Source: Hufsiella ginkgonis (GTDB taxonomy: Bacteria; Bacteroidota; Bacteroidia; Sphingobacteriales; Sphingobacteriaceae). From it: 64,000 nt of DNA. This document shows, piece by piece, positions 1 through 64,000 of this stretch. Each line of letters starts with the position of its first letter. The stretch's first letter is position 1. The stretch is from positions 1 to 64,000 of the forward strand of contig NZ_WVHS01000004.1 of the NCBI RefSeq assembly GCF_009834915.1. Direction: 5' to 3'. The notes under the pieces were generated by a model. It did no database searches and was not told the DNA's origin. It saw nothing but the letters and a program-made list of their open reading frames with translations. The position numbers and the translations under genes are program-made.

Positions 1-315
1 GGTGTGTATCCAGAAATTCAGAGCTTTCGGACTGGCTGGTTTTTGCGGTGCGCTGAATGCGTCGTCAAAGCGGATGATTTCCATTCGACTCAGTTGTGCC
101 AGAAATTTCTCCAGCAATTCCGGTGCGATGACCAGCTTGTCTGCAAGGGTAGCCAAATCGGTCACTCCGTCCACTTCTTGCAAAATTTCATACTGTCGCC
201 TGTTCAATACCCGAAACGAGTGCGGATATGAACAATTGACTGTATAGCCGTAATCGTCATTGATCAGGCCGGAGAGCAGTTCTGGCGATCTACGCGGCAC
301 TAAATCTTTAGTCAT
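1..315 (-). CDS. Radical SAM peptide maturase, N-terminal part (runs off the window)
   Basis: An open frame starts at ATG 313-315 on the minus strand and stays open to base 1, giving 105 residues with no stop. Residues about 40-80 (RRQYEILQEVDGV, then LATLADKL and LLEKFLAQLSRMEII) read as a winged-helix segment like the leader-binding domain found at the N-terminus of many RiPP radical SAM maturases. The visible end, LNFWIHT, is the kind of first beta strand that directly precedes the CxxxCxxC cluster motif in SPASM-type enzymes; that motif would lie outside the window. It follows a repeat-containing Cys precursor by 12 bases, so it is probably the maturase acting on that peptide. The family call rests on this short match and on context. 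A non-radical-SAM winged-helix protein cannot be excluded. Confidence 0.6.
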   Translation of the reverse strand, partial: MTKDLVPRRSPELLSGLINDDYGYTVNCSYPHSFRVLNRRQYEILQEVDGVTDLATLADKLVIAPELLEKFLAQLSRMEIIRFDDAFSAPQKPASPKALNFWIHT

Positions 316-327
316 CTTCAATAGTAA

Positions 328-570
328 TTAAGTTCCACAGTCGCAATTGGCATTAACGGTGGTCGCGTTCAGATAACCTTTGCCTCTGGCATTTTCAATC
401 ATTGTCACATCGTCAAACAGCATGTCGTTTTCTTCAATATCAACATCGCTGGAGCAATTGCAATCGGGGCTTAAATGGTTGGCATCAAAGCGCAGGTAAC
501 TTGCGCCTAGAGCGGTTTCAATGATTTCTGCATCATCAAACAGGATGTTGTTTTCGTTTGTGGTCAGCAT
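328..570 (-). CDS. Candidate RiPP precursor with two tandem C-X-C repeats
   Basis: An 80-residue acidic protein from ATG 568-570; a GTG at 592-594 would add 8 residues. It consists of two direct repeats. Residues 6-41 begin ENNILFDD and end in DCNCSS; residues 47-80 begin ENDMLFDD and end in NCDCGT. Both contain an I-E-x-A segment, a Gly and YL at equivalent positions. The only cysteines are C37, C39, C76 and C78, so each repeat ends in a C-X-C core. A small repeated Asp/Glu-rich protein with conserved Cys endings, placed 12 bases before a probable radical SAM maturase, fits a multicore ribosomally made peptide precursor in which the LFDD segment acts as recognition sequence and the C-X-C end is modified. 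The repeats are directly visible; the function is inferred. Confidence 0.6.
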   Translation of the reverse strand: MLTTNENNILFDDAEIIETALGASYLRFDANHLSPDCNCSSDVDIEENDMLFDDVTMIENARGKGYLNATTVNANCDCGT

Positions 571-586
571 AGCAGTTAATTTATCG

Positions 587-1240
587 TTAATCACGGTGTT
601 GTTTGTTCAGTCGGTTCATAAGAGCAAAAACCGTAGTCGGATGCCATTTTCCACCTTCTCGGAAAGTCGGTACACCTTTTTTATTCAGTTCGTTTGAAAC
701 TGCGCGAATGGAGATGATACCGCGTTTTCGCAGCCGCCGGATTACCGGGGACAACTTAGTTGCAAATTCTTCCGCGGCTTGCTTGTTGATAACGGATAGT
801 ATTTTGCCGTTCTTTCCAAGTTCAACGCCTCGTTTCCTTGCAGCGTTCAGCGCCTCTTTGGTCGTTTCACTAATTCGCTGGCGTTGATCCTGGGCGACAG
901 CCGCAAGAATGTGAATCGTCAATTCGTTCGCATGCGGATTATCCGCAACAACGATTTTTACTTTCGATTTGACAACCCCGGCAATTTGTTCCACATCCCG
1001 GCCAAGCCGGTCCAGCCTTGCCACAATCAGCGTTGCTTTATTTTTTCTGCAAAGTTCTAATGCTTCATACAATCCGGCTCGGTGTTTCCGGGTCGATTTT
1101 ACTTCTATCACCTCTGTGAGCAAGTCGAAACCGTTCGTATTGCAATAATGCTGCACCGCGCTTTGCTGGGCATCCAGCCCCAAACCGCTTTTGCCCTGCC
1201 TGCCAGTTGACACGCGATAGTATGCGATTGCATGCTTCAT
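587..1240 (-). CDS. Small serine recombinase (resolvase/invertase family)
   Basis: A 217-residue site-specific serine recombinase, translated from ATG 1238-1240; an in-frame extension to 1339 lacks the family fold and is probably untranslated. The nucleophile is Ser11 in YYRVST, and the active-site arginines lie in ARLDRLGRD (about residues 74-82). A helix follows (AVAQDQRQRISETTKEAL), then a basic C-terminal DNA-binding region ending in a short recombinase-type helix-turn-helix. It lacks the long zinc-ribbon/coiled-coil tail of large serine integrases, so it is more like a resolvase or invertase. Its stop codon lies inside the longer GTG-started form of the RiPP precursor, so the two may be co-transcribed or coupled. 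Whether it inverts, resolves or merely resides in an island cannot be told here. Confidence 0.85.
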   Translation of the reverse strand: MKHAIAYYRVSTGRQGKSGLGLDAQQSAVQHYCNTNGFDLLTEVIEVKSTRKHRAGLYEALELCRKNKATLIVARLDRLGRDVEQIAGVVKSKVKIVVADNPHANELTIHILAAVAQDQRQRISETTKEALNAARKRGVELGKNGKILSVINKQAAEEFATKLSPVIRRLRKRGIISIRAVSNELNKKGVPTFREGGKWHPTTVFALMNRLNKQHRD

Positions 1241-1461
1241 TGGCTGCCTCGTTGTGTTCATCATTAAACCATCGGCTATATTTGAGCAGATATTGATTAA
1301 AAATCGCTTACCGAGAAATACAAAGCCTCTGCAATTCAACGGCTTGGATTTGGCGTATTCCGGGGAAAAGCGGTTTTTCGTTAACGGGTTGAAGATGGTT
1401 TATTGATGTACAAATTTCATGAGGAAATTTGCAGTTCTTTTTATATCAGGGATGACACCAA

Positions 1462-1935
1462 TTGGCTCTCGCGCTTTCAATCCTCGCACTGCTGGCAACC
1501 TTTTATCAAGCTTATCTGCAACGCGTTCATAACGCGAAGTCGTTAAAGCCGCTTATTCAGATTGATGTGATGGACCGCAAACGCGTCATAAGCGTCCTGA
1601 TCCGTAACAACGGTGTCGGACCTTTCATTATCAAAAACGTCTCCTTTACAACGAAGGGCAAACATTTTTCCGAACTAGAAGAATGTTTAAACCTCAATCC
1701 ACGGTCTTATCAACATTACACGGTTTCAGAAACCGTCGATAAGGTCATTCAATCCGGGCAATCTCACATCGTTTTTTCAACAGAGTTTGAGCCGACTGAT
1801 ACGGGCAAGGACATCGACAATGTTAGGGATCAGCTATCAACCCTGGAACTGAAAGTTGAAGGCATTGACGTTTATGATAACAAGATCGTTGCAGTGCGAA
1901 ACCTGCTTTGGTTTAATCGGAAAAAGGGTTCATAA
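1462..1935 (+). CDS. Membrane-anchored protein of unknown function, possibly 5'-truncated
   Basis: The product is 157 residues. It opens with one hydrophobic helix (residues about 2-18, LALSILALLATFYQAYL), then a short basic stretch and a beta-rich soluble domain (LKPLIQIDV, VISVLIRNNGVGPFIIKNVSF). That pattern is common in small bacterial membrane proteins that have a cytoplasmic beta-sandwich behind a single anchor. The only in-frame start is TTG at 1462; the frame is closed by TGA at 1453, and an ATG at 1452 is in another frame. An N-terminal frameshift or truncation is therefore possible. The gene is unpaired, and no family can be named with confidence. Confidence 0.5.
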   Translation: MALALSILALLATFYQAYLQRVHNAKSLKPLIQIDVMDRKRVISVLIRNNGVGPFIIKNVSFTTKGKHFSELEECLNLNPRSYQHYTVSETVDKVIQSGQSHIVFSTEFEPTDTGKDIDNVRDQLSTLELKVEGIDVYDNKIVAVRNLLWFNRKKGS

Positions 1936-2080
1936 TGAACTTATTCTCCTGTTGTCTGTCTGCGGACCAGGATTTGCAGCTTCTTTGATTACGAGAATAT
2001 ACTTGCACACCGAATTTATCTTATATTATAGTCTTTCCGCAGCGTCGCTGCAAAGTGCCGGGATCGACTTACGACCCTAG

Positions 2081-2100
2081 GTTGAACCAGAGTTGAACCG
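2081..2100 (+). repeat. Arm-type direct repeat, copy 1
   Basis: A 20-base sequence containing two GTTGAAC half-sites 11 bases apart. It matches 2321-2340 in 18 of 20 positions. The pair brackets the tRNA-fMet fragment at 2144-2188 and lies just upstream of the integrase start, as expected for arm-type binding sites of a tyrosine recombinase. Binding is inferred. Confidence 0.45.
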
Positions 2101-2139
2101 GAATGTAAGAGGACTAACGGGATATATTAAGTGGTTGAT

Positions 2140-2188
<49 letters not shown>

Positions 2189-2320
2189 CGCGGCCAATAT
2201 GTTATATAGGAGGTTTAATGCAGATAGATAACATTCAATTTGTGTTATCAAAACAGGTATTTAGCCCACATGTAGCCTTTGATTGATATGTATCTCGATT
2301 ATCTGTTCTTACTTCCCAAA

Positions 2321-2340
2321 GTTGAACGAGGGTTGAACCG
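2321..2340 (+). repeat. Arm-type direct repeat, copy 2
   Basis: The second copy of the 20-base GTTGAAC-containing sequence seen at 2081-2100, with two mismatches. It ends 20 bases before the integrase ATG. It is a possible integrase arm site that could also let the integrase repress its own transcription. This is inferred from position only. Confidence 0.45.
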
Positions 2341-2360
2341 ATAATCTACGGAGAAATTAC

Positions 2361-3665
2361 ATGTCCAATACCATTGTCCAGTTTACCAAAGCCAACATCA
2401 AAGCATTACCTATTCCCCTACAAGGCCGAGTTTATTACAGAGACGCTCAACTGAAAGGGTTGTCGGTATGTGTCTTGCCGACGGGGCGAACAACCTTTTA
2501 CGTAATTAAGAAGGTTAATGGCGAAGCAGCCAAAATCTACCTAGGGCCGTTCCCTGACCTTTCAATTGAGAATGCTAGAAAGCAGGCACAAGTAAAACTT
2601 TCGCTCATCGCGCAAGGTATCAATCCCCAAGACCAAGTTCGCACTGCCAAAGAAGAAATGACCTTGGGCGAGCTATTTGAGCAATATATGAGCAGATACA
2701 GCAAGCTACATAAGAAATCATGGATATATGACGAACGGGAGATCCCGAGCTTTGTATCTCACTGGTTCGGAAAACGCATATCTAATATTTCACGAAATGA
2801 CGTCCAAAGTCTTCACGAAGAAATTTTCCTAAAGTCCGGTTTATACCAAGCCAATCGAATGCTTGAAAGAATTCGAGCTATGTATAACAAAGCAATCTAC
2901 TGGGGATGGCAAGGGCAGAATCCATGTGTAGGAATTAAGAAATTCAAGGAGAAATCTCGTGATAGGTTTGTTCAGCCTAACGAAATGCCGTATTTCATCC
3001 GCGCCTTAAATGAAGAAGAAAGTCAAACTATCAAAGACTACCTCTGGCTTTTACTATTAACCGGGGCACGAAAAATGAACACGATGATGATGCGCTGGGA
3101 TGAATTGAACCTTGAAACTCAAGAATGGCGTATTCCTGATACAAAAAATGGCGATCCATTATTGTTACCCCTAGCCTCGCAGGCGGTAACAGTTTTGAAG
3201 CGCCGCCGCGAGACATCAAAAAGTGATTGGGTTTTCCCCCAAGATGGAGATTTAAGTAAGCATATTGTAAACGAGAAGCGTGGATGGAAACGGACTCTGG
3301 AGAATGCCACAATCTATCTTTGGCGGGATCACTCAAATGTGTCATCTTGGTTGGAAGAAGTTGAGAGAAATGATGAGAACCCATATCACACCAGGCTTTT
3401 TAAACGCATTAATCAACGCGCCATGCAACAAAGCATTAAGTTGCCAGTCGGCTTAATGGATATTAGACTACATGATTTGCGGCGAACGTTTGGTAGTTAT
3501 CAAGCAATCGTAGGGGCGAGCCTCCAAGTTATTGGAAGAAGCTTAGGTCATAAGTCACTTCAATCGACTCAAATTTATGCTCGCTTACACCTTGATCCTA
3601 TTCGGGATTCAATAGGTAAAGCTACGCAGGCGATGCTTTACGGCTCTGAACTGAGTTCCACTTAA
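2361..3665 (+). CDS. int: Tyrosine recombinase integrase, DUF4102 type
   Basis: A 434-residue tyrosine integrase that would integrate and excise the island at a tRNA gene. Residues 1-95 form the N-terminal DUF4102 arm-binding domain (GLSVCVLPTGRTTFYVIKK, then IYLGPFPDLSIENARKQA). Residues about 100-190 are the SAM-like core-binding domain, and the rest is catalytic. The pentad is complete: R237 (TGARKMN), H371 and R374 (HDLRRTF), H397 (GHKSLQ) and Y406 (QIYARL). An insertion of about 60 residues (around 300-360) separates the first Arg from the HxxR box. A tRNA-fMet 3' fragment lies about 170 bases upstream. DUF4102 integrases are best known from proteobacterial tRNA-integrated islands, so their use here suggests an integrase module shared across phyla. 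Confidence 0.93.
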   Translation: MSNTIVQFTKANIKALPIPLQGRVYYRDAQLKGLSVCVLPTGRTTFYVIKKVNGEAAKIYLGPFPDLSIENARKQAQVKLSLIAQGINPQDQVRTAKEEMTLGELFEQYMSRYSKLHKKSWIYDEREIPSFVSHWFGKRISNISRNDVQSLHEEIFLKSGLYQANRMLERIRAMYNKAIYWGWQGQNPCVGIKKFKEKSRDRFVQPNEMPYFIRALNEEESQTIKDYLWLLLLTGARKMNTMMMRWDELNLETQEWRIPDTKNGDPLLLPLASQAVTVLKRRRETSKSDWVFPQDGDLSKHIVNEKRGWKRTLENATIYLWRDHSNVSSWLEEVERNDENPYHTRLFKRINQRAMQQSIKLPVGLMDIRLHDLRRTFGSYQAIVGASLQVIGRSLGHKSLQSTQIYARLHLDPIRDSIGKATQAMLYGSELSST

Positions 3666-3844
3666 TATACCTCCCGTAAATTTAGATAAAGAGCGTGAAT
3701 TTCGTTAAAGTACGACGATTTCATGCTCCTTAAAAATTCGGCAAGGATTTTAGCAATAAGCATTTAATGGTATATTGTATTTACGATTACTTTATTATAT
3801 AAACTATTAATAGCTTTACAGATTTACGCATCGGAAAATATTCA

Positions 3845-5119
3845 ATGAGAACGAGCCAAGCATTTTTGCAAAAATTTGATACTGAGGTTAATAAAGATTG
3901 GTCGTTTGCTGAGAGCAGGTCTGTTGAACACCTAACACACGGCTATCATCGCTATCCTGCAAAATTTGTTCCGCAATTAGTAAAAAAGTTAATTGAGACC
4001 TACACCCAAAAAGGCGACAAAATCGTCGATGTTTTTGCGGGTTGCGGCACCACTTTAGTCGAAAGCAAGGTTCATGGTAGGACTTCTGAAGGGGTTGATA
4101 TCAATCCGGTCGCTGAACTTATCACAAGAGCAAAGATTACAGCTATTGAGCCGAAGAAGCTTCAGAAACGCTATGAAAGAATTCAATCGGCAATCCAGGG
4201 ATATGAGCCATTCAGAGTAGCAGCGCCGGAGAAGCACCCTCGAATTGATTATTGGTTTCGGGAAGAAGAGAAGGATAAGATTGCCTTTCTATATCATATC
4301 ATCTTGCCGATCCGAGATGAGCATTTAAGAGATTTTTTTCTTTGTGCATTGTCAAACATCCTGAAAAACTGTTCAAGGTGGTTACAATCGAGCACAAAAC
4401 CACAAATAGATCCTATTAAGGTAATTAGGGAACCCTTTGCGGCTTTCGAATTTCAAGTAAAGCGAATGTTAAAAAAGAACGGGCAGTTTTATGAAGAATT
4501 GTCCAATAATAAAGCGCTTAATGTAAAATGCAAAATCCGTCTCGCTGACGCCCGCAGAACGAAGATCAGAGCTAACTCGGCGAATGCGATTATAACATCC
4601 CCCCCGTATGTTACATCGTATGAATATGCTGATATTCATCAGTTGACAGGATATTGGTTTGATTATATTGCCGATATTACCTCGTTCAGAAAAGATTTTA
4701 TTGGCACCTTCTATTCAAACAATAAAGAAACAGAAACAATTGTTCCCATTGCTCAGGAAATCGTACAAAGGCTTATAGCGATAGATAAAAAAAGCGCAGG
4801 TGAAGTCGCTAACTATTTTAATGACATGTTTGCCGTGGCAACAGAAATGCGGAGAATACTAAAGCCAGGTGGAGTTGTCTGTATGGTGGTTGGCAACACA
4901 ACAATGAAGGGAGTTAAAATAACTTCCGCTGAAGCTTTTGCTCAAATGCTTTCGATGCAAGGGTTAAAGATTGAGAATGTAATTAAGAGAGAAATCCCTT
5001 TTAAATTGATACCTACAATTAGAGACAAGAAAACTGGTAAGTTTACTACCTTGGACAGCAAAAACAAGAAGTTAGTCTATCCAGAAGAATTTATAATAGT
5101 CGCACGAAAAAAGGTTTAA
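3845..5119 (+). CDS. DNA methyltransferase of a MORC/Z1 restriction-modification operon
   Basis: A 424-residue SAM-dependent DNA amino-methyltransferase (N4-cytosine or N6-adenine). The SAM-binding motif is DVFAGCGTT (residues about 59-67), preceded by HGYHRYPAKFVPQL, a conserved lead-in of this methylase group. The catalytic motif is TSPPY (about 253-257). The late strand GVVCMVVGN also belongs to the Rossmann fold. Its TAA directly abuts the ATG of the next gene (TAAATG), so the two are translationally coupled. Within the operon it should protect host DNA from the nuclease encoded downstream. The recognition site cannot be read from sequence. The 180-base AT-rich gap upstream presumably carries the operon promoter, although no clear consensus was found. 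Confidence 0.9.
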   Translation: MRTSQAFLQKFDTEVNKDWSFAESRSVEHLTHGYHRYPAKFVPQLVKKLIETYTQKGDKIVDVFAGCGTTLVESKVHGRTSEGVDINPVAELITRAKITAIEPKKLQKRYERIQSAIQGYEPFRVAAPEKHPRIDYWFREEEKDKIAFLYHIILPIRDEHLRDFFLCALSNILKNCSRWLQSSTKPQIDPIKVIREPFAAFEFQVKRMLKKNGQFYEELSNNKALNVKCKIRLADARRTKIRANSANAIITSPPYVTSYEYADIHQLTGYWFDYIADITSFRKDFIGTFYSNNKETETIVPIAQEIVQRLIAIDKKSAGEVANYFNDMFAVATEMRRILKPGGVVCMVVGNTTMKGVKITSAEAFAQMLSMQGLKIENVIKREIPFKLIPTIRDKKTGKFTTLDSKNKKLVYPEEFIIVARKKV

Positions 5120-7585
5120 ATGGATCTCCGTAATATAGGCACCAGAATTGATGATATTCCTGTAAAAATTAGCTACAAAATCATCGAGCTATTTTCAGGG
5201 GGCTTATATTCGAGTCCTAATAAGGCGTTTGAAGAATTAGTCAGTAATTCCTACGATGCTCGTGCAACAAACGTTGCAGTATATATTCCTGTAGATCGCC
5301 TGAAGGAAAACTCTACTCTGTGGGTATGTGACAACGGCGACTCGATGGACCGCGAAGGCTTAAAATCACTTTGGAAGATCGGTGAGTCTCCTAAAAGTGG
5401 GGAACGAAAAAACGGAGATCGGCTTCAGATCGGCAAATTTGGTATAGGCAAACTAGCAACTTATATCCTCACCTATAAGCTGACTTATATTTGCAAAACA
5501 GCGGAGGGCTATTTTGCAGTAACAATGGATTACAGCAATATACATGAATCCACCGAGCAGCTAATCTTAGATGAAATCCAGTTAACGGAAGAAGAAGCGA
5601 AAACTCTCATTAAGCCATACACCGCAGTCAGCGGAAAAAACCTTGTCCCATTTGAAATGTGGGGAACTGCTTCGGAGCCTACATGGACTTTTACAATCAT
5701 GTCCAAGCTGAAACCAAAAGTGGGTGAGATACAGGAAGGCCGGCTGAAATGGATTTTATCAACTGCGTTACCTCTTAATCCAAACTTTAAACTTCACTTT
5801 AACGGCGCCGAACTACAGTCGAGCAAGGAAAAAACCAAAATCTTACAATCGTGGATTTTCGGCCAAGATGATGCAATAGTCGATAGGAATAAAGAATACA
5901 CAATTGGTGAGTATTTAGGAAAACCCTGTGTAAATCTGCCAAACTTATCAAATGTTGTTGGCCAGGTTGACTTGTATAAGGAATCATTAGTCAAAACCAA
6001 AGCCGATGATTGGGGACGGAGCAATGGTATATTTCTGATGGTTAGAGGCAGGCTTGTGAACCTAGAAGCAACATTGCCAGGGATGAGTGCATTATCACAT
6101 GGTATTTTCAACAGGATAAGAATTACTGTTCATGCTGATGAACTAGATGATTATATTACCTCAACACGCGAGAACATTAAAGATTCGCTGCCTTTCGAAG
6201 ACCTGAAAAGATATATACAGAGAAAATTCACAGAGGCAAAAGAGTACTATTTCAATTTAATCGAAGAGGAAGAACGCCTAAATTTAGCTTCCTACAAAGT
6301 AGCTCGCGCTTCTTCTGGCTTGTCAAGACGTCCGTTTCTAGTAGCTGCTCGAAGAATTTTTTCTGGGGAGATTAGTAATCTTGTTTTAACGGACATCCCA
6401 GAAAGACTAACAGCACAAGAGAAACAGGAAATCATTAAAGAACTTGAAGACAGCCTTTCTGGTGAAGCCGCGGTTATTAAAGAAATTAAGTGGGCTGCAC
6501 TAAAACCAGAAGACCCTATCGCTAAATTTGACTTACTTTCAGGTGTCGTGCGGGTAAATATAATGCACCCGTTCTTTGCTAATTTTATTGAGGATATTAA
6601 AAGTAAGCTCCCATTCGAGTTATTTGCCGTAACAGAAGTTATCACCGAAGTGTCGTTAATTGAGCAAGGTGTCAGCGAAGAAGATGTCAGAGAAATAATC
6701 TATCGGCGTGATCGTGTACTACGGGAACTAACTTTCAGTGATAAGCAGAACGCACCTGCTGTTGCAGCATTATTGAGAGCAACACTCAATGATCCTGATG
6801 GCTTAGAGGATTCTGTAGAGAAGTCATTTAAAACTCTAGGCCTCGAAACGACACCGATTGGTGGAAATGGAAAACCAGACGGTAAGGCAGTAGCTTACTT
6901 GGAGCATCGCGGGTCGAAAGAGAATTACTCTTTTACCTATGACTCCAAAAGCACCTCAAAAGATCGAATAATGGCAAGTACTGCCCACATTTCAGGTGTG
7001 GACAGACATCGAAGAGATTATGAGGCAGATTTTGCTGTCATCGTAGCCATAGATTATCAAGGGGCAGAAGATCCGAATTCGGCAATAAACAAAGAAGCCA
7101 AACATTCGAAGGTCACTTTGATACGAGCAAGTGATTTATGGAGCCTAATTTTATCTGCGGCCCCTAAGCAACTAGGACTAAAGAAACTACGTGAGCTGTT
7201 TGAGACTTGCCATACAGTAATTGAAACATCTAAATGGATTGACGATATCAAAAACTCGACTGTTGACCAAGGGCCAGTGAAAGAAATTCTCGAAACTGCT
7301 TACGACTTAATACGTAATGATACCGAAAGGCCTAACATAACAGCTCTCAGATTAACCATTAAGTCGAAATATCCCCATCTTAAAGATATAACCTCAGAAC
7401 AGATCAAGATTCACATACAGAGTTTGAAGACTATCGTGCCGAACTATATAACATTCGAGAATGACGAGATTGGGCTTCAAAACACGCCAGCAATAATTCT
7501 TGCGCAGATAAATCAGATTTCTTCTGACACGAATATTCCTTTTGAATTTAGGGATATTTTTATTCAGGCATTTAGTCAAAAATAA
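5120..7585 (+). CDS. MORC-like GHKL ATPase fused to a PD-(D/E)XK-like nuclease
   Basis: The product is 821 residues. The N-terminus is a Hsp90/MutL/MORC-type ATPase: the N-box FEELVSNSYDA supplies N43, then DNGDSM (residues 71-76) and GKFGIGKLA (105-113) form the nucleotide lid. The usual central Gly of DxGxGM is Ser here. A helical middle follows. The C-terminal part (about residues 580-680) has GKPDG, beta strands and YDSKST, the spacing of a PD-(D/E)XK nuclease fold. MORC-like ATPases joined to nucleases and encoded with methylases and Z1 helicases are known as predicted restriction systems. This would be the ATP-driven restriction subunit. The nuclease assignment is motif-level only. Confidence 0.8.
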   Translation: MDLRNIGTRIDDIPVKISYKIIELFSGGLYSSPNKAFEELVSNSYDARATNVAVYIPVDRLKENSTLWVCDNGDSMDREGLKSLWKIGESPKSGERKNGDRLQIGKFGIGKLATYILTYKLTYICKTAEGYFAVTMDYSNIHESTEQLILDEIQLTEEEAKTLIKPYTAVSGKNLVPFEMWGTASEPTWTFTIMSKLKPKVGEIQEGRLKWILSTALPLNPNFKLHFNGAELQSSKEKTKILQSWIFGQDDAIVDRNKEYTIGEYLGKPCVNLPNLSNVVGQVDLYKESLVKTKADDWGRSNGIFLMVRGRLVNLEATLPGMSALSHGIFNRIRITVHADELDDYITSTRENIKDSLPFEDLKRYIQRKFTEAKEYYFNLIEEEERLNLASYKVARASSGLSRRPFLVAARRIFSGEISNLVLTDIPERLTAQEKQEIIKELEDSLSGEAAVIKEIKWAALKPEDPIAKFDLLSGVVRVNIMHPFFANFIEDIKSKLPFELFAVTEVITEVSLIEQGVSEEDVREIIYRRDRVLRELTFSDKQNAPAVAALLRATLNDPDGLEDSVEKSFKTLGLETTPIGGNGKPDGKAVAYLEHRGSKENYSFTYDSKSTSKDRIMASTAHISGVDRHRRDYEADFAVIVAIDYQGAEDPNSAINKEAKHSKVTLIRASDLWSLILSAAPKQLGLKKLRELFETCHTVIETSKWIDDIKNSTVDQGPVKEILETAYDLIRNDTERPNITALRLTIKSKYPHLKDITSEQIKIHIQSLKTIVPNYITFENDEIGLQNTPAIILAQINQISSDTNIPFEFRDIFIQAFSQK

Positions 7586-7612
7586 TCCATAGGTTTTGTA
7601 AAGAGGGTATGC

Positions 7613-9463
7613 ATGTTTAATTTAAAGGAACTTAAAAAAGAAACTACGAGCAATAATCGCTATGAAAGAAGGCTTGCAAAATTGGTTGCCGCAGGGCAAG
7701 AAACCAACAGAATTAGCGCTGTGGTGGAAAACGCCATACAGAATATAAAAGGTAATCAGAAATCTTTCGTCATATATGGCGAACCTCAAAGCGGTAAAAC
7801 CGAGATGATGATTGCACTCACTTCAAAACTGCTAGATGAGGGGTTTAAAATAATTGTCGCTCTATTGAATGATAGCGTTCAATTATTAGGGCAAAACCTT
7901 GAAAGATTTCAACGTTCTGGGCTTTCTCCTTCACCTAAAAAATTCAGTGAGATACTGTCTCCTGAAGTAAAAATAGGAAACCATCAATGGGTAATATTTT
8001 GCAAGAAGAATTCGAAAGATTTGCAGAAGCTAATTCAAAAGCTTAACGGTACTTCCCAGGTGGTCGTTATTGACGATGAAGCTGATTATGCTACGCCAAA
8101 CTCCCAAGTTAATAACGCAGAAAAAAGCCAAATCAACAGGCTCACTGGAGACTTAATAGGCAAGACTGGTATTTATATCGGCGTCACAGCTACACCAGCT
8201 CGACTAGACTTAAATAAAACTCATGACAACCAAAATGAGCATTGGATCGATTTTCCGCCTCACTCCAACTACACAGGGCAGGATATTTTTTTTCCGATAA
8301 ATTTGAGTAGTCTGCCTTATCGGCTTACCTTTTTACCAGATACAGGCGACGATCCTAAATATTTAAGAGAGGCTCTATTCAGCTTCATGGTTAACGTAGC
8401 ATATCTGAACAGTTCCGTTAACACTGTCGATACTAATTATTCGTTATTGATACACACAAGTGGGAAGAAGGCAGACCACTCGGTAGATTACAAACTCATA
8501 ATAAAAATCTTTGAAGCGTTAATTGACGAGACAAATCCCAATCACTCACAATACTTGCATAAGATTTGGGACATAGCAAAAGAAAGGTATTCTGGTTACG
8601 AGGAACATATTACCAAGTATATTATTGCCAACTCAGACCGCAATAACGTAGTCGTGATGAATAGCGATAAAGAGGTAAACGCTGCGGATAATAGAACCGC
8701 GACGGATCCGACCGCACCGTTTACGGTTATCATTGGCGGCAATATCGTTTCTAGGGGCGTCACTTTTAATAATTTGCTTTCAATGTTCTTTACAAGAGAC
8801 GTAAAGCACAAGTTGCAACAAGATACTTATATTCAGCGAGCTAGAATGTTCGGATCGCGTGGTGCATATCTTAAATATTTTGAGCTAACAATCCCTAAAT
8901 CACTGTTCTTGGACTGGCAAAAGTGTTTTATTTTTCACAGATTATCGTTAGAGTCACGCAAGCAAGATAAGCGTTCTCCTGTTTGGTTAGATGGCCAAAG
9001 AATTACGGCAGTAGCAAGTGCTAGCATTGATAAGACCAACGTCCTTATAGATAAAGGGGAAATGAGCTTCAATCTCTTCGATTACAGTGAAGCAGATATA
9101 CTAGAAGTGCTTAACCAGAAAATTAAACCTGTTTTAAAGGCTAAAGCTTTATCTACCCTTTTAGGGAAAGATTTTTTTCCGGAATACTTGATCAGTTATA
9201 TTGAAAGTTTTTCGCCATCAGGCGACAGTTCGTTGGCAATCCATTCACCTAAAAGCATTGCTAACTATGCTGATAAAGAAAATGAAACAGATAAAGCAAC
9301 GATCACTCGTACCAGAGGTTTCATTGGTAATCGTGAAATGGAGCTTACAAAATTCCCTAACGCCATCCACCATATTAATATCCTCTTTAATGAGCACGGG
9401 AGAGCCCGTGTTTTTTATAAGTATCAAGGTAATATTCGCTTTCTAAAAACGGTAAAGAAATGA
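7613..9463 (+). CDS. Z1-domain superfamily 2 helicase/ATPase
   Basis: A 616-residue Z1-domain protein. Visible motifs are Walker A GEPQSGKTEM (about residues 56-65), the DEAD-like box VIDDEADY (about 152), motif III VTATPARL (about 193), NIVSRGVTFNNL (about 382) and the arginine-finger region QRARMFGSRG (about 408). These in this order define the Z1 family, which accompanies MORC-type GHKL ATPases and methylases in predicted restriction-modification loci. It probably translocates on or remodels DNA for the nuclease subunit. It lies 27 bases after the GHKL gene and overlaps the next gene by four bases (ATGA), so it is the third cistron of the operon. Confidence 0.88.
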   Translation: MFNLKELKKETTSNNRYERRLAKLVAAGQETNRISAVVENAIQNIKGNQKSFVIYGEPQSGKTEMMIALTSKLLDEGFKIIVALLNDSVQLLGQNLERFQRSGLSPSPKKFSEILSPEVKIGNHQWVIFCKKNSKDLQKLIQKLNGTSQVVVIDDEADYATPNSQVNNAEKSQINRLTGDLIGKTGIYIGVTATPARLDLNKTHDNQNEHWIDFPPHSNYTGQDIFFPINLSSLPYRLTFLPDTGDDPKYLREALFSFMVNVAYLNSSVNTVDTNYSLLIHTSGKKADHSVDYKLIIKIFEALIDETNPNHSQYLHKIWDIAKERYSGYEEHITKYIIANSDRNNVVVMNSDKEVNAADNRTATDPTAPFTVIIGGNIVSRGVTFNNLLSMFFTRDVKHKLQQDTYIQRARMFGSRGAYLKYFELTIPKSLFLDWQKCFIFHRLSLESRKQDKRSPVWLDGQRITAVASASIDKTNVLIDKGEMSFNLFDYSEADILEVLNQKIKPVLKAKALSTLLGKDFFPEYLISYIESFSPSGDSSLAIHSPKSIANYADKENETDKATITRTRGFIGNREMELTKFPNAIHHINILFNEHGRARVFYKYQGNIRFLKTVKK

Positions 9464-9927
9464 TTAAGGAGTTTGAGTTTTATCACGGTGCAGTAATGAC
9501 GCGATTGATCCATGGAAGTAAAGAGACCTTATCAATCGTTCCCTACCCTAGCGTTAGTAATGCATCATATGTCGTTAATGGAAATACAGGTATTTATATT
9601 AAACACTCGGCTAAACGTATGTCACCATGGAGATTTAGTTTCCAGAAAGAACATCAAAGTGAATTGCTGCAAATGAATACACAGCTTGCTATCGTATTCC
9701 TTATCTTGGTATGTGGCGATGACGGCATTGTAACGCTAAGCTATAATGATTTGAAACTTATACTTGATGATGTCCATGGGGAAGTGGAATGGATAAGTGC
9801 ATCAAGAAACCCCCGCAAAGAATATACTGTGAAAGGGTCTGACGGCCAACTTGGAAGGAAAATCGGTAAAAATGATTTCCCGAGGAAAATCCTTGCGGCC
9901 GTTGGCAGTATTCACTTGATGCCTTAA
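9460..9927 (+). CDS. Small accessory protein of the MORC/Z1 operon, unknown function
   Basis: A 155-residue soluble protein coupled to the Z1 gene by an ATGA overlap. It has no signal peptide, membrane segment or nucleotide-binding motif. It contains a predicted beta-rich N-terminal half (LSIVPYP, SYVVNGNTGIYIKHS) and a central hydrophobic helix, LAIVFLILVCG. The C-terminus is basic (GQLGRKIGKNDFPRKIL), which could touch DNA. Small proteins in this last position recur in MORC/Z1 restriction operons and may be specificity or regulatory subunits. That role is inferred only from position. Confidence 0.6.
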   Translation: MIKEFEFYHGAVMTRLIHGSKETLSIVPYPSVSNASYVVNGNTGIYIKHSAKRMSPWRFSFQKEHQSELLQMNTQLAIVFLILVCGDDGIVTLSYNDLKLILDDVHGEVEWISASRNPRKEYTVKGSDGQLGRKIGKNDFPRKILAAVGSIHLMP

Positions 9928-10117
9928 GCTTTGCTGTAAATCTTGGCAGGGTATCGTTGTAAAAAATGTTACAAAATTTTGTTTGGATCAATAATTGTTG
10001 TAATTTTGTGAGAAGATTTAAAAGTATTTTAATATACAAAGTTTTAAAACATTCAGTACATACTCGCAAGTAACTTACAAGATTCAGATTTAAACATTTA
10101 AGTTTTAAGAAAATACA

Positions 10118-10143
10118 AATAGCCACCAAATTCGGTGGCTATT
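10118..10143. terminator. Intrinsic terminator-like hairpin after the restriction operon
   Basis: A perfect 10-bp stem (AATAGCCACC with GGTGGCTATT) and a 6-base loop, with A/T-rich flanks on both sides, so it could work in both directions. It lies 190 bases after the small accessory gene and 20 bases before the next start codon. Confidence 0.65.
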
Positions 10144-10163
10144 TTAATATATAGCTTATTAAC

Positions 10164-10958
10164 ATGGATTTATTTGGCTTTGGGCAGTTTTTAAAATTCG
10201 AGGAATGCATTAGGCATTTAGCAACTAGGTTAGCGCTGAATGAACAGTGGGAATATTCTGATCCAGCAAAGGAACTTGCTGAGGGTAACAATGCAGCTAA
10301 CTTTCCGTTGCCTGTTTTGAGAAATTATTTAGAACACACCTTTCGAAAAGTTAAGTCAGAGGATAAAATTGTCTATACCCCGGATAAAAACTTTGCCTGT
10401 TTTAATACAGGTTTAGTTACCCCTAATCTGGAAGATATATTTGCGTTTTTCGAACTTAATAAATTTAATAATCCACGGGCACCATACTTTTTCAAAGCAT
10501 TTATTAAGAAAAGTGATATCGAGTTTTTAATTCACTTTTCGCAAAATCAACCTGAATCAGCCAATTATTTTGATCAGCCCGCGCTGTTGCTCTTTAATCC
10601 GAAACTCCAACTAATACCAAACATTGATCATATCATACAGGACAATAAGGGTCGATTTCCTGAGCCGCTTAGACAAGCTCCTGATCGTGAAATTAGGTCA
10701 AGGCTTATGGGTGCGATTGACGACATTTCTAAACGAGTTAGGATAAATTACAAAATCGCGATTCCGCAGTTTTACGATAATAAGTTTCAGTTACTATTGC
10801 CACTATATCTTGTTGACAACACAAAACCTGATTTGGCTTTAGTAGTGGAGAAGATCAATGAGAACACATACAGTGCCTGGACCTGCCTTACCATGGGGAT
10901 GGCGTATAATAACGCGAGATTGATAGTGAGTCCGCATAGTGAATGGCTAAAGCCGTAA
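10164..10958 (+). CDS. DUF3825-domain protein
   Basis: The product is 264 residues. Most of its length matches what I recall of the DUF3825 family. Conserved-looking blocks are the N-terminal LRNYLEHTF, then ACFNTGLVT, a central IDHIIQDNKGRFPE, KRVRINYKIAIPQFY, LLLPLYLVDN and the C-terminal MAYNNARLI. The family's biochemical role is not established to my knowledge; it has been linked to nucleic-acid or stress contexts. The start 20 bases past a terminator suggests its own promoter or read-through. It lies between the restriction operon and the mobilization module, so it could be a separate defence or stress cargo. Confidence 0.75.
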   Translation: MDLFGFGQFLKFEECIRHLATRLALNEQWEYSDPAKELAEGNNAANFPLPVLRNYLEHTFRKVKSEDKIVYTPDKNFACFNTGLVTPNLEDIFAFFELNKFNNPRAPYFFKAFIKKSDIEFLIHFSQNQPESANYFDQPALLLFNPKLQLIPNIDHIIQDNKGRFPEPLRQAPDREIRSRLMGAIDDISKRVRINYKIAIPQFYDNKFQLLLPLYLVDNTKPDLALVVEKINENTYSAWTCLTMGMAYNNARLIVSPHSEWLKP

Positions 10959-11381
10959 TGAACTTCGTTGGCTAATTCCAGGCAAGAACACAATGGTTGT
11001 TGTCTCACTTCTCACTCGTAGCCATCCGGCAATATTCCGGTCATCCTGCGGATAATCCCATCGATTTATCCTGATGGTAAATGTCAAATCGCGCTTCATC
11101 AGCCGCTAAATCCCACCCAAGAACGACTTCAAGGCTTACCGTCCGTTCGCCTTAATCATTGTCACAGTAAAGGGCGGGTTGCGAATAGTGGTCTATCTGC
11201 CTCGTCTTTGGTATTATAAAGCATTTGGTGAGATAGAAAAGTTCAGCAAAGACCTTTAATTTTCTTTAATATACAGCGATCCGCTTGACAATGATAGGTT
11301 GATTTCGTATCCATGACGCGCTTCATTGACGCAATCCAAGCGTCACTATGTAGACCAACCCATAAAGACTAAAGGATTAAA
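10959..11381. other. Intergenic stretch with TGACGC repeats; otherwise featureless
   Basis: These 423 bases hold no convincing gene. Near 11318-11347, TGACGC occurs at two spots and its near-complement GCGTCA follows, forming an imperfect dyad just upstream of the small HTH gene. It is a possible operator or part of an origin region. The rest shows no recognisable structure. Confidence 0.3.
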
Positions 11382-11576
11382 ATGTTAAATAAAAAAGGTA
11401 AAGACCTCCTGCTTAATCGCAAGGAGGCGGCGAAGTATATTGGCTTTTCGCCAGGTTCCCTTGCTACTTGGGCATGTACCAAACGCCATGATCTCAAACC
11501 CCGGAAAATCGCCGGGCGGGCCTATTACGAACTTGCCGTTCTCGATAAATTTTTGGAAGGGCAGCTAATAGGTTAA
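11382..11576 (+). CDS. Small HTH (MerR/excisionase-like) DNA-binding protein
   Basis: A 64-residue protein with a helix-turn-helix of the excisionase/MerR-like type: LLNRKEAAKYIGFSPGSLATWACTKR, then a wing-like GRAYYELAVLDKFLEG. Proteins of this size are recombination directionality factors or regulators of island genes. It is encoded upstream of the primase gene but separated from it by a strong hairpin, so it is probably transcribed separately. The full family motif is visible, but the target is unknown. Confidence 0.7.
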   Translation: MLNKKGKDLLLNRKEAAKYIGFSPGSLATWACTKRHDLKPRKIAGRAYYELAVLDKFLEGQLIG

Positions 11577-11580
11577 AGGC

Positions 11581-11615
11581 GGGAAAGGAAGTTTTTGCCA
11601 AAACTTTCCTTTCCC
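11581..11615 (+). terminator. Terminator hairpin after the HTH gene
   Basis: GGGAAAGGAAGTTTT pairs with AAAACTTTCCTTTCCC around a TGCC loop with one bulged T, and TTTGTT follows. It begins five bases after the HTH stop codon. It ends the HTH transcript or attenuates into the primase gene. Confidence 0.6.
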
Positions 11616-11658
11616 TTTGTTCCAGATCACATCACAACACTTCTTTGGAGATCGCTCT

Positions 11659-12597
11659 ATGAATATAGAACAAGCGAATACTATAACTATGGCTGAAATT
11701 CTCGACAAGCTAAATATCGTCCCCACTAACGATAAGGGTAACGACGTATGGTATCTATCCCCCTTCCGTAATGAAAAAACGGCCAGTTTTCATGTCAGCC
11801 GCAAGAAAAACAAATGGTATGATTTCGGCGAGCGAGTGGGCGGCGATGTCGTTGGGTTCGTTTGCAAATATCTCGAATTCTGCGGTGAACCTCATTCCGT
11901 ATCCGACGCCCTCCGACTGCTGCGCAAAATGTGGGGTAGTCAAGCAATTTCGTTAACCCTTCCACAAAGGAAAACCCCAACGGAGGAAGCCGAAGAAGCA
12001 GAACCGGCGTTAAGGCTGAAAAAAGTCGAACCGTTAACCAAGATGGGGCTAGGGAACTATCTCGAAAAACGGGGCATCCCCTTGGATGTAGCAAAACGCC
12101 ATCTCTTCCAAATCCGCGTTCACAACAAGAAAACGGATAAATGTTTTCGCACCCTCGGCTTCAAAAACGAAGATGACGGATGGGAGTTGCGGAATCCCTT
12201 TTTCAAAGGGGTATTGGGGCCGAAGACTATCACGGCCATTCCCCGAGAGCAAAACACGAAACTGGAAGCCATCCATATTTTCGAAGGTTTTCTGGATTTG
12301 CTCTCAGCAATCGCCCAGATGAAAGGCAAGGGCTTTAAGCATGATGTGATCGTCCTGAATTCGATTGCCTGTATCCCTAAAGCACTGCCGTACATTCAGG
12401 GCTACGGTTATAAGGTAATTTATACTTGGATGGATAATGACGATGCAGGTTCTAAAGCAACAGAAATCTTTGCCGAATTCGCCAAAACGGAAGAAGGGTT
12501 GCTGCACAAACCAATGAACGATCTTTATAAGCCGCATAAAGACGTGAATGAATGGTGGATGGCGAAGCAGGGCCTGAAGGAGTTAGCAAATGACTAA
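11659..12597 (+). CDS. Zn-less CHC2/Toprim primase-like protein
   Basis: A 312-residue primase-type protein of mobile elements. The start is ATG 11659, with GGAG about 10 bases upstream; an earlier ATG at 11617 has no such site. Residues about 25-75 follow the DnaG zinc-domain pattern (YLSPFRNEKTASFHV then WYDFGERVGGD), but the Cys/His metal ligands of LCPFH and HCFGCG are Ser, Arg, Asp and Glu/Val, so it should not bind zinc there. The Toprim half has IFEGFLD (catalytic Glu) and WMDNDDAG (DxD). It likely primes synthesis of the transferred strand or island replication. Its 3' end overlaps the RadC-like gene by 8 bases. Confidence 0.85.
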   Translation: MNIEQANTITMAEILDKLNIVPTNDKGNDVWYLSPFRNEKTASFHVSRKKNKWYDFGERVGGDVVGFVCKYLEFCGEPHSVSDALRLLRKMWGSQAISLTLPQRKTPTEEAEEAEPALRLKKVEPLTKMGLGNYLEKRGIPLDVAKRHLFQIRVHNKKTDKCFRTLGFKNEDDGWELRNPFFKGVLGPKTITAIPREQNTKLEAIHIFEGFLDLLSAIAQMKGKGFKHDVIVLNSIACIPKALPYIQGYGYKVIYTWMDNDDAGSKATEIFAEFAKTEEGLLHKPMNDLYKPHKDVNEWWMAKQGLKELAND

Positions 12598-13057
12598 GCG
12601 TCTTTCCTCCTTAAAAGCTTTGGAAGTCGAGCTTAACTATCGTACCAAAGTTCCCTGCCAGGACCGCCCGAAGATTGTGAGCGCCAACGACGCATTTATC
12701 CTTTTGCGTCATTATTGGGATGACAATAAGATTGACCTGATCGAGGAGTTCAAAATTCTCCTGCTTGATCGGGGAAATACCGTTTTAGGCATCTCAAATG
12801 TCGGCAGCGGAGGAATAGCGGGCTGCATTGCTGATCCTAAAATTGTCTTTGCCCTTGCGCTGAAAGCCAGGGCAACGGGGATCATCCTTGCACACAATCA
12901 TCCCAGCGGCAGCCTCAAGCCAAGCAGGTACGATATTAACATCACCAAAAAATTCGTTGAGTGCGGAAAGATGCTTGAAGTCGACATTTTGGATCACTTG
13001 ATCCTGACTTCTGGCGGCTTCTATTCCTTTGGTAATGAAGGGATGATTCCGATTTAA
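12590..13057 (+). CDS. radC: RadC-like JAB/MPN-domain protein
   Basis: A 155-residue RadC/JAB domain protein. The metalloprotease-like JAMM residues are present: AHNHPSGSLKPSRYD (H-x-H ... S ... D, about residues 101-115), preceded by the conserved FKILLLDRGNTVLG and GGIAGCIADPKIVFALAL. RadC-like genes are common in mobile elements and phage, where their role is unproven; the old link to DNA repair is doubtful. It overlaps the primase gene by 8 bases, so the two are co-expressed. Confidence 0.9.
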   Translation: MTKRLSSLKALEVELNYRTKVPCQDRPKIVSANDAFILLRHYWDDNKIDLIEEFKILLLDRGNTVLGISNVGSGGIAGCIADPKIVFALALKARATGIILAHNHPSGSLKPSRYDINITKKFVECGKMLEVDILDHLILTSGGFYSFGNEGMIPI

Positions 13058-13097
13058 TAGCGGTGCCGTAACAGCTTTGAATTCATCGGGTGGCAAA

Positions 13098-13200
13098 TAA
13101 TAGGGCGTGTCCCTATGGGCCGGGCTTTCCATTACAAGTCCTCGCTATTCGTTCCTCATCGCTGTGGGCTTTTCATTTCAATCCCTCACGCGAACGCAAC
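13098..13200 (+). other. GC-rich non-coding motif between radC and the first DUF2958 gene
   Basis: The sequence has a GGGCGTGTCCC-TAT-GGGCCGGGC start that can fold into a short hairpin, then alternating pyrimidine-rich tracts ending in CAATCCCTCACGC. From memory, similar GGGCGTGYCCC...CGGGC...CAATCCC strings recur as non-coding units in Bacteroidota mobile DNA, but this could not be checked. It carries no credible gene. It precedes the TTG start at 13227 by about 25 bases. Confidence 0.3.
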
Positions 13201-13226
13201 AACAAATTCAACAGACAGGAATTTTC

Positions 13227-13604
13227 TTGTATCTCTTCACACCCGAGCAATACGCAAAACTTATCGAAAACGGCCAACCAGGAAACCGCGGCAAGGATCA
13301 TTACCCGGTTGTAAAGCTGTTTATGGACAATGAACTATCGTTATGGCTGATCACAGAACTTGACCCCGATTGTCCTGATACCGCTTTCGGCCTTTACGAT
13401 TGGGGTTACGGCTATCCTGAACTCACACATCATAGCCTGTGGGAGTTAGAAAAGTCGCAAAACATGCACTGTTTACTTTACCGGGATCGCTCCTTCGTCG
13501 CGAAATATCCGATAAGCGTATACACATATGCCGCAAATGAAGCCTGGGCGATTACGGAAGATGACGTACTGCTTAGACAGGCATACGAGACGTTGAAGCT
13601 TTGA
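13227..13604 (+). CDS. DUF2958 family protein, copy 1
   Basis: The product is 125 residues when started at TTG 13227 (AGGA lies 9 bases upstream), which aligns the N-terminus LYLFTPEQYAKLIENG with copies 2 and 3. Conserved blocks are YPVVKLFM, ITELDPDCPDTAFGLYD, G-x-PEL and YPISVY. DUF2958 proteins are small, of unknown function, and typical of plasmids and integrative elements next to antirestriction genes. This is the first of three diverged paralogues in the island. Here the family's Cys/Leu after GL is Tyr (GLYDWGYG), and it is the most diverged of the three. Confidence 0.82.
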   Translation: MYLFTPEQYAKLIENGQPGNRGKDHYPVVKLFMDNELSLWLITELDPDCPDTAFGLYDWGYGYPELTHHSLWELEKSQNMHCLLYRDRSFVAKYPISVYTYAANEAWAITEDDVLLRQAYETLKL

Positions 13605-13691
13605 AGCACCGTACCGGCGATCCGCCGCAATTACGGCCCCTTGATCATTAAACCAATTTCCTTAGCAACCACAAGAAAAGGATTTTTCCAA

Positions 13692-14084
13692 ATGAAGTTA
13701 TTCACCCAGGCACAATACGATAAAATGATTGAAAACGGCAGGCCGGAAAACAGGGATACGGATCACTATCCCGTCGTAAAACTATTTATGCTGAATATGT
13801 TATCCATGCAAGCACAATGTGTCTGGCTACTTACCGAACTAGACCCGGACTATCCTGATCATGCTTTCGGCCTTTGCGACCTTGGTTTTGGCACGCCGGA
13901 ACTTGGGCTTATAAGTATTCAGGAAATACTGGATGCCCAAGGGCCGATTCATGTTATCGGCAGGGATGATACATTCAAGGGGAATTTTCCGATCAGTTTC
14001 TATGCAGCCGCAGCAAGACATTACGGTTTCATCGTGGACGACGATGTCGATGTCGTAAGGTTTGTCCCTAAGCCAAGACCTTAA
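13692..14084 (+). CDS. DUF2958 family protein, copy 2
   Basis: The product is 130 residues, started at ATG 13692 with AAAGGA about 8-13 bases upstream; an in-frame ATG at 13641 would add a non-homologous extension. It shares MKLFTQAQYDKMIENG, YPVVKLFM, LLTELDPDYPDHAFGLCDLGFG and PEL with its neighbours, plus a small insertion (LNMLSMQAQ) near residue 38. It shares no signature with a known enzyme. Tandem retention of divergent copies suggests selection, perhaps against varied host systems as with other anti-defence genes, but that is speculation. Confidence 0.85.
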   Translation: MKLFTQAQYDKMIENGRPENRDTDHYPVVKLFMLNMLSMQAQCVWLLTELDPDYPDHAFGLCDLGFGTPELGLISIQEILDAQGPIHVIGRDDTFKGNFPISFYAAAARHYGFIVDDDVDVVRFVPKPRP

Positions 14085-14165
14085 TTGGGGCGCAAGCCGC
14101 AGCATTAATGGCGTGATGCTCATTTAAATTTCCTGTCGCGCGGTCAATGGTTTGCGGACGGGGAT

Positions 14166-14277
14166 AACCGAAGCCGTTCCCGTCACCAACTATTATTTTC
14201 CTCTGCCCCCAGAAGAATTGGGGGCATTCACCCGCCCATCCAAAATAACAGCCGGTTTGGTCACTAAGCCTTCGGTT
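14166..14277 (+). ncRNA. Structured leader element, copy 1 (upstream of ardC-like gene)
   Basis: About 112 bases closed by an 8-bp helix (AACCGAAG at 14166-14173 with CTTCGGTT at 14270-14277) enclosing a second 8-bp hairpin (TGCCCCCA 14204-14211 with TGGGGGCA 14219-14226). A second copy at 15405-15518 is nearly identical. The pair A14171-T14272 is C-G in that copy, a compensatory change supporting a real helix. The element ends 40 bases before the ArdC-like ATG. It may be a cis-regulatory RNA or a protein-binding leader; the ligand is unknown. Confidence 0.6.
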
Positions 14278-14317
14278 GATCATCCCCTGCAACCATCAAC
14301 CACAACAGGAGAAAAAA

Positions 14318-15232
14318 ATGGAACACGCAGCTGCTAAAACTGAAACAATCAAAGCACCAAGAAAAGACCTGCATCAGGAGGTAACAGACACGATTATTCG
14401 TCAATTGGAAAACGGCGTCATTCCCTGGCAGCAACCGTGGAAAGACTTTGGCCAACCGCTACGTCTTCCGGTCAACTTTGTAACTGGTAATAAATATCAG
14501 GGGATCAACACCCTAATGTTATGGACCTCGTCAATAGAGCAACGATTTTCCTCAAATGAATGGGCGACTTTCAAGCAATGGGCCAGCAAAGAGGAATTTC
14601 CACGCAAAGGTCAGCGAGGGAGCATGATCGTATATTACAGCACCTTTGAAAAAGAAAACGAGGACGGCGAGACCGAAAACATTCCCTTCCTGAAATCATC
14701 CTATGTTTTTAATCGGTGCCAACTTACAAGTTATGAACGCCCCAAACGACCTGTCGATGAATATGCCGAAACGCTTTTTGATAAGATTCCGCCGGTTGAA
14801 GCCTTTATTGAGAACACGCAAGCGGTAATCGAGCACGGGTCTGATGAGGCTTGTTATCATCACATTGATGATAAAATTTATATGCCTTATCGCTCTGACT
14901 TTACAGCGAACGCCGTTTGCACAGCAACAGAAGGGTATTACTCGGTTATTTTGCATGAACTCACTCACTGGACCGGGCATTCCGACCGGTTGGCACGCGG
15001 TAAAGGCAAACGTTTTTCCGATTGGGATTATGCCGTTGAAGAACTCGTTGCCGAACTGGGGTCAGCTTTCATGTGCGCGGATTTTGGAATTGCAACGATC
15101 GACAAGGGTAATCATTCTGCCTATATCAGTTCCTGGTTGAAAGCATTGCGCGAGAATAAACGTTATATTTTTACCGCCGCCAGTGAAGCGAATAAAGCAG
15201 TGGAATACCTGAAAAAGCTACAAGTTAACTAA
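14318..15232 (+). CDS. ardC: ArdC-like antirestriction protein (ssDNA-binding plus metallopeptidase)
   Basis: The product is 304 residues, started at ATG 14318 after AGGAGAAA. The N-terminal ssDNA-binding ArdC domain reads VTDTIIRQLENGVIPWQQPW and RLPVNFVTGNKYQGINTLML (about residues 15-65). The C-terminal zincin-type metallopeptidase has HELTHWTGH (about 216-224) and a downstream conserved EELVAELGSAF. ArdC proteins from conjugative plasmids protect incoming single-stranded DNA and counter host restriction. The gene fits a mobilizable island that must enter restricting hosts. It lies just after structured leader copy 1, which probably regulates it. Confidence 0.9.
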   Translation: MEHAAAKTETIKAPRKDLHQEVTDTIIRQLENGVIPWQQPWKDFGQPLRLPVNFVTGNKYQGINTLMLWTSSIEQRFSSNEWATFKQWASKEEFPRKGQRGSMIVYYSTFEKENEDGETENIPFLKSSYVFNRCQLTSYERPKRPVDEYAETLFDKIPPVEAFIENTQAVIEHGSDEACYHHIDDKIYMPYRSDFTANAVCTATEGYYSVILHELTHWTGHSDRLARGKGKRFSDWDYAVEELVAELGSAFMCADFGIATIDKGNHSAYISSWLKALRENKRYIFTAASEANKAVEYLKKLQVN

Positions 15233-15404
15233 AATTGTTCAGGCTTGCCGGCAACGGCAGGCTTGAAAACAACTGTGGTTTATCTTGGGCTCTCAATACG
15301 GCTTACTGACGACTAGAAATCTCTTTTTGATGCGTCGAATTATTTCGGAAGTAAGTTTCTGGCTTATTTATCGGTATAGAGCTGATGGTTTTCACAAGAG
15401 ATAT

Positions 15405-15518
15405 AACCGCAGCCGTTCCCGACACCCAACTATTATTTTCCTCTGCCCCCAAGAAGATTAGGGGGCATTCACCCGCCCATCCAAAATAACAGCCGGTTTG
15501 CTCACTAAGCTTGCGGTT
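15405..15518 (+). ncRNA. Structured leader element, copy 2 (upstream of DUF2958 copy 3)
   Basis: The second copy of the element at 14166-14277. The outer helix is AACCGCA (15405-15411) with TGCGGTT (15512-15518); the inner hairpin is TGCCCCC (15444-15450) with GGGGGCA (15461-15467) and a larger 10-base loop. The conserved single-stranded tracts include ACTATTATTTTCC and ATCCAAAATAACAGCCGGTTTG. The outer helix is kept despite a base change on both arms. The rest of the 330-base gap before it, after the ardC-like gene, shows nothing beyond a short CAGGCTTG direct repeat at about 15240-15265. Confidence 0.6.
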
Positions 15519-15563
15519 GATCTATCCCTTGTTACCATCACCCCAAACCGAAAGGAACAAGCA

Positions 15564-15932
15564 ATGAAACTTTTTACCAAATCACAATACGAACAACTGA
15601 TCAAAAACGGATCGTGGAATAACGCGGACCGGGATTATATCCCCGTTGTAAAGCTGTTCATGACAAACAGTTCTTACACATGCCTGCTGACTGAACTCGA
15701 CCCTGAATTTCCTGATCATGCATTCGGTTTATGTGACTTCGGCATGGGTTTCCCGGAACTCGGCGCTGTAAGCATTCAGGAACTGAAAGATACGCAAGGC
15801 TTCTTACGCTTTCTAGAACGGGATACTAGCTTTGAAGGCAAATATCCACTAAGTGTCTATGCGCGAGCCGCGAGCGTTGCCGGACGGATCGTTGAAGATG
15901 ACGCGACGTTGCAACGCTTTGTAAAGCCGTAG
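15564..15932 (+). CDS. DUF2958 family protein, copy 3
   Basis: The product is 122 residues from ATG 15564 with AAAGGA upstream; an in-frame ATG at 15498 lies inside the structured leader and is unlikely. It has MKLFTKSQYEQLIKNG, IPVVKLFMTN, LLTELDPEFPDHAFGLCDFGMGFPEL and YPLSVYA, and is the copy closest to the family consensus. It has its own structured leader like the ArdC-like gene, so those two may be co-regulated. Function unknown. Confidence 0.87.
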   Translation: MKLFTKSQYEQLIKNGSWNNADRDYIPVVKLFMTNSSYTCLLTELDPEFPDHAFGLCDFGMGFPELGAVSIQELKDTQGFLRFLERDTSFEGKYPLSVYARAASVAGRIVEDDATLQRFVKP

Positions 15933-15947
15933 GCTGTAAAACAAGAC

Positions 15948-15972
15948 GCCTCGACCGATCCTCGGTCGAGGC
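15948..15972. terminator. Strong hairpin after DUF2958 copy 3
   Basis: A perfect 10-bp stem, GCCTCGACCG with CGGTCGAGGC, around ATCCT, 16 bases after the DUF2958 stop. No T-run follows, so it may be Rho-independent only weakly, or it may be a protein or RNA-stability site. Confidence 0.45.
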
Positions 15973-15990
15973 TTACGACCTGACGATATT

Positions 15991-16122
15991 ATGAGCGATA
16001 TTAAAAAAATGAATGGCTATCCAAACGGTGGGCCCAATAGGCGACTGGCAATGGCGTGTATATCGCAGCTCGCAATCACGATCGGGCATGCAATGGGCGC
16101 AGTTGAGTTCTCGGCCGGATAA
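15991..16122 (+). CDS. Possible 43-residue ORF
   Basis: The reading frame begins MSDIKKMNGYPNGG and ends AVEFSAG, between the hairpin after DUF2958 copy 3 and a convergent gene. It has no ribosome-binding site and no recognised motif. A frame of this length can arise by chance, so it is listed only because nothing else fills the gap. Confidence 0.2.
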   Translation: MSDIKKMNGYPNGGPNRRLAMACISQLAITIGHAMGAVEFSAG

Positions 16123-16152
16123 AGCTGGACGAATATTCAATAGCCAGCTTTT

Positions 16153-16542
16153 CTAGGTATTCTGCACGATCACAATATTATTGACGATGCTGCCATTGTC
16201 ACTTAATTCGTTATAGCGAGGGTCATCACAATACACGATTTTCCTCTTATGTTCCATGAAAGAGTAAAATAGCGGCAATAGCCTGACCCCTGTAAGTTCG
16301 ACAATCTCTACACCGAATGTTAAACGGATGGTCTCATATTCGTCATCGATCTCACCAGAATCAAGCCGGCCATAGGGAATGAACTTGCGCCTGCCATCAG
16401 GCCAGACGAAACAGACATTACGGATATAATCGCCGTCACGAAATTCCACATCCTGCTCTGCGGATGAACCCTCACTATCTTCAACAGGCGCTTCGCGCTT
16501 TGTTTCCGATCGTTCGAAATTTGAAAGAAAATCACGGTTCAT
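16153..16542 (-). CDS. Hypothetical protein coupled to the relaxase gene
   Basis: A 129-residue protein that overlaps the 3' end of the relaxase gene by 11 bases, so it is probably translated from the same mRNA. Residues 1-35 are polar and acidic (ETKREAPVEDSEGSSAEQD) and probably disordered. Then comes a beta-rich domain (VCFVWPDGRRKFIPYGRLDSGEIDDEY, TIRLTFGVEIVELTGVRL). No family recognised. Position suggests an accessory role in mobilization. Confidence 0.6.
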   Translation of the reverse strand: MNRDFLSNFERSETKREAPVEDSEGSSAEQDVEFRDGDYIRNVCFVWPDGRRKFIPYGRLDSGEIDDEYETIRLTFGVEIVELTGVRLLPLFYSFMEHKRKIVYCDDPRYNELSDNGSIVNNIVIVQNT

Positions 16543-19261
16543 AATCTAAGTGCCGAGTGGACCGGTTGAATGTTTTTTCTTCGGTAGGTGTTGCAAGCTT
16601 TTCTGCTGCCCTGGTTCGTGGCGGTTGCGGTGAGCGGTGCTGGGTCGTTCTTGCTTTCGCCAATAGCTCAAGGGCAGATTGTCTTTCGCCACTGCGCTCG
16701 GCGTATTCAAGCAGTTGTTCTTTATCGTCGGTGTAGATCGTCACCATATCCCGCCCACGGGACACCGACACATAAAATTGCTTTGCGTCGGTTGCAGGAA
16801 AAGTTCCAGCTGGCTGTGAAATAAAAACCTCGTCGCAGGTCTTTCCCTGGCTTGAATGGCTGGTAGTGCAATACGCATGATCAATATGCCCGAAATCCGA
16901 AGGGAGGCTGTAGGTGGACTTGCTTTCCCGATTACGTAATTTGATGCTGGTTTTGTTTGATGACACTACCTCGAGCATTTGGCCGTTATTCAGCCGCTTA
17001 TCCTTCTGGTCAAAGCCTCCTTTGGTGATCCTGATCTTATCACCTTTGGCCAGCGGAATGCTGGTGCGTTCATAAAGATCAAAAGCTTTTGCTTTATCGA
17101 GAGGCAGGATTTTCCGCTCGCCATCTTTGCTGATCAGCGATACCTTGCAATTCTGCACGTCATCGATCGTCCAGACCGAGCCGCGCTTAATTTGTGGTGC
17201 TGGCAAATTAAACTGGATGACCTGGCCGGATCTGAAATTACGCCAATCGCCCTTTTGCGCTTCCGTCAGGTTCAGACTACTGAGCTTAACCGCCGCCGCT
17301 TCTTTTTTGCCCAGCAGCTTTGCCGCTTGCAGTTCGCGCCGCACGTCTTCCGTGACGGATTTTCCCTGCTGATGCGTAGGCGACACAATCAGGGCCGATT
17401 TGCCGCGCTTGATTGTTGCTACGTAATCGGCAACCAGTTCAGCGTTTGGATTTAGTGGATCGATCTCCCGGATCGCCTCAATATCGGCCAGCTTGCCAAA
17501 GGCGGCTTTCATATCGCCCTTGCTTAAATCCTCTACCGCAAAACGGTATTTTTCATTGCGCTGCCGTCTGATTTTGCTGATCTGCGCAGGCTTGATCTTG
17601 CCGACCGTCGCAAGCACCCGCAGAGCGTCGCCACGCACGACACTCGAATGCTGACGACTATCGCCAACCAAGATCAGCTGCGCCTGCTTCCGTGTCGCAA
17701 GCGCGATCAAGTCGCGCATGTCTCTCGTGCCGATAAGTCCGGCTTCGTCCACGACTAGGATCTGATTTTGCAACCGGTTTTGCAAATCAGGATCAACGAG
17801 CAGCCGGGCGACCGTTTCGGCATTGGTAAACCCTTCCTTCACCAATACTTCCCGCACGGCTTGCGCCGTGGGTGCGACATACATCGCTTCTTTCCCCGCC
17901 GCTTTAAAATGCCGGTCCAGTTCGGTGAGTGTAGTCGTTTTACCGGAGCCTGCGGCACCGCTGATGATCGACACCAGGTTTGTCGTCGTCAGAACATTCT
18001 CAATGGCTGTTTTGGGCTGCCCTTCGAGTTTGATATCCGGCGCAGTTGCGTATAATGGCTTTAGCTTACCTTGCCCGTTCCGGGCAAGCATGACCATTTC
18101 GCGTTCTTCGGCCAGCACTTCTTTTGTCGTGCAAATTGTCTGATAACCCTCTTTCACTCGGATGAAATTTTGATCCTGGTCAAAGGCTTTAGTGATTTCC
18201 TCGATTGAAACCGAATTATTGCCGACCGCATAGCGGTAAGCTGACTCCAGCAACCGCCGGTCACTGATTGTAGACACCCGTTCAAAGCGGTGTTTGGCCG
18301 CAAAATCCACGCAAAGCTGTGCGGGGAGAGCAGGGGACATGATCTTTTCCTTATGGCGTATGATCGTATCCCCGATGTCCTCTTTACCTTTTGACGCTTC
18401 CCGGATTTGTTTGCGCCATTCCACTTTCAGCTCTGCCATGCTCATATCTTTTTGCTTTTTGCCGCGGGTCCTTGCGCCAAGCTGGTCCAGTTCCTTTTCG
18501 TCCGTTATCCCATGTTCCTTTGCAAACTGTCCTATCTCATTTGTCCTTTTGCTAAACAAGGAAATAATATGATCGGGAATGCCTTCGATTTCAAAGGCCG
18601 TGCGGCTTTTCCTGATCTTATAGCCAAGCCCCATCAGTTTATCGGCAAACCGCTTGTGGTATCGCGCCTGATAGTAAGGCATGCTTCGATTGATTTCACG
18701 AAACTGTCCGGCTTTGTATCGCTGCTCTTTATCATCCCACGTCACATTTGTAACTATATTGTGACAATGCAAATGGGGGTCGCTGAGCTCGCCCTTGGCA
18801 GGGCGGGCGGTCTGGTGAATAAACTCAGCGATAACCATTTCCCCGGTATAGCGATCTTCGTTCCTACCGTTCTTACGAACACGGGTCATTAAGTCGCGCT
18901 CCATCTCTTTCATAGTCTCCCGTGTAGCCTCCCGAAATGCTTTCAGGATATGATCGTCACTACTTAGGACATGCAAAATGCTGGCGCTTTTGGGTACGTG
19001 AAACGATATATCCCACGCTACTATTCGGGTTTCTTTGTTGCGTGGGGTGAGATTTTCGCCTGTCACCGGGTGCGTATTGTCGCAGAGGGCAAAGAACGTG
19101 TCCTTGTCGGTTGGGCCGGTTATTCCGAGCCGGTCCGCAAGCTGGCCGTAAAACCGGCCTGGCAGTTCCTGGTCGTTAATGTAATAGCCGTTGGGCTGCA
19201 AAGCATCTGTGAAGTAGTTTTTTGCCTGCCCGGCGCTGATGGTAGCTATTGCGCGGATCAT
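16532..19261 (-). CDS. MobF-family relaxase-helicase
   Basis: A 909-residue conjugative relaxase (TrwC/TraI class). The start is ATG 19259-19261, giving the N-terminus MIRAIATISAGQAKNYF; an upstream in-frame start would hide this conserved end. Tyr16 is the candidate nicking tyrosine, and the metal-binding histidine triad is HLHCH (about residue 165). The central helicase has Walker A GAAGSGKTTTL, Walker B VDEAGLIG and motif VI region YVSVSRGRDMVTIYT. It nicks oriT, stays bound to the 5' end and unwinds the transferred strand. A strong inverted repeat 15 bases upstream of the start is a likely oriT. The gene begins a minus-strand run opposite to the primase-ArdC genes. Confidence 0.93.
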   Translation of the reverse strand: MIRAIATISAGQAKNYFTDALQPNGYYINDQELPGRFYGQLADRLGITGPTDKDTFFALCDNTHPVTGENLTPRNKETRIVAWDISFHVPKSASILHVLSSDDHILKAFREATRETMKEMERDLMTRVRKNGRNEDRYTGEMVIAEFIHQTARPAKGELSDPHLHCHNIVTNVTWDDKEQRYKAGQFREINRSMPYYQARYHKRFADKLMGLGYKIRKSRTAFEIEGIPDHIISLFSKRTNEIGQFAKEHGITDEKELDQLGARTRGKKQKDMSMAELKVEWRKQIREASKGKEDIGDTIIRHKEKIMSPALPAQLCVDFAAKHRFERVSTISDRRLLESAYRYAVGNNSVSIEEITKAFDQDQNFIRVKEGYQTICTTKEVLAEEREMVMLARNGQGKLKPLYATAPDIKLEGQPKTAIENVLTTTNLVSIISGAAGSGKTTTLTELDRHFKAAGKEAMYVAPTAQAVREVLVKEGFTNAETVARLLVDPDLQNRLQNQILVVDEAGLIGTRDMRDLIALATRKQAQLILVGDSRQHSSVVRGDALRVLATVGKIKPAQISKIRRQRNEKYRFAVEDLSKGDMKAAFGKLADIEAIREIDPLNPNAELVADYVATIKRGKSALIVSPTHQQGKSVTEDVRRELQAAKLLGKKEAAAVKLSSLNLTEAQKGDWRNFRSGQVIQFNLPAPQIKRGSVWTIDDVQNCKVSLISKDGERKILPLDKAKAFDLYERTSIPLAKGDKIRITKGGFDQKDKRLNNGQMLEVVSSNKTSIKLRNRESKSTYSLPSDFGHIDHAYCTTSHSSQGKTCDEVFISQPAGTFPATDAKQFYVSVSRGRDMVTIYTDDKEQLLEYAERSGERQSALELLAKARTTQHRSPQPPRTRAAEKLATPTEEKTFNRSTRHLDYEP

Positions 19262-19275
19262 GGTGTGAATACTAA

Positions 19276-19315
19276 GATGAAAGACGAACGCCAAGGGCGA
19301 TTTTCGTCTTTCATC
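19276..19315. other. Inverted repeat upstream of relaxase; candidate oriT
   Basis: GATGAAAGACGA (19276-19287) pairs perfectly with TCGTCTTTCATC (19304-19315); inside it, CGCC and GGCG form a further 4-bp stem around AAG. An AT-rich tract (TGATTATTAATTATG) follows. MobF relaxases bind a hairpin next to their nick site, and oriT is usually beside the relaxase gene. No nic site can be assigned. It could instead act as a terminator for the minus-strand gene upstream, but the long perfect arms and lack of a T-run favour oriT. Confidence 0.5.
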
Positions 19316-19438
19316 AATGATTATTAATTATGGTGAACAGCCTGTAAGCGCAGGAAGGGCGGCTTAACCGCTCTAGCAAGTGCAAAGGGCCTTACCTAAC
19401 TTTCCAATCAGACATCGGTCCTAAACACTTAGGTTGGC

Positions 19439-20191
19439 TTAAAACACATCAGCAGCCGGTTCTTCGTCGATGATGCTTTCGGCTACTTTGCGCCTAAACT
19501 CCCGATTCCGTGGCTTGTCACCGTAGACCTCAAAACCTCTTGTTTCTTCCGGAGGCAAGCCGTCAACAAAGGTGTTTGCAAACTCCTCGTTACAGATCCC
19601 TTCATCGATTTTGTCCATGATAAATTGATCCCCCAAATGGTATTGGGCAGCCCAACTGATACTGTAAATGATGCTACTACCCATCAGTAAATAACCGATT
19701 TCTTGCTTCAACAGCGCCAGCAACCCGCCAGCAATCAGGAATACACCGGGTTCCAGAATGGTTGCAATTACCCGGGTAGAAGGGTTGTTGCCAAAGATGG
19801 TAAGATTGCGGAACCAAGGGTGGATAATGCCTGGGGAAAGGCTGAATTTTGCAAAATCGAACACCCCCGGTTCCCGAACTGTTTCAAAATGTCTTTTTAC
19901 GGAGAAGTACAGGAAGGCTCCGAGATAGGCATACCAGGTGATATTGTCGCCAATAATGTCGGTGATCGAGGCACCCCAATTTGTAAACAACCTCGGTAAA
20001 AGTGCCAGCCAGATCGCAGCACAGATGCTGGTATAAAGCAGGAAGTAGCGCTCGCCGAAGTTCTTACGAATAAATACTTCAAGGAACAGCCTCGGCCAAC
20101 TACAAAGAGCCAGGAAGAGGTTAAGGATGAATAGTTTAATGCCATTTGTTCTTTTAAATGTTACATAGAAATACAGATTGGACTTTTTCAT
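19439..20191 (-). CDS. Polytopic membrane protein of the mobilization module
   Basis: The product is 250 residues. It has about four hydrophobic segments: residues about 17-33 (IKLFILNLFLALCSWPRLFL), 47-67, 82-95 and 140-180. An acidic soluble tail follows, ending EEPAADVF. No catalytic motif. It is encoded between the relaxase and the coupling-ATPase gene, which lacks obvious N-terminal membrane helices. It could therefore anchor the coupling ATPase in the membrane, acting as a split VirD4 membrane domain. That pairing is inferred from position and topology. Confidence 0.6.
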   Translation of the reverse strand: MKKSNLYFYVTFKRTNGIKLFILNLFLALCSWPRLFLEVFIRKNFGERYFLLYTSICAAIWLALLPRLFTNWGASITDIIGDNITWYAYLGAFLYFSVKRHFETVREPGVFDFAKFSLSPGIIHPWFRNLTIFGNNPSTRVIATILEPGVFLIAGGLLALLKQEIGYLLMGSSIIYSISWAAQYHLGDQFIMDKIDEGICNEEFANTFVDGLPPEETRGFEVYGDKPRNREFRRKVAESIIDEEPAADVF

Positions 20192-20216
20192 GATGTTAAA
20201 ATTTAGTGGTTAATGA

Positions 20217-21722
20217 TTATTGATAGTTCTGATTAAATCGAATTTTTTTAAAGTTCCTGCCGCCGAACAGCTTATCGCCCTGCACGTGGATATAGGCTTC
20301 TACGATGCTGCCATTGCTTTTGCCGCCAGTCATAAGCCTCGTAAACTGTTCAGGCCGTATAAGGCGATCTACTTTTAGGCTGACGGCATCGGTCTGCGAG
20401 AATTTCTCGGCAATCGTAAGGGTGCGACTTGGATCGTAAAACATGGCGTCACCGATAAGCTCGGAGGCCATTTTGTTAGTGGTGACGCAACTATTGGAAA
20501 AGAACAGCTTGGTATTCAGCGTGGCTAAAAACGAGGCAACACGATCGGCGGATTAAGGACCACTTAAGGCAGAATAATATTGGTGGACGTTCTGGCAGAT
20601 ATATACCACCGCAATACGACTGCTCCGAGCCGTAGACTGAAACACCGGATCGTGTTCTGTGATAAACTCCGCGCTTTCGTCACTCCACAGACAAACCGGG
20701 CGAGCATTTTTTGTAATGTCTCTTTTTTCGACCTGCAATTGCCAAATATGCTTGTAGAGCAATTGGCAACATCTTCCAGCACCGTAGTAAAACTTAGTAG
20801 GCAGATCGAGTACAACGACCTTTCCCGCAAGGCTATCTTCCGGCGTAACAGTGATTTTTCCGCTACAAAACAGGGTATAGATTGGGTCTTGAAGGAGTGA
20901 AAAAAGAAACGAACTTACTCCCATTAAAATCACTGACTTGGTCTTGTAGCTTAGTGATTTGAAGGTTTCGAAGAAGAACTGTTCAACGAATTTGAAGGTG
21001 CGCGCTCTGGGGTATATCTCGAGAAATGCCGCCTCCCGAACCTGTCTGTCACTGAACCATTGTTTCGCACCATCCGACCAGCTTTCCGTCCATTGCTGAT
21101 AGTCCGCAGCAATCGAACTGCGGATAGTTTCGAAGGCCTTGTTAAAAGCACGATCAGGATTGTCCTTTTCTTTCTCTTCCGCACCATCATCTGAACCGTT
21201 CGGCGCAGATTGTATAATGTTATACATCTCCTCTATGCTGACCTTAGCGTTGGCAAGCTGACATAGAGAAATGGTATTATGTAGCAAGAGCCTCGTGGAC
21301 TTTTCCCAGAAGGGATCAGCAGAATTTCCACCTTCAATCTGATCTCCCGCCTTAATAACAGTGTATAGAATGTTCAGCAGGTTACTAGTAAAGGCCCCGC
21401 CATTCGAGCGATCCGATAAATACCGCATGAAATCGAAACGGTGAGGACTCTTCTCGCCTATGATAATGAGATCATCACTGCGCCCGGCAAGCTTGCAATA
21501 TTCTTCCCATGTTTCCCGCTCGGATTTAACCGACAGGACCAGAAATCCATAGCCAGCACGCAAGTATTTAAGGGCGAGGGTACGCATCGATGAGGATTTG
21601 CCCGAGCCGTTCGAACCGAAGACCTGGCAGCCTAATATCGAGTGCTTGATGCACCAATCTTGGGACAAATCATCCCCTGTACCAAACTGCATGAGTTTGG
21701 CGTCCAAATCAAACCTTTCCAT
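20217..21722 (-). pseudogene. VirD4/TraD-like coupling ATPase interrupted by an in-frame stop
   Basis: A conjugative coupling ATPase of about 500 codons from ATG 21720-21722. Walker A is GSNGSGKSSSM, the Walker B-like strand is VVVLDLP and the second box is CLWSDESAEF. The frame is stopped by TAA at 20553-20555 just after QNVHQYYSALSGP. The same frame then resumes without any shift: SADRVASFLATLNTKLFF, then KMASELIGDAMF, ending at 20217. The two parts join as one family-typical C-terminus, so a single nonsense change (for example GAA or CAA to TAA) has cut off about 112 codons. The downstream part has an ATG at 20469-20471 but would lack the ATPase. Sequencing error, natural inactivation and read-through are the alternatives. 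Confidence 0.8.
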
Positions 21723-21790
21723 TTTTGAGTGATTATGTGTTGAAACAAAGTGGTATGGACCCACGATGGAGTGCCGCAATGGCCGAAACA

Positions 21791-22006
21791 CTATTTTTCT
21801 CGTTTCTTACGGGACCAGTAGATAGCCTTTGCAAGATTCAGCCGCTTATCATCTTCGATATCTGGCCTCGATGGTCTGCGTCCTAAGCGGGCACGCCACC
21901 GATATTGCTTGCTCCGTTGCAGGCTAAGCGGCATCCGATGAGAAAACTGGTCACTGCTAGGTGGACCGTGGCGATTCTGATCGCTTTCATTCCTTTTCCG
22001 TTTCAT
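21791..22006 (-). CDS. Small highly basic protein
   Basis: A 71-residue product, very rich in Arg and Lys (MKRKRNESDQNRHGP; RSKQYRWRARLGRRPSRPD; YWSRKKREK). It contains no fold signature. It lies 68 bases upstream of the coupling-ATPase start on the same strand. A charge this high suggests nucleic-acid binding, perhaps as a mobilization accessory factor. The composition could also come from a non-coding frame, so confidence is moderate. Confidence 0.45.
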   Translation of the reverse strand: MKRKRNESDQNRHGPPSSDQFSHRMPLSLQRSKQYRWRARLGRRPSRPDIEDDKRLNLAKAIYWSRKKREK

Positions 22007-22049
22007 TTTCTGATTGCTTTAATGTGTTACTGATTTCGCATCCGAGGGT

Positions 22050-22086
22050 AAGAATAACCCCGCCACCTTGGGCGGCGGGGATTATC
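22050..22086 (-). terminator. Intrinsic terminator
   Basis: On the minus strand CCCCGCCGCC pairs with GGTGGCGGGG around a short AAG-containing loop, followed by TTATTCTT. It begins just after the stop of the 66-residue gene at 22090-22290 and separates it from the basic-protein/coupling-ATPase genes. Confidence 0.7.
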
Positions 22087-22089
22087 CGC

Positions 22090-22290
22090 TTACTTCTTCA
22101 GCCTGGCCGCAAAATCTGTTTGCGACATTCCTGCGCCATAGGTGTTGTGGCGAGAGGTGCTAAAGGTTGTGCTTCCGCCATCATATTGCGTCACCGAATG
22201 GCCGTTAATGGTATTGATCCACTTATTCGGCTCATAGGCTGAACGCTGATAGCCAGCTGCACCCAAAGCTTTTTCATTTTGATTGCTCAT
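22090..22290 (-). CDS. Small hypothetical protein
   Basis: A 66-residue polar protein rich in Ser, Thr, Asn and Gly (GAAGYQRSAYEPNKWINTINGHSV is its core, read here only by its first residues GAAGYQRSAY). It has no Cys, signal peptide or membrane helix. It is followed by a good intrinsic terminator, which supports a genuine gene end. No family recognised. It belongs to the minus-strand group of small genes upstream of the coupling ATPase. Confidence 0.55.
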   Translation of the reverse strand: MSNQNEKALGAAGYQRSAYEPNKWINTINGHSVTQYDGGSTTFSTSRHNTYGAGMSQTDFAARLKK

Positions 22291-22396
22291 AAAATGTTAA
22301 TTGCTTCGTTTTTCTTACTCTGTTCCAGCTTTTCAGGATCGCTGGCCTGACGTCAGGGGGTTCGGCGTTTTTCCCATTGCGCAATATTTTTATAGG

Positions 22397-22873
22397 CTAA
22401 CGATCGATGTCTTTGCCTTTGCTTTTGTCTTTCTGTGCCGGAGCAACTTCTTTGCTTTCGGATTTACGTTCCAGCCATTTCGGCGTCGAGAAATCTTTGT
22501 CGGTAGATTTCGAACCCTCTTTCATCTTCTCCTGTATAGATTTAATCGCATATTCTGTTTGAGCCGCTTCCAGGCCTTTCTTGTAATCTTTATTAAGGTA
22601 TTTGGTCATCACCAGCCGATTGATCATCGACGGGTCGTGCTCGGCCAACGTGCGACCATTGTAAAACCCGTTCTTGAATTCGCGTGTATAGTCTTTGCGG
22701 GGGATATTGGCATGGAACTCCTGATGATCCCTGCCGACCTGCATTGCCCTGACAAAGTCATTCTTCGGATTGTCCTTAATAATCTTGTTCAGTAGCCGGG
22801 GTTCATAGTTGCTAAGCGTATAACCGATGTTATAGGCACGGGCTATTTTCTTTTCTTCTTCTGTCAGTGCCAT
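22397..22873 (-). CDS. Hypothetical helical mobilization-module protein
   Basis: The product is 158 residues. It is predicted mostly helical with two similar-looking segments: IGYTLSNYEPRLLNKIIK near the N-terminus and FYNGRTLAEHDPSMINRLV in the middle. Both have the pattern G-x-x-L-x-x-x-(E/D)P-x-(L/M)-(I/L)N, which suggests an internal duplication. The C-terminal 45 residues are highly charged and probably disordered. It starts two bases after the HTH gene ends, so the two form an operon. Function unknown. Confidence 0.65.
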   Translation of the reverse strand: MALTEEEKKIARAYNIGYTLSNYEPRLLNKIIKDNPKNDFVRAMQVGRDHQEFHANIPRKDYTREFKNGFYNGRTLAEHDPSMINRLVMTKYLNKDYKKGLEAAQTEYAIKSIQEKMKEGSKSTDKDFSTPKWLERKSESKEVAPAQKDKSKGKDIDR

Positions 22874-22875
22874 GA

Positions 22876-23151
22876 TTACTTACGTGTGTGTTTTTCAATA
22901 TATTTCTCAACTGATTCCCGGTCGTACATGATAAGCTTCCTAGAAAGCTGGGAGATGCGAAACGCATCCGTATCCCGCAGTTTCTGCAATGTGGCGGGGC
23001 TGCTGATATTCAGCATCCGCATGACCTCGTCACCGGTAATCCATTTATCCCCTTTCTCCTTGCCCTTTATCCGTTCGTAAAGAGCATCGATCAGTTCGAA
23101 GAAGGCTGGTTCTTCGAGACAGATGAACTGGGCATTAATTTTCGTTTCCAT
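22876..23151 (-). CDS. Helix-turn-helix DNA-binding protein
   Basis: The product is 91 residues. An N-terminal helix is followed by a MerR/excisionase-like HTH: WITGDEVMRMLNISSPATLQKLRD (about residues 41-64, key residues W41 and LNIS), then a wing SRKLIMYDRESVEKYI. This design is common in Bacteroidota mobilization and transfer regions, where such proteins act as excision factors or regulators. Its start overlaps the 3' end of the upstream 62-residue gene by 17 bases. Confidence 0.78.
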   Translation of the reverse strand: METKINAQFICLEEPAFFELIDALYERIKGKEKGDKWITGDEVMRMLNISSPATLQKLRDTDAFRISQLSRKLIMYDRESVEKYIEKHTRK

Positions 23152-23323
23152 GCTCCCGCGGCGTTAATAATTGATCATTTGGGAATAAAAGTTCGGGGTC
23201 AGGGTACTCCCAAGCGCCTTTAAGCACCTGAAATTTCCCCTTTTTGTCATCTTCAAAGTATGTTTCTAGCATAACTTGATTGTAGGTGGCTGCTGGCTTA
23301 CTGAAGTCAATTTTAGTGCGCAT
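23135..23323 (-). CDS. Small hypothetical protein
   Basis: A 62-residue product with an aromatic, acidic composition (YNQVMLETYFEDDKKGKFQVLKG). It overlaps the downstream HTH gene by 17 bases, which suggests coupling. No motif or family recognised; listed on operon grounds. Confidence 0.45.
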   Translation of the reverse strand: MRTKIDFSKPAATYNQVMLETYFEDDKKGKFQVLKGAWEYPDPELLFPNDQLLTPREHGNEN

Positions 23324-23399
23324 AGCTATATGTTTTAATAATTATTTGCTTGACAGGGGATTTACCATTATGTATAAAGTGGGTTGAGCGAGGTAAATA

Positions 23400-23708
23400 A
23401 TGGCCATTTTTAAGGACTCTGGTGAGAATGCTGAAATTTTCCAACAGCGCGACTACGTGCTGAATGAGGTTGGCATCCAGAGATATGAGGAAGAATTTGG
23501 TAAGGATAGAGCTACTGGCTATATGGAAGCGATGAGAGATTTTAATCATCAACTGAAGCACATTCTTGGTGCTGGCTATCTTTATACTGGCCCACCAAAA
23601 GCTGGAATGAGAATGAGAATTCGAATTGCTACTTTGTTTCATGAAAATGATGATTTAATCGATCTTTTTGTCACAAAAAACAGGTCTGATAACAGCCCTA
23701 AATTTTAA
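23400..23708 (+). CDS. Small hypothetical protein upstream of the NLR gene
   Basis: A 102-residue product with a mostly helical N-terminal two thirds (AEIFQQRDYVLNEVGIQRYEEEF is the core, amphipathic) and a GPPKAG turn. It is divergent from the mobilization genes and points the same way as the NLR-like gene 106 bases downstream. An opposing frame covers much of the same DNA, but its low-complexity Ser/His composition makes it the shadow. Function unknown; it could be a partner of the NLR gene or an unrelated regulator. Confidence 0.5.
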   Translation: MAIFKDSGENAEIFQQRDYVLNEVGIQRYEEEFGKDRATGYMEAMRDFNHQLKHILGAGYLYTGPPKAGMRMRIRIATLFHENDDLIDLFVTKNRSDNSPKF

Positions 23709-23814
23709 CTAGAGCTGTTTCTGACACAATCTTACAACCGATCCAGCAACTACCTGATATCAGATTAATCCAGCATAATTTTTTTTAATTTTATGTATGA
23801 CCAAATGATTTTAT

Positions 23815-26800
23815 ATGCTGTTCGAACTGAATGATTATGTTAGGCTTTATTGGGTAGCCTATTATCTGGTGCGCGAAGAGTTCTTTCCCGGCGATAAGTG
23901 GATTACTTTTTTTCTTGATAAATCGCCTAATCTGTGGGCAAGTGACGTTCCCGGAAAGCAGATAAGTATTGGGAAAATGTTGTTTGGGAAGGCAATAAAG
24001 GAGATTTACCTAAACTTAACCTACTATAGCGTAAGAAAAACCAACATCATTGAAATAGATGATATTTTCTTAGTAGCTGTTTTTAATAAAATCGGCTGTG
24101 TTATATCCATTGAGCAGCGCCAGGAACAAGGATTAACTATCGATCAAGTACCAAAAGCGCAGCTTCGGCTGTTCAATGAAAAATATGATTTCTTTTTAAA
24201 ACAGTATCCGGATATAGCAAAAGCTACTCATTCAAGTCTCAAAAAAATACACGCTAAAATAGAAGAAGCAAAACAGACAAGTCACGTTAAAAGCCACTTA
24301 GAGCATAAAGAGAACCCGACAAACTTCGAAGAAAGCACCCAGCCTAAAACTCAAAGCTTTCCAATTCTTTTAAATTTAATACCACAGCTACATGATAAAG
24401 TTATTGGCAGGGAAGACGATTTAGTGCATTTGCAGAACACTATCTCTACTGCTGAAAGAATTGTAGTTCTCAACGGGCTTGGTGGTATTGGCAAGACAAC
24501 GTTAGCCAAGGAGTTCCTGCATACCAATAAATATCATTACAGGCACATCGCTTGGGTGTCCATAACGGCATCTGATAGGGAGGATCTCCAAGAAAGCATG
24601 GATAATTTTGCCTCAGCGTTTGCTCAAGATGTGGTATTGGTCGAAGAAGGATTGAAACTTCAATTTACAACTGAAAAGCCTGTTATTGAGAAGTTTAAAA
24701 TCATAATGTATGCCTTGCAAAATCTTTCAGGACCGAATTTATTGGTGATAGATAATGCAGAAGGTAGCATTAAGAACTTTAGGGAGACACTGCCGATCCC
24801 ACCTCATTGGCACATCTTAGTTACCAGCAGAGGCAATTTATCTGGCTTTGATCCAGTCATTTTAGATAATCTAAAACAAGAGGCTGCGGTACGTCTCTTT
24901 AAAACATGGTATCCTAACGAATCCGATACCAACGAGATTTATGCTCTTTTAGAGGAAATTGACTATCACACGTTAACAATAGAATTGCTTGCAAAAACGC
25001 TCACATCCTCCTTGGGCTTTTTGAGCATCAGAGATTTAATTGAAAGGCTAAAAAGCAAGAATCTGAATGATGAATTATTACAAGATTCAATATCGACAGC
25101 ACACGGTACGCAAGAAACGACACTGCTCAATCATCTGTTAATAACATTCAAGTTAGTTAAGCTAACTCAAAGGGAATTATACGTTCTCGAATGCTTTTAT
25201 TTTTTACCGCCTGATTACTATAGCGCGGAATGGATTGCTACGCTGTTCGACGTGGAGAATGAAGTTTTATTTAAAAACGCATTCAAGTCGTTACACCAAA
25301 AGGGTTGGCTGCAATTTGATAGCAAAAAATTCCATATGCACAGATTGATACAGCAGGTCATTTATTATGCCTTGTCGCCGGGACTAGAAGTTGTAGAGCC
25401 ATATATTAAGCTATTATCCGCAAATACCTGGCACTTTAATAACAGTGAAATCCATTCCAAGGCAGTTTATATCCCCTATGCTGCATTTTTAATTTCCCAA
25501 TTATCCGAGTATTGGAAAGATAGTCGCGAATTAACGAGTCTTTGCATTAACCTATCAATACTTTATAGTCAATCGACAGACGATGCTAAGGCAGAGCCGA
25601 TTGTCGATAGACTGATTGATATATATCTTAAGCGGCTTCAAACTCAAGATGTGAGTGATGAATACTATTCACGCGATAAACATGCACTCGCTATTTGTTG
25701 TAAACTTAAAGCATCCATTGCCAAGCATCATGGAAGACACAACGATGTATGGCATTTTCTCAATAAAGCTTTGAATATCTGGAGAGATATCAAAGGAATT
25801 CCACAGGAGATTTATTTAATAAGTTATCAAAACGCATTAACCTTTCTTGGCGATTGTTGCTGGGACATTAATGGCACCGATGACGCTGGTCCGGCATATT
25901 TGGAGAGCCTACGTTTGCGAGAAAAACTTTATGAAATCGATCAAACCAAGTATTTACACGAATTATTGTCTGGACTTCTATCAGTAGCTCGTTTCTTTCT
26001 CGGTTGTGGTAAGTATAATGATGCAAAAGCGTATGCTGATCGGGTTGAAAAAAAGGCGCGCTTTGCTATAGAAAAGGATATATTATATGGTGTTGAACTT
26101 GCTGACGGATTATCTCTTTCCGCTCAAATTCATTTTGAGATTACGAAAGATATTGAAGCGGTTATCCCAAAGTTCCAAGAGAGCATTGATCTTTATCGCT
26201 CTTTTAGCAAACTGAACGAAGACGTTTACGCGTATAGATTCACCGAGCTTTATTGCGCCTTTGGCAATAAGTTAGTGGAGACTGAGTGTTTTGATTTAGC
26301 TGAAATTCAGTATGAAAATGCAAGAGTACTCGTTGCTAAACTATATGATAAGGACCGGCTTGGTTTCAGATTCAATTACGCACTTATTTCAGGGTGCTTA
26401 GCTAGAACACTAACCGCTCAACGAAAGGATGGTTTAAACCATTTTGATCTTGCACAGAGCCTTATAAGTGAAATTATTGAGGATGGCCAGAACCTGCAAA
26501 TGCTATTTTACGAAAACAATGACGGTATAGCTGTGCATTACATGCAAAAGGAGGATTATCAAACTGCCGCTGACTATTTTGAAAAAAGTAACGAATTTTA
26601 TTATGTTAACGTATTTCAAGGAGATTGCAAATTCAAGCTTATCAGTAACCTATATATGCTTGCGAGCTGTTATACTTCCCTTAATGAATTCGAACTTGCA
26701 GCTGCAAGGCAAGCAGATCATTACAATTTCTGCACAGACATGTTTGAGCAGGGATCAATGGCTGGTGCCGTATTGTTGGATTCCGCAGTTTTACTTACCC

Positions 26801-26994
26801 GAAACTATTCCGAGACCGGCGAGCGTAAGCTAAAAGAAGAGATGATCGTGAAGTCTTTTATCATTATGCATTTCTACGCAGAGTTAACCCCTGAAGATGA
26901 GCTGTATGTTACCCTAAGAGATGAGTTGTCAGCTTTGTACGGACCGGGGTTTGAGGATTGGTTTGATAGTGAAGTAGCGCCTAGTTTGGTTTAA
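23815..26994 (+). CDS. NB-ARC/STAND NTPase with TPR-like repeats (NLR-like candidate immune sensor)
   Basis: The product is 1059 residues. Residues 1-190 form an N-terminal domain I do not recognise. The NB-ARC ATPase follows: Walker A GLGGIGKTTLA (about 221-231), Walker B LLVIDNAEG (about 308-316), the sensor motif ILVTSRGN (about 334-341), then winged-helix and ARC helices with MHRLIQQV (the MHD-like position, about 510). Residues about 570-1050 are helical repeats resembling TPRs. This is the architecture of signal-transducing STAND ATPases; several prokaryotic NLR-like members are known anti-phage sensors in which repeats sense and the N-terminal domain acts. Its location at the end of a mobilizable island next to another defence cargo supports that role. 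The ligand and effector are unknown. Confidence 0.82.
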   Translation: MLFELNDYVRLYWVAYYLVREEFFPGDKWITFFLDKSPNLWASDVPGKQISIGKMLFGKAIKEIYLNLTYYSVRKTNIIEIDDIFLVAVFNKIGCVISIEQRQEQGLTIDQVPKAQLRLFNEKYDFFLKQYPDIAKATHSSLKKIHAKIEEAKQTSHVKSHLEHKENPTNFEESTQPKTQSFPILLNLIPQLHDKVIGREDDLVHLQNTISTAERIVVLNGLGGIGKTTLAKEFLHTNKYHYRHIAWVSITASDREDLQESMDNFASAFAQDVVLVEEGLKLQFTTEKPVIEKFKIIMYALQNLSGPNLLVIDNAEGSIKNFRETLPIPPHWHILVTSRGNLSGFDPVILDNLKQEAAVRLFKTWYPNESDTNEIYALLEEIDYHTLTIELLAKTLTSSLGFLSIRDLIERLKSKNLNDELLQDSISTAHGTQETTLLNHLLITFKLVKLTQRELYVLECFYFLPPDYYSAEWIATLFDVENEVLFKNAFKSLHQKGWLQFDSKKFHMHRLIQQVIYYALSPGLEVVEPYIKLLSANTWHFNNSEIHSKAVYIPYAAFLISQLSEYWKDSRELTSLCINLSILYSQSTDDAKAEPIVDRLIDIYLKRLQTQDVSDEYYSRDKHALAICCKLKASIAKHHGRHNDVWHFLNKALNIWRDIKGIPQEIYLISYQNALTFLGDCCWDINGTDDAGPAYLESLRLREKLYEIDQTKYLHELLSGLLSVARFFLGCGKYNDAKAYADRVEKKARFAIEKDILYGVELADGLSLSAQIHFEITKDIEAVIPKFQESIDLYRSFSKLNEDVYAYRFTELYCAFGNKLVETECFDLAEIQYENARVLVAKLYDKDRLGFRFNYALISGCLARTLTAQRKDGLNHFDLAQSLISEIIEDGQNLQMLFYENNDGIAVHYMQKEDYQTAADYFEKSNEFYYVNVFQGDCKFKLISNLYMLASCYTSLNEFELAAARQADHYNFCTDMFEQGSMAGAVLLDSAVLLTRNYSETGERKLKEEMIVKSFIIMHFYAELTPEDELYVTLRDELSALYGPGFEDWFDSEVAPSLV

Positions 26995-27051
26995 TGATGT
27001 TGCCGAGCGAAGATTAAGATAGTGTGAAAGAATTACTTGACTTACGATATT

Positions 27052-27072
27052 CTGTGCAAATCCTGTGCAAAT
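27052..27072. repeat. Direct repeat CTGTGCAAAT, possible island-end site
   Basis: CTGTGCAAAT occurs twice with a one-base spacer, between the last island gene and the tRNA-Val terminator. Paired TGTGCAAAT sites resemble arm sites of Bacteroidota tyrosine integrases that target tRNA genes. No integrase gene lies beside it, so it may be the remnant end of an element inserted at this tRNA. Inference from position only. Confidence 0.35.
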
Positions 27073-27076
27073 AAAA

Positions 27077-27108
27077 AAGCGGTTACGAATTTTACTTCAT
27101 AACCGCTT
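27077..27108 (-). terminator. Intrinsic terminator of tRNA-Val
   Basis: A perfect 9-bp stem, AAGCGGTTA with TAACCGCTT, and a T-run on the minus strand, 12 bases after the tRNA 3' end. Confidence 0.8.
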
Positions 27109-27119
27109 GATTCACTGTG

Positions 27120-27194
27120 TGGGAGCTACTGGGTTCGAACCAGTGACCCTCTGCTTGTAAGGCAGATGCTCTGAACCAGCTGAGCTAAGCTCCC
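27120..27194 (-). tRNA. tRNA-Val (anticodon TAC)
   Basis: An intact cloverleaf on the minus strand: acceptor GGGAGCT with AGCTCCC plus discriminator A; D-arm GCTC...GAGC; anticodon stem CTGCC/GGCAG-type pairing around the loop with TAC at 27157-27159; and T-arm with GGTTCGAAC. CCA is not encoded. Its 3' end faces the accessory island, so it could be an integration target, but no matching 3' tRNA-Val fragment was seen to the left. Confidence 0.95.
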
Positions 27195-27457
27195 TTTTCC
27201 TTTTCGCTTGTGAGATGAGCTCCCTTGCGTTTGGGACTGCAAATATAGAAGGCTAAGCACAACTCTGCAAAAAAAATTTCACTTTTTTAATAATGGGTTA
27301 ATAATGTGTCAATTGCAATTCCTGTAAGGTTGTTGTGCATGCGGAGATACTTTGCGGCCATTACGGTATAAACTCATTTGTTTGATATCTTATCGAATCA
27401 GCTGATCACAATACCCGAACCACGCCGTCCCATCGCTACCCGAATACCTCCTGGGCC

Positions 27458-27705
27458 AGAAATACGGCCGCTTTCCTGGCGCGGAAACACGTAACACCGA
27501 ATTTCATTTCCCTGCTCAGCATGATGTTCGCATCGGCTTCCCTGCTGGCATTTTACCTGGACGGCGCAACAGGCGGTCACCACGCGGAGAGCCGGAAGTC
27601 CGGCAACCCTTTAAGCCCGGTATCAGCCGTGTGCTGCTGCAGCGGCCCGCGGTAAAATACGTGCCGGCTTACCTGGAAGGCATGGGCAAAGCGATGCCGG
27701 CCTGA
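27458..27705 (+). pseudogene. Remnant of CDP-alcohol phosphatidyltransferase joined to an acyltransferase 3' end
   Basis: One frame from 27458 reads RNTAAFLARKHVTPNF then ISLLSMMFASASLLAFYL, the N-terminal signature and first membrane helix of CDP-alcohol phosphatidyltransferases. It breaks off near 27600. Another frame from 27610 reads FKPGISRVLLQ, then VKYVPAYLEGMGKAMPA and a stop, which resembles the end of an acylglycerol-phosphate acyltransferase. Neither part has a start codon or catalytic core, so this looks like debris of two adjacent phospholipid genes fused by deletion. Bases 27195-27457 and 27706-27908 hold nothing recognisable. Confidence 0.4.
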
Positions 27706-27908
27706 TCATTTAACCGGAATTCACTATTTAAACGTCTGACGTTTCTCTCTTCCTACGCGTTAAACCGCTTGAACAGCACGCAGCGAACTAACGGGCCGGA
27801 GAAATATGACCTTCGCCCGATAATTGTACATACCTAACACTTTATAAATACGTTTCTATTCTTAAACCGACCGATTATTACGTGAGGGGAAATAAATCAA
27901 GGACGACT

Positions 27909-29597
27909 ATGGAAACGAACATGAAGTTGACAGCGCTGCTCCCGGCTCTCCTGCTGGCGACAACGACTGTGTTGGGACAAGGTGCTCCTGAGATCAAGAA
28001 GGCCATCGACGCCGAGCAATGGCAAAAAGCGAAAGGCCTGGCGAAAGCGCTGGTGACAGCCAAACCATCGTCAGGCGAGGGATATGCCTTCCTGGGGAAT
28101 ATTTACCTGGAATCAGGTTACCCGGATTCGGCGAAAACTGTTTTTGAAAAGGGGATTGCCGCCGAATCGTCGTACGCCCTTAATTATGTGGGCCTCGGTG
28201 CGGTAAAGCTCGAAACCAATAATGCAGCAGCGGCTACCGCCGATTTCGACAAAGCGATCTCCCTGACCAATAAGAAAGATCCGCAAACCTTTTTACAGAT
28301 CGGCAAAGCGTATACCGCCGCAGCCAAACCTGATTATACCAGGGCGCTGTCGTACCAGCAGCAGGCAAAGCTGATAGATCCGAAAAATGCGGAAGTATAT
28401 CTCGCCCTGGGCGAAACCTACCAGCTTTCTAAAAAGCAGAATGATGCGTATGATAACTATAATAAAGCCATCGAGCTCGACCCTGCGTTGCTAAGGGCGA
28501 AAGTCGACCTGGGCGTGCTGCTCAAAAACTCGCGCGCATTTAAGGAATCCGCCGAACAGTTTAATAAGATACTGGCTACTGACCCTAACTATGCCCCCGC
28601 TTACCGCGAGCTGGCCGAAAATTATTACCTATGGGCCAATATCGAGCCGAAAACATACGATGCCAACATTAAACAGGCCCTTACCTACTACCGCAAGTAT
28701 GTGGACCTTACAGACCGGTCGGTGGAGTCGAGAATGCGTTATGCCGACTTCCTGATCCTGGCGAAAGACTACAAAACCCTTGAGCAGGAAGCACAGGCCA
28801 TGGCACAAATGGAGAAATCCAACAAGCGGATCCTCCGTTACCTTGGCTATTCTGCTTATGAGAACGGTAATTTCCCCGCTTCCGCGGATGCGCTTACCAA
28901 CTTCATTGCGAAGGTGGAAACCGACCGGGTCATCCCACGCGATTACCTGTACCTGGGCAAGGCCCAGCTTAAAACCGGGAAATCCTCCGATGCGGTAACG
29001 AATATCGAAAAAGCGGTGGCAATGGATTCTACCGTTGCCGGCGATCTCGAAGAAGCGGCAAAAGCACTTTTCACCGCAAAAAACTATGAAGATGCGGCCA
29101 GGCTATACGAGCTCACGCTAAAAAATCCGAACTCGAAATCGGTGGCCTATAACAACTTCTACATGGGCATGGCTTATTACTTTAATTATGCCGCAAAGGT
29201 GAAGGGAGGCAAGGATTCTACAAACACCGCCATGATGACTGAAAACGCCGCCATCCTGGTAAAAGCAGATTCGGCGTTCTCGAAAGTGATCGCGCTATCG
29301 CCTGCTTCGCCGGATGCGTACCTGTACCGTGCCAGGGTTAAACGCCTGCTGGATGATGAGAAAAATCCGCAGGGGCTGATGATCCCGGACTATGAAAAGT
29401 ACGTGGAACTGGTAACCGCCAAACCTGACTTTGCTACCAACGACCGGGTAAAAACTACCGCGATAGAGGCTTACTCTTACCTGGGCGCATATTCCGCAAA
29501 AACGGATAAAGAAGAAGCGAAAGATTATTTCAAAAAAATCATTCAGCTTGATCCGCAAAACGATTACGCGGTAAACTCGCTGAAATCGTTAAACTAG
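27909..29597 (+). CDS. Exported TPR-repeat protein
   Basis: The product is 562 residues from ATG 27909 (AAGGA upstream); ATG 27921 is an equally good start of the signal peptide MKLTALLPALLLATTTVLGQ. The mature protein is a solenoid of TPR units across its whole length. Examples are the segments beginning GEGYAFLGNIYLESGYPDSA, PQTFLQIGKAYTAAAKP and AEVYLALGETYQLSKKQNDA. Such periplasmic scaffolds are common in Bacteroidota. No enzymatic domain is visible. A strong terminator follows, so the gene is probably monocistronic. Confidence 0.85.
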   Translation: METNMKLTALLPALLLATTTVLGQGAPEIKKAIDAEQWQKAKGLAKALVTAKPSSGEGYAFLGNIYLESGYPDSAKTVFEKGIAAESSYALNYVGLGAVKLETNNAAAATADFDKAISLTNKKDPQTFLQIGKAYTAAAKPDYTRALSYQQQAKLIDPKNAEVYLALGETYQLSKKQNDAYDNYNKAIELDPALLRAKVDLGVLLKNSRAFKESAEQFNKILATDPNYAPAYRELAENYYLWANIEPKTYDANIKQALTYYRKYVDLTDRSVESRMRYADFLILAKDYKTLEQEAQAMAQMEKSNKRILRYLGYSAYENGNFPASADALTNFIAKVETDRVIPRDYLYLGKAQLKTGKSSDAVTNIEKAVAMDSTVAGDLEEAAKALFTAKNYEDAARLYELTLKNPNSKSVAYNNFYMGMAYYFNYAAKVKGGKDSTNTAMMTENAAILVKADSAFSKVIALSPASPDAYLYRARVKRLLDDEKNPQGLMIPDYEKYVELVTAKPDFATNDRVKTTAIEAYSYLGAYSAKTDKEEAKDYFKKIIQLDPQNDYAVNSLKSLN

Positions 29598-29630
29598 GAG
29601 TCGTACCGGTGCAATCTCGCACCATGCCTC

Positions 29631-29687
29631 CATGCTCCACAAATCAAAAAAGCCCCTTAACGGGGTTTTTTTGATTTGTGGAGCATG
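29631..29687. terminator. Long palindromic bidirectional terminator
   Basis: A 26-bp near-perfect stem (one G-T pair) with a 5-base loop. The centre is a classic GCCCC-TTAAC-GGGG flanked by A and T runs, and the outer arms CATGCTCCACAAATC and GATTTGTGGAGCATG extend the stem well beyond the T-run. It lies 33 bases after the TPR gene stop. The following 320 bases to 30008 hold only a short relic-like frame, YWLWHQPFIDTYPPF..., with no start site. Confidence 0.85.
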
Positions 29688-30008
29688 GAACAACTGTGGC
29701 CTAAAGTCGCCATTTACTGGCTTTGGCACCAGCCTTTCATCGACACATATCCCCCGTTCAACGACACTCGCCCCTTCCGGGCCTGGTCCCGCCGCATCTT
29801 TGACACATGCCGCCAGGTAATTCCCTATATCAGGAAAATTAACCAGGCGACTACTTTGCCTCCGTCCTGATGGATGATGACTGGCAGCGAAATATCGGCA
29901 GGGCAAACATGAGCGAGGGAATGTGGCCGGAAGCCTTGCCGATATCTTTTCCCTGCCTCAGAGGTTAACCATAAACTTTTAACCAATTCAAACGTAAATT
30001 AGCTTCTT

Positions 30009-31187
30009 TTGCAAATGCACAGGTTCAAGGGAACAGCTTTCTTCATACATATAGCCGGCTGGCTGTTGTTCCTTACCTTCCCTCTCCTGTTCATGAACAG
30101 CGAACAGGGAAAGAGCAGTTGGTTATTGGTGGCGTCGCCCTACTACTGGTTGTTTTGCTTAACATACGTGGTGATGTTCTATATCAATACCTGGTACCTC
30201 ATCCCAAGATTTGTATTCAAAAAGAAATTTGTACAGTATGGGGTACTGCTGCTCATCCTTTTTAGTTGTGTTTATTACCTGCAGCCTTACACTAACCTGC
30301 TGGGACATAACAAAACGGTGCTCTCCAAGCTGGGCCCGGCGCAGGGCAGTATAGGCGGTATTCCCGAAATACGGCCCGGTTTTGATACCAATGCCACTGC
30401 CAACCTGCCTTTTGGGCCATTGCCGCACCAGGACCTGCGCATGCAGGACCCTAACCTCAAAAAGCCGAACGGTATCCTGGCCATCCACCAGTCAGACAAC
30501 ATCGACCTGGTAAGCCTCTTTATTTTTATGCTGATCATGGGTATCAGCTTTGCTACCACCACCGTGCAGCAATGGCAAAGTACCGAGCAAAAAGTGGTAA
30601 AAGCCGAGGCCGAAAAGGTGAATGCCGAACTGTCGTTCCTTAAGGCGCAAATTAACCCGCATTTCCTGTTCAACACGCTGAATAATATTTATACTCTATC
30701 GGTGATGGACAGCCGGAATACGTCAGACAGCATCATGAAATTGTCGAACATTATGCGGTACGTTACGGACGATGTGACCAACGACCTGGTGCGCCTGCAA
30801 AGCGAGATAGATTGTATCGAAGACTACATCGACCTGCAGCGCCTCCGTTTGGGCGACAGCGCCGACGTACAGTTCACCCTGGAGGGAAAGGTGTTAAACC
30901 AACGCATCGGGCCGCTGATCCTGATGACGTTCATCGAGAACGCCTTCAAATACGGTGTGAGCAAAAAACAAAAGACCGTGATCAGTATTTCCATAAAAGT
31001 GATGGGCGACCAGGTGGACTTTTACTGCCGGAACCGCGTTTTCGAACAGCAGAACAGGCTTGAACGTACCGGTATCGGCATAAAAAATACCAAACAGCGA
31101 CTGGAATATTTATACCCCGGCAAATACCAGCTAACTATCAATAACGAAAACCAGTTATTTACCGTAAGACTTTGCGTGGATTGTTAA
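30009..31187 (+). CDS. LytS/YehU-type sensor histidine kinase
   Basis: The product is 392 residues. Four hydrophobic helices occupy about residues 10-110 and 163-185 (HIAGWLLFLTFPLLF, WLLVASPYYWLFCLTYVVMFY). The HisK domain follows, with His218 in INPHFLFNTLNNIYTLS, then a GHKL ATPase with LILMTFIENAFKYGV (N box) and RTGIGIKNTKQRLEYLYPG (G box). It should phosphorylate the LytTR regulator encoded 18 bases downstream. It lies at the head of the PqqD/ATP-grasp/decarboxylase gene run, so the pair probably controls that cluster. The extracytoplasmic loop about residues 113-160 is Pro/Gly-rich and unlike known sensor domains. Confidence 0.92.
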   Translation: MQMHRFKGTAFFIHIAGWLLFLTFPLLFMNSEQGKSSWLLVASPYYWLFCLTYVVMFYINTWYLIPRFVFKKKFVQYGVLLLILFSCVYYLQPYTNLLGHNKTVLSKLGPAQGSIGGIPEIRPGFDTNATANLPFGPLPHQDLRMQDPNLKKPNGILAIHQSDNIDLVSLFIFMLIMGISFATTTVQQWQSTEQKVVKAEAEKVNAELSFLKAQINPHFLFNTLNNIYTLSVMDSRNTSDSIMKLSNIMRYVTDDVTNDLVRLQSEIDCIEDYIDLQRLRLGDSADVQFTLEGKVLNQRIGPLILMTFIENAFKYGVSKKQKTVISISIKVMGDQVDFYCRNRVFEQQNRLERTGIGIKNTKQRLEYLYPGKYQLTINNENQLFTVRLCVDC

Positions 31188-31205
31188 CCAATACAAACCT
31201 CTATT

Positions 31206-31910
31206 ATGCGATTAAAATGTATAGTCATTGATGATGAGCCGCTGGCGCTCCAGCTCATCCGCAACTATGTATCGAAATTCCCGGCACTCGAACTGGTAAA
31301 AACCTTCGAAGACGCCATCTCGGGAGGCGAGTACCTGGCTAAACACGATATCGACCTGCTGTTCGTCGACGTGAATATGCCCGATATTACCGGGGTAGAC
31401 CTGGTGCGCTCGCTCGAAAAAAAGCCGATCATCATCTTTACCACCGCCTACAAGAACTACGCGTTCGAAAGCTATGAGCTCCAGGCGCTGGATTACCTGC
31501 TGAAACCGATCGACCTTAAACGTTTTTCGGCCGCGGTGGAAAAAGCAGTCGACTATTACAAGTACAAAAACCTGCCGGATGAGCCAAGGGAAGATGAAAG
31601 TATTTACGTCTATTCAGAATACCGGATGATCAAGATCCTGCTGAAAGATATCGAATACATCGAAAGCATGGCTGACTATATCATTATCCACCTAGCCGGA
31701 TCAGACAAACCTGTGATGAGCCTGATGACGCTGAAAAAAGTACTCGAAAAGCTCCCGAAAGAGAAGTTCATTCGTGTACACCGCAGCTTCATCGTGTCGG
31801 TAAATAAGATCAGGTCCCTGCATAATCGAAAGATCAGGCTCGAAACCATCGAACTGCCTATCGGCGATGCATATAACGACGTGGTGAACCAATACCTAAA
31901 AAGCAGCTAA
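31206..31910 (+). CDS. LytTR-family response regulator
   Basis: The product is 234 residues. The receiver domain (1-120) has the acidic pair IDDE, phospho-acceptor Asp at about residue 56 (LLFVDVNMPD), Thr in FTTAY and Lys in LLKPID. The LytTR DNA-binding domain (about 130-232) reads IYVYSEYRMIKI, then MADYIIIHL, MTLKKVLEKLP and FIRVHRSFIV. It is the partner of the kinase just upstream. It probably binds promoters within or near this cluster; no LytTR direct repeats were identified. Confidence 0.95.
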   Translation: MRLKCIVIDDEPLALQLIRNYVSKFPALELVKTFEDAISGGEYLAKHDIDLLFVDVNMPDITGVDLVRSLEKKPIIIFTTAYKNYAFESYELQALDYLLKPIDLKRFSAAVEKAVDYYKYKNLPDEPREDESIYVYSEYRMIKILLKDIEYIESMADYIIIHLAGSDKPVMSLMTLKKVLEKLPKEKFIRVHRSFIVSVNKIRSLHNRKIRLETIELPIGDAYNDVVNQYLKSS

Positions 31911-31914
31911 CCCA

Positions 31915-32154
31915 ATGAAACTTAAACCGAACATAGCCACCAGCGAGAACGGGTTCATCTTTAACCCGGCAACCGGCGATTCTTTTATGGCTAACGTAAT
32001 GGCGTCGGAGATCGTGAACCACCTGAAAAAAGAGAAAAGCATCCCCGAGATCCGGCTGCTGCTGCTCGAAAAATACGACGTGGAGCAACAGCAGCTCGAC
32101 CGCGACCTGGACGACCTGCTGCAGCAGCTTAAAGAAGCCAACCTGTTAGACTAA
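31915..32154 (+). CDS. PqqD-like peptide chaperone (RRE-type)
   Basis: A 79-residue protein of PqqD size and pattern: MKLKPNIATSENGFIFNPATG, a beta-hairpin then helices EIVNHLKKEKS, IRLLLLEKYDVEQQQLDRDLDDLLQQL and a terminal ANLLD. PqqD proteins bind leader peptides and present them to modifying enzymes in RiPP pathways. It lies 4 bases after the regulator gene and 7 bases before an ATP-grasp gene, so all are co-translated. The substrate peptide is not obvious; a 22-codon ORF further down the run is one candidate. The PqqD assignment is by pattern, not by search. Confidence 0.72.
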   Translation: MKLKPNIATSENGFIFNPATGDSFMANVMASEIVNHLKKEKSIPEIRLLLLEKYDVEQQQLDRDLDDLLQQLKEANLLD

Positions 32155-32161
32155 CCTTTTC

Positions 32162-33208
32162 ATGAACTCTCCCAAGAAAATCACCATCGCGGTAACAGGC
32201 CTCAATGCCACCGATAGCCCGGGGCCCGGCGTGGCCGTGATCCGGGCCCTGCGCGAGGGCTTTGATCACATTCGCATCATCGGCCTATCGTACGAGGCCC
32301 TGGAACCGGGGCTCTACCTCCATGACCTGGTCGATAAAACCTACCAGATCCCCTACCCATCCGCCGGTGCGAATACGCTGCTGGAGCGCATAACCTATAT
32401 TCACCAGCAGGAAGAACTGGGTGTGCTGATCCCGAACTTCGACGCGGAACTGTATAATTTCATCAGGATCAGCAGCGAGCTGTTGAAACTGGGTATCGCG
32501 ACGTTCCTACCCACCCACCGGCAGCTGGAAGACCGCGACAAACTGAACCTGGACGAATTCGGCCGTAAACACGACCTTAAAGTGCCCGAAAGCCTGGTGA
32601 TCCACAAAGAAGCCGGGCTAAAAAAAGCAGCCGAACAGCTCGACTATCCCATAGTGGTAAAAGGCCGGTATTACGATGCCTATATCGCCCAGAACGAGCA
32701 CGAAGCATCGAAAGCATTTCAAAGGCTTAACGCGAAATGGGGCTTGCCCGTCATCATACAGAAATTTATCAAAGGTACCGAGATCAATATTGCGGCGCTC
32801 GGCGACGGCAAGGGCGGGACCATCAGCATCGTGCCTATGCGCAAGCTCACCATTACCGATAAGGGAAAAGCCTGGGCGGGCATTACCCTCGAAGATGAAA
32901 GCCTGCTGCAGCTCGCCCGTCACTTTAGCGAAGTAACGCACTGGCGCGGAGGGTTCGAACTGGAGGTAATGAAAGACCCCGGCGGCGATCTCTACATTAT
33001 GGAGGTAAATCCCCGCTTTCCGGCCTGGATCTACCTCACCGCCGCAGCGGGCCAAAACCAACCGGCGGCGCTTGCAAAAATGGCCATGGGCGAAGAAGTT
33101 GCTCCTTTTGACACCTATGCCGTGGGCAAAATGTTTATTCGCTACGCGTGGGACCATGTAACGGATGTGTCTGAGTTCCAGCAGATCTCGGCATTCGGGG
33201 AACTTTGA
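32162..33208 (+). CDS. ATP-grasp ligase
   Basis: A 348-residue carboxylate-amine ligase of the ATP-grasp fold, CarB/PylC-like. The N-terminal Rossmann-type part (ITIAVTGLNATDSPGPGVAVIRAL) is followed by the ATP-grasp core: YPIVVKGRYYDAYIA (Lys of the lid), VIIQKFIKGTEINIAALGD, then FELEVMKDPGGDLYIMEVNPRFPAW with the E...N metal ligands. It would ATP-activate a carboxylate and join it to an amine. Encoded directly after a PqqD-like protein and before a PLP decarboxylase, it may make an amide on a peptide or small diamine. The substrate is unknown. Confidence 0.87.
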   Translation: MNSPKKITIAVTGLNATDSPGPGVAVIRALREGFDHIRIIGLSYEALEPGLYLHDLVDKTYQIPYPSAGANTLLERITYIHQQEELGVLIPNFDAELYNFIRISSELLKLGIATFLPTHRQLEDRDKLNLDEFGRKHDLKVPESLVIHKEAGLKKAAEQLDYPIVVKGRYYDAYIAQNEHEASKAFQRLNAKWGLPVIIQKFIKGTEINIAALGDGKGGTISIVPMRKLTITDKGKAWAGITLEDESLLQLARHFSEVTHWRGGFELEVMKDPGGDLYIMEVNPRFPAWIYLTAAAGQNQPAALAKMAMGEEVAPFDTYAVGKMFIRYAWDHVTDVSEFQQISAFGEL

Positions 33209-33286
33209 ATGCAGCGGCAACATCTTCACTGCCTGCGGCGAAGGTTTCTGGCACACCGTATAGTTTAACGAGTGGTAAAAAATAAT

Positions 33287-33355
33287 ATGAACAGCAGTAA
33301 AATTATCGTCCCCTTCCCGGAGGGGATGCCGCAGGGCGGGAGGGCTCAAAAATGA
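33287..33355 (+). CDS. Possible 22-residue peptide ORF overlapping the decarboxylase start
   Basis: ATG 33287 to TGA 33353-33355 encodes a peptide starting MNSSKIIVPFPEG and ending GGRAQK. The TGA overlaps the next start as ATGA, a coupling arrangement used elsewhere in this cluster. It is in the only sizeable gap (143 bases) of the gene run. It could be a leader peptide for translational coupling or a substrate of the PqqD/ATP-grasp pair. There is no clear ribosome-binding site, and an ORF this short may be chance. Confidence 0.35.
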   Translation: MNSSKIIVPFPEGMPQGGRAQK

Positions 33356-34707
33356 TCACTATGGAAAAATTAAAATACGAGCGCCCCGTGATCCGCAAAA
33401 TGAACACGGGCCTGATGAACAAATTCGGTACCCGTACAGAGTTCGAGCCCGTAAAAGACATCGACGGCGTACCGGTAAAAAGCCTTATCCGGCAATTCGG
33501 GTCCCCTTTGTTCGTGCTTTCGGAAAAACGGATCAGGCGTAATTACCAATCGGCGGTACGCGCGTTCAACACCCGTTACCCCAAGGTACAGTTCGCGTGG
33601 AGCTACAAAACCAACTACATCAACGCGGTATGCAAGGTGTTTCACCAGGAAGGAAGCTGGGCCGAAGTGGTTTCGGGCTTCGAGTACCGCAAAGCCCTGG
33701 GCAACGGCGTTCCCGGCGAGCACATAATTTTTAACGGGCCCGATAAAAAGCCCGGCGACCTGTTGCTGGCCGTCGAAAACAACTCGCTGATCCACATCGA
33801 TCATTTTGACGAGCTATTCCTGCTGCTGAGCCTCTGCAAACCGCTCAACAGGAAACCGAGAGTAGCCATCCGGGTGAACATGGACACCGGCGTATACCCG
33901 CTCTGGGACCGCTTCGGGTTCAACTACGAGAACGGCCAGGCATGGACCGCCATCACCCGCATCATGGAATCGGGCAAACTGAACCTGGTTGGATTGCATT
34001 GCCACATCGGTACGTTTATGCTTTCCACTTCCGCTTACGCGGTGGCCGCGCGAAAATTATGCGACCTGGCCTCCCGCTGCAAAGAGCAGCTCCAGGTGGC
34101 GGTGCAATACCTTGACCTGGGCGGTGGTTTTCCTTCCACCAACACGTTAAAGGGATCGTACCTGCCGGGGATAGACACCGTGCCTTCGGTTGACGATTTC
34201 GCGGAAGTGATCACCACCACCATCCTCGACTACGGTTTCCGGCCAGACGAGCTCCCGCTGCTGATCCTGGAAAGCGGGCGCGTGCTGATCGATGATGCGG
34301 GTTACCTGCTTGGCACCGTGATCGCCAACAAACGCCTCAGCGACGGCCGTCGCGCCACCATCCTCGATTTTGGGGTGAACACGCTCTTTACTTCTTTCTG
34401 GTATGAGCATAAGATCAGCCCCGCCCAGGATTTTACGCACCATACCGAAGACATGGTGCTGTACGGTCCCCTGTGTATGAACATAGACGTGGTGCGCGAA
34501 AACATCAACCTGCCACTGCTCGAGCCCGGCGACCACGTGGTGACCCATAAAGTGGGCGCTTACAATATGACACAATGGATGCAGTTCATCAGCATGCGCC
34601 CGGCGGTAGTGATGATCGACCAGGGCGGCCAGCCGCATGTGATACGCAAAGCGGAAACGCTCGACTACCTGCAGGTACCTGAATCCATGCCCGACCACCT
34701 GAAATAG
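33352..34707 (+). CDS. Fold-III PLP-dependent decarboxylase (LysA/ODC-like)
   Basis: The product is 451 residues. The alanine-racemase/ornithine-decarboxylase fold is evident: PLP-binding Lys about residue 86 in WSYKTNY, HCHIG (about 220), GGGFPS (about 262), ESGRVLIDDAGYLLG, and the C-terminal active-site GPLCMNID, where diaminopimelate decarboxylases have GPxCESxD. The N-terminal 50 residues (including FGTRTEFEPVKDIDGVPVK) extend beyond LysA. It should decarboxylate a basic amino acid or a conjugate of one. Its operon partners suggest a dedicated substrate rather than lysine synthesis. The next gene begins three bases after its stop codon. Confidence 0.87.
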   Translation: MITMEKLKYERPVIRKMNTGLMNKFGTRTEFEPVKDIDGVPVKSLIRQFGSPLFVLSEKRIRRNYQSAVRAFNTRYPKVQFAWSYKTNYINAVCKVFHQEGSWAEVVSGFEYRKALGNGVPGEHIIFNGPDKKPGDLLLAVENNSLIHIDHFDELFLLLSLCKPLNRKPRVAIRVNMDTGVYPLWDRFGFNYENGQAWTAITRIMESGKLNLVGLHCHIGTFMLSTSAYAVAARKLCDLASRCKEQLQVAVQYLDLGGGFPSTNTLKGSYLPGIDTVPSVDDFAEVITTTILDYGFRPDELPLLILESGRVLIDDAGYLLGTVIANKRLSDGRRATILDFGVNTLFTSFWYEHKISPAQDFTHHTEDMVLYGPLCMNIDVVRENINLPLLEPGDHVVTHKVGAYNMTQWMQFISMRPAVVMIDQGGQPHVIRKAETLDYLQVPESMPDHLK

Positions 34708-34710
34708 CTT

Positions 34711-36858
34711 ATGAAGAAGCACGCTGAATATTACCTGCAAGCCACGCTGAACAGCTACGCTATCGTATTTTTTTCGCAGAATAAGACGCTGGCGGCGATC
34801 ATGCTGGTGGTGTCGTTCTTCAATTTCCATGCGGGCATCTCCGCATTGCTGGCGGTAGTGGCGTCGCTGGTAATGGTCACCGTATCCGGGTTCTCCAAAG
34901 AAACCGCGAAAACCGGCCTCTACACTTTCAACTCCATGCTGCTGGGGATCGGGTTCGGCACATTCTTTAACTTTAACCAGGCGTACTGGATCTGGCTGGC
35001 TACCGCACTTCTTACCTGTATTTTCCTGAGCGTCACGCTTATCTCGCTGCTTGGCAAGTATAACCTGCCGGTATTGTCCATCCCGTTCATCCTCACCTTC
35101 TGGCTGGTGTTGACGGGCGCCAACAGTCCCATCAACCTCGGCCTCGGGCAGCAGACGAGCTCGCTGTTGTTCGAATGGCTAACCGGCGGGCTCGGCCCCA
35201 TTACCGGGCTCTCCAGTTACCTGAATGGCTCCGGGCTGCCTGGCTATATCGGGCTTTTCTTTCGCTCGGTAAGCTCCGTATTGTTCCAGAACAATATCCT
35301 GGCGGGCATTTTACTAAGCATCGGCCTGCTCATCCACTCGCGGATCGGGTTCAGCTTGCTGGTTACCGGGTTCATTACATCCTGCCTGTTCAACCATTAC
35401 CTCAGGATGTACCCCGACGGCATCAGCAATTACCACCTCGGTGCTAATTTTATGATGGTGGCGGCATCAATCGGCGGGTTCTTCCTGGTCCCCTCCTGGC
35501 GGTCGTATATTTGGGCCGTATTTACCGTTCCGGTGAGCTTCCTGATGGTAAGCGCGCTGGGCAATATTCTCGGCGCCTTCGACCTGCCGGTATTTTCCAT
35601 GCCATTTTGTATCGTCACCCTGGGCTTACTGTATTTTTTCCTGCTGAGGGTGCATGCGGTAAAGCTGCAGCTTACTCCTTACCAGTTCTATTCGCCTGAA
35701 AAGAACCTTTACCAGTTCCTCAACGTGCGGGAGCGTCTCCAGGACCTGCAATATGTAAAACTTACCCTCCCATTTATGGGGAGCTGGGCGGTTTCGCAGG
35801 GGTATGATGGCGGTATCACCCACAAGGGCGATTGGGGAAAGGCGCTCGATTTCGTGATCAGGGATGCAGATGGAAAGACCTACCGGTCGGGGGGAACGCT
35901 CCCCGAGCACTTTTACTGCTACAACAAGCCTGTGCTGGCCTGCGCCGACGGCACCATCGAGGAAGTGATCAGCTATATAGACGACAACGCGATCGGTCAT
36001 GTGAACATGGTACAGAATTGGGGCAACACCATCATCATCCGCCATGCGCACGGCCTGTACACCAAGATCTCGCACCTTAAAAAGAATTCGGCGAAAGTTA
36101 AACCGGGCGATTTTGTAAAGCGCGGCGACCTGCTGGCACTTTGCGGCAATTCGGGGCGTTCGCCGGAGCCGCACCTCCATTTCCAGGTACAGGCTACTCC
36201 GTATATCGGGGCTAAAACCCTCGAATACCCGTTAGCTGCCTTTACCCGCAATGGCAGCTACGTAAATTTTGGCATCCCTGCCGAGGGAGACCTGCTGCAG
36301 CCGCCCGAATTAAATTACCAGGTTAAGAAAGCGTTCGACTTTAAACCCGGGTACGTAGCGACGGTCAGCTCGGCCGGTACCACAGAGACCTGGGAAGTAT
36401 TTACCGATGCGTACAACCACACTTATTTTTTCTCGAAAGAAACGAATGCGGTGGCTTATTTCATCAATAACGATACGAAGTTCTATTTCACCAACTTCTA
36501 TGGCGATAAAGATTCGCTGCTGTATCTTTTCTACTTATCGGCCTACAGCATCAATTTCAGCGACCACCCGGCTACCGATTTTTACCCGCTTAACCTGGGA
36601 ATTAACCGGGCGGTACTCTGGCTGCAGGATATCGTTTCTCCGTTTTACAGCTTCATTAAACTTAACTACCACAGTCATGCCGAAAGCGGGGCAAACGGCC
36701 CGACCATCAACACCACGGCCGTGTCGGTGGTCGGCAGCCATAACCAGGCATTCCTTGCGGCGCAGATCGGCATAGAAGACAATCGCCTGGCAGTGGTAGG
36801 GATAACGTTCAAAAACCGGTCAATACAACTACAATGGCAATCAAAAGAGCTCTTTTAA
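34711..36858 (+). CDS. Urea-transporter-like channel fused to an M23 peptidase domain
   Basis: The product is 715 residues. About ten membrane helices fill residues 10-325 and follow the urea-transporter (UT) pattern: GLYTFNSMLLGIGFG, PVLSIPFILTFWLVLTGA, and in the second half HLGANFMMVAASIGGFFLVPSW, GAFDLPVFSMPF. After a linker, an M23/LytM domain (about 365-520) has THKGDWGKALDFV, HAHGLYTKISHL and PHLHFQV, so the zinc ligands look intact. The C-terminal 190 residues are beta-rich and unrecognised. The M23 domain would lie in the periplasm and could cut peptidoglycan or a peptide while the channel passes a small amide or amine. The gene overlaps the outer-membrane protein gene by 25 bases. 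Confidence 0.85.
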   Translation: MKKHAEYYLQATLNSYAIVFFSQNKTLAAIMLVVSFFNFHAGISALLAVVASLVMVTVSGFSKETAKTGLYTFNSMLLGIGFGTFFNFNQAYWIWLATALLTCIFLSVTLISLLGKYNLPVLSIPFILTFWLVLTGANSPINLGLGQQTSSLLFEWLTGGLGPITGLSSYLNGSGLPGYIGLFFRSVSSVLFQNNILAGILLSIGLLIHSRIGFSLLVTGFITSCLFNHYLRMYPDGISNYHLGANFMMVAASIGGFFLVPSWRSYIWAVFTVPVSFLMVSALGNILGAFDLPVFSMPFCIVTLGLLYFFLLRVHAVKLQLTPYQFYSPEKNLYQFLNVRERLQDLQYVKLTLPFMGSWAVSQGYDGGITHKGDWGKALDFVIRDADGKTYRSGGTLPEHFYCYNKPVLACADGTIEEVISYIDDNAIGHVNMVQNWGNTIIIRHAHGLYTKISHLKKNSAKVKPGDFVKRGDLLALCGNSGRSPEPHLHFQVQATPYIGAKTLEYPLAAFTRNGSYVNFGIPAEGDLLQPPELNYQVKKAFDFKPGYVATVSSAGTTETWEVFTDAYNHTYFFSKETNAVAYFINNDTKFYFTNFYGDKDSLLYLFYLSAYSINFSDHPATDFYPLNLGINRAVLWLQDIVSPFYSFIKLNYHSHAESGANGPTINTTAVSVVGSHNQAFLAAQIGIEDNRLAVVGITFKNRSIQLQWQSKELF

Positions 36859-37979
36859 CGTTTGTGCTGCTGGGCGCAGCAGCCCTTACACGGGCGCAGC
36901 AGGCCGATTTCCGGTCGGCCGACAGCGTATCGCTTGCCCGGTACAATTCCGCCAACTGGCGGGGGCTGGTTGACTATGCGCGCACGGCAATTGCCGCCGG
37001 TAACGATTTCCCGGCGCTGCGGCTTCGGGCTGCGTATGCCGAGATGATGCTAGGCCGTTACAGCGCGGCGCTGGTCCAATACCAGGCCGTATTAAAGCAG
37101 GACGACCGCAACCAAACCGCGCTCTATTTCCTGTCGCTCTGCAACAGCAACCTGAACCGCGACAATGAGGCCGATTACTTTGTCCGTAACCTGGAAAACA
37201 AAACGGTCGGGGGCCGCGCGGTCCGTTCCTTTGCCATTACCCGTTTCGGCATCGAAACCAGCGTTAAGATGCCGCAAATAGTTACCCGCGGCAACGCATC
37301 CTACACCCGTGCAGCCTTAAAGAACCGGATCGGGTATTCGTTGTCGCTCGATCAATCGCTGAGTTATTTCGGCCAAGCGTTCCCGGGCGACCGGAACCGG
37401 CAATTCGAATATTATGGCAAGCTGCAATACATGCCGGTGGCCAATCTTTCGCTGCTGGGCGCTTTTCACTACCTCAACAGCTCATTTATTGCCTCCAGCA
37501 CCCAAAATGCGGTAGCCTTCGGCGGTTTGAAATACAGCTTCGCCTATGGCTCCCTGCAGGCCGATGCCAGTACCGGCAAGATCAACGGCGAAAATAGCCG
37601 GCAATACAACGCTGCGCTCTCTTACTACCCCCTAGGGAGCCTGGCGCTGTACGGCGCCAGCCGCGTCTCGCTCCTCACCAGCGGCGATAGGCAAAACACG
37701 GTGTTCAGCCAGTCGGTCGGCTTTAAAACGGGCCGGAAAACCTGGTTCGACGGGCTGGTGGTCATCGGCGACCTTCCCGGCTTCGCGGAAGCAGATAACC
37801 TGTATATTTTTAACTCGATCGACGTCACTACGCTTAAAATCGCCGCCACGGGATATTATCTTATTAATCCGAACGTTACACTTTACCTGAACCTGTTATA
37901 TGAGCAAAAGCTCGAAAACACCAACCAACTAACTTATCGTCAAAACTCAATAACTGCCGGCCTGACATGGAAATTTTAA
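36834..37979 (+). CDS. Outer-membrane beta-barrel protein with N-terminal TPR segment
   Basis: The product is 381 residues with a signal peptide (MAIKRALLTFVLLGAAALTRAQQ). Residues 30-125 form TPR-like helices (PALRLRAAYAEMMLGRYSAAL, TALYFLSLCNSNLN). Residues 145-381 alternate as about 14-16 amphipathic strands and end in Phe (TAGLTWKF), typical of a barrel. It probably provides the outer-membrane element of the pathway encoded upstream. It overlaps both neighbours (25 and 13 bases), which argues for one transcript. Confidence 0.8.
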   Translation: MAIKRALLTFVLLGAAALTRAQQADFRSADSVSLARYNSANWRGLVDYARTAIAAGNDFPALRLRAAYAEMMLGRYSAALVQYQAVLKQDDRNQTALYFLSLCNSNLNRDNEADYFVRNLENKTVGGRAVRSFAITRFGIETSVKMPQIVTRGNASYTRAALKNRIGYSLSLDQSLSYFGQAFPGDRNRQFEYYGKLQYMPVANLSLLGAFHYLNSSFIASSTQNAVAFGGLKYSFAYGSLQADASTGKINGENSRQYNAALSYYPLGSLALYGASRVSLLTSGDRQNTVFSQSVGFKTGRKTWFDGLVVIGDLPGFAEADNLYIFNSIDVTTLKIAATGYYLINPNVTLYLNLLYEQKLENTNQLTYRQNSITAGLTWKF

Positions 37980-38587
37980 AGAAAACATTAATAGTTTCAT
38001 TTATCGTAATGATGCACATGGGTGTGCGGGCGCAAAGTGCATCCGTTTTACAGAAAGCGTTCCAGAACAGCTATAACAACGAAACGAAGAAGAATTACGC
38101 GGCCGCTATCAGCGACATCACCCCGTATTATTCGGAGAACAATTACGAGGTAAACATCCGCCTGGGATGGCTGAATTACCTCAACAAGAATTATACAGCG
38201 TCACAGAATTACTACCAGAGAGCGGTGACCCTGAAGCCCAATTCTATCGAAGCAAGATTCGGTTATGTGAAGCCCCTGTCGCTGCTCACCAACTGGAACA
38301 ACGTGCTCGACCAGTATAATGCCATTCTGAAGATCGACCCCCAAAATACGCAGGCGAACTACTGGGCCGGGGTGATCTACTACAACCGCAAGCAGTACCC
38401 GAATGCCATAAAGCTGTTTTCGAAAGTAGTTGCGTTGTATCCTTTTGATTACGACGGCAACCACATGCTGGGCTGGGCAAACCTGATGACGGGCAAGAAA
38501 GAGGAAGCCAGGGCGCTATTTGAAAAAGCGTTGCTCATAAATCCCGGAGATACCTCGAGCTTAGATGGGTTAAGTAAGAGCAGGTAG
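37967..38587 (+). CDS. Exported TPR protein, last gene of the cluster
   Basis: A 206-residue product with a signal peptide (ILKKTLIVSFIVMMHMGVRAQS) and about four TPR units (YEVNIRLGWLNYLNKNYTAS; IEARFGYVKPLSLL; TQANYWAGVIYYNRKQYP; YDGNHMLGWANLMTGKKEEA). It overlaps the barrel gene by 13 bases. It is likely a periplasmic partner of that barrel, whose own N-terminus is TPR-like. Confidence 0.82.
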   Translation: MEILKKTLIVSFIVMMHMGVRAQSASVLQKAFQNSYNNETKKNYAAAISDITPYYSENNYEVNIRLGWLNYLNKNYTASQNYYQRAVTLKPNSIEARFGYVKPLSLLTNWNNVLDQYNAILKIDPQNTQANYWAGVIYYNRKQYPNAIKLFSKVVALYPFDYDGNHMLGWANLMTGKKEEARALFEKALLINPGDTSSLDGLSKSR

Positions 38588-38626
38588 CAAATTAATGCTA
38601 TATTTAACTCACTAACCAATGTCTTA

Positions 38627-39022
38627 ATGGCCGAAAAACGTAAGCGCCGCCACCGGAAGCGGTCTAAATTGCGTGTTCCATTTAATTGGAAAACGTTCCT
38701 GGTGATCCTGTTTATCTGGTACGCCGTTTCGCTGGTGTCGCTTATCGGGAACATCGCACTGAGCGAGAATACCGCCACCGGGCTGGACCTGTTCCTGGAT
38801 AAAGTACATACGGTTTTCAGGTTCCCTGTTCTTACCTTTTTCGGGAGGCTCCTCGGAGATCTGACGCTCCCGGGACTATTTATTAACAGCCTGATCTACG
38901 GGATCCTGTTCGAGCGGATCATCAGCTACGTTACCGCGCGGGAAGCAAAAGCGGTGATAAGAAAAAAACGCGGGTTGAGGTCAGTTAAAGTAAGCTCTCA
39001 GGAACCTGATAGCCACGCGTAA
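38627..39022 (+). CDS. Small inner-membrane protein, unknown
   Basis: The product is 131 residues. A very basic start (MAEKRKRRHRKRSKLR) is followed by a membrane helix (FLVILFIWYAVSLVSLIGNIAL) and a second hydrophobic segment (LPGLFINSLIYGILFERII), with a basic tail. The topology is N-in, C-in. It converges with the ECF sigma gene and overlaps it by 42 bases at the 3' ends. No family recognised. Confidence 0.65.
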   Translation: MAEKRKRRHRKRSKLRVPFNWKTFLVILFIWYAVSLVSLIGNIALSENTATGLDLFLDKVHTVFRFPVLTFFGRLLGDLTLPGLFINSLIYGILFERIISYVTAREAKAVIRKKRGLRSVKVSSQEPDSHA

Positions 39023-39583
39023 ACGGGTTTTTAGCGTGCCCACGGGGATCTGCAGTTGCTCTGCGGCTTCAGTGTGCGTGTATCCCTGGAAATAAACCAG
39101 GTCGACAATGACCTGGTGCTCGGGTTTCAGCCGGCAGGCGAGGGTCCTGATCCCGATATGATCGGGGTTTTTAGTGGAATTATACACGATCTCGAGGCTG
39201 GCGGTATGCTCCCCGATACGCTCGTCGCTTTTGGTATTGCGGGAATATTTACTTCGCACCTGGTCTATGGCCATGTTCCGCGCCATATTGGCCAGCCAGG
39301 TGAACAGCCTTCCCTTCGAAGCATCGTAACGTTCGAAAGATCGCCATATTTTTACAAACGTGTCCTGCAGAATATCTTCGGCAATTTCTTCGGTCTTTAC
39401 AATGCGGAGGATAATGCCATACAATGCGGCTGAGTAATTGTCGTACAAGGTTCCGATGGCTTTCCGGTCTCCCGCCAGCAATCCTGCGATCAATTCCTCT
39501 TCGGAGATCTTGACTTTGAGCGGTGTTATCACCCTTGGGTGTATTTCAGAAGATTGTTCTGGAGTGAGGTAAAGTGCCAACAT
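38981..39583 (-). CDS. ECF-type RNA polymerase sigma factor
   Basis: A 200-residue sigma factor from ATG 39581-39583; the upstream in-frame extension to 39733 has Cys-rich non-family sequence. Sigma-2 is clear (IGTLYDNYSAALYGIILRIV, AEDILQDTFVKIWRSFERYD, RLFTWLANMARNMAIDQVRS), and sigma-4 ends the protein (QVIVDLVYFQGYTHTEAAEQLQIPVGTLKTRL). No anti-sigma gene lies beside it. It is divergent from the heme oxygenase/phytochrome genes and might be linked to them, but there is no direct evidence. Confidence 0.92.
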   Translation of the reverse strand: MLALYLTPEQSSEIHPRVITPLKVKISEEELIAGLLAGDRKAIGTLYDNYSAALYGIILRIVKTEEIAEDILQDTFVKIWRSFERYDASKGRLFTWLANMARNMAIDQVRSKYSRNTKSDERIGEHTASLEIVYNSTKNPDHIGIRTLACRLKPEHQVIVDLVYFQGYTHTEAAEQLQIPVGTLKTRLRVAIRFLRAYFN

Positions 39584-39766
39584 AGGAAACCGGGTTACAC
39601 ATGTACAGCACAAAATCCAGGCCCCAATACAATATAGGGCTTTTATAGCGATCGCGCCGGTTAACTGACCTAAATTTCGCCCTGCCGGCGGACAGTATAC
39701 TAAACAGGTGTGGTGATTGTGCAGCCTGTTCACTTAAATAAAAATATTCTATAAATTAGGCGCAGT

Positions 39767-39774
39767 TTACCTTT
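39767..39774 (+). promoter_or_regulatory. Possible -7 promoter element TACCTTTG
   Basis: It matches the Bacteroidota TAnnTTTG -7 consensus exactly and lies 33 bases before the heme oxygenase ATG. No good -33 TTTG was found at the usual spacing, so support is moderate. Confidence 0.4.
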
Positions 39775-39807
39775 GAAACCTAACTCCGTCCTGCATACGA
39801 ATAAATA

Positions 39808-40395
39808 ATGCTCAGTGATCAACTAAAAGAAGACACCAAACAGTCTCATCAAACGCTCGAAAAACGGCTGGTCGCAAAGATCAGGGCCACCAGCACCCCT
39901 GGTGATTATGTACAGTTGCTACGCCTGTTTTGGGGTTTTTATAACGGCCTGGAAGAACGTATTGCGGCAGTAATGCCGGACGCGGAACAGGCGAGCCCGC
40001 ACTTTGCAGGGAGGAAATCGTCACTGATCCTGGATGATATCGCATGTTTCGTAACCGCTCCCCCTTACGTAGTGCCGGCAACCGTCGACCTGCCGGAGAT
40101 CCTCGACCAGCAGCAGGCCATGGGCGCACTATACGTGCTCGAAGGCTCGACCCTGGGTGGCCGGGTAATTGCTAAAATGATCGGCGAAAGATTGGGACTG
40201 AAGGGCAAAAGGGGGTTAACATTTTTTGAAGGTTACGGCGATAAAACCTGGAAGAACTGGGAAGCCTTTAAACGCGCCCTCGACATTCTGCCCCGCAACC
40301 CGGTCGAAACCGACCGGGTGATCGCTTCCGCCAATGAAACATTTTCAAAATTTAACACCTGGGTAGATCGATATGAGTCCGAGAACCAACTATGA
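39808..40395 (+). CDS. bphO: Biliverdin-producing heme oxygenase
   Basis: A 195-residue heme oxygenase of the bacterial phytochrome-linked type. The proximal His is in KQSHQTLEKRLV (about residue 14). The distal helix has GALYVLEGSTLGGRVIAKMI. It opens heme to biliverdin, the chromophore of the phytochrome whose gene overlaps its 3' end by 23 bases. The tight overlap supports stoichiometric co-production. Confidence 0.9.
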   Translation: MLSDQLKEDTKQSHQTLEKRLVAKIRATSTPGDYVQLLRLFWGFYNGLEERIAAVMPDAEQASPHFAGRKSSLILDDIACFVTAPPYVVPATVDLPEILDQQQAMGALYVLEGSTLGGRVIAKMIGERLGLKGKRGLTFFEGYGDKTWKNWEAFKRALDILPRNPVETDRVIASANETFSKFNTWVDRYESENQL

Positions 40396-41887
40396 TTCCA
40401 ACTTTTGCGGGAGCCTTCCGCTGCATCTTACAAACCTGGTTCAATCGTATGGATACCTGCTGGTATTGGACCTGGCCGGTCTCCGCATTGTACAGCTAAG
40501 CGAAAACAGCGAAGAGCTGTTCGGGCAACCGGTAGAAAAAGTAGTCGGCCAGTCATTTTCCGATTACCTGTCTCCCGCCGACATCGCCAACCTGGAGGAG
40601 AAACTCGCTTCCGGCATCCGCGAAAAGATCCCGTTCAATTTCACCTTTGGTGAGTCCAAACGGGAGGTCCTGGCGTTGGTGCACCTGCGCGACGACCATA
40701 TCCTGGCAGAGCTCGAACCCGTTTCTCCAGCGCACAAAAAGGGTTTTACGGAGGTGTATAACGAGATCCGCTATGTCATAGCAGCCATCGATACCGCGGA
40801 AACGCTCGGGCAGGCCAGCGCCATTGCCGTCCGCGAACTTAAAAAGCTATCGGGATTCGACAAGATCATGATGTACCGGTTCGACGAGGAATGGAACGGC
40901 ACCGTGATCGCCGAAATTATGGAAGAGGGTATGGAACCGTATATGGGCCTCACCTTTCCCGCTTCGGATGTGCCCAAACAAGCCCGCGCCCTGTACCTCA
41001 AAAACCCGTACCGCCTGATCCCCGACAGGGAATATACCCCGGTAAGGCTGTACCCGGTGATAAACCCTATTACCCAATCGTTCCTCGACCTTTCTGATTG
41101 CAACTTACGCAGCGTGGCCGCCGTGCACATCGAATACCTCCGTAATATGAAGGTAACCGCCTCGATGTCGACCCGCGTGATCCGCAACGGCGAGCTCTGG
41201 GGCCTCATTTCCTGCCACCACCGCGAACCCAAGTACCTCGACCAGGAATCGTGCTCCATCTTCGAGCTGCTCTCTGATGTGATCTCCTCCCGGATCGACC
41301 ACATTATCCGGAAGGAAGAATACGATTTTTCTAACCGTCTCCAACAAAATTACGCGAAACTGGTTGAATACATTTATTCGGAAAACGACTTCGTAAGCGG
41401 TTTGCTGAAAGATGACGTGAACGTAATGGACTTTTTGGGGGCAGGTGGAGTGGCGATAACGGGCAGAGGCCGGACAGGGACGCTGGGAAACGTGCCCGAT
41501 GCAGAGAAAATAGAAAACCTGGTGCTGTGGCTCCAGGCCAAAGGCATCGACCATGTATACACGGAGGCGAACCTCGCAGCGGTATATGATGGTGCAGCAG
41601 ACTATTCCGCGATCGCCAGCGGGATCATCGTGGTGCCCATCGACGCGGAGGAAGGCCACTACGTGATCGGCTTCAGGCCGGAGGTGATAAAAGATATCAA
41701 CTGGGGCGGAAATCCCAACGAAGCCATCCATTTCGAACCGGGTAAAAACAACTATCACCCCCGTCACTCCTTCCAGGTGTGGCAAGAACGGGTGAAAGAC
41801 ACCGCGATAGCGTGGAGCGAACAGGAGATCAACTGGGCGGAGCGTTTGCGGAATTTTATTTTCGAGTACAACATCAAGCATTCGTAA
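40373..41887 (+). CDS. bphP: Bacteriophytochrome photosensory module (PAS-GAF-PHY) without output domain
   Basis: The product is 504 residues. The biliverdin-attaching Cys is probably Cys12 (NFCGSLPLHL), followed by PAS (about 18-115), GAF (about 125-310, with the FPASDVPKQAR motif) and PHY (about 320-500, with the INWGG tongue motif). The protein stops where a kinase would begin, so the red/far-red signal must be passed to a separate partner. The very large kinase encoded 18 bases downstream and the lone receiver after it are obvious candidates. Confidence 0.92.
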   Translation: MSPRTNYDSNFCGSLPLHLTNLVQSYGYLLVLDLAGLRIVQLSENSEELFGQPVEKVVGQSFSDYLSPADIANLEEKLASGIREKIPFNFTFGESKREVLALVHLRDDHILAELEPVSPAHKKGFTEVYNEIRYVIAAIDTAETLGQASAIAVRELKKLSGFDKIMMYRFDEEWNGTVIAEIMEEGMEPYMGLTFPASDVPKQARALYLKNPYRLIPDREYTPVRLYPVINPITQSFLDLSDCNLRSVAAVHIEYLRNMKVTASMSTRVIRNGELWGLISCHHREPKYLDQESCSIFELLSDVISSRIDHIIRKEEYDFSNRLQQNYAKLVEYIYSENDFVSGLLKDDVNVMDFLGAGGVAITGRGRTGTLGNVPDAEKIENLVLWLQAKGIDHVYTEANLAAVYDGAADYSAIASGIIVVPIDAEEGHYVIGFRPEVIKDINWGGNPNEAIHFEPGKNNYHPRHSFQVWQERVKDTAIAWSEQEINWAERLRNFIFEYNIKHS

Positions 41888-41905
41888 GAACGCTGAACTG
41901 AATTA

Positions 41906-44900
41906 ATGGCTTTAAAGGATCACTATATCATTGCAATCGGGGCTTCCGCAGGCGGGCTGGAGGCTATCCACGAGTTCTTTGATCATATGCCGCAGAACGA
42001 GCACCTTTCGTTCGTGATTATTCAGCACCTATCGCCTGATTATAAAAGCTTACTGGTTGAGCTGGTCTCCAAACACACCCACATGAAGGTGTACGAGGCC
42101 GGCAATGAAATGGTGATCCAGAAAGAATGCATCTACGTGATCCCCAACAACAAAACCATGACGGTACGTAACGGGTCGCTGCAGCTTTCGGAAAAGAAAG
42201 ACAGTAAGTCGCCCAATACCGCCATCGACCTGTTTTTAAACACCCTGGCCGAAGACCGTAAGGACAAGGCGATCGCCATCATCCTCTCGGGAACCGGCAC
42301 TGACGGCACGCGCGGCATTAAGACGATTAAAGAGTGCGAAGGCCTTGTCGTTGTGCAGGACCCCGCTACCGCGAAATTCGACGGCATGCCCCAAAGCGCC
42401 ATCGCTTCCGGCTATGCCGACCTGATCCTCTCCCCGGAGATGATGCCCGAGGAGATCTACAACTACATTAAGGAAACGCCGGTCCATGTGCTCAATGAGG
42501 GCAAGATCGACGAAGATCTGCTGGAAGAGGTGTTCAGGCTGGTATATAACTCGAGTAATTTCGATTTCCAGTTTTACAAAACACCCACCATCATCCGGCG
42601 TATCGGGCGTCGAATGTCGCAGCTGGGTGTTGGGAACCTGGATGGATACGTGCGGTACCTGGGGCAAAACCCACAGGAAGCGCGCCTGCTGAGCAAAGAC
42701 TTCCTGATCAACGTCACACAGTTCTTCCGCGACCGGGTGGCATTTGAGCTGTTGTCGGAGAAAGTGCTTCCCCGCATCCTGGAACACAAGGGACCGCACG
42801 ACCCGTTAAAGGTGTGGATCTGCGCATGCAGTACGGGGGAGGAAGCGTATTCGATGGCCATCCAGATCGACCGGTACCTGGAGCTTACCGGTACAGTGGC
42901 CGACGTAAAGATCTTCGCCACCGACATCGACAGCGCCAACATCGAATATGCTTCGAAAAACGCTTATCCCCTGGCTATTGCGAAGGACATACCACCGGAG
43001 ATCCTCGCCAGGTATTTCATCAGAGAGGGCAAAACCTATTCGCTGATCCCGCATATCCGTAAACAAGTGGTTTTCGCCAGGCATAACGTGATTAAGGACC
43101 CGCCTTTCATAAAAAATGACCTGGTAAGCTGTCGCAACATGCTGATCTACATGAACAGCATCCTGCAGCATAAGGTGCTTTCAACCTTTCACTTCGCGCT
43201 CAAAGACCACGGGTTCCTGTTCCTCGGACCGAGCGAAACAGCCGGCTATATTAAGCAGGGCATCGAGGAGATCGACTCCAAATGGAAAATCTACCGCAAA
43301 ACAGGGGCGATTAAGAACGACCACGAAGTATACAGGAACGTTGACGGCCTGAGAACCGGCGCAGAAAAAAGAACGCCCCCCGCTGCAAAAGAAGGCATTG
43401 CGGCTAAAACGGAGCCCGGTGTAAACGAATTTGTGAAGACGCTGACCGAAGACCTCGGTTACGTGAGCTTTTATATTGATGAGAACTACGAGATCCGGGA
43501 AACCATCGGCGATTTTAACCGCTTTCTTTCGCTTCCCGATAAGAAGCTGAACCTGAACATCCTGAAGATGGTTGCACCCGAATTGTCGGCTGCCTTAACA
43601 CCCGCCATCCGCAAATCCCGGAAGGAAGGAAAAAAGATCCTGCTTAAGAATGTGCGCGTAAAGCAGCGTAATAAGGATATTTTCCTGCAGGTGATCGTAA
43701 AGCAGGTACAGCTTAACAACATTCTAACCACCCTGATCGTGGTGGGTGAAAACGGGCTGATCGCCGGAGGAACGGAACCGGAGGCCCCGGCGATGCGGGA
43801 CCAGGAGCATACCAGTTACGTGTTTGAGCTGGAGTCGGAGCTGACGGAAACACGCCGCAACCTGCAGCTGGCCATCGAAGGCCTGGAAACGACGAACGAG
43901 GAGCTGCAGTCAAGTAACGAGGAACTGCTGTCGGCCAACGAGGAGCTGCAAAGCTCTAACGAGGAGCTGCAGTCGCTGAACGAAGAGCTGCACACGCTCA
44001 ATACCGAGCACCAGCTGAAGATCAAGGAACTGATCGACCTGAACGACGACCTGAACAATTACTTCAGGAGCACGGGCATCGGGCAGGTTTTCCTGGACCC
44101 CAACATGCGGATCAGGAAGTTTAACCCTGCCGCTGCCAGCCTTATCAACCTGATAGACACCGATATCGGCCGGCCGCTTAACCATATTTCGAATAACCTG
44201 CAGTACGAACCGCTGTTCAATGATGCCCGCCAGGTGATCGATACCGGTAAATTGGCCGAAAAAGAGTTGGTGCTTACCGATGGCAACACCGTGATCATGC
44301 GCATAATGCCCTACCTGCGCAAGGACAAAAAGACCGACGGCGCGGTGATCACTTTCGTGGACGTTACCGAAATACATGAGCTGAACAACATCGTAAAGGG
44401 CGTATTCAATGCCAGCCTGAGCGCGATCATGGCGCTGAACGCCGTACACGATGAACAAAACAAGATCGTCGACTTCGCCTGGGTGAGCCTCAATTACGCC
44501 GCCGAAAACCTGCTGGGCAACGGGAATGATTACCTGGCCGGCAAATCACTAAAAAAGCATGCTGCCGATTTCGTGAAACCCTGGGTCTTCGAAAAACTGG
44601 TGAAGGTAGTAGAGTCCGGGAAGCCGCTGCAAACTGAACTTCAGGTCCTATATGAAGAAACGGAACGATGGTTCGAGGTGACGGCCGTAAAAATGAAAGA
44701 GGGGCTGGTGACAACCTTTACCGAGATCACCGCCAGGAAGCTCTCTGACCAGAAGTTAAAAAAGAACTATAATGAACTGATAACCGCGCGCGAAAGCCTC
44801 AAAAAGCTGAACGCGGCACTGGAAGACAAAGTAAAAGAACGCACCCGCGAACTCTCGGAGAACGAAGAGCGGTTCAGGCTCGTATCGCAGGCCACCAATG

Positions 44901-45997
44901 ACACGATCTGGGACTGGGACATCGTGATGAACAAAACCTGGTGGAGCCACAATTTCCAATCGGCGTTTGGCTACCCGGGTAACGAGACCAGCCGCAGCTT
45001 CTGGCTGAGCAAAGTGCATCCCGACGACCGCGGAAAGGTAAGCGGCAGCCTGAACGACGCCATAAACAAAAACGAAAAGCAATGGCATGCTGCGTACCGT
45101 TTCTTAAAAGCGGACGGAAAATACGCCAGCGTGCTCGATCGTGCATTTATTTTACACGACGAGTTCCACACGCCATACCGCATGCTCGGTTCTATGTTCG
45201 ACGTAACGCGCCTCAACGAGGCGGAGCAAAAGCTCCGCGAAAGCGAACTGCAAGCGACCAGGCTGCTGCTGGAGAAAAAGGACGAGTTTATGAGCATTGC
45301 CAGTCATGAGTTAAAAACGCCGATCACCAGTATGAAGGCCTCCCTCCAGATCGTGCAGCGCCTGGCTAAAAACGGGCAGGGCAACGAGAAGATCCAGCCT
45401 TTTATAGACAAAGCCAATATACAGGTAAGCAAACTCACCGGGCTGGTGGAAGATCTGCTGGATGTCACCAAGATCCAGGCAGGAAAGATGAAACTCGACA
45501 AATCACTGTTCAGGATCGGTGAAGCCATTCGCGACAGCATCGACCAGGTACAGTATGAATCGGCGGCGCACAAAGTGGAGGTTGAGGGCGATACCGACCT
45601 GGAAGTGTATGCCGATAAACACCGGCTGGAACAAGTGATCATTAATTTCCTCTCAAATGCCATCAAATACTCACCGGGAGCAGAAAAAGTAAAATTATCT
45701 GTTGGCTATCAAAACAATTCGCTCAAACTGGCTGTTACGGATTTTGGCATTGGCATCCCTGGGGATAAAATGGCCTACGTTTTCGACAGATTTTTCAGAG
45801 TACAGGAATCGTCTCAGAAATTTTCGGGTCTCGGGCTGGGGTTATATATCTCGTCAGGAATTATTGCCAGGCATGAGGGGGAAATAGGGGTTGATAGCCA
45901 GGAAGGAAAAGGCACAACATTTTGGTTCACTATTCCGTACAAAGCCGAAGCTGATAGCCAGGGGCCTTACCCGGAAGCCAATAGCCTTCAGCACTGA
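41906..45997 (+). CDS. CheB-CheR-PAS hybrid histidine kinase
   Basis: The product is 1363 residues. Order: CheB methylesterase (1-190; IGASAGGLEAI with Ser15, QHLSPD, SGTGTDGTRG), CheR methyltransferase (205-470; CSTGEEAYSMAI SAM motif), a linker, a heptad coiled coil of EELQSSNEELLSANEEL-type repeats (about 650-710), two or three PAS domains (about 715-1110), HisKA with His1134 (SIASHELKTPITS) and a HATPase with IINFLSNAIKYS and SGLGLGLYIS. Such fusions occur in many bacteria; the methyl-transfer substrate is not known since no chemoreceptor is nearby. It lacks a receiver domain. Position directly after the output-less phytochrome suggests it relays light signals. Confidence 0.93.
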   Translation: MALKDHYIIAIGASAGGLEAIHEFFDHMPQNEHLSFVIIQHLSPDYKSLLVELVSKHTHMKVYEAGNEMVIQKECIYVIPNNKTMTVRNGSLQLSEKKDSKSPNTAIDLFLNTLAEDRKDKAIAIILSGTGTDGTRGIKTIKECEGLVVVQDPATAKFDGMPQSAIASGYADLILSPEMMPEEIYNYIKETPVHVLNEGKIDEDLLEEVFRLVYNSSNFDFQFYKTPTIIRRIGRRMSQLGVGNLDGYVRYLGQNPQEARLLSKDFLINVTQFFRDRVAFELLSEKVLPRILEHKGPHDPLKVWICACSTGEEAYSMAIQIDRYLELTGTVADVKIFATDIDSANIEYASKNAYPLAIAKDIPPEILARYFIREGKTYSLIPHIRKQVVFARHNVIKDPPFIKNDLVSCRNMLIYMNSILQHKVLSTFHFALKDHGFLFLGPSETAGYIKQGIEEIDSKWKIYRKTGAIKNDHEVYRNVDGLRTGAEKRTPPAAKEGIAAKTEPGVNEFVKTLTEDLGYVSFYIDENYEIRETIGDFNRFLSLPDKKLNLNILKMVAPELSAALTPAIRKSRKEGKKILLKNVRVKQRNKDIFLQVIVKQVQLNNILTTLIVVGENGLIAGGTEPEAPAMRDQEHTSYVFELESELTETRRNLQLAIEGLETTNEELQSSNEELLSANEELQSSNEELQSLNEELHTLNTEHQLKIKELIDLNDDLNNYFRSTGIGQVFLDPNMRIRKFNPAAASLINLIDTDIGRPLNHISNNLQYEPLFNDARQVIDTGKLAEKELVLTDGNTVIMRIMPYLRKDKKTDGAVITFVDVTEIHELNNIVKGVFNASLSAIMALNAVHDEQNKIVDFAWVSLNYAAENLLGNGNDYLAGKSLKKHAADFVKPWVFEKLVKVVESGKPLQTELQVLYEETERWFEVTAVKMKEGLVTTFTEITARKLSDQKLKKNYNELITARESLKKLNAALEDKVKERTRELSENEERFRLVSQATNDTIWDWDIVMNKTWWSHNFQSAFGYPGNETSRSFWLSKVHPDDRGKVSGSLNDAINKNEKQWHAAYRFLKADGKYASVLDRAFILHDEFHTPYRMLGSMFDVTRLNEAEQKLRESELQATRLLLEKKDEFMSIASHELKTPITSMKASLQIVQRLAKNGQGNEKIQPFIDKANIQVSKLTGLVEDLLDVTKIQAGKMKLDKSLFRIGEAIRDSIDQVQYESAAHKVEVEGDTDLEVYADKHRLEQVIINFLSNAIKYSPGAEKVKLSVGYQNNSLKLAVTDFGIGIPGDKMAYVFDRFFRVQESSQKFSGLGLGLYISSGIIARHEGEIGVDSQEGKGTTFWFTIPYKAEADSQGPYPEANSLQH

Positions 45998-46070
45998 GCT
46001 ATCAGCTAGCACTCGCATTTAAATTAACACGATCTTGTACGCTTTAAGGATTGACCATCCAGTTAACCAC

Positions 46071-46439
46071 ATGGGAAAACGCATACTCATTTTTGATGAC
46101 GACATTGACATTCTTTCAATATGCAGTTACATTTTAGAAGAACAGGGATGGGAAGTGCATACTTCCACTAACTGCAATAACATCGTAGACAAAGTGAGCG
46201 GCGTAGGTCCGGATGTGATCCTGATGGATAACTGGATTCCCGATTCCGGCGGCATTGTGGCAACCCAAACCATTAAAAAGCAGCCGGACCTGAAAAATAT
46301 CCCGGTGATCTATTTCTCAGCCAATAACGACATACAAACGCTGGCTACGCAGGCAGGAGCAGACACTTTCCTTTCCAAGCCGTTCGACATCGATGAACTG
46401 GAAAACGTGATCAACAGGGTACGCTTAACCGGCTCTTAG
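46071..46439 (+). CDS. Single-domain response regulator
   Basis: A 122-residue stand-alone receiver, started at ATG 46071 (MGKRILIFDDDID); an in-frame start at 46035 lacks family sequence. The acidic pocket is FDDD, the phospho-acceptor Asp is about residue 49 (VILMDNWIPD), Ser is in YFSANND and Lys is in LSKPFD. There is no output domain. It probably accepts phosphate from the kinase encoded just upstream, like the small receivers paired with phytochromes elsewhere. Confidence 0.92.
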   Translation: MGKRILIFDDDIDILSICSYILEEQGWEVHTSTNCNNIVDKVSGVGPDVILMDNWIPDSGGIVATQTIKKQPDLKNIPVIYFSANNDIQTLATQAGADTFLSKPFDIDELENVINRVRLTGS

Positions 46440-46446
46440 CAGGCTG

Positions 46447-47586
46447 CTAGATCAGCGCCTGCGAACGCTGAACCACTTCCTGGTAATATTCCTCGTATTT
46501 GGGAAGAATCGTGCTGAGTTCAAACTCCCTGGCACGGGCGAGGGCGTTCTCTTTAAAGCCTGCTAAACGGGCATCGTCTTCAAGGATGAATATGGCGTTT
46601 TTCGCCATGTCGCCGACATCGCCGATACCGCTCATAAACCCGGTTACGCCGTTTACGTTCAATTCCGGCAGGCCGCCGGCATCAGTGGAGATCACCGGCA
46701 CCTGGCAGGCCATGGCTTCGAGTGCGGCAAGACCGAAACTCTCCGATTCCGAAGGCATCAGGAACAGGTCTGCAATGGATAGGATCTCTTCTACGGCGTC
46801 TTGTTTTCCAAGGAAGCGGACGTAATCGCTGATCCCCAGCTCACGGCTCAGCTGTTCGCAATTTACACGGTCCTGCCCGTCGCCTACCATCAGCAGCTTG
46901 GAAGGAACTTCTTCCGAGATCTTTTTAAAGATCCGGATCACGTCCGAAGCGCGTTTCACCTTGCGGAAGTTGGAGGTGTGCACCACGATGCGCTCATTAT
47001 TAGGCGCGATGGCCTTTTTAAAATGATCTTTTGACTTCAGGCTAAACCTGGAAAGATCGATAAAATTAGGGATCACCCGGATCTCGTTCTCGATATCGAA
47101 ATGCTCGAAAGTAGCCCGCTTCAGGTCCTCCGAAACAGCCGTCACCCCGTCAGACTGGTTAATGGAAAAGGTAACTACCGGCTTATAGGTCATGTCTTTT
47201 CCCACCAGGGTGATGTCTGTACCATGCAGCGTGGTGATAAAAGGGATCTGGATGCCATACGTGGCCAGGATCTGCTTGGCCATAAAAGCGGCAGAAGCGT
47301 GCGGAATGGCGTAATGTACGTGTAAGATATCCAGTTTCTCGAAACGTACCACATCTACCAGCTTACTGGCCAGCGCCAGCTCGTAAGGCGGAAAATCAAA
47401 TAATGGATACTTGGAGACCGAAACCTCGTGATAATACAGGTTTTCGGAAAAGAAATCGAGCCTTGCAGGCTGGCTGTACGTAATAAAGTGTACCTGGTGG
47501 CCTTTATCAGCCAATGCTTTACCCAGCTCAGTGGCTACCACTCCGCTCCCCCCGAAGGTAGGATAACATACAATTCCGATTTTCAT
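46447..47586 (-). CDS. bshA: N-acetyl-alpha-D-glucosaminyl L-malate synthase (bacillithiol synthesis)
   Basis: A 379-residue GT4 glycosyltransferase that joins GlcNAc from UDP-GlcNAc to malate, the first step of bacillithiol. The family start is MKIGIVCYPTFGGSGVVATELGKALA; the donor-site EX7E motif is in MPSESESFGLAALEAMAC (about 285-300), and HGTDITLVG is conserved. The length is usual. It is encoded alone, convergent with the receiver gene. Confidence 0.93.
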   Translation of the reverse strand: MKIGIVCYPTFGGSGVVATELGKALADKGHQVHFITYSQPARLDFFSENLYYHEVSVSKYPLFDFPPYELALASKLVDVVRFEKLDILHVHYAIPHASAAFMAKQILATYGIQIPFITTLHGTDITLVGKDMTYKPVVTFSINQSDGVTAVSEDLKRATFEHFDIENEIRVIPNFIDLSRFSLKSKDHFKKAIAPNNERIVVHTSNFRKVKRASDVIRIFKKISEEVPSKLLMVGDGQDRVNCEQLSRELGISDYVRFLGKQDAVEEILSIADLFLMPSESESFGLAALEAMACQVPVISTDAGGLPELNVNGVTGFMSGIGDVGDMAKNAIFILEDDARLAGFKENALARAREFELSTILPKYEEYYQEVVQRSQALI

Positions 47587-47669
47587 TGCTGCAAAGTAAA
47601 AGCAATTGCATGAATGAATTGTTTTCGGGAGGTAATATTTGAGACCGGGGAATGGGAAACACGGTCCTC

Positions 47670-49499
47670 CTATAACCCCTTCTTTATCGCCTCATACACC
47701 ACATCCTGGATCCTCGGCCGTATGCTCAGGTTCAGCAGCTTGTCGGTAACCTGCGGGTTCACCCGGTTCGAGAGGAAAATATAAACGAGGTTATACTGCG
47801 GGTCTATCCAAACACAGGTCCCGGTGTAACCGGTGTGCCCAAAGGTTTGGGGAGAAGCAAATTCTGAAGGATAATGCTTGGAAACCTCCGGGTCCCAGCG
47901 ATCGAAACCATAGCCGCGGCGGCTCACCCCGGATTGTTTCGCGGTGAAAAGGTCTACTGTTTCGGGTTTAAAATATTGGCGACCGCCATAGGTTCCTTTA
48001 TTGAGTACCATCTGGTACAAAATAGCCAGGTCGTTTGCACTGGCAAAAAGACCGGCATGACCGGAAACTCCGCCTACCATGGCCGCACCTTGGTCATGTA
48101 CATACCCCACGAGCAGCGTTTTGCGGAAATAGGTATCATCTTCCGTTGGCACGATGCGGTCGCGGTCGAAACGGTTACGCGGGTTAAAACCTGCCGTTTG
48201 CATGCCAAGCGGCGTGTAGAAGTTCTTCAGCACGTATTGATCGAGCGGCTCGTTGGTAATGCCCTCTACGATCTCTTTCATATAATACATGCTCAGGTCG
48301 CTGTAAACATATTTTCCGCGGGTCTCGAGCCTCGAATTCAGCATTTGGGGCCACATTACTTCTTTGTAATAGTTTTTGCGCATGAAGTAATTATCGGCGG
48401 CCTTGGTAGGAAACTCAGCGGAAGAATCGCGGCTAAAATCACCTGGCTTCAAATTCTGGTAAAACGGAATGAACGAAACGAAACCCGCCTGGTGAAGCAT
48501 CACTTCCTTCACTTGAATGTCCTGCCTGTTTGTACCGCGGGTGCGGGCGATGTACTTGCTGAGCGTGCTGTCGAGACTCAGCTGACCCGTTTCTACCAGG
48601 TGCATCACTTCCATGGTTGTGGCAGAGATCTTGGTAACGGACGCCAGGTCAAAAATATCGGTGATCTTTTCTGCGCGCGCCTTATCATACTGGTGGCTGC
48701 CATAGGCCTTGTTCAGGATCACTTTTCCATCCTTTACCACCATTACCACGGCGCCCGGCGCGGCATGCTCGCGAATGGCTTCTGCGGCTACCTGGTCGAT
48801 CTTGCCGAGGTTGGCGGCATTGATCCCCACTTCTTCCGGCACGGTATATTTAAGGCGGATTTTAGCGGTACTGAAGCCCGCTCCCTCGCGGAATTTCTGA
48901 CCGAACGCCTGCTTAAGCACGTTGGTTACCGCTACGCCGCCGAAAACGGCCTGGGCGGTACAAGAAGCCGCTTCCGGGGTAAATTGCGGCGACCAGATCA
49001 CCGGCGAGCTCAGGGTTTCCAACGCGGTGAGCCCTTTACCATTACCGAACAACACGATCAACAGCTTCTTTTTCTTCTCCGTCTCGCGGATAAAGTTCAC
49101 TACGCGCTGGTCGGTAAGTGCTGCATCAGGAACCTGGATCACCAGCGTATTGTAGTATTTGGTATCGTCGACCAGCGGATCTAATGAACCCGCGGCAAGG
49201 TAGGAACTTGCGGAAAAACCGTCAACCCGGGCATATTTATTCAACAGGCTGTCGAAAACCGCATGGTAAGCAAACCCCAGGTCGAGAGATGCAATTTTGA
49301 GATCTTCGATCGCGGTAAGCGGCAGGAACCGGCTTTCGTTATTTAAAACAACGGCATCCTGTTCGGCCTGTTTTACGTTCTCCAGCCACTTCTGGTTGGC
49401 TTTATGATCCTGGCCGTTGGCGCAGGAGGTGAGAGAAAAGATACCTATTATTACCAGGAGGAACTTGCCGGCATTATTTCCCGTAGACTTTTTCACCAT
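47670..49499 (-). CDS. Lipoprotein serine hydrolase (beta-lactamase family) with a GH3 C-terminal-like domain
   Basis: The product is 609 residues. The signal and lipobox are IIGIFSLTSCANG. Residues about 35-215 resemble the C-terminal alpha/beta domain of GH3 glycosidases (LVIQVPDAALTDQRVVNFI, LLIVLFGNGKGL). The rest is a class-C-type serine hydrolase with SVTK (Ser nucleophile and Lys, about residue 285) and YSDLSMYYM for the Tyr-x-Ser/Asn box. Bacteroidota often carry a longer GH3-serine hydrolase fusion; here the GH3 catalytic N-domain is missing. It probably acts on cell-wall peptides or esters. It overlaps the upstream amidohydrolase gene by 26 bases. Confidence 0.82.
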   Translation of the reverse strand: MVKKSTGNNAGKFLLVIIGIFSLTSCANGQDHKANQKWLENVKQAEQDAVVLNNESRFLPLTAIEDLKIASLDLGFAYHAVFDSLLNKYARVDGFSASSYLAAGSLDPLVDDTKYYNTLVIQVPDAALTDQRVVNFIRETEKKKKLLIVLFGNGKGLTALETLSSPVIWSPQFTPEAASCTAQAVFGGVAVTNVLKQAFGQKFREGAGFSTAKIRLKYTVPEEVGINAANLGKIDQVAAEAIREHAAPGAVVMVVKDGKVILNKAYGSHQYDKARAEKITDIFDLASVTKISATTMEVMHLVETGQLSLDSTLSKYIARTRGTNRQDIQVKEVMLHQAGFVSFIPFYQNLKPGDFSRDSSAEFPTKAADNYFMRKNYYKEVMWPQMLNSRLETRGKYVYSDLSMYYMKEIVEGITNEPLDQYVLKNFYTPLGMQTAGFNPRNRFDRDRIVPTEDDTYFRKTLLVGYVHDQGAAMVGGVSGHAGLFASANDLAILYQMVLNKGTYGGRQYFKPETVDLFTAKQSGVSRRGYGFDRWDPEVSKHYPSEFASPQTFGHTGYTGTCVWIDPQYNLVYIFLSNRVNPQVTDKLLNLSIRPRIQDVVYEAIKKGL

Positions 49500-51105
49500 T
49501 AATGTACGTTTTTAATACTTTAGTATTCAATAATTTAGATGACGGAACTTTCATAAGGTCCTGGTCCAGCACCACGAAATCGGCAAACTTACCTGCTTCC
49601 AGGCTTCCTTTCTCCTTCTCCTCGAAGCTCCCTTTAGCGGCCCAGATCGTCATGCCCAGGAGCGCTTCTTTGCGGGTCAGCGCGTTTTCGGGCTGGAAGC
49701 CCCCGGCGGGATAGCCTTTGGCGTCCTTACGTACCACTGCAGCATAGAACGTTAATAGCGGGTCGATATTTTCCACCGGGAAGTCTGTGCCCAGCACCAG
49801 CCAGCCGTTTTCCTTCAGCAATTGCTTATAGGCGTAAGCACCTTTCAGCCGGGCGTTGCCCAGGCGGTCGCCGGCCCAGTACATATCAGAGGTGGCATGT
49901 GTGGGCTGCACCGATGGGACCACCGAGTTTTCGCCAAAAAGCCTTAAATCGGCCGGGTTCAGCACCTGTGCGTGCTCTATCCGCCAGCGGCGATCGTTTT
50001 TACCCTTCAATACTTTTGCGTAAATGTTCAGGACTTCGCGGTTGGCGGAGTCGCCGATGGCATGGGTACACATCTGGAAGCCTTTGTCGGCTATCTTCTG
50101 CGCCACGTCGGCAAAATGTTCTTTGGTATTGAGCAGGAAGCCATATTTACCGGGCCGGTCGGCATAAGGCTCCAGCAAGCACGCGCCACGTGAGCCAAGT
50201 GCACCATCGGCGTATACCTTAAAGGAACGTACATTCAACCGGTCGCTTTTAAAGGCCCCGTTCTTAAACAAGTAGTCGAAGTTCTTCTGATCGTCGGAAA
50301 GCATCACGTACATCCTCATTTTAAGCTTATTGCTTTGCTGCAGTGCATCGATCACGCTGATCATGGGATAATCAAGACCGCAATCCACCACGCTGGTCAA
50401 TCCCACGGCGAAACAATTGCGCTGGGCGTCAAGCAGCGATTCGTTCATCTGGCCGATAGAAGCCGCAGGGATCTTATGGCTCACCAGGTCTACCGCGTTA
50501 TCTACCAGCAACCCGGTTAGTTTTGTGCCTTTTACAGCGATCTCGCCACCGCTTACTTTTGTGGCGACGGTCACCTTCGCGCTATCTAATGCGAGCTGGT
50601 TTACGATAGCGGCGTGCCCGTCGATCCGGGAAAGCAGTACGGGCCTGCCTGGAAAGAGTTTATTCAGTTCCGTATTATCGGGAAATTCCTTATTGGTCCA
50701 GTCGTTCTGGTCCCACCCGCGACCCAGGATCCAGCCTTCATTATTGATAGCTGCGAACGCCTTTACACGGTCCACGATCTCCTGCCAGCTTTTGGTACCC
50801 ACCAGGTCTACCGTCTGGAGCCCTTCGCCATATCGGAAAAAGTGCGAATGACCGTCGATAAACCCCGGGTAGATAAATTTCCCGGCGGCGTCCATTTGCT
50901 GTTTGGTCTCGAAGGCGCTGAGCACTTCGTCATCGGTACCGGTCATCACGATCTTACCTTCGTGTATCGCCATCGCTTCAGCAGTAGAAAAAAGACTGTC
51001 GGCCGTATAAATGTGTGCATTAAAAACGATGAGGTCCGCATCACTTTTTTTTCTGCAGGAGCAGAACAGGATGGCAGCGAGTAAAACCGGGAACAATTTC
51101 TTCAT
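49474..51105 (-). CDS. YtcJ-type amidohydrolase, lipoprotein
   Basis: A 543-residue metal-dependent amidohydrolase. It has the signal and lipobox LLAAILFCSC. Metal-ligand motifs are GFIDGHSHF (about 80), then RRWRIEHAQ and LVLGTDFPVENIDPL near the C-terminus. It belongs to the large YtcJ/amidohydrolase-3 group, substrate unknown, probably in the periplasm. It forms a two-gene operon with the serine hydrolase (26-base overlap), which suggests joint turnover of an amide- or ester-linked compound. Confidence 0.88.
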   Translation of the reverse strand: MKKLFPVLLAAILFCSCRKKSDADLIVFNAHIYTADSLFSTAEAMAIHEGKIVMTGTDDEVLSAFETKQQMDAAGKFIYPGFIDGHSHFFRYGEGLQTVDLVGTKSWQEIVDRVKAFAAINNEGWILGRGWDQNDWTNKEFPDNTELNKLFPGRPVLLSRIDGHAAIVNQLALDSAKVTVATKVSGGEIAVKGTKLTGLLVDNAVDLVSHKIPAASIGQMNESLLDAQRNCFAVGLTSVVDCGLDYPMISVIDALQQSNKLKMRMYVMLSDDQKNFDYLFKNGAFKSDRLNVRSFKVYADGALGSRGACLLEPYADRPGKYGFLLNTKEHFADVAQKIADKGFQMCTHAIGDSANREVLNIYAKVLKGKNDRRWRIEHAQVLNPADLRLFGENSVVPSVQPTHATSDMYWAGDRLGNARLKGAYAYKQLLKENGWLVLGTDFPVENIDPLLTFYAAVVRKDAKGYPAGGFQPENALTRKEALLGMTIWAAKGSFEEKEKGSLEAGKFADFVVLDQDLMKVPSSKLLNTKVLKTYINGEKVYGK

Positions 51106-51192
51106 TTCAAAGGGAGGCTATGGCTGATAAAGATAAAAAGCTTTTAATGATATAAGCGAAAACGGGCGATATTGTTGCCAAGGCATAAAAAA

Positions 51193-51213
51193 ACCCGGGA
51201 TGGCGTCCCGGGT
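51193..51213. terminator. Bidirectional intrinsic terminator
   Basis: An 8-bp stem, ACCCGGGA with TCCCGGGT, and loop TGGCG, with A-runs on the left and T-runs on the right. No annotated gene ends here on either strand, so it probably terminates the orphan transcript proposed at 51193-51430. Confidence 0.75.
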
Positions 51214-51430
51214 CTTTTTTGGTTAGTTTGATTAATCCCATCTAGCAGCAACTGCAATCTTCATTTTTTTTCGGGGCGAAAAGAGGTTATCCCCGTATGT
51301 ACCCTGCACTACTTTGCCCCGTGAAACACGGTCTTCGGCTTTTTGTGCTCACACCAAAAGAAGGCTTCATGGTGTGATCTTTTAATTAGTTAGTGTAAAA
51401 GTTTTATGAAGATATAAGCCTTAATCATTA
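51193..51430 (-). ncRNA. Candidate small RNA or leader transcript upstream of the amidohydrolase operon
   Basis: On the minus strand this 240-base stretch has several hairpins, including CACACCATGAAG...TGGTGTG, CCGTG...CACGG and a long CGGGGC...GCCCCG helix, and ends at a strong intrinsic terminator. Two tiny frames exist (27 and 10 codons; the latter reads MKIAVAARWD) but nothing resembling a protein family. AT-rich DNA to its right (51430-51600) could hold a promoter. It may be a small RNA or an attenuator of the amidohydrolase operon. Not recognised as any known RNA class. Confidence 0.4.
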
Positions 51431-51620
51431 TCTCCAAATCGGTATAACGAAATATATTAAGCCTTGATTTCTTTGAATTTAACAAAACAAACCGCTCATT
51501 GAATTTTTTCAACAAAAAATGCCGGCAACGATTATACTTTTTAAAAATTGCAACCAATCTTTAAAAAATTTACAAAAATTTAGCAAACGTAAAAAAACGG
51601 GTTTAAGGTCAAAAATTAGC

Positions 51621-51628
51621 TAATTTTG
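51621..51628 (+). promoter_or_regulatory. Possible -7 promoter element TAATTTTG for mutL
   Basis: It matches TAnnTTTG and ends 7 bases before the mutL ATG, so the transcript would be leaderless or nearly so. The -33 region is only weakly matched (TTTA near 51602). Confidence 0.4.
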
Positions 51629-51635
51629 CCTGAAT

Positions 51636-53489
51636 ATGTCTGATATCATCCGCCTTTTACCTGATTCCGTTGCAAACCAGATAGCCGCCGGTGAAGTAGT
51701 ACAGCGTCCGGCATCGGCGGTAAAGGAACTTATTGAAAACTCGATAGATGCGGGCGCCGATAAGATCCAGTTGCTGGTAACCGATGCGGGCAAATCGCTG
51801 ATCCGGGTGATCGACAACGGCTGTGGAATGAGCGTTACCGATGCACGCATGTGTTTCGAACGGCACGCCACCTCCAAGATAAAAAAGGCCGAAGATCTTT
51901 TCGCCATCCGCACCATGGGGTTTCGGGGCGAGGCCATGGCATCGATCGCCGCCATCGCGCATGTGGAGCTGCGCACGCGCCGCTACGACGACGAGCTGGG
52001 GACCTGCATCACTATCGAAGGGTCGGAAGTGGTCTCGCAGGAGCCGGTTTCATGTCCTACCGGGACTAGTATCAGTGTAAAAAACCTGTTCTTCAATATC
52101 CCCGCACGGCGGAATTTCCTGAAAGGGAACGCCGTAGAAATGCGGCACGTGATCGACGAGTTCCAGCGCCTCGCCCTCGCCCATCCCGGTATCTTCTTTA
52201 CGCTGCATCATGACGGCAGCGAGGTATTCCATCTCCCGCCGGGAAACCTTAAACAACGTATCATTCACCTTTTCGGCAATGCCTACAACCAGAAACTGGT
52301 ACCGGTAGAGGAAGAAACAACCATTATCACCATTAAAGGGTACGCCGGTAAGCCGGAGTTCGCGAAAAAGACGCGCGGCGAACAATTCTTTTTTATTAAC
52401 AAACGGTTTATTAAAGACCCATACCTCAACCATGCGGTGCTTACCGCCTACAAGGATATTCTGCCCGAAGACAGTTACCCGCTGTACGTTTTATATCTTG
52501 ATATCGACCCTGCCAGGATCGACATTAACGTGCATCCCACCAAAACCGAAGTAAAATACCAGGACGAAAAATCCGTGTATGCCATTGTACGTTCGGCGGT
52601 TAAACGGGCGCTCGGGCGATACAACATCACTCCCTCCCTCGATTTTAACCAGGAAACCGGTTTCAGCAACATGATCACGCCGATGGACCCGGGAGATATC
52701 GTTACCCCGTCGATCAGCTTCAATCCCGACTTTAACCCGTTCCACCAGGAAGATCCTGAAAGGAAGACCACAGCAGCGCCCTCCTATCACCAGGGCGGGC
52801 AGAGCGCCGCCATTTCCAGGAACTGGGGTTCGTTGTACGATATCGTGTTGACGTCTCCGCAGGCGCAGTCGCGGATGGACCTGGACGATACCGACGAGGA
52901 ACAGCGCATCCTGCCCTCTTCCGATAAACACATCTTCCAGCTCCATAACCGTTACCTGATCTCGCAGATCAAGTCGGGTTTTATGCTCATCGACCAGCAG
53001 GCAGCGCATGAGCGGATCCTGTACGAACGTTTCGAACAGCAGCTGGAAAACCGGCAGGGAGCAAGCCAGCAAAGCCTCTTCCCGCAAACGGTGAGCTTCA
53101 GCCCTTCCGATTTCGGGCTTGCCAAAGAGCTGCTTCCCGACATCGAGGCGCTGGGTTTCCGCATACGTGAATTTGGCCGCAACACCCTCGTAGTGGAAGG
53201 CGTGCCCGCAGAGCTGACGACCAACATCAACGAAGCGGAAATGCTCGAGCAGCTGATTGAAGGTTTTAAAAACAATCACGCTTTGCTGAAGTTTAACAGG
53301 CGCGATAATCTTGCGCGCACGCTGGCGCGAAACGCAGCACTGAAAGCAGGAACTCCCTTGTCGCAGGAAGAAATGAATTTACTGATCGATGAATTATTTG
53401 CCTGTAAAATGCCGGATGCTTCCCTACAGGGAAAACCAATTATCCTTACTTTTACGCTTGCAGAGATCCTGCAGAAATTCGACAGGTAG
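51636..53489 (+). CDS. mutL: DNA mismatch repair protein MutL
   Basis: The product is 617 residues. The GHKL ATPase N-terminus is complete: IAAGEVVQRPASAVKELIENSIDAG (E and N box), DNGCGM and TMGFRGEAMAS. The C-terminal dimerization and endonuclease region has LIDQQAAHERILYERF, near the DQHAxHERIxYE nicking motif but with Gln for the first His, so endonuclease activity is plausible but not certain. It acts with MutS in mismatch repair. The gene begins a plus-strand run (mutL, two rhomboids, EEP protein). Confidence 0.95.
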   Translation: MSDIIRLLPDSVANQIAAGEVVQRPASAVKELIENSIDAGADKIQLLVTDAGKSLIRVIDNGCGMSVTDARMCFERHATSKIKKAEDLFAIRTMGFRGEAMASIAAIAHVELRTRRYDDELGTCITIEGSEVVSQEPVSCPTGTSISVKNLFFNIPARRNFLKGNAVEMRHVIDEFQRLALAHPGIFFTLHHDGSEVFHLPPGNLKQRIIHLFGNAYNQKLVPVEEETTIITIKGYAGKPEFAKKTRGEQFFFINKRFIKDPYLNHAVLTAYKDILPEDSYPLYVLYLDIDPARIDINVHPTKTEVKYQDEKSVYAIVRSAVKRALGRYNITPSLDFNQETGFSNMITPMDPGDIVTPSISFNPDFNPFHQEDPERKTTAAPSYHQGGQSAAISRNWGSLYDIVLTSPQAQSRMDLDDTDEEQRILPSSDKHIFQLHNRYLISQIKSGFMLIDQQAAHERILYERFEQQLENRQGASQQSLFPQTVSFSPSDFGLAKELLPDIEALGFRIREFGRNTLVVEGVPAELTTNINEAEMLEQLIEGFKNNHALLKFNRRDNLARTLARNAALKAGTPLSQEEMNLLIDELFACKMPDASLQGKPIILTFTLAEILQKFDR

Positions 53490-53542
53490 TCTGTTGGGCC
53501 GGGAGGCAAAACGCCGAAACGCAAAAGCTAAAGAAAATACGT

Positions 53543-54280
53543 ATGAGTAGTTACAGGCCATCGCCTTTTGCCAACATTACGCCGGTCGTTAAAAACCTGC
53601 TGATCATTAATATCATCTTTTTCATTGCCACGTACCTGTTCAGCAACTTCCCGGTTACCTATTACCTGGGTATTTCTTACTTCGACTCCAATATGTTTAA
53701 AGTATGGCAGCTGGTCACCTATATGTTCATGCACGGCGGGTTCCAGCATATCTTGTTTAACATGCTTGGTCTTTTCTCGTTCGGTATTATCCTGGAACAG
53801 GTAATGGGCTCCAAAAGATTTTTAAATTTCTACCTGATCACCGGCATCGGGGCGGCATTGCTGCATATGACGGTAGTAGCCTTCGAGGTTCATGCTATCA
53901 CCGGGAGCTTTATTAACCCAGGGGTGGTCGTAAACTCCGACCACAGCGGCACCATCGCCATTCCAGGGCTCGACGGCGCACAGCAGCAACAGCTCTTCGA
54001 TTTATACGCCGCGCCTATGGTGGGCGCTTCGGGGGCTATTTTCGGCCTGCTGCTTGCTTTTGGCATGTTATTCCCCGAAATGGAAATATCGATGATGTTC
54101 ATTCCCGTACCGGTCAAGGCAAAGGTGATTATACCGTTATACATCGTTGTTGAATTATTTTTTGGTGTTCACAAAATACCAGGCGATTCCGTGGCACATT
54201 TCGCGCACCTGGGTGGCGCGTTATTCGGGTACTTATTGCTGAAAGCCTGGGGAATCCGTCAACCGGGAGGTTATTTATGA
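53543..54280 (+). CDS. Rhomboid intramembrane serine protease 1
   Basis: A 245-residue protein with about six membrane helices. The catalytic dyad is visible: Ser in GASGAIFG (about residue 162) and His in AHFAHLGGALFG (about 219). HGGFQHILFNM supplies the conserved oxyanion-side His/Asn. It overlaps the next rhomboid gene by four bases (ATGA). The loop between helices (about 115-155) is longer than in GlpG. The substrate is unknown. Confidence 0.92.
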   Translation: MSSYRPSPFANITPVVKNLLIINIIFFIATYLFSNFPVTYYLGISYFDSNMFKVWQLVTYMFMHGGFQHILFNMLGLFSFGIILEQVMGSKRFLNFYLITGIGAALLHMTVVAFEVHAITGSFINPGVVVNSDHSGTIAIPGLDGAQQQQLFDLYAAPMVGASGAIFGLLLAFGMLFPEMEISMMFIPVPVKAKVIIPLYIVVELFFGVHKIPGDSVAHFAHLGGALFGYLLLKAWGIRQPGGYL

Positions 54281-55125
54281 GAAGGCCCTATCAAAATCCA
54301 TCAAAATTCGACCTGTTTAAAGGCAGCAGGATCAACCTCTTTATCGCGGTAAATGTGGCGGTGTTCCTGGTCATTAACGTGGTAGGGTTCCTGTTTAATA
54401 AAACCAGCGTATTTAACGACTGGCTGGAGATCAACCTTTCCATGCCCTCGGACCTGCCGGCCCTGGCCTTTAAGTTCTGGACGCCTTTTACTTACATGTT
54501 CACCCATGCCGACTTCTGGCACATCTTTTTTAACATGATCTGGCTGTTCTGGATCGGCAGCATCCTGGAAGACTTCCTCAACAAGAAGCAGATCACCTTC
54601 ATTTATATTGCCGGTGGCCTTGCGGGCGGGATCCTGTTCCTGCTGGCATTCAACCTTTTTCCCGCTTTCCGGGAAATGAAGGGATCGAGCATCCTGCTGG
54701 GCGCATCGGGCTCGGTAACGGCCATCGTGCTGGCTGCCGCCGTCTTGTTACCTGAATACGGCATTATGCTTTTTGGCGTACTCGAGCTCCGGTTAAAATA
54801 CCTGGCGCTGATCTTTGTAGCTATGGATGTGCTCGGGATCGTAAAAAACCCCGGCGGAAGCTTCGCACATATCGGCGGCGCCCTGCTGGGATTTATTTAT
54901 ATCAGGCAGCTGCAGAGCGGAAACGATTGGAGCCGCCTGTTCCAGAAACAGCGTAAGCTTAAAGTAGTAAGCCGGGGAAATCCCGGCGGAGCTACCATTC
55001 CTGACCAGGAAGTCATCGACCGGATCCTGGATAAGATCAGTCGTTCCGGCATCGAAAGCCTCAGTAAACAGGAAAAGGAACAACTGTCAAACCTCAGCAA
55101 AAGCAATGAAACAAAAGAAAGGTAA
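54277..55125 (+). CDS. Rhomboid intramembrane serine protease 2
   Basis: The product is 282 residues. The catalytic Ser is in GASGSVTA (about residue 144), His in SFAHIGGALLGF (about 197), and HADFWHIFFNMIWLF forms the conserved helix. The C-terminal 60 residues are a soluble tail (IDRILDKISRSGIESLSKQEKEQL) typical of Bacteroidota rhomboids. Tandem coupled rhomboids suggest related but distinct substrates or a heteromer. It overlaps the next gene by 20 bases. Confidence 0.92.
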   Translation: MRRPYQNPSKFDLFKGSRINLFIAVNVAVFLVINVVGFLFNKTSVFNDWLEINLSMPSDLPALAFKFWTPFTYMFTHADFWHIFFNMIWLFWIGSILEDFLNKKQITFIYIAGGLAGGILFLLAFNLFPAFREMKGSSILLGASGSVTAIVLAAAVLLPEYGIMLFGVLELRLKYLALIFVAMDVLGIVKNPGGSFAHIGGALLGFIYIRQLQSGNDWSRLFQKQRKLKVVSRGNPGGATIPDQEVIDRILDKISRSGIESLSKQEKEQLSNLSKSNETKER

Positions 55126-56263
55126 ATCACGTCCGGGCTTTTTTGCCAGGTTGATGTTTTTTGCCAATTGTATCGTGGCCATGTTGTTGTTATTGAGTTA
55201 TCTCGCCCCCCTTACCGATCCGCAAACATTCTGGCCAATTGCGTTTTTAGGGCTTGCCTACCCGATCCTGCTGCCCGTTAACCTGTTTTTTATGGTATAC
55301 TGGATGTTTGGAAGAGCCAGGCTGGCACTGGTATCACTGGCCTGCATCCTTATCGGCTACCGCTCGCTGGCCGGCACATTTGGTTTCCGCACGGGCGATG
55401 AAGACGGGTCGGCCAAATCGTCGCCCGATCTGCTGCGCGTAATGACCTACAACGTGCACCTCCTGCGTACCTTTTACGAGCAGGAAAATTCTTCCCCGAT
55501 CCGCGACCAGATGTTCGAGCTCACCCGCATCGAGCAACCCGATATCATTTGCTTCCAGGAGTTCATCACCCGCGCAAAAGGGCCGATGGACAACATCAGG
55601 CTCCTGAAAAGGATCACCGGCACCGAACACGTTTACTATGTGCCTAACAGTGGCAACGACTTCGAATCGCAGGGCCTCGCTATCTTTTCCAGGTTCCCCA
55701 TCTTGAACGCCGGCAGTCTCCTGTTTCCCAATACCAGCCGCGGGAACGAAGCGATCTTTGCCGATATCTGGTTCAATAACCGGGTGATCAGGGTTTATAA
55801 CGTGCACTTCCAGTCCATCGGCTTCCAGCCCGAAGACTACAAATACATGAAAGATGTGATCGGCGCGAATAAATCTGATGATGTAAAATCCTTCAGGCGC
55901 ATCCTCAGCCGCCTCAAACGCGCCTTTATTAAACGCGGCGAACAGGCAAAGTTGCTAAAGACCCATACCCTCGCCTGTAAAACTCCTTTTATGGTGATGG
56001 GCGATTTTAACGACACCCCGGTATCTTACACCTTACACCTCATGGAAAAGGATGTTAAGAACGCTTTCCGCGAAAAAGGAAGCGGCCTCGGCATTACCTA
56101 TAACGGCGATTTCCCCAACTTCCAGATCGATTATATCCTGGCCTCGAACGCCTTTACCGTGAAGACGTACAACATCCCCAGGAAAAAACTATCCGATCAT
56201 TACGCGGTGCGAAGCGATCTTTACCTCGCTCCCCCCGCTACCGGTTCGCCTGATAAGAAATAA
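55106..56263 (+). CDS. Endonuclease/exonuclease/phosphatase-fold membrane protein
   Basis: The product is 385 residues. Three N-terminal membrane helices (about residues 10-90) are followed by an EEP-fold domain: MTYNVHLL (Asn), CFQEF (Glu), VMGDFNDTP (Asp/Asn) and LSDHYAV (Asp-His). The catalytic set is complete. Related membrane-tethered proteins are often called endonucleases, but the fold also covers phosphodiesterases, so the substrate is open. The gene starts inside the second rhomboid gene. Confidence 0.87.
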   Translation: MKQKKGKSRPGFFARLMFFANCIVAMLLLLSYLAPLTDPQTFWPIAFLGLAYPILLPVNLFFMVYWMFGRARLALVSLACILIGYRSLAGTFGFRTGDEDGSAKSSPDLLRVMTYNVHLLRTFYEQENSSPIRDQMFELTRIEQPDIICFQEFITRAKGPMDNIRLLKRITGTEHVYYVPNSGNDFESQGLAIFSRFPILNAGSLLFPNTSRGNEAIFADIWFNNRVIRVYNVHFQSIGFQPEDYKYMKDVIGANKSDDVKSFRRILSRLKRAFIKRGEQAKLLKTHTLACKTPFMVMGDFNDTPVSYTLHLMEKDVKNAFREKGSGLGITYNGDFPNFQIDYILASNAFTVKTYNIPRKKLSDHYAVRSDLYLAPPATGSPDKK

Positions 56264-56310
56264 CGGGCGGCATATTTATTGTTCATTCCAAGTTCCTTAA
56301 CTTCGCCCAC

Positions 56311-57774
56311 ATGAATCCGAATACCCAACTTGTACTGTATAACACCATTTCCCGGCAAAAAGAGGCCTTCGAGCCCATCAATGCACCGTTCGTGGGAATG
56401 TATGTTTGCGGACCGACCGTTTACGGTGACGTACATTTGGGGAACTGCCGCACGTTTGTATCGTTCGACCTGATCAACCGGTACCTGCTGCACCTTGGCT
56501 ATAAAGTAAGGTACGTACGCAACATTACCGATGCAGGTCACCTGGAAGGCGACCGCGATGAGGGCGATGATAAATTTTCAAAGAAAGCGAGAATCGAGCA
56601 GCTGGAGCCAATGGAAATCGTACAGCGATATACTATTGGGTTTCATGACATCATGCGGATGTTCAACGCGTTACCGCCGAGCATCGAGCCTACTGCCACC
56701 GGTCATATCTCTGAGCAGATAGAGATGGTCCGCGAAATCATCGGTAAGGGATATGCATACGAAGTGAACGGATCCGTTTATTTCGATGTTGAAAAATATA
56801 GCAGGCAATATAACTATACTATCCTCACCAACAGGCAGATGGATGACCTGCTGGCCGGCACGCGCGATCTTGGCGGACAAGATGAAAAACGCGGCCGCCT
56901 GGATTTTGCGCTATGGATAAAAGCCAAGCCTGAACATATTATGCGCTGGCCATCGCCGTGGGGAGTCGGGTTCCCGGGCTGGCATATCGAATGCTCGGCC
57001 ATGAGCAGTAAATACCTGGGCGACCAGTTCGACATCCACGGAGGTGGAATGGACCTGGCGGCTACGCATCACACCAACGAGATCGCACAGTCGCAGGCCT
57101 GCAACCACACTCAACCCGCTAAATATTGGCTGCATACCAATATGCTTACCGTCAACGGCACCCGCATGTCCAAATCGGCCGGTAACGGCTTTTTACCGCA
57201 GGAACTTTTCACAGGCGATCATCCCCTTCTTAAGCGCGGCTATTCGCCCATGACCGTCCGTTTCTTTATGCTGCAGGCACATTACCGCAGTACGCTCGAC
57301 TTTTCGAACGAAGCCCTCGACGCTTCTGAGAAAGGCTTTAAGCGCCTCATGAACGCCTATGACCTGCTGGGGAAACTAAAGACTTCGAATACCTCCGACT
57401 TTGACATCGAAGACCTTCGCGCACGCTGTTACACAGCAATGAGCGATGACTTTAACAGCCCGATCCTCATTGCCGAACTGTTTGAAGCGGCACGCATCAT
57501 CAATACCGTATACGATGGAAAAGGCGCGATCGACGAGAAGAACCTCTCGTCGCTCAAAGAGCTGATGAGCAATTTTATTCTCGATGTGCTCGGGCTGAAA
57601 GAAGAAACATGCCAGACCGATGACCTGGGCCAACTCATGGACTTCATTATCTCGTTGCGTCTCGACGCGAAAAACAATAAGGATTATGCCACCTCTGACA
57701 AGATCCGCAATGCGCTGAGTAAAATCGGGATCCAGTTAAAAGACGGTAAAGAAGGCACTACCTGGAGCAAATAG
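56311..57774 (+). CDS. cysS: Cysteinyl-tRNA synthetase
   Basis: A 487-residue class I synthetase. The zinc Cys of [13 protein letters not shown] (with the HIGH-like VHLGN), the WHIECSAM zinc ligands, and KMSKS as RMSKSAGN (about residue 288) are all present. The C-terminal helical domain has usual length. TAACTTCG, 5 bases before the ATG, may be part of its promoter. An essential housekeeping gene. Confidence 0.96.
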
Positions 57775-57777
57775 GTT

Positions 57778-58458
57778 TCAGGACGCCGTAGCGAATGCGA
57801 TCAGGTCGCGCAGATCCTGGTCTTTTTTTAGATCCGTATGGTTCGACTTCATGAATGTCTCCAGTTCCGCAGCTTTTTTGGGGAATAGCTCCATGATCGA
57901 TCTTTTATCACGCTTAAGCTTCACAGGGGCAATACCGGTACCCGGGGACCCGATGTAATAAGCCACATTCGTAAAGATCTTTTTAGTGGTAGTGGATGAG
58001 CCATATTCCTTACTCGAGATCACCGTTTTTACGGTGCGTTTTAACAACATCTCCTTGCCTGCCGACATCACTTCGTAAAAAGATTGCCCGGTTGCGCCGT
58101 CCACGGGCGCAAAGCCGCTCATAAAACGCGAGGTGCAGGCCAGTCTCTTATCCACGTAGAAGATGCTAAACTCCCTGATAGCCAACTCAAAGTTCATTGC
58201 GTCGCCCCTATCGTACCGGAACATCACCTTATCAGCGACCTGGTCATATTTAAGCTCCAGGTCCTTGTACTTTTTACCGTCCGAAAGCACCGCCTCCCCT
58301 TCCGCCCAGTCGTACAGGTAAGGAGACCCTTCCTCTACTTCATAATTAATGATATATGCCGGCTTGGAGAAGTTCGTATTTTCTACAAAAATTGTTGTTT
58401 GTGCCTTCGCAAACACGACAGGGCTAAATAAACAAAGGAGAAAAATCGCTGTTTTCAT
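57778..58458 (-). CDS. Exported protein of unknown function
   Basis: A 226-residue product with a clear signal peptide (MKTAIFLLCLFSPVVFAKAQ). The mature part is beta-rich (YEVEEGSPYLYDWAEGEAVL, KVMFRYDRGDAMNFELAIREFSIFY), ending in a Lys-rich helix. It resembles small periplasmic proteins of Bacteroidota; no catalytic motif. It is convergent with cysS and divergent from the next exported protein. Confidence 0.7.
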   Translation of the reverse strand: MKTAIFLLCLFSPVVFAKAQTTIFVENTNFSKPAYIINYEVEEGSPYLYDWAEGEAVLSDGKKYKDLELKYDQVADKVMFRYDRGDAMNFELAIREFSIFYVDKRLACTSRFMSGFAPVDGATGQSFYEVMSAGKEMLLKRTVKTVISSKEYGSSTTTKKIFTNVAYYIGSPGTGIAPVKLKRDKRSIMELFPKKAAELETFMKSNHTDLKKDQDLRDLIAFATAS

Positions 58459-58510
58459 TAGATTTGCCGATTATCTTGACTATAGGTAAATTAAACCTTT
58501 TAACTGATCT

Positions 58511-59389
58511 ATGCAATTAAATCGCTCAACCGGTCTGTTTTTTCTTCTGGTGATCGGCTCCTCTTCCCTTCGCGCACAAACAAATACCGATTTGGTAGGG
58601 AAACTGGTATCCGCAGAGAATTATTTCGCCGCCATCACCAGGGAAAAAGGAATAGCAAAAGCTTTCCTGGCAGTATCCGACGAAAATACGCTTGTTTTCC
58701 GGCCCGGCCCCCTAAAGGCAGCCGAGTTTTTTAAAGACCAGCCCGAAAACGGGGCACAGCTTGCCTGGGAACCTGTATATGCGCGCGTCGCCCGCAGCGG
58801 CGACTGGGGTTTTACTACCGGGCCCTACACGTTTAAAAAGAGCGACACAAGCTCCGTGATCTCTTACGGCGACTATTTCTCCGTATGGAAAAAACGAAAA
58901 AACGGCCCCTGGAAACTGGCGCTTGACATTGGCGCCCCGCATCCCAGGCCGGTAGCCGAACGAAAACTGGTGTTCCTGAATCCCGACGAACAACGTTTTA
59001 TTCACCAGCAAGGCAAGGCGAGACTGCAGCAGCGTGCCGACATCGTGCAAAGCAGCGACCAGCTATACGCTACCGTCCTTAAAGCCGATAATGCCGCCGC
59101 CCGCAAGGAGTTCCTGGCAGAAAACACCCGTTTACTGTTCCCGGGCGAGCAGCCCATCAGCGGCAGAACGCAGGTAAACGCTTTCTGGGAGAAGAAACAG
59201 GTAAAGGTACAATCGGAATATGCTGGCGGCGATCGCGCGCTCAGCGGCGAGCTGGCTTATACGTATGGGAGCATGACCATAGTATCTAAAGGCAAGGTAA
59301 GCACCTATACGTATGTGAGGCTATGGGAGATCACGCCAACGTTTAAATGGAACGTAGTGATGGAGGTTTACGCACCTGCCTCTAACTGA
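58511..59389 (+). CDS. Exported protein with two NTF2/SnoaL-like domains
   Basis: A 292-residue product with a signal peptide (STGLFFLLVIGSSSLRAQT). Two alpha+beta units of about 120 residues (about 25-150 and 165-290) show the pattern of DUF4440/NTF2-like domains: WGFTTGPYTFKK...YFSVWKKRKNGPWKLALD in the first, and GELAYTYGSMTI...YVRLWEITPTFKWNVVMEV in the second. The internal duplication is visible. The ligand is unknown; such domains bind or isomerise small molecules. Confidence 0.72.
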   Translation: MQLNRSTGLFFLLVIGSSSLRAQTNTDLVGKLVSAENYFAAITREKGIAKAFLAVSDENTLVFRPGPLKAAEFFKDQPENGAQLAWEPVYARVARSGDWGFTTGPYTFKKSDTSSVISYGDYFSVWKKRKNGPWKLALDIGAPHPRPVAERKLVFLNPDEQRFIHQQGKARLQQRADIVQSSDQLYATVLKADNAAARKEFLAENTRLLFPGEQPISGRTQVNAFWEKKQVKVQSEYAGGDRALSGELAYTYGSMTIVSKGKVSTYTYVRLWEITPTFKWNVVMEVYAPASN

Positions 59390-59423
59390 TCATTTCTTAT
59401 GAAAACAACAAATTCCCTGCACG

Positions 59424-59744
59424 ATGAGCAACCCCAATCATAATTATTCAACGCTTAGCGAAGCGGTCGAAGACTTAAAAGGCCGTGGTTATACCTACGA
59501 GTTTAATGCAGACCACGCCTGTCTTTATTGCGAGAAGATCAGTGAGAAATTCCAGGCGACCGACCTGGTCATTACCGCCGTTTATCGTTTCGAGGGCATG
59601 AGTGATCCGGATGACAATGTGGTACTCTACGCCCTCGAAAGTAAGTCGGGTCACAAAGGCATCCTCATTGATGCATACGGCGCATACGCCGATGAACATA
59701 AATCGGCCTTTTTGAAGGACATCCCGGTAGCTGCAGGCGGGTAA
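59424..59744 (+). CDS. Small conserved-looking cytosolic protein
   Basis: A 106-residue product with helix-strand pattern NYSTLSEAVEDLKGRGYTYEF, CLYCEKISEKFQATDLVITAVYRFEG, VVLYALESKSGHKGILIDAYG. Similar small Bacteroidota proteins are sometimes labelled phosphoribosylpyrophosphate synthetase, but no PRPP motif is present, so I leave it unnamed. CxxC at about residues 28-31 could bind metal. Confidence 0.7.
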   Translation: MSNPNHNYSTLSEAVEDLKGRGYTYEFNADHACLYCEKISEKFQATDLVITAVYRFEGMSDPDDNVVLYALESKSGHKGILIDAYGAYADEHKSAFLKDIPVAAGG

Positions 59745-59748
59745 GAAT

Positions 59749-60714
59749 TTAAAAGAGCTTGCGGATCAGCATTTCCGTGGAGATCCCTTCGGCCTCTGCC
59801 TTATAGTTGCGTACGATGCGGTGGCGGAGGATCGGTTCCGCAACGGCCTGGACGTCTTCGATATCCGGTGAATATTTACCGGTGATGGCAGCATGACATT
59901 TGGCGCCCAGTACGAGGTACTGCGAAGCGCGCGGGCCGGCGCCCCAGTTTAAGAACTTGTTCACATCGTCTGTAGCCGCAGCGGTATTCGGCCGTGTTTT
60001 AGCCACCAGGCTAACGGCATATTCAAGCACATTGTCGGCAATGGGAATATTCCTGACCAGTTGCTGGAAATAGACGATCTGCGAAGCATCCAGGATCTTG
60101 TTAAGCTTAACATTCCGGTTAGCTGTTGTATTCTTAACCACCTGGAGCTCTTCAGCAAACGAGGGATAGGTAAGGAACACATTGAACATAAACCTATCCA
60201 GCTGTGCCTCGGGGAGCGGGTAAGTACCTTCCTGCTCGATCGGGTTCTGTGTAGCCAGTACAAAGAACGGCTTCGGTAATACGTGCTCACGTCCGCCAAC
60301 GGTTACGATCTTTTCCTGCATGGCTTCCAGCAGCGCCGCCTGGGTCTTAGGGGGCGTACGGTTAATTTCGTCGGCCAGGATGATATTGGAAAATACCGGC
60401 CCGGGAATAAACTTAAACGAACGATCCTCTCCCAGGATCTCAGAACCGATGATGTCCGAAGGCATCAGGTCGGGCGTAAACTGGATACGATTATAGCTCA
60501 TGTCGAGCACCTGCGCCACCGTCTGCACAAGCAGGGTTTTCGCCAAGCCGGGCACGCCTACCAGGAGACAATGCCCGTTGCTGAATATGGAGATCAGCAC
60601 CGATTTTACCACCTCGTCCTGGCCGATGATCACCTGGCCAATTTCGCGGCGGATGTTGTTGTAGGATGCGCTTAACGCGTCAACTGCTTCTTTCTCGGAG
60701 CTGTATTCAGTCAT
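59749..60714 (-). CDS. MoxR-family AAA+ ATPase
   Basis: The product is 321 residues. Walker A GVPGLAKTLL (about 54-63), Walker B ILADEINRTPPKTQAALLEAM, sensor 1 VLATQNPIEQEGTYPLPEAQLDRFM and arginine-finger region are all typical MoxR. MoxR proteins act as chaperones for VWA/DUF58-containing partners, which usually lie downstream on the same strand but are not present here. It lies four bases after the SurA-like gene, so it is co-transcribed with it. Confidence 0.94.
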   Translation of the reverse strand: MTEYSSEKEAVDALSASYNNIRREIGQVIIGQDEVVKSVLISIFSNGHCLLVGVPGLAKTLLVQTVAQVLDMSYNRIQFTPDLMPSDIIGSEILGEDRSFKFIPGPVFSNIILADEINRTPPKTQAALLEAMQEKIVTVGGREHVLPKPFFVLATQNPIEQEGTYPLPEAQLDRFMFNVFLTYPSFAEELQVVKNTTANRNVKLNKILDASQIVYFQQLVRNIPIADNVLEYAVSLVAKTRPNTAAATDDVNKFLNWGAGPRASQYLVLGAKCHAAITGKYSPDIEDVQAVAEPILRHRIVRNYKAEAEGISTEMLIRKLF

Positions 60715-60718
60715 AAAT

Positions 60719-62095
60719 TTAAGGTTGTTCTTTCACCCATATCTTCAGGCTCTCGCAAGCCTGGAATTCCGGGTCGATCTTTGTATAAGTTGTTTTACGT
60801 CTTTTCTCGAACCACTGGCTTACCGTACGGTTGGTTTTATCCTCCATGGCGACGTCCTTGATCTTCGGGAAATCCTGCTCAAGACTGGCCTTATGGGGGT
60901 TAGTTTTCGATTTGAGGTAGAAGAAACGATAGCCTTGTTTACCGTCTGCCGAAGTAAAGATCTCGGGATGTGAGTACGATCCTACTTTCATGGTATCGAT
61001 TGCCGAGAACACGCTTACATCCAGCTTATCGGTAGGAATATAAGTAGTCCGCGCCTGTGCGTTTTCAGGATTCAGCATCACGCCGCCATTATACTTGGTT
61101 TCCTGGTCGTCGGAATACAATGACGCAGCGGTCGAAAAAGGAAGGCGCTTAGTGGTGACATTGGTATAAATACTATCGATATGTCCCTTGGTACGGGCGA
61201 GGCTGCCCGGGGTGGACTCGATCTTGATGAGCACGTGGCGGGCGTGAACCTGGTCGCCTCTCCGCTCGAGCACCTGGAGGAAGTGAAATCCGAAATCCGT
61301 TTCGAACGTTTGCGACATCTCGCCTTCTTTCAGCGTAAAGGCCTGTGCCGCGAAGTTCTTATCAAGCGAACCACGGTCAATAAACCCGAGGTCGCCGCCG
61401 TTGGCAGCGGAACCAGGGTCCTGGGAGTATAAGCTTGCCAGTGTGCCGAAGTCCTCTCCCGCCTTAATCCTTAAGCGAAGCGCTTCCGCTTTATCGCGGT
61501 AGATCTCTTTTTCGGCCCGGGTAGGCTTGGGATAAGTAACGATCTGGCCTACTTCCACTTCGGCGTTATAGGTTGGCAGGCTGTCTTTGGGAATGGCGTC
61601 GAAAAAACGGCGCACCTCCAGCGGGGTGATGGTTACCTTTTCGGTGATCTTGCGCTGCATTTTATCGGCCACCAGCTGTTCGCGTACCTCGGGGCGGATC
61701 TCGTCTTTGTACTGCAGGATGGAGCGGTTAAGCATCTGTTCCAGCTTATCCGGGCCGCCCATGCGGTTGATGGCGTACCGCATACGGCGGTCGATCTGGT
61801 CATCCACTTCGTCATCCGTAACCGTGATGGAGTCGATGATCGCTTGTTGCGACAGCAATTTTTGTGTTAGCAGCTGCTGAAGGATGTAGCAACGGATATT
61901 ATCGTCTTCCTTACCCCCTTCGGTAAGATACTTTACATATTGTTGTTCGATATCAGATTGCAGGATCACAGCGGCACCCACTACAGCCGCTACCTTATCG
62001 ATCGATTTTCGCTGAGCCGGGCCCGGTTGTGCGAAACCTGTGAGTCCCGCTATGATCAATAAGAGCGTTCCTGTAAATACGTTAAATTTATACAT
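60719..62095 (-). CDS. SurA-like periplasmic peptidyl-prolyl isomerase
   Basis: A 458-residue product from ATG 62093-62095, giving the signal peptide MYKFNVFTGTLLLIIAGLTGFAQ; an upstream in-frame ATG at 62117-62119 adds eight polar residues. A SurA N-domain (VVGAAVILQSDIEQQYVKYL) precedes two parvulin domains (GQIVTYPKP...LYSQDPGSAANGGDLGFIDRG and VHARHVLIKIESTPGS...YNGGVML). It assists outer-membrane protein folding. It is the first gene of a two-gene unit with the MoxR ATPase. Confidence 0.9.
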   Translation of the reverse strand: MYKFNVFTGTLLLIIAGLTGFAQPGPAQRKSIDKVAAVVGAAVILQSDIEQQYVKYLTEGGKEDDNIRCYILQQLLTQKLLSQQAIIDSITVTDDEVDDQIDRRMRYAINRMGGPDKLEQMLNRSILQYKDEIRPEVREQLVADKMQRKITEKVTITPLEVRRFFDAIPKDSLPTYNAEVEVGQIVTYPKPTRAEKEIYRDKAEALRLRIKAGEDFGTLASLYSQDPGSAANGGDLGFIDRGSLDKNFAAQAFTLKEGEMSQTFETDFGFHFLQVLERRGDQVHARHVLIKIESTPGSLARTKGHIDSIYTNVTTKRLPFSTAASLYSDDQETKYNGGVMLNPENAQARTTYIPTDKLDVSVFSAIDTMKVGSYSHPEIFTSADGKQGYRFFYLKSKTNPHKASLEQDFPKIKDVAMEDKTNRTVSQWFEKRRKTTYTKIDPEFQACESLKIWVKEQP

Positions 62096-62317
62096 ATAAT
62101 TTTTCTTTACCGGCTTCAAACTTTCTACTTCGCAAACCCTATCACAGGAGTTCCGGCGTTCCTGGAATTATGGGTTCCGCAAAATTATCAGATTAATTGA
62201 TATTTAATGTAATTTATAAAATACAGATCACCCGAAAGGTGATTACGGACAGCTAAATTAATCTTTTGCCCGTCCGTTAAACGCCTTTTAACTAATTTTA
62301 ACACATCATTTCGCGAT

Positions 62318-62890
62318 ATGTCCAAACATCTTATCACCACCGATCCTTTCGCTTTGCGGACGCTGATGACGGAAGATCTTTACCAGCTCCATGAACCTGC
62401 ACCTGCTGCCATAATGGAGGTTGCCGCAGCAGCAGAAAAGCCGGTACCCCACGCGGCTGCTGCGGCCGACATACCCGCTGTCAGCGCCAAGCAGGAAGCC
62501 GCTTTTGCGCCTTCGTTCAACTACCTGGGCGAGAACAACCGCTTTTTCCTGCTGCTGGTAAACGAACCCGGGCATATGCATGCCGATGCGAAAACGATCG
62601 ATACCCTTACCCTCATACTGAAGGGAAAGCAACTGGAGGTCCGCGATATCGCCCTGCTTAACCTGGCCGGCCATCCGCAAGCCCGGTTCGCCGATATGAA
62701 ATCGTTTTTTATGTGCTCTAAAATGGTGATCTTCGGCATAGACCCAACCGCTACCGGGCTTCCCCCGACCCCGGGGAACACGATCACGGTACACGAGGGG
62801 GTTAAGGTACTTGCCACCTACAGCATCAAAGAAATGCAGGCCGATGAGCAGAAGAAACGGGCCTTCTGGGCTGAAATGAAAAAACTATAA
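62318..62890 (+). CDS. Hypothetical protein coupled to rdgB
   Basis: The product is 190 residues. The N-terminal 70 residues are Ala/Pro-rich and probably disordered. The remainder folds as alpha/beta (FFLLLVNEPGHMHADAKTIDTL, LEVRDIALLNLAGH, MVIFGIDPTATGLPP). Its last base pair overlaps the start of rdgB (A of TAATGG), so translation is coupled. The DPTATGLP stretch and the helix before it suggest a protein-interaction role rather than an enzyme. No family recognised. Confidence 0.65.
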   Translation: MSKHLITTDPFALRTLMTEDLYQLHEPAPAAIMEVAAAAEKPVPHAAAAADIPAVSAKQEAAFAPSFNYLGENNRFFLLLVNEPGHMHADAKTIDTLTLILKGKQLEVRDIALLNLAGHPQARFADMKSFFMCSKMVIFGIDPTATGLPPTPGNTITVHEGVKVLATYSIKEMQADEQKKRAFWAEMKKL

Positions 62891-63471
62891 TGGAAAAACT
62901 GCTGGTTTTTGCCACCAATAATGCACATAAGCTGGAAGAAGTACGGGCTATCCTGGCGGAAAAATTTGCCATCAGGAGCCTCGCAGAGATCGGCTGTGAA
63001 GCGGATATCCCGGAAACGGGTGTAACTTTTGAAGAAAACGCCTCGCTGAAAAGCCATTATGTGCTCGAACATTTCGGCCTCCCGTGTTTTGGAGACGACT
63101 CGGGACTGGAGATCGATGCGCTGGACGGGGCGCCCGGTGTTTACTCGGCAAGGTATTCGGGCTCGCGCGAGCCGGCGAAAAACATCGACCTGGTGCTGCA
63201 GCAGATGACCGGGAAAACCGACCGGGCGGCACGCTTCAGAACGGTGATCTCGCTGGTAAAAGACGGCGGGGAGCACTTTTTCGAAGGCACGATCAGCGGC
63301 ACCATCCGGAACGGGCGATCCGGGACCGCCGGTTTTGGCTATGATCCCATCTTTCAGCCGGACGGCTACACGAAAACTTTTGCAGAGATGACAGCCGGGG
63401 AAAAAAACGCAATAAGCCACCGGGCAATTGCCATACAAAAACTGGTATTATTCCTGAAACAGGAGGCGTAA
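62890..63471 (+). CDS. rdgB: Non-canonical purine NTP pyrophosphatase (HAM1/RdgB family)
   Basis: A 193-residue enzyme removing XTP, ITP and dITP from the nucleotide pool. The family motifs are all present: FATNNAHKLEEVRAIL (about 6-21), TGVTFEENASLKS, FGDDSGLEIDALDGAPGVYSARYSG and FGYDPIFQPDGY...ISHRAIA. The length is standard. It lies in a short operon with the 190-residue hypothetical gene. Confidence 0.95.
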   Translation: MEKLLVFATNNAHKLEEVRAILAEKFAIRSLAEIGCEADIPETGVTFEENASLKSHYVLEHFGLPCFGDDSGLEIDALDGAPGVYSARYSGSREPAKNIDLVLQQMTGKTDRAARFRTVISLVKDGGEHFFEGTISGTIRNGRSGTAGFGYDPIFQPDGYTKTFAEMTAGEKNAISHRAIAIQKLVLFLKQEA

Positions 63472-63516
63472 TAGTTTATCGCGGCTACCAGGCCGCCCCG
63501 CAGGAAATACAGCGAT

Positions 63517-64000
63517 TTAAAACCGGGTGTAAACCGCCGCCTGGATCACATGATTGGTGGTATTTACAGCCAGGCCGTTGACCGACTGCCGGAGATACCC
63601 CGCTTCCAGGTCGATCTTAGGGCTGATCCGGTAACCTCCTGCCAGGTAAAACCGGTTCTGGTCGAATACACTGTTATTCAGCTGGCTTTTATTCTGGAGA
63701 TTGAGAAAAACCTCGTTTTGTACGGCCGCGAAAAAGCCCTTCGAAAACGTTTGTTCCCGTTTCTTCAGCGGAACGATGAAACGTGCAAAATAACGGAACC
63801 GCTGCGAAAACAGCCGATCGCCCGCAGGCTGCTCTATGAACCGCTGCTCCAACCGGAAACGATGGGCCGCAAATACGCCGCCTATCTTGTGATTCTGCAT
63901 AAACTGCTCCCAGGCGCGATGTTCGGTCAACCGGTTATTGGCTGTACCGTCCAGGTTCCGGTTAGTTTCGGCGAGCAGGTACCCCAGGGTAAGCGACTGG
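63517..64000 (-). CDS. DUF2490 outer-membrane protein, 3' part (runs off the window)
   Basis: A minus-strand frame open from base 64000 to a stop at 63517, 160 residues visible with no start inside a plausible N-terminus. It contains DUF2490 signatures (RLTEHRAWEQF, RLEQRFIEQ, YLAGGYRISPKIDLEAGYLRQ) and alternating beta strands ending in YTRF. It is probably an outer-membrane beta-barrel of unknown function. The N-terminus lies right of the window. Confidence 0.85.
   Translation of the reverse strand, partial: QSLTLGYLLAETNRNLDGTANNRLTEHRAWEQFMQNHKIGGVFAAHRFRLEQRFIEQPAGDRLFSQRFRYFARFIVPLKKREQTFSKGFFAAVQNEVFLNLQNKSQLNNSVFDQNRFYLAGGYRISPKIDLEAGYLRQSVNGLAVNTTNHVIQAAVYTRF

Follow-up and report, generated by a model that had tools for sequence, protein, structure and literature searches.

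Introduction

In a 2022 survey of radical SAM (rSAM) proteins in J Biol Chem, a predicted RiPP pathway was reported as Cluster 59, with its modification and product given as uncharacterised (PMC9062424). As described in that survey, it comprises three genes, which encode a recombinase, an rSAM protein and a peptide that contains as many as six repeats of Asp-Cys (PMC9062424). The enzymes PapB and QhpD join Cys to side-chain carbons of Asp or Glu (PMC9413430, PMC8326336). PapB links even directly adjacent Cys and Asp, incompletely (PMC9413430), and the NxxcA peptide contains a bond from Cys to the beta carbon of Asn (PMC8326336).

Here we analysed a stretch of 64,000 nucleotides from Hufsiella ginkgonis (assembly GCF_009834915.1, contig NZ_WVHS01000004.1), called the window below, whose base 1 is the end of the contig (contig C20). 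The window holds all three genes described for Cluster 59, with the maturase present as a fragment. The 40 loci related to it resemble that description as well, having a recombinase in 26 of 40, an rSAM protein, and an Asp-Cys (DC) peptide in 40 of 40, including one (L081) with six DC. We infer from this match by description that the gene set is Cluster 59, a kind that is already reported. The main text of the survey is without a membrane protein, recombination sites, a docking ruler, a two-unit chain or gene fusions (PMC9062424); new relative to that main text are the two-unit chain, a spacing rule, a membrane partner, the sites, the boundary of the unit and the fusions. We consider it likely that the window carries a compact rSAM RiPP cassette of this Asp-Cys kind on a serine-recombinase unit, composed of the following features.

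1..315, minus strand: N-terminal 105 residues of an rSAM/SPASM peptide maturase (identity to the N-termini of the family; contig end)
328..570, minus strand: predicted two-unit RiPP precursor (ORF, self-alignment, homologue profile)
331..432, minus strand: unit 2 of the precursor, ENDMLFDD ... NANCDCGT (alignment of halves)
337..348, minus strand: core motif of unit 2, N-C-D-C (alignment of halves, family motif)
448..555, minus strand: unit 1 of the precursor, ENNILFDD ... SPDCNCSS (alignment of halves)
454..465, minus strand: core motif of unit 1, D-C-N-C (alignment of halves, family motif)
587..1240, minus strand: small serine recombinase (Pfam Resolvase, E 9e-25; 27-sequence alignment)
1255..1289, minus strand: dyad site II, CTGCTCAAATATAGCCGATGGTTTAATGATGAACA (conservation across the recombinase loci, 25 of 26)
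1377..1414, minus strand: dyad site I, TTTGTACATCAATAAACCATCTTCAACCCGTTAACGAA (conserved with the recombinase; start of the homology between L072 and L079)
1462..1935, plus strand: membrane-anchored Ig-like protein, fourth gene of the cassette (homologues in the loci, model)

Results

A tandem-duplicated putative precursor

The precursor ORF encodes 80 amino acids on the minus strand, with its ATG at 570 and its stop codon at 328-330 (MLTTNENNILFDDAEIIETALGASYLRFDANHLSPDCNCSSDVDIEENDMLFDDVTMIENARGKGYLNATTVNANCDCGT). Alignment of unit 1 with unit 2 gave a score of 75 while the maximum of 5000 shuffles was 47, and the leader halves of both units are alike in DNA too, indicating that the 80-residue chain is a tandem duplication of two homologous units. 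A sequence-only reading of this DNA had proposed just such a duplication at 328-570, in which each unit opens with E-x-N-x-x-LFDD and all cysteines sit in the terminal motifs; the translated ORF bore this out, with four Cys residues that all fall within DCNC and NCDC. The C-x-C core named in that reading is likewise present in both window units, but the core conserved across the family turned out to be Asp/Asn-Cys (92 of 98 core Cys). Read off the sequence, the distance from LF to Asp-Cys is 26 residues in each unit. A profile of precursor homologues, in which the window precursor is itself one row, matched both units (328-438, E 1.8e-14; 430-570, E 1.1e-11).

In all 40 loci, a frame of 36-87 residues with LF[DN][DE] followed by [D/N]-Cys lies immediately before the maturase gene (three of the 40 frames are the end of a longer ORF); in 25 of them the 3' end of this frame runs into the beginning of the maturase gene. 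Sixty-eight of the 98 core Cys residues follow Asp and 24 follow Asn, against a background of 12% Asp and 9% Asn among residues. Within the precursors, conservation is strongest in the docking stretch, and LF is separated from the first core DC by 24-26 residues in most loci. Core types range over one DC (YGDCGN), pairs (YNDCTNNFNDCTNN), CDC and the six DC of L081, with a single core Cys in L045 and two well separated ones in L047 and L048. The multiplication of units varies among the homologues: two precursors stand in tandem in L076, L064 has a second docking stretch without Cys, and L068 places three Cys-x-Cys pairs behind one docking stretch. Judged by these arrangements, units have been multiplied in several ways, of which the two-unit chain of the window is one.

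Over 251 family genomes, the precursor profile matched the same nine that hold the maturase, plus one extra marginal match (E 0.009) outside the maturase genomes. That match apart, no precursor homologue was seen without the maturase with which the sequence-only reading had paired it. Pfam has no family for the precursor, and NCBIfam gave one chance-level match of one member. Neither an exporter nor a leader peptidase is encoded as a conserved neighbour of the maturase.

The maturase fragment and its complete homologues

The window maturase ORF opens at 315, with 12 bases between it and the precursor stop, and leaves base 1 after ...LNFWIHT; as the contig ends there, the reading cannot be extended to the left. 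Its 105 residues correspond to an RRE-like winged helix, with the predicted rSAM core falling beyond the contig end, and they share 52-60% identity with the N-termini of the nearest complete rSAM/SPASM members of the family. The spacing of 12 bases and the winged-helix-plus-LNFWIHT composition are as first read from the letters, and the accompanying guess of an rSAM SPASM maturase gained support through homologues. Used as a query against 250 further genomes from the family, the fragment found matches in 8, all with a complete gene except one that is frameshifted. TN(A/S/K)CNLxCxYCY, with the CxxxCxxC of the rSAM core, and the SPASM cysteine set C...GxxxxC...CxxCx5CxxxC...C occur in all eight aligned complete homologues, while the window copy ends before the CxxxCxxC; no aligned homologue was found to be without the radical SAM motif.

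A contig-database search with the 105-residue fragment alone gave no match. A wider search with the homologue alignment yielded the 40 close loci at 46-100% identity to the query, after which identity falls sharply to 22-34%, and rSAM proteins in this lower range (L085-L124) were excluded as other families. The 40 loci span Mucilaginibacter, Pedobacter, Spirosoma, Runella, Dyadobacter, Larkinella, Siphonobacter, Emticicia, Arcicella, Algoriphagus, Flavobacterium and others. No relatives turned up in IMG/VR, phage or plasmid records, so that residence on a phage or plasmid is not supported. One cassette (L055) lies on a contig binned as Phycisphaerales (Planctomycetota), to be explained by horizontal transfer or else by misbinning of a Bacteroidota contig.

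A model of the L036 maturase (pLDDT 75 overall, mostly 83-96 in the N-terminal 80 residues, poor in the SPASM loops) starts with strands followed by helices. It aligns over nearly its whole length with CteB, the maturase of the SCIFF ranthipeptide (5wgg/5why; Z 20.0, from residue 9), and with TigE (8vpo; Z 19.5, from residue 2). The shared fold includes the N-terminal leader-binding domain, although identity to both enzymes is 15-16% and the substrate motif is another. By this model, family maturases possess a predicted N-terminal leader-binding-type domain (RRE). Thus the cysteine motifs in eight of eight homologues, the CteB/TigE fold and a precursor adjoining the gene in 40 of 40 loci all speak for the proposed rSAM SPASM maturase.

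PapB and QhpD were the top named NCBIfam families for all eight maturases tested, at about 100-140 bits versus cut-offs of 340-453; the PapB family NF047865 scored 102.7-139.6 bits where shown, below its curated cut-off of 340. The maturases here are like those of the PapB/freyrasin ranthipeptides in being rSAM/SPASM maturases for which PapB, together with QhpD, is the best NCBIfam match and Cys-Asp chemistry is plausible. They are unlike them in score (103-140 bits against 340) and in substrate: the C-x3-D/E spacing of PapB precursors is not conserved in these precursors, whereas D/N-Cys is.

Contig C22 opens with a second copy of the cassette, which shows 88% identity across some 460 bases and breaks off at the same codon. 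This copy is damaged, its precursor being without the first unit and carrying a deletion inside LFDD. We infer that repetition of the gene broke the assembly, with contigs ending where the two gene copies become too alike to assemble. The radical SAM profile matches 15 other proteins in the genome of the window; there, the maturase-family profile found nothing beyond the N-terminal fragments of the two copies and a single decayed piece, and the core in no other contig.

A membrane-anchored Ig-like protein accompanies the maturase

Homologues of the fourth gene product are present in 39 of the 40 loci and are mostly 155-190 residues long, with one N-terminal membrane helix followed by a beta sandwich (model pLDDT 91). 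The gene sits downstream of the maturase in most loci; in the window, in Arcicella and in the majority of Mucilaginibacter loci it is divergent and lies upstream of the recombinase. The helix is followed by basic residues, which suggests a cytoplasmic Ig-like domain. Strong matches among 201 family genomes occurred only where the maturase is present, and the Ig-like protein is probably a partner of the cassette product, to judge from this distribution. It has no Pfam or NCBIfam family, and a fold search returned generic Ig-like matches only (Z <8).

Downstream of the maturase, AbiE modules lie between two copies of the Ig-like gene in L056, L061, L074, L076 and L080; Fic occupies the corresponding place between copies in L071 and L084, and a DUF4143 ATPase does so in L052. 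The two Ig-like copies are each other's nearest relatives in L076, L080 and L084. It looks as if the AbiE, Fic and ATPase modules enter by duplication of the Ig-like gene.

Serine recombinase, dyad sites and the limits of the mobile unit

The recombinase ORF is open to 1339 with a conserved start near 1240, and its product contains the motifs YYRVS, STRK and DRLGRD. A small serine recombinase exists in 26 of the 40 loci in addition to the window, and the catalytic Ser/Arg motifs are conserved throughout the alignment of 27 rows. Sites I and II are imperfect dyads of about 34-38 bp located upstream of the recombinase in 25 of these 26 loci and in the window. Their start-to-start distance is 125 bp in the window and usually 125 bp elsewhere (115-128), and loci without the recombinase are also without both dyad sites. 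The site II pattern, which was fitted to its own family, is unique in the window with 0 expected. The catalytic motifs, and a pair of dyads preceding the gene, are features shared with resolvase/invertase-type serine recombinases that have paired sites; unlike those, there are only two sites here, on one side, and they are tied to a RiPP gene set.

In a Siphonobacter pair with different flanks (L072 and L079), homology extends from site I to the membrane protein gene. These limits indicate a moving unit that, on the comparison of the two sequences, is made up of the sites, recombinase, precursor, maturase and membrane protein. A search for a second recombination site at the right end of this unit found none. 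Along the maturase tree, the recombinase switches between present and absent at least four times, which fits a recombinase acting as a vehicle rather than as part of the core. An invertible promoter or phase inversion is not supported, with only one weak inverted site candidate (L055, +1951). In three loci, the recombinase and precursor form one in-frame ORF of 284-285 residues with no stop codon between them (L060, 7199-8053; L061, 3971-4828; L071, 7199-8053).

Discussion

We propose that the ENxxLFDD stretch of the precursor would dock on the fused winged-helix domain of the maturase, and that docking would place the [D/N]-Cys about 26 residues downstream, a constant spacing, in the active site. 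By extension from its nearest named relatives, the maturase would then most likely form a thioether that joins the sulfur of Cys to a side-chain carbon of the Asp/Asn next to it. Given the PapB/QhpD chemistry, the adjacent Cys-Asp linked by PapB and the Cys-Asn link of NxxcA, a thioether at Asp/Asn-Cys is our best guess, but as an exact bond it is tentative and may well prove otherwise. The duplication gives the window chain two docking-plus-core units, so that two cores, each having a docking site of its own, could be modified on one polypeptide. The membrane-anchored Ig-like protein, given its co-occurrence, would probably bind the product as an immunity factor or effector. Since cassettes without the recombinase keep the other genes, the recombinase and its two dyad sites would serve in moving or resolving the cassette and not in making the peptide. 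Against this proposal stand PapB/QhpD matches far under the curated cut-offs and the want of a conserved exporter or leader peptidase neighbour, which is unusual for a secreted RiPP. In addition, the core of the window maturase is absent from the assembly, leaving its integrity as a prediction while the second genome copy is broken, and the route of recombination is obscure with no site at the right end.

The missing exporter and peptidase, together with neighbouring Cys and Asp that could bind metal, would also suit a small metal-binding or redox peptide that is not a RiPP, with the rSAM protein acting on another substrate. However, the solitary core Cys of L045, the well separated pairs of L047 and L048, the docking stretch as the best conserved part and genes that overlap or abut and strictly co-occur make this reading hardly credible. 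A further reading, an addiction or defence module, gives the proposed cassette a more specific function and does not contradict it: the modified peptide would be a toxin, the membrane protein would be the antidote or the target, and the module would stabilise the mobile unit together with its neighbours. The membrane protein co-occurring in 39 of 40 loci and the AbiE toxin-antitoxin, Fic or ATPase genes between duplicated membrane-protein genes in several loci point in this direction, as do CRISPR Cas6, DNA methylases and integrases among the further neighbours. Such neighbours are nevertheless typical of any genomic island, and we regard this role as possible but rather unlikely.

The fused ORFs, in which the precursor is the C-terminus of the recombinase, raise the possibility that recombinase and peptide cooperate, a modified Asp-Cys tail regulating or targeting the recombinase and the maturase thereby tuning DNA mobility. 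The precursor directly behind the recombinase in recombinase loci and the conserved catalytic motifs of the latter agree with such cooperation. By contrast, 14 of the 40 loci keep the precursor and maturase (13 of them also the membrane protein) without recombinase or sites, the fused ORFs retain a Met inside them, where the precursor normally begins, that makes separate translation possible, and recombinase presence changes several times on the maturase tree, so that we find cooperation improbable. We judge it highly improbable that the modified peptide is part of the recombinase unit, with the maturase modifying a fused tail or a co-translated controlling peptide; if true, radical SAM chemistry would govern the movement of a mobile element.

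Read as an Asp-Cys RiPP cassette on a recombinase unit, an orphan entry among the Asp-Cys rSAM peptides becomes a testable four-gene system by virtue of the spacing of about 26 residues, a two-unit chain with two docking sites, a near-obligate membrane partner and a defined mobile unit. The system lets one ask what bond is formed at Asp-Cys, whether processing of one core is independent of the other on the same chain, and whether the membrane protein acts as immunity factor, receptor or target.

Among the maturase genes, there is a frameshift in L073 and one in-frame stop in L064, which suggests that some cassettes are decaying. The decayed second cassette in the genome of the window (L003, 1-940; C22, 10576-10758) consists of the truncated precursor with its LFDD deletion, a membrane-protein remnant and a separate maturase fragment. 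Beyond the Ig-like gene of the window, a sequence resembling a tRNA 3' end (2145-2172), not called as a tRNA, lies ahead of a tyrosine integrase-like ORF (2361-3665). Positions 2145-9463 also hold a DNA methylase, an ATPase-like protein and a type II-system-like helicase, and this region is probably an integrated restriction-like island adjoining the RiPP cassette.

Follow-up and report, generated by a model that had tools for sequence, protein, structure and literature searches.

The butirosin side-chain module includes an ATP-grasp ligase, BtrJ. In the BtrJ/BtrK/BtrI system, the ATP-grasp enzyme is followed by a decarboxylase of the alanine-racemase fold working on a conjugated amino acid (BtrK: PMC7857480), and the cluster described here likewise pairs these two kinds of enzyme. 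It differs from butirosin in having a PqqD-like protein in the place of the acyl carrier protein (BtrI), in lacking aminoglycoside genes, and in including membrane and outer-membrane proteins. BtrK is less similar to the decarboxylase of the cluster (DC) than FigC is. FigC/FslC (7kh2) and DC have in common a GP-CM--D motif and a W-RFGF loop, yet DC is partnered by an ATP-grasp enzyme instead of an NIS synthetase, and the citrate contacts appear not to be retained. The E-64 pathway is likewise reported to combine an ATP-grasp enzyme and a PLP decarboxylase in ribosome-free amide synthesis (PMC12568646), and is fungal, unlike the bacterial cluster. Graspetide and other RRE RiPP clusters resemble the locus in placing an RRE-type protein beside an ATP-grasp enzyme, and differ from it in that the locus has no conserved precursor and an ATP-grasp of another family. 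The SLC14/UT urea channels (dvUT, UT-B) have the same fold as the UT domain of the cluster (Z 36, rmsd 2.1-2.9 A, ~310 residues); the latter differs in that filter residues are lost and in being fused to an M23 domain and a beta-rich C-terminal region. The E-64 pathway is not known to involve a membrane channel. No published description of this composition was found in the literature searched on the whole and on its parts, in line with the first-pass annotation, which knew no named pathway of this kind; Iyer et al. 2009, on amidoligases, may mention parts.

The window (i.e., the whole stretch of 64,000 nucleotides analysed) holds, at 30009-38587, eight open reading frames head to tail on a single strand, with the domains first ascribed to them (Table 1). 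The start of the histidine kinase gene is likely ATG 30015 rather than TTG 30009. The intergenic distances are, in order, 18, 4, 7, 143, 3, -25 and -13 bases, which bears out the tight packing described earlier, with its single 143-base gap. A ninth gene, encoding a 22-residue peptide, had also been counted, and this part of the description did not hold: among relatives, the gap between the ATP-grasp and DC genes varies in length from -20 to 637 bases, with no ORF in common there. The sequence of this gap occurs in a single copy in the genome, and a repeat origin was rejected on that ground. The inverted repeat upstream is probably the 5' limit of the operon.

Table 1. Features of the locus, in window coordinates.
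Feature	Coordinates	Strand	Status	Basis or remark
HK (sensor histidine kinase, LytS/YehU type)	30009..31187	+	accessory	PF06580
Response regulator with LytTR DNA-binding domain	31206..31910	+	accessory	PF00072, PF04397
PqqD-like (RRE-type) protein, 79 aa	31915..32154	+	core	PF05402
ATP-grasp ligase, CPSase-like / ATPgrasp_Ter type	32162..33208	+	core	PF15632
PLP-dependent alanine-racemase-fold decarboxylase (DC), FigC-like, not LysA	33352..34707	+	core	PF02784/PF00278
UT-M23 fusion	34711..36858	+	core	PF03253, PF01551
Outer-membrane TPR-barrel protein	36834..37979	+	core	AF2 model
Exported TPR protein	37967..38587	+	core	TPR models up to 72.9 bits
22-codon ORF	33288..33356	+	judged non-gene	no shared ORF in relatives' gap
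Long perfect inverted repeat 3' of upstream TPR gene	29631..29687	.		catgctccacaaatcaaaaaagcccc-ttaa-cggggtttttttgatttgtggagcatg, read from sequence

The order PqqD, ATP-grasp, DC, UT-M23, barrel, TPR is intact in all 36 Sphingobacteriaceae loci, and in every one of them the barrel and TPR genes overlap by exactly 13 bases. When 395 evenly drawn Bacteroidota genomes were searched, the ATP-grasp, DC and UT-M23 profiles matched the identical 34 genomes, always in adjacent genes. The first-pass annotation had named a lack of co-occurrence in other genomes as grounds for abandoning the cluster; since the three genes do co-occur, those grounds are absent. The order also holds at loci across the phylum, where, of those that could be tested, the ATP-grasp is present in 101/105, the PqqD-like protein in 96/99, UT-M23 in 99/100 and the TPR protein in 85/87. 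This arrangement is far beyond chance. An Rfam search for structured RNA returned nothing at the gathering score. PADLOC gave zero anti-phage defence matches for the eight proteins, and identity as a defence system was rejected accordingly, as was carriage by phage, given that no relatives of the ATP-grasp were found in the viral contigs searched.

The two-component genes follow a different distribution. HK matches His_kinase PF06580 with 90.9 bits, and the response regulator matches PF00072 with 68.6 bits and PF04397 with 63.2 bits. The LytS/LytTR label is thus sound for the kinase and LytTR domains and fails for the LytS sensor domain (5TM LYT), which was sought in HK and not found, PF06580 being the only match at E up to 0.01. 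An HK orthologue lies close to the core at 32 of the 36 Sphingobacteriaceae loci; phylum-wide, HK and the regulator adjoin it at no more than 28 of the 81 loci that could be tested. These genes are optional and outside the core, and the idea that regulation belongs to the conserved unit was given up.

Profile matches were obtained for the PqqD, ATP-grasp and PLP decarboxylase domains, confirming all three labels. The ATP-grasp enzyme scores 38.3 bits against PF15632, and K127, K167, E268, E281, N283, R285, W238 and W289 are invariant in its 140 orthologues. Of the models searched, none of the graspetide ATP-grasps matched, the matches being to CPSase-like, Ddl-like, RimK-generic (21.8 of 143.4 bits) and other generic models. 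On a Streptomyces plasmid, a 758-aa protein fuses an ATP-grasp to a decarboxylase; the former part has GK-W-G and NPRFPAW, and the latter CMxxD, as in the cluster proteins. Given this natural fusion, both enzymes probably act in one pathway, as had been proposed.

In DC, residues K86, C375, M376, D379 and Q408 are invariant (145/145). Its nearest solved structure is 7kh2, the FigC/FslC N-citrylornithine decarboxylase (244 bits by profile), and in a tree covering FigC, DAPDC, D-ODC and the host LysA it joins FigC, the other three lying on the far side of a split with support 100/99. FigC is on a very long branch, hence the exact placement is unsure. FigC, SbnH, MccE and BtrK, which decarboxylate conjugated amino acids, form with DAPDC and D-ODC the non-polyamine clade (clade 2) (PMC7857480). 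Against the LysA model TIGR01048, DC scores 213 bits, below the cut-off of 297.9, and the LysA of the host, encoded elsewhere in the genome next to aspartokinase, scores 386 bits. The LysA motif for the distal carboxylate, CESxD, is replaced by CMNID (CMQID in one cluster member), and the THxxISTG-type (STG) loop is absent in all cluster members compared. A role in lysine biosynthesis was rejected, given the separate LysA and the position in the tree.

That the closest solved relative is an N-citrylornithine decarboxylase would suit a siderophore pathway resembling that of rhizoferrin. Nevertheless, the citrate contacts of FigC, which rest on docking (R387, N389 and T330; PMC7857480), correspond in DC to Q408, M410 and W350, which are fully or almost fully conserved, and, judged by size, none of the unlabelled genes that recur next to the core would match a TonB receptor. 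DC scores 204 bits against the FslC model NF041039, whose cut-off is 500. We consider a siderophore pathway very improbable. From these motif comparisons, DC lacks residues recognising either citrate or diaminopimelate.

The PqqD-like protein scores 47.5 bits against PF05402, above the cut-off of 23.4, as expected of the RRE/PqqD component of RiPP clusters, and A8, G13, F14, F16, G21 and N27 are kept in at least 131 of 134 sequences. The first-pass annotation read it as binding the leader of a peptide. In a RiPP pathway, the PqqD-like protein would bind a leader encoded elsewhere, the ATP-grasp and DC would modify the peptide, and UT-M23 would cut the leader and export the product; MccE shows such a decarboxylase acting on a modified peptide (PMC7857480). 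However, clustering of 4283 small ORFs from all loci produced nothing beyond cold-shock proteins, single-receiver proteins and genus-local families, and the 22-codon ORF is likewise unconserved. Nor does an unlabelled gene of exporter size recur beside the core. Since the precursor gene expected within a RiPP cluster has no conserved candidate among these loci and the ATP-grasp is CPSase-like and not of graspetide type, the peptide-with-leader reading is unsupported, and we regard a RiPP pathway as unlikely.

The UT-M23 fusion comprises a UT-fold channel (residues 1-340), an M23/LytM peptidase (~345-520) and a beta-rich C-terminal region (~520-715). Both labels are correct as folds: the profiles match (PF03253 161 bits, PF01551 62.5 bits), the AF2 model has a pLDDT of 91, and a fold search covering the channel and peptidase parts returned UT at Z 36 and M23 at Z about 14. 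The description as urea-channel-like therefore stands for the predicted fold and not for conduction of urea. The UT domain scores 101 bits against NCBIfam urea_trans_yut (cut-off 274.6). Q24 and E187 are the hydrogen-bonding filter residues of UT, E187 being replaced in some bona fide UTs (PMC5311045); the equivalent of Q24 is kept in 24 of 70 sequences and that of E187 in none, the window protein having I18 and S189. Conduction of urea is unsupported because filter residues are lost.

The zinc ligands and catalytic histidines of the M23 domain (H371, D380, H455, H488, H490) are present in 70/70 sequences. The topology of the UT domain, read with the positive-inside rule, places the C-terminus on the side rich in K and R, which predicts a cytoplasmic rather than periplasmic M23 domain and casts doubt on the built-in periplasmic peptidase suggested earlier. 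The nearest solo M23 relatives, by contrast, carry signal peptides. These exported relatives from the same order, the M23/LytM fold itself with its invariant zinc residues, and the distant relation of DC to DAP decarboxylase would fit a cell-wall system, in which a periplasmic M23 acts on peptidoglycan while a modified amino acid of the wall (e.g., a wall-attached diamine) is produced or recycled by the ligase and DC. The predicted cytoplasmic placement, the missing CESxD motif and STG loop of DAP recognition, and the same M23 type in haloarchaea, which have no murein, make this reading doubtful.

The barrel protein consists of a signal peptide, TPR-like N-terminal helices and a beta-barrel of ~14 strands. 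It has no match in NCBIfam and no clear one in Pfam; its AF2 model (pLDDT 95) has OmpG (TMt 0.65), along with many other porins, among the best folds, so a porin fold is predicted. In distant families, the barrel is shorter and without the TPR part, and is still homologous (hhalign 95%, E 2e-8).

Import and assimilation has also to be weighed: a small amide would enter through the barrel and the UT channel and, after hydrolysis by M23 in the cytoplasm, would be used by the ATP-grasp and DC. The regulator is closest to BtsR, and BtsR governs an uptake system in E. coli, making import conceivable. Porin and UT proteins are passive, and a cytoplasmic hydrolase is what the UT topology gives. Yet an ATP-consuming ligase fused to a decarboxylase, as in Streptomyces, looks biosynthetic, and the constant core has no further enzyme; we assign import a low probability.

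The reading we prefer, with roughly even chances of being right, is a conserved Bacteroidota operon for a ligase-decarboxylase pathway leading to a small amide or amine, together with a channel put to a new use and a pore in the outer membrane. The ATP-grasp would spend ATP on joining an amino acid either to an acid or to a carrier, and DC would next strip the alpha-carboxylate from the conjugated amino acid, like FigC, SbnH, MccE and BtrK; the PqqD-like protein may hold the substrate or present it to the enzymes. We infer export rather than import: the product would traverse the inner membrane via the UT-fold channel, with M23 hydrolysing an amide at its mouth, and the porin-like barrel, helped by TPR modules, would take it across the outer membrane. 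The LytS/LytTR-type pair would control the operon in Sphingobacteriaceae and in some further families. A more specific version, which we hold only tentatively and think improbable as it stands, is that UT-M23 is a processing exporter with its urea selectivity lost. At the entrance to the channel, its cytoplasmic M23 domain would cut the finished product loose from a carrier held by the PqqD-like protein; making, releasing and exporting the product would then be joined in a single machine, with a dedicated porin at its end.

Roughly a tenth of the Bacteroidota genomes in the sample carry the unit, many of them from soil and fresh water, and its presence suggests a metabolite so far unrecognised that has a route of its own across the two membranes. 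A urea-channel fold that is not selective for urea would thereby acquire a function, as would an M23 peptidase possibly active inside the cell, and this would bear on the annotation of channels and peptidases.

Eight open reading frames on the plus strand occupy positions 30009-38587 of the window, as read from its sequence and domain matches (see the table), with successive intergenic distances of 18, 4, 7, 143, 3, -25 and -13 bases. A long perfect inverted repeat probably marks the operon boundary. The first-pass annotation had counted nine genes, the ninth apparently being a 22-codon frame in the 143-base gap; this gene was dropped, given that in relatives the gap measures anything from -20 to 637 bases and has no shared content. 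Elsewhere in the window, heme oxygenase-like, bacteriophytochrome-like and large CheB/CheR-PAS-histidine kinase genes lie in series at 39808-45997, a probable light-sensing operon judging by their translations, and a 1059-aa protein encoded at 23815-26994 resembles an NB-ARC/TPR signalling NTPase on reading.

Features of the operon and of an associated secreted protein
Feature	Location	Strand	Basis or remark
Long perfect inverted repeat	29631-29687		3' of the upstream TPR gene; read from sequence
His_kinase (PF06580)	First ORF	+	Pfam
Response regulator with LytTR	Second ORF	+	
PqqD (PF05402)	Third ORF	+	Pfam
ATP-grasp	Fourth ORF	+	
Orn/DAP/Arg-type decarboxylase (DC)	Fifth ORF	+	
Urea-transporter domain fused to Peptidase_M23 (UT-M23)	Sixth ORF	+	
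Barrel protein with signal peptide	Seventh ORF	+	
Exported TPR protein	Eighth ORF	+	
Secreted FG-GAP-like/type IX protein	L149:12770-13621 and eight similar loci		Upstream of PqqD

The grouping of most of these genes into one cluster holds in other genomes. Among 300 genomes of the order, UT-M23 is present in about 36 besides the window's 5.2 Mb assembly. Flanks were examined for 35 of these loci, and in all 36, window included, the order PqqD, ATP-grasp, DC, UT-M23, barrel, TPR is kept, the barrel gene shares exactly 13 bases with the TPR gene, and the two-component pair lies nearby in 32. When an even set of 395 genomes of the phylum was searched with profiles of UT-M23, ATP-grasp and DC, all three matched the same 34 genomes at adjacent sites; the single additional UT-M23 match is a stand-alone M23 stretch. 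Neighbours were further counted in 31 of the phylum-sample loci plus 80 named contigs (Pedobacter, Mucilaginibacter, Chitinophagaceae, Hymenobacter, Paludibacter and others), where, among testable loci, ATP-grasp was found in 101 of 105, PqqD in 96 of 99, UT-M23 in 99 of 100 and TPR in 85 of 87, and the kinase and regulator together in only 28 of 81.

The remaining neighbours vary. In 22 Chitinophagaceae-type loci (e.g., L170:8012-8509) the two-component pair is replaced by a GNAT acetyltransferase, whose gene lies 27-150 bases 5' of PqqD. Between regulator and PqqD, many loci of genus g4 (L063, L064, L069 and others) encode a protein of about 125 aa that has a single receiver, no output domain and a conserved ending (KP.DM..LA.R..YLMAS or similar). 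Nine distant Bacteroidota loci have, 8-166 bases upstream of PqqD, a conserved gene for a secreted protein (about 280 aa, FG-GAP-like repeat, type IX secretion tail) that could be a substrate or receptor of the system. At L196:2305-4566, a CotH-kinase/lamin-tail protein with a type IX tail sits between DC and UT-M23. Hence, the constant core is PqqD, ATP-grasp, DC, UT-M23, barrel and TPR, and its patchy distribution (about 9% of the phylum sample) makes the operon an accessory function. Decarboxylases of the DC clade that adjoin no ATP-grasp (L210:6661-8019, L216:6717-8060) are either relocated genes or assembly errors.

ATP-grasp residues K127, K167, E268, E281, N283 and R285 are intact in 140/140 orthologues, and DC residues K86, E307, C375, D379 and Y404 in 145/145; their catalytic roles are presumed by family. 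The best evidence that both enzymes act in one pathway is a 758-aa ATP-grasp/decarboxylase fusion on a Streptomyces zaomyceticus plasmid (NZ_CP108525.1, L260:8998-11271), whose ATP-grasp part shares 29% identity and the KG-x-Y-A, GK-W-G and NPRFPAW motifs, and whose decarboxylase part has the alanine-racemase fold and a CMxxD motif. This locus, possibly a related actinobacterial pathway lacking channel and PqqD, also holds an unknown 195-aa protein, a desaturase and methyltransferases next to the fusion gene.

Of the solved structures, that of N-citrylornithine decarboxylase (7kh2) is closest to DC, before those of DAP decarboxylases and of BtrK. A tree separates FigC and the DCs of the cluster from DAPDC, D-ODC and the host LysA (support 100/99), although the FigC branch is long. 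FigC, SbnH, AcsE, MccE and BtrK decarboxylate conjugated amino acids and are unrelated to polyamines, and R387, N389 and T330 of FigC are proposed as citrate residues (Li et al., PMC7857480). In the window DC these are replaced by Q408, M410 and W350, of which Q408 and M410 belong to a conserved TQWMQF stretch. The CESxD motif of DAP decarboxylases reads CMNID. These replacements suggest that the substrate is probably a conjugated amino acid other than citryl-ornithine or DAP. The Hufsiella genome carries a separate LysA adjoining aspartokinase.

In the AF2 model of UT-M23 (pLDDT 91), residues 1-340 match urea channels (Z 36, rmsd 2.1-2.9 A) and residues about 345-520 match LytM/M23 enzymes (Z about 14), so the UT and M23 labels of the first-pass annotation stand as folds. 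The zinc ligands and catalytic histidines of M23 are invariant in 70/70 sequences. Of the urea contacts of dvUT, Q24 and E187 (PMC5311045), the former is I18 in the window and kept in 24/70 sequences, and the latter is S189 and kept in none of the 70, although E187 also varies among true UTs. The LPxxT motifs read LPxxS in UT-M23. Given these losses, urea conduction is not supported by the sequences.

The periplasmic placement of the peptidase is doubtful. In known UTs the N- and C-termini face inwards, and the loop that connects the two halves faces outwards and is glycosylated in UT-B; given this and a family K+R count of 9.3 on the C-terminus side versus 2.2 on the other, the M23 domain is predicted to be cytoplasmic. 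This contrasts with the closest stand-alone homologues within the order, which have signal peptides. A wall-modification role is possible, yet M23 domains 38-42% identical to that of UT-M23 occur on haloarchaeal plasmids (Haloplanus, Haloferax), and haloarchaea have no murein, so M23 domains of this kind may serve other purposes than wall hydrolysis.

In the model of the barrel protein (pLDDT 95), TPR-like helices precede a barrel of about 14 strands, and OmpG ranks among the best fold matches. The barrel of the most distant loci is shorter, has no TPR part and lies mostly 3' of the TPR gene, yet belongs to the same family (hhalign profile comparison, 95%, E 2e-8).

The operon most likely encodes a biosynthetic route, in which the ATP-grasp would ligate substrates, DC would decarboxylate the conjugate, PqqD would present the substrate, the M23 domain would hydrolyse at the channel, and the product would pass through the UT-fold channel and barrel. 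Ligation and decarboxylation are supported by sequence, the fusion and co-occurrence; the other steps we infer. A RiPP reading is weakened, as no precursor is conserved across loci and the ATP-grasp is of CPSase-like rather than graspetide type. Passage in the opposite direction, i.e., import, is possible. No description of the operon was found in the openly accessible literature searched, which lacked one likely source. We know of no named counterpart to a UT-M23 fusion assembled with a dedicated outer-membrane pore. The chemistry would be a variant of known ligase-decarboxylase pathways.
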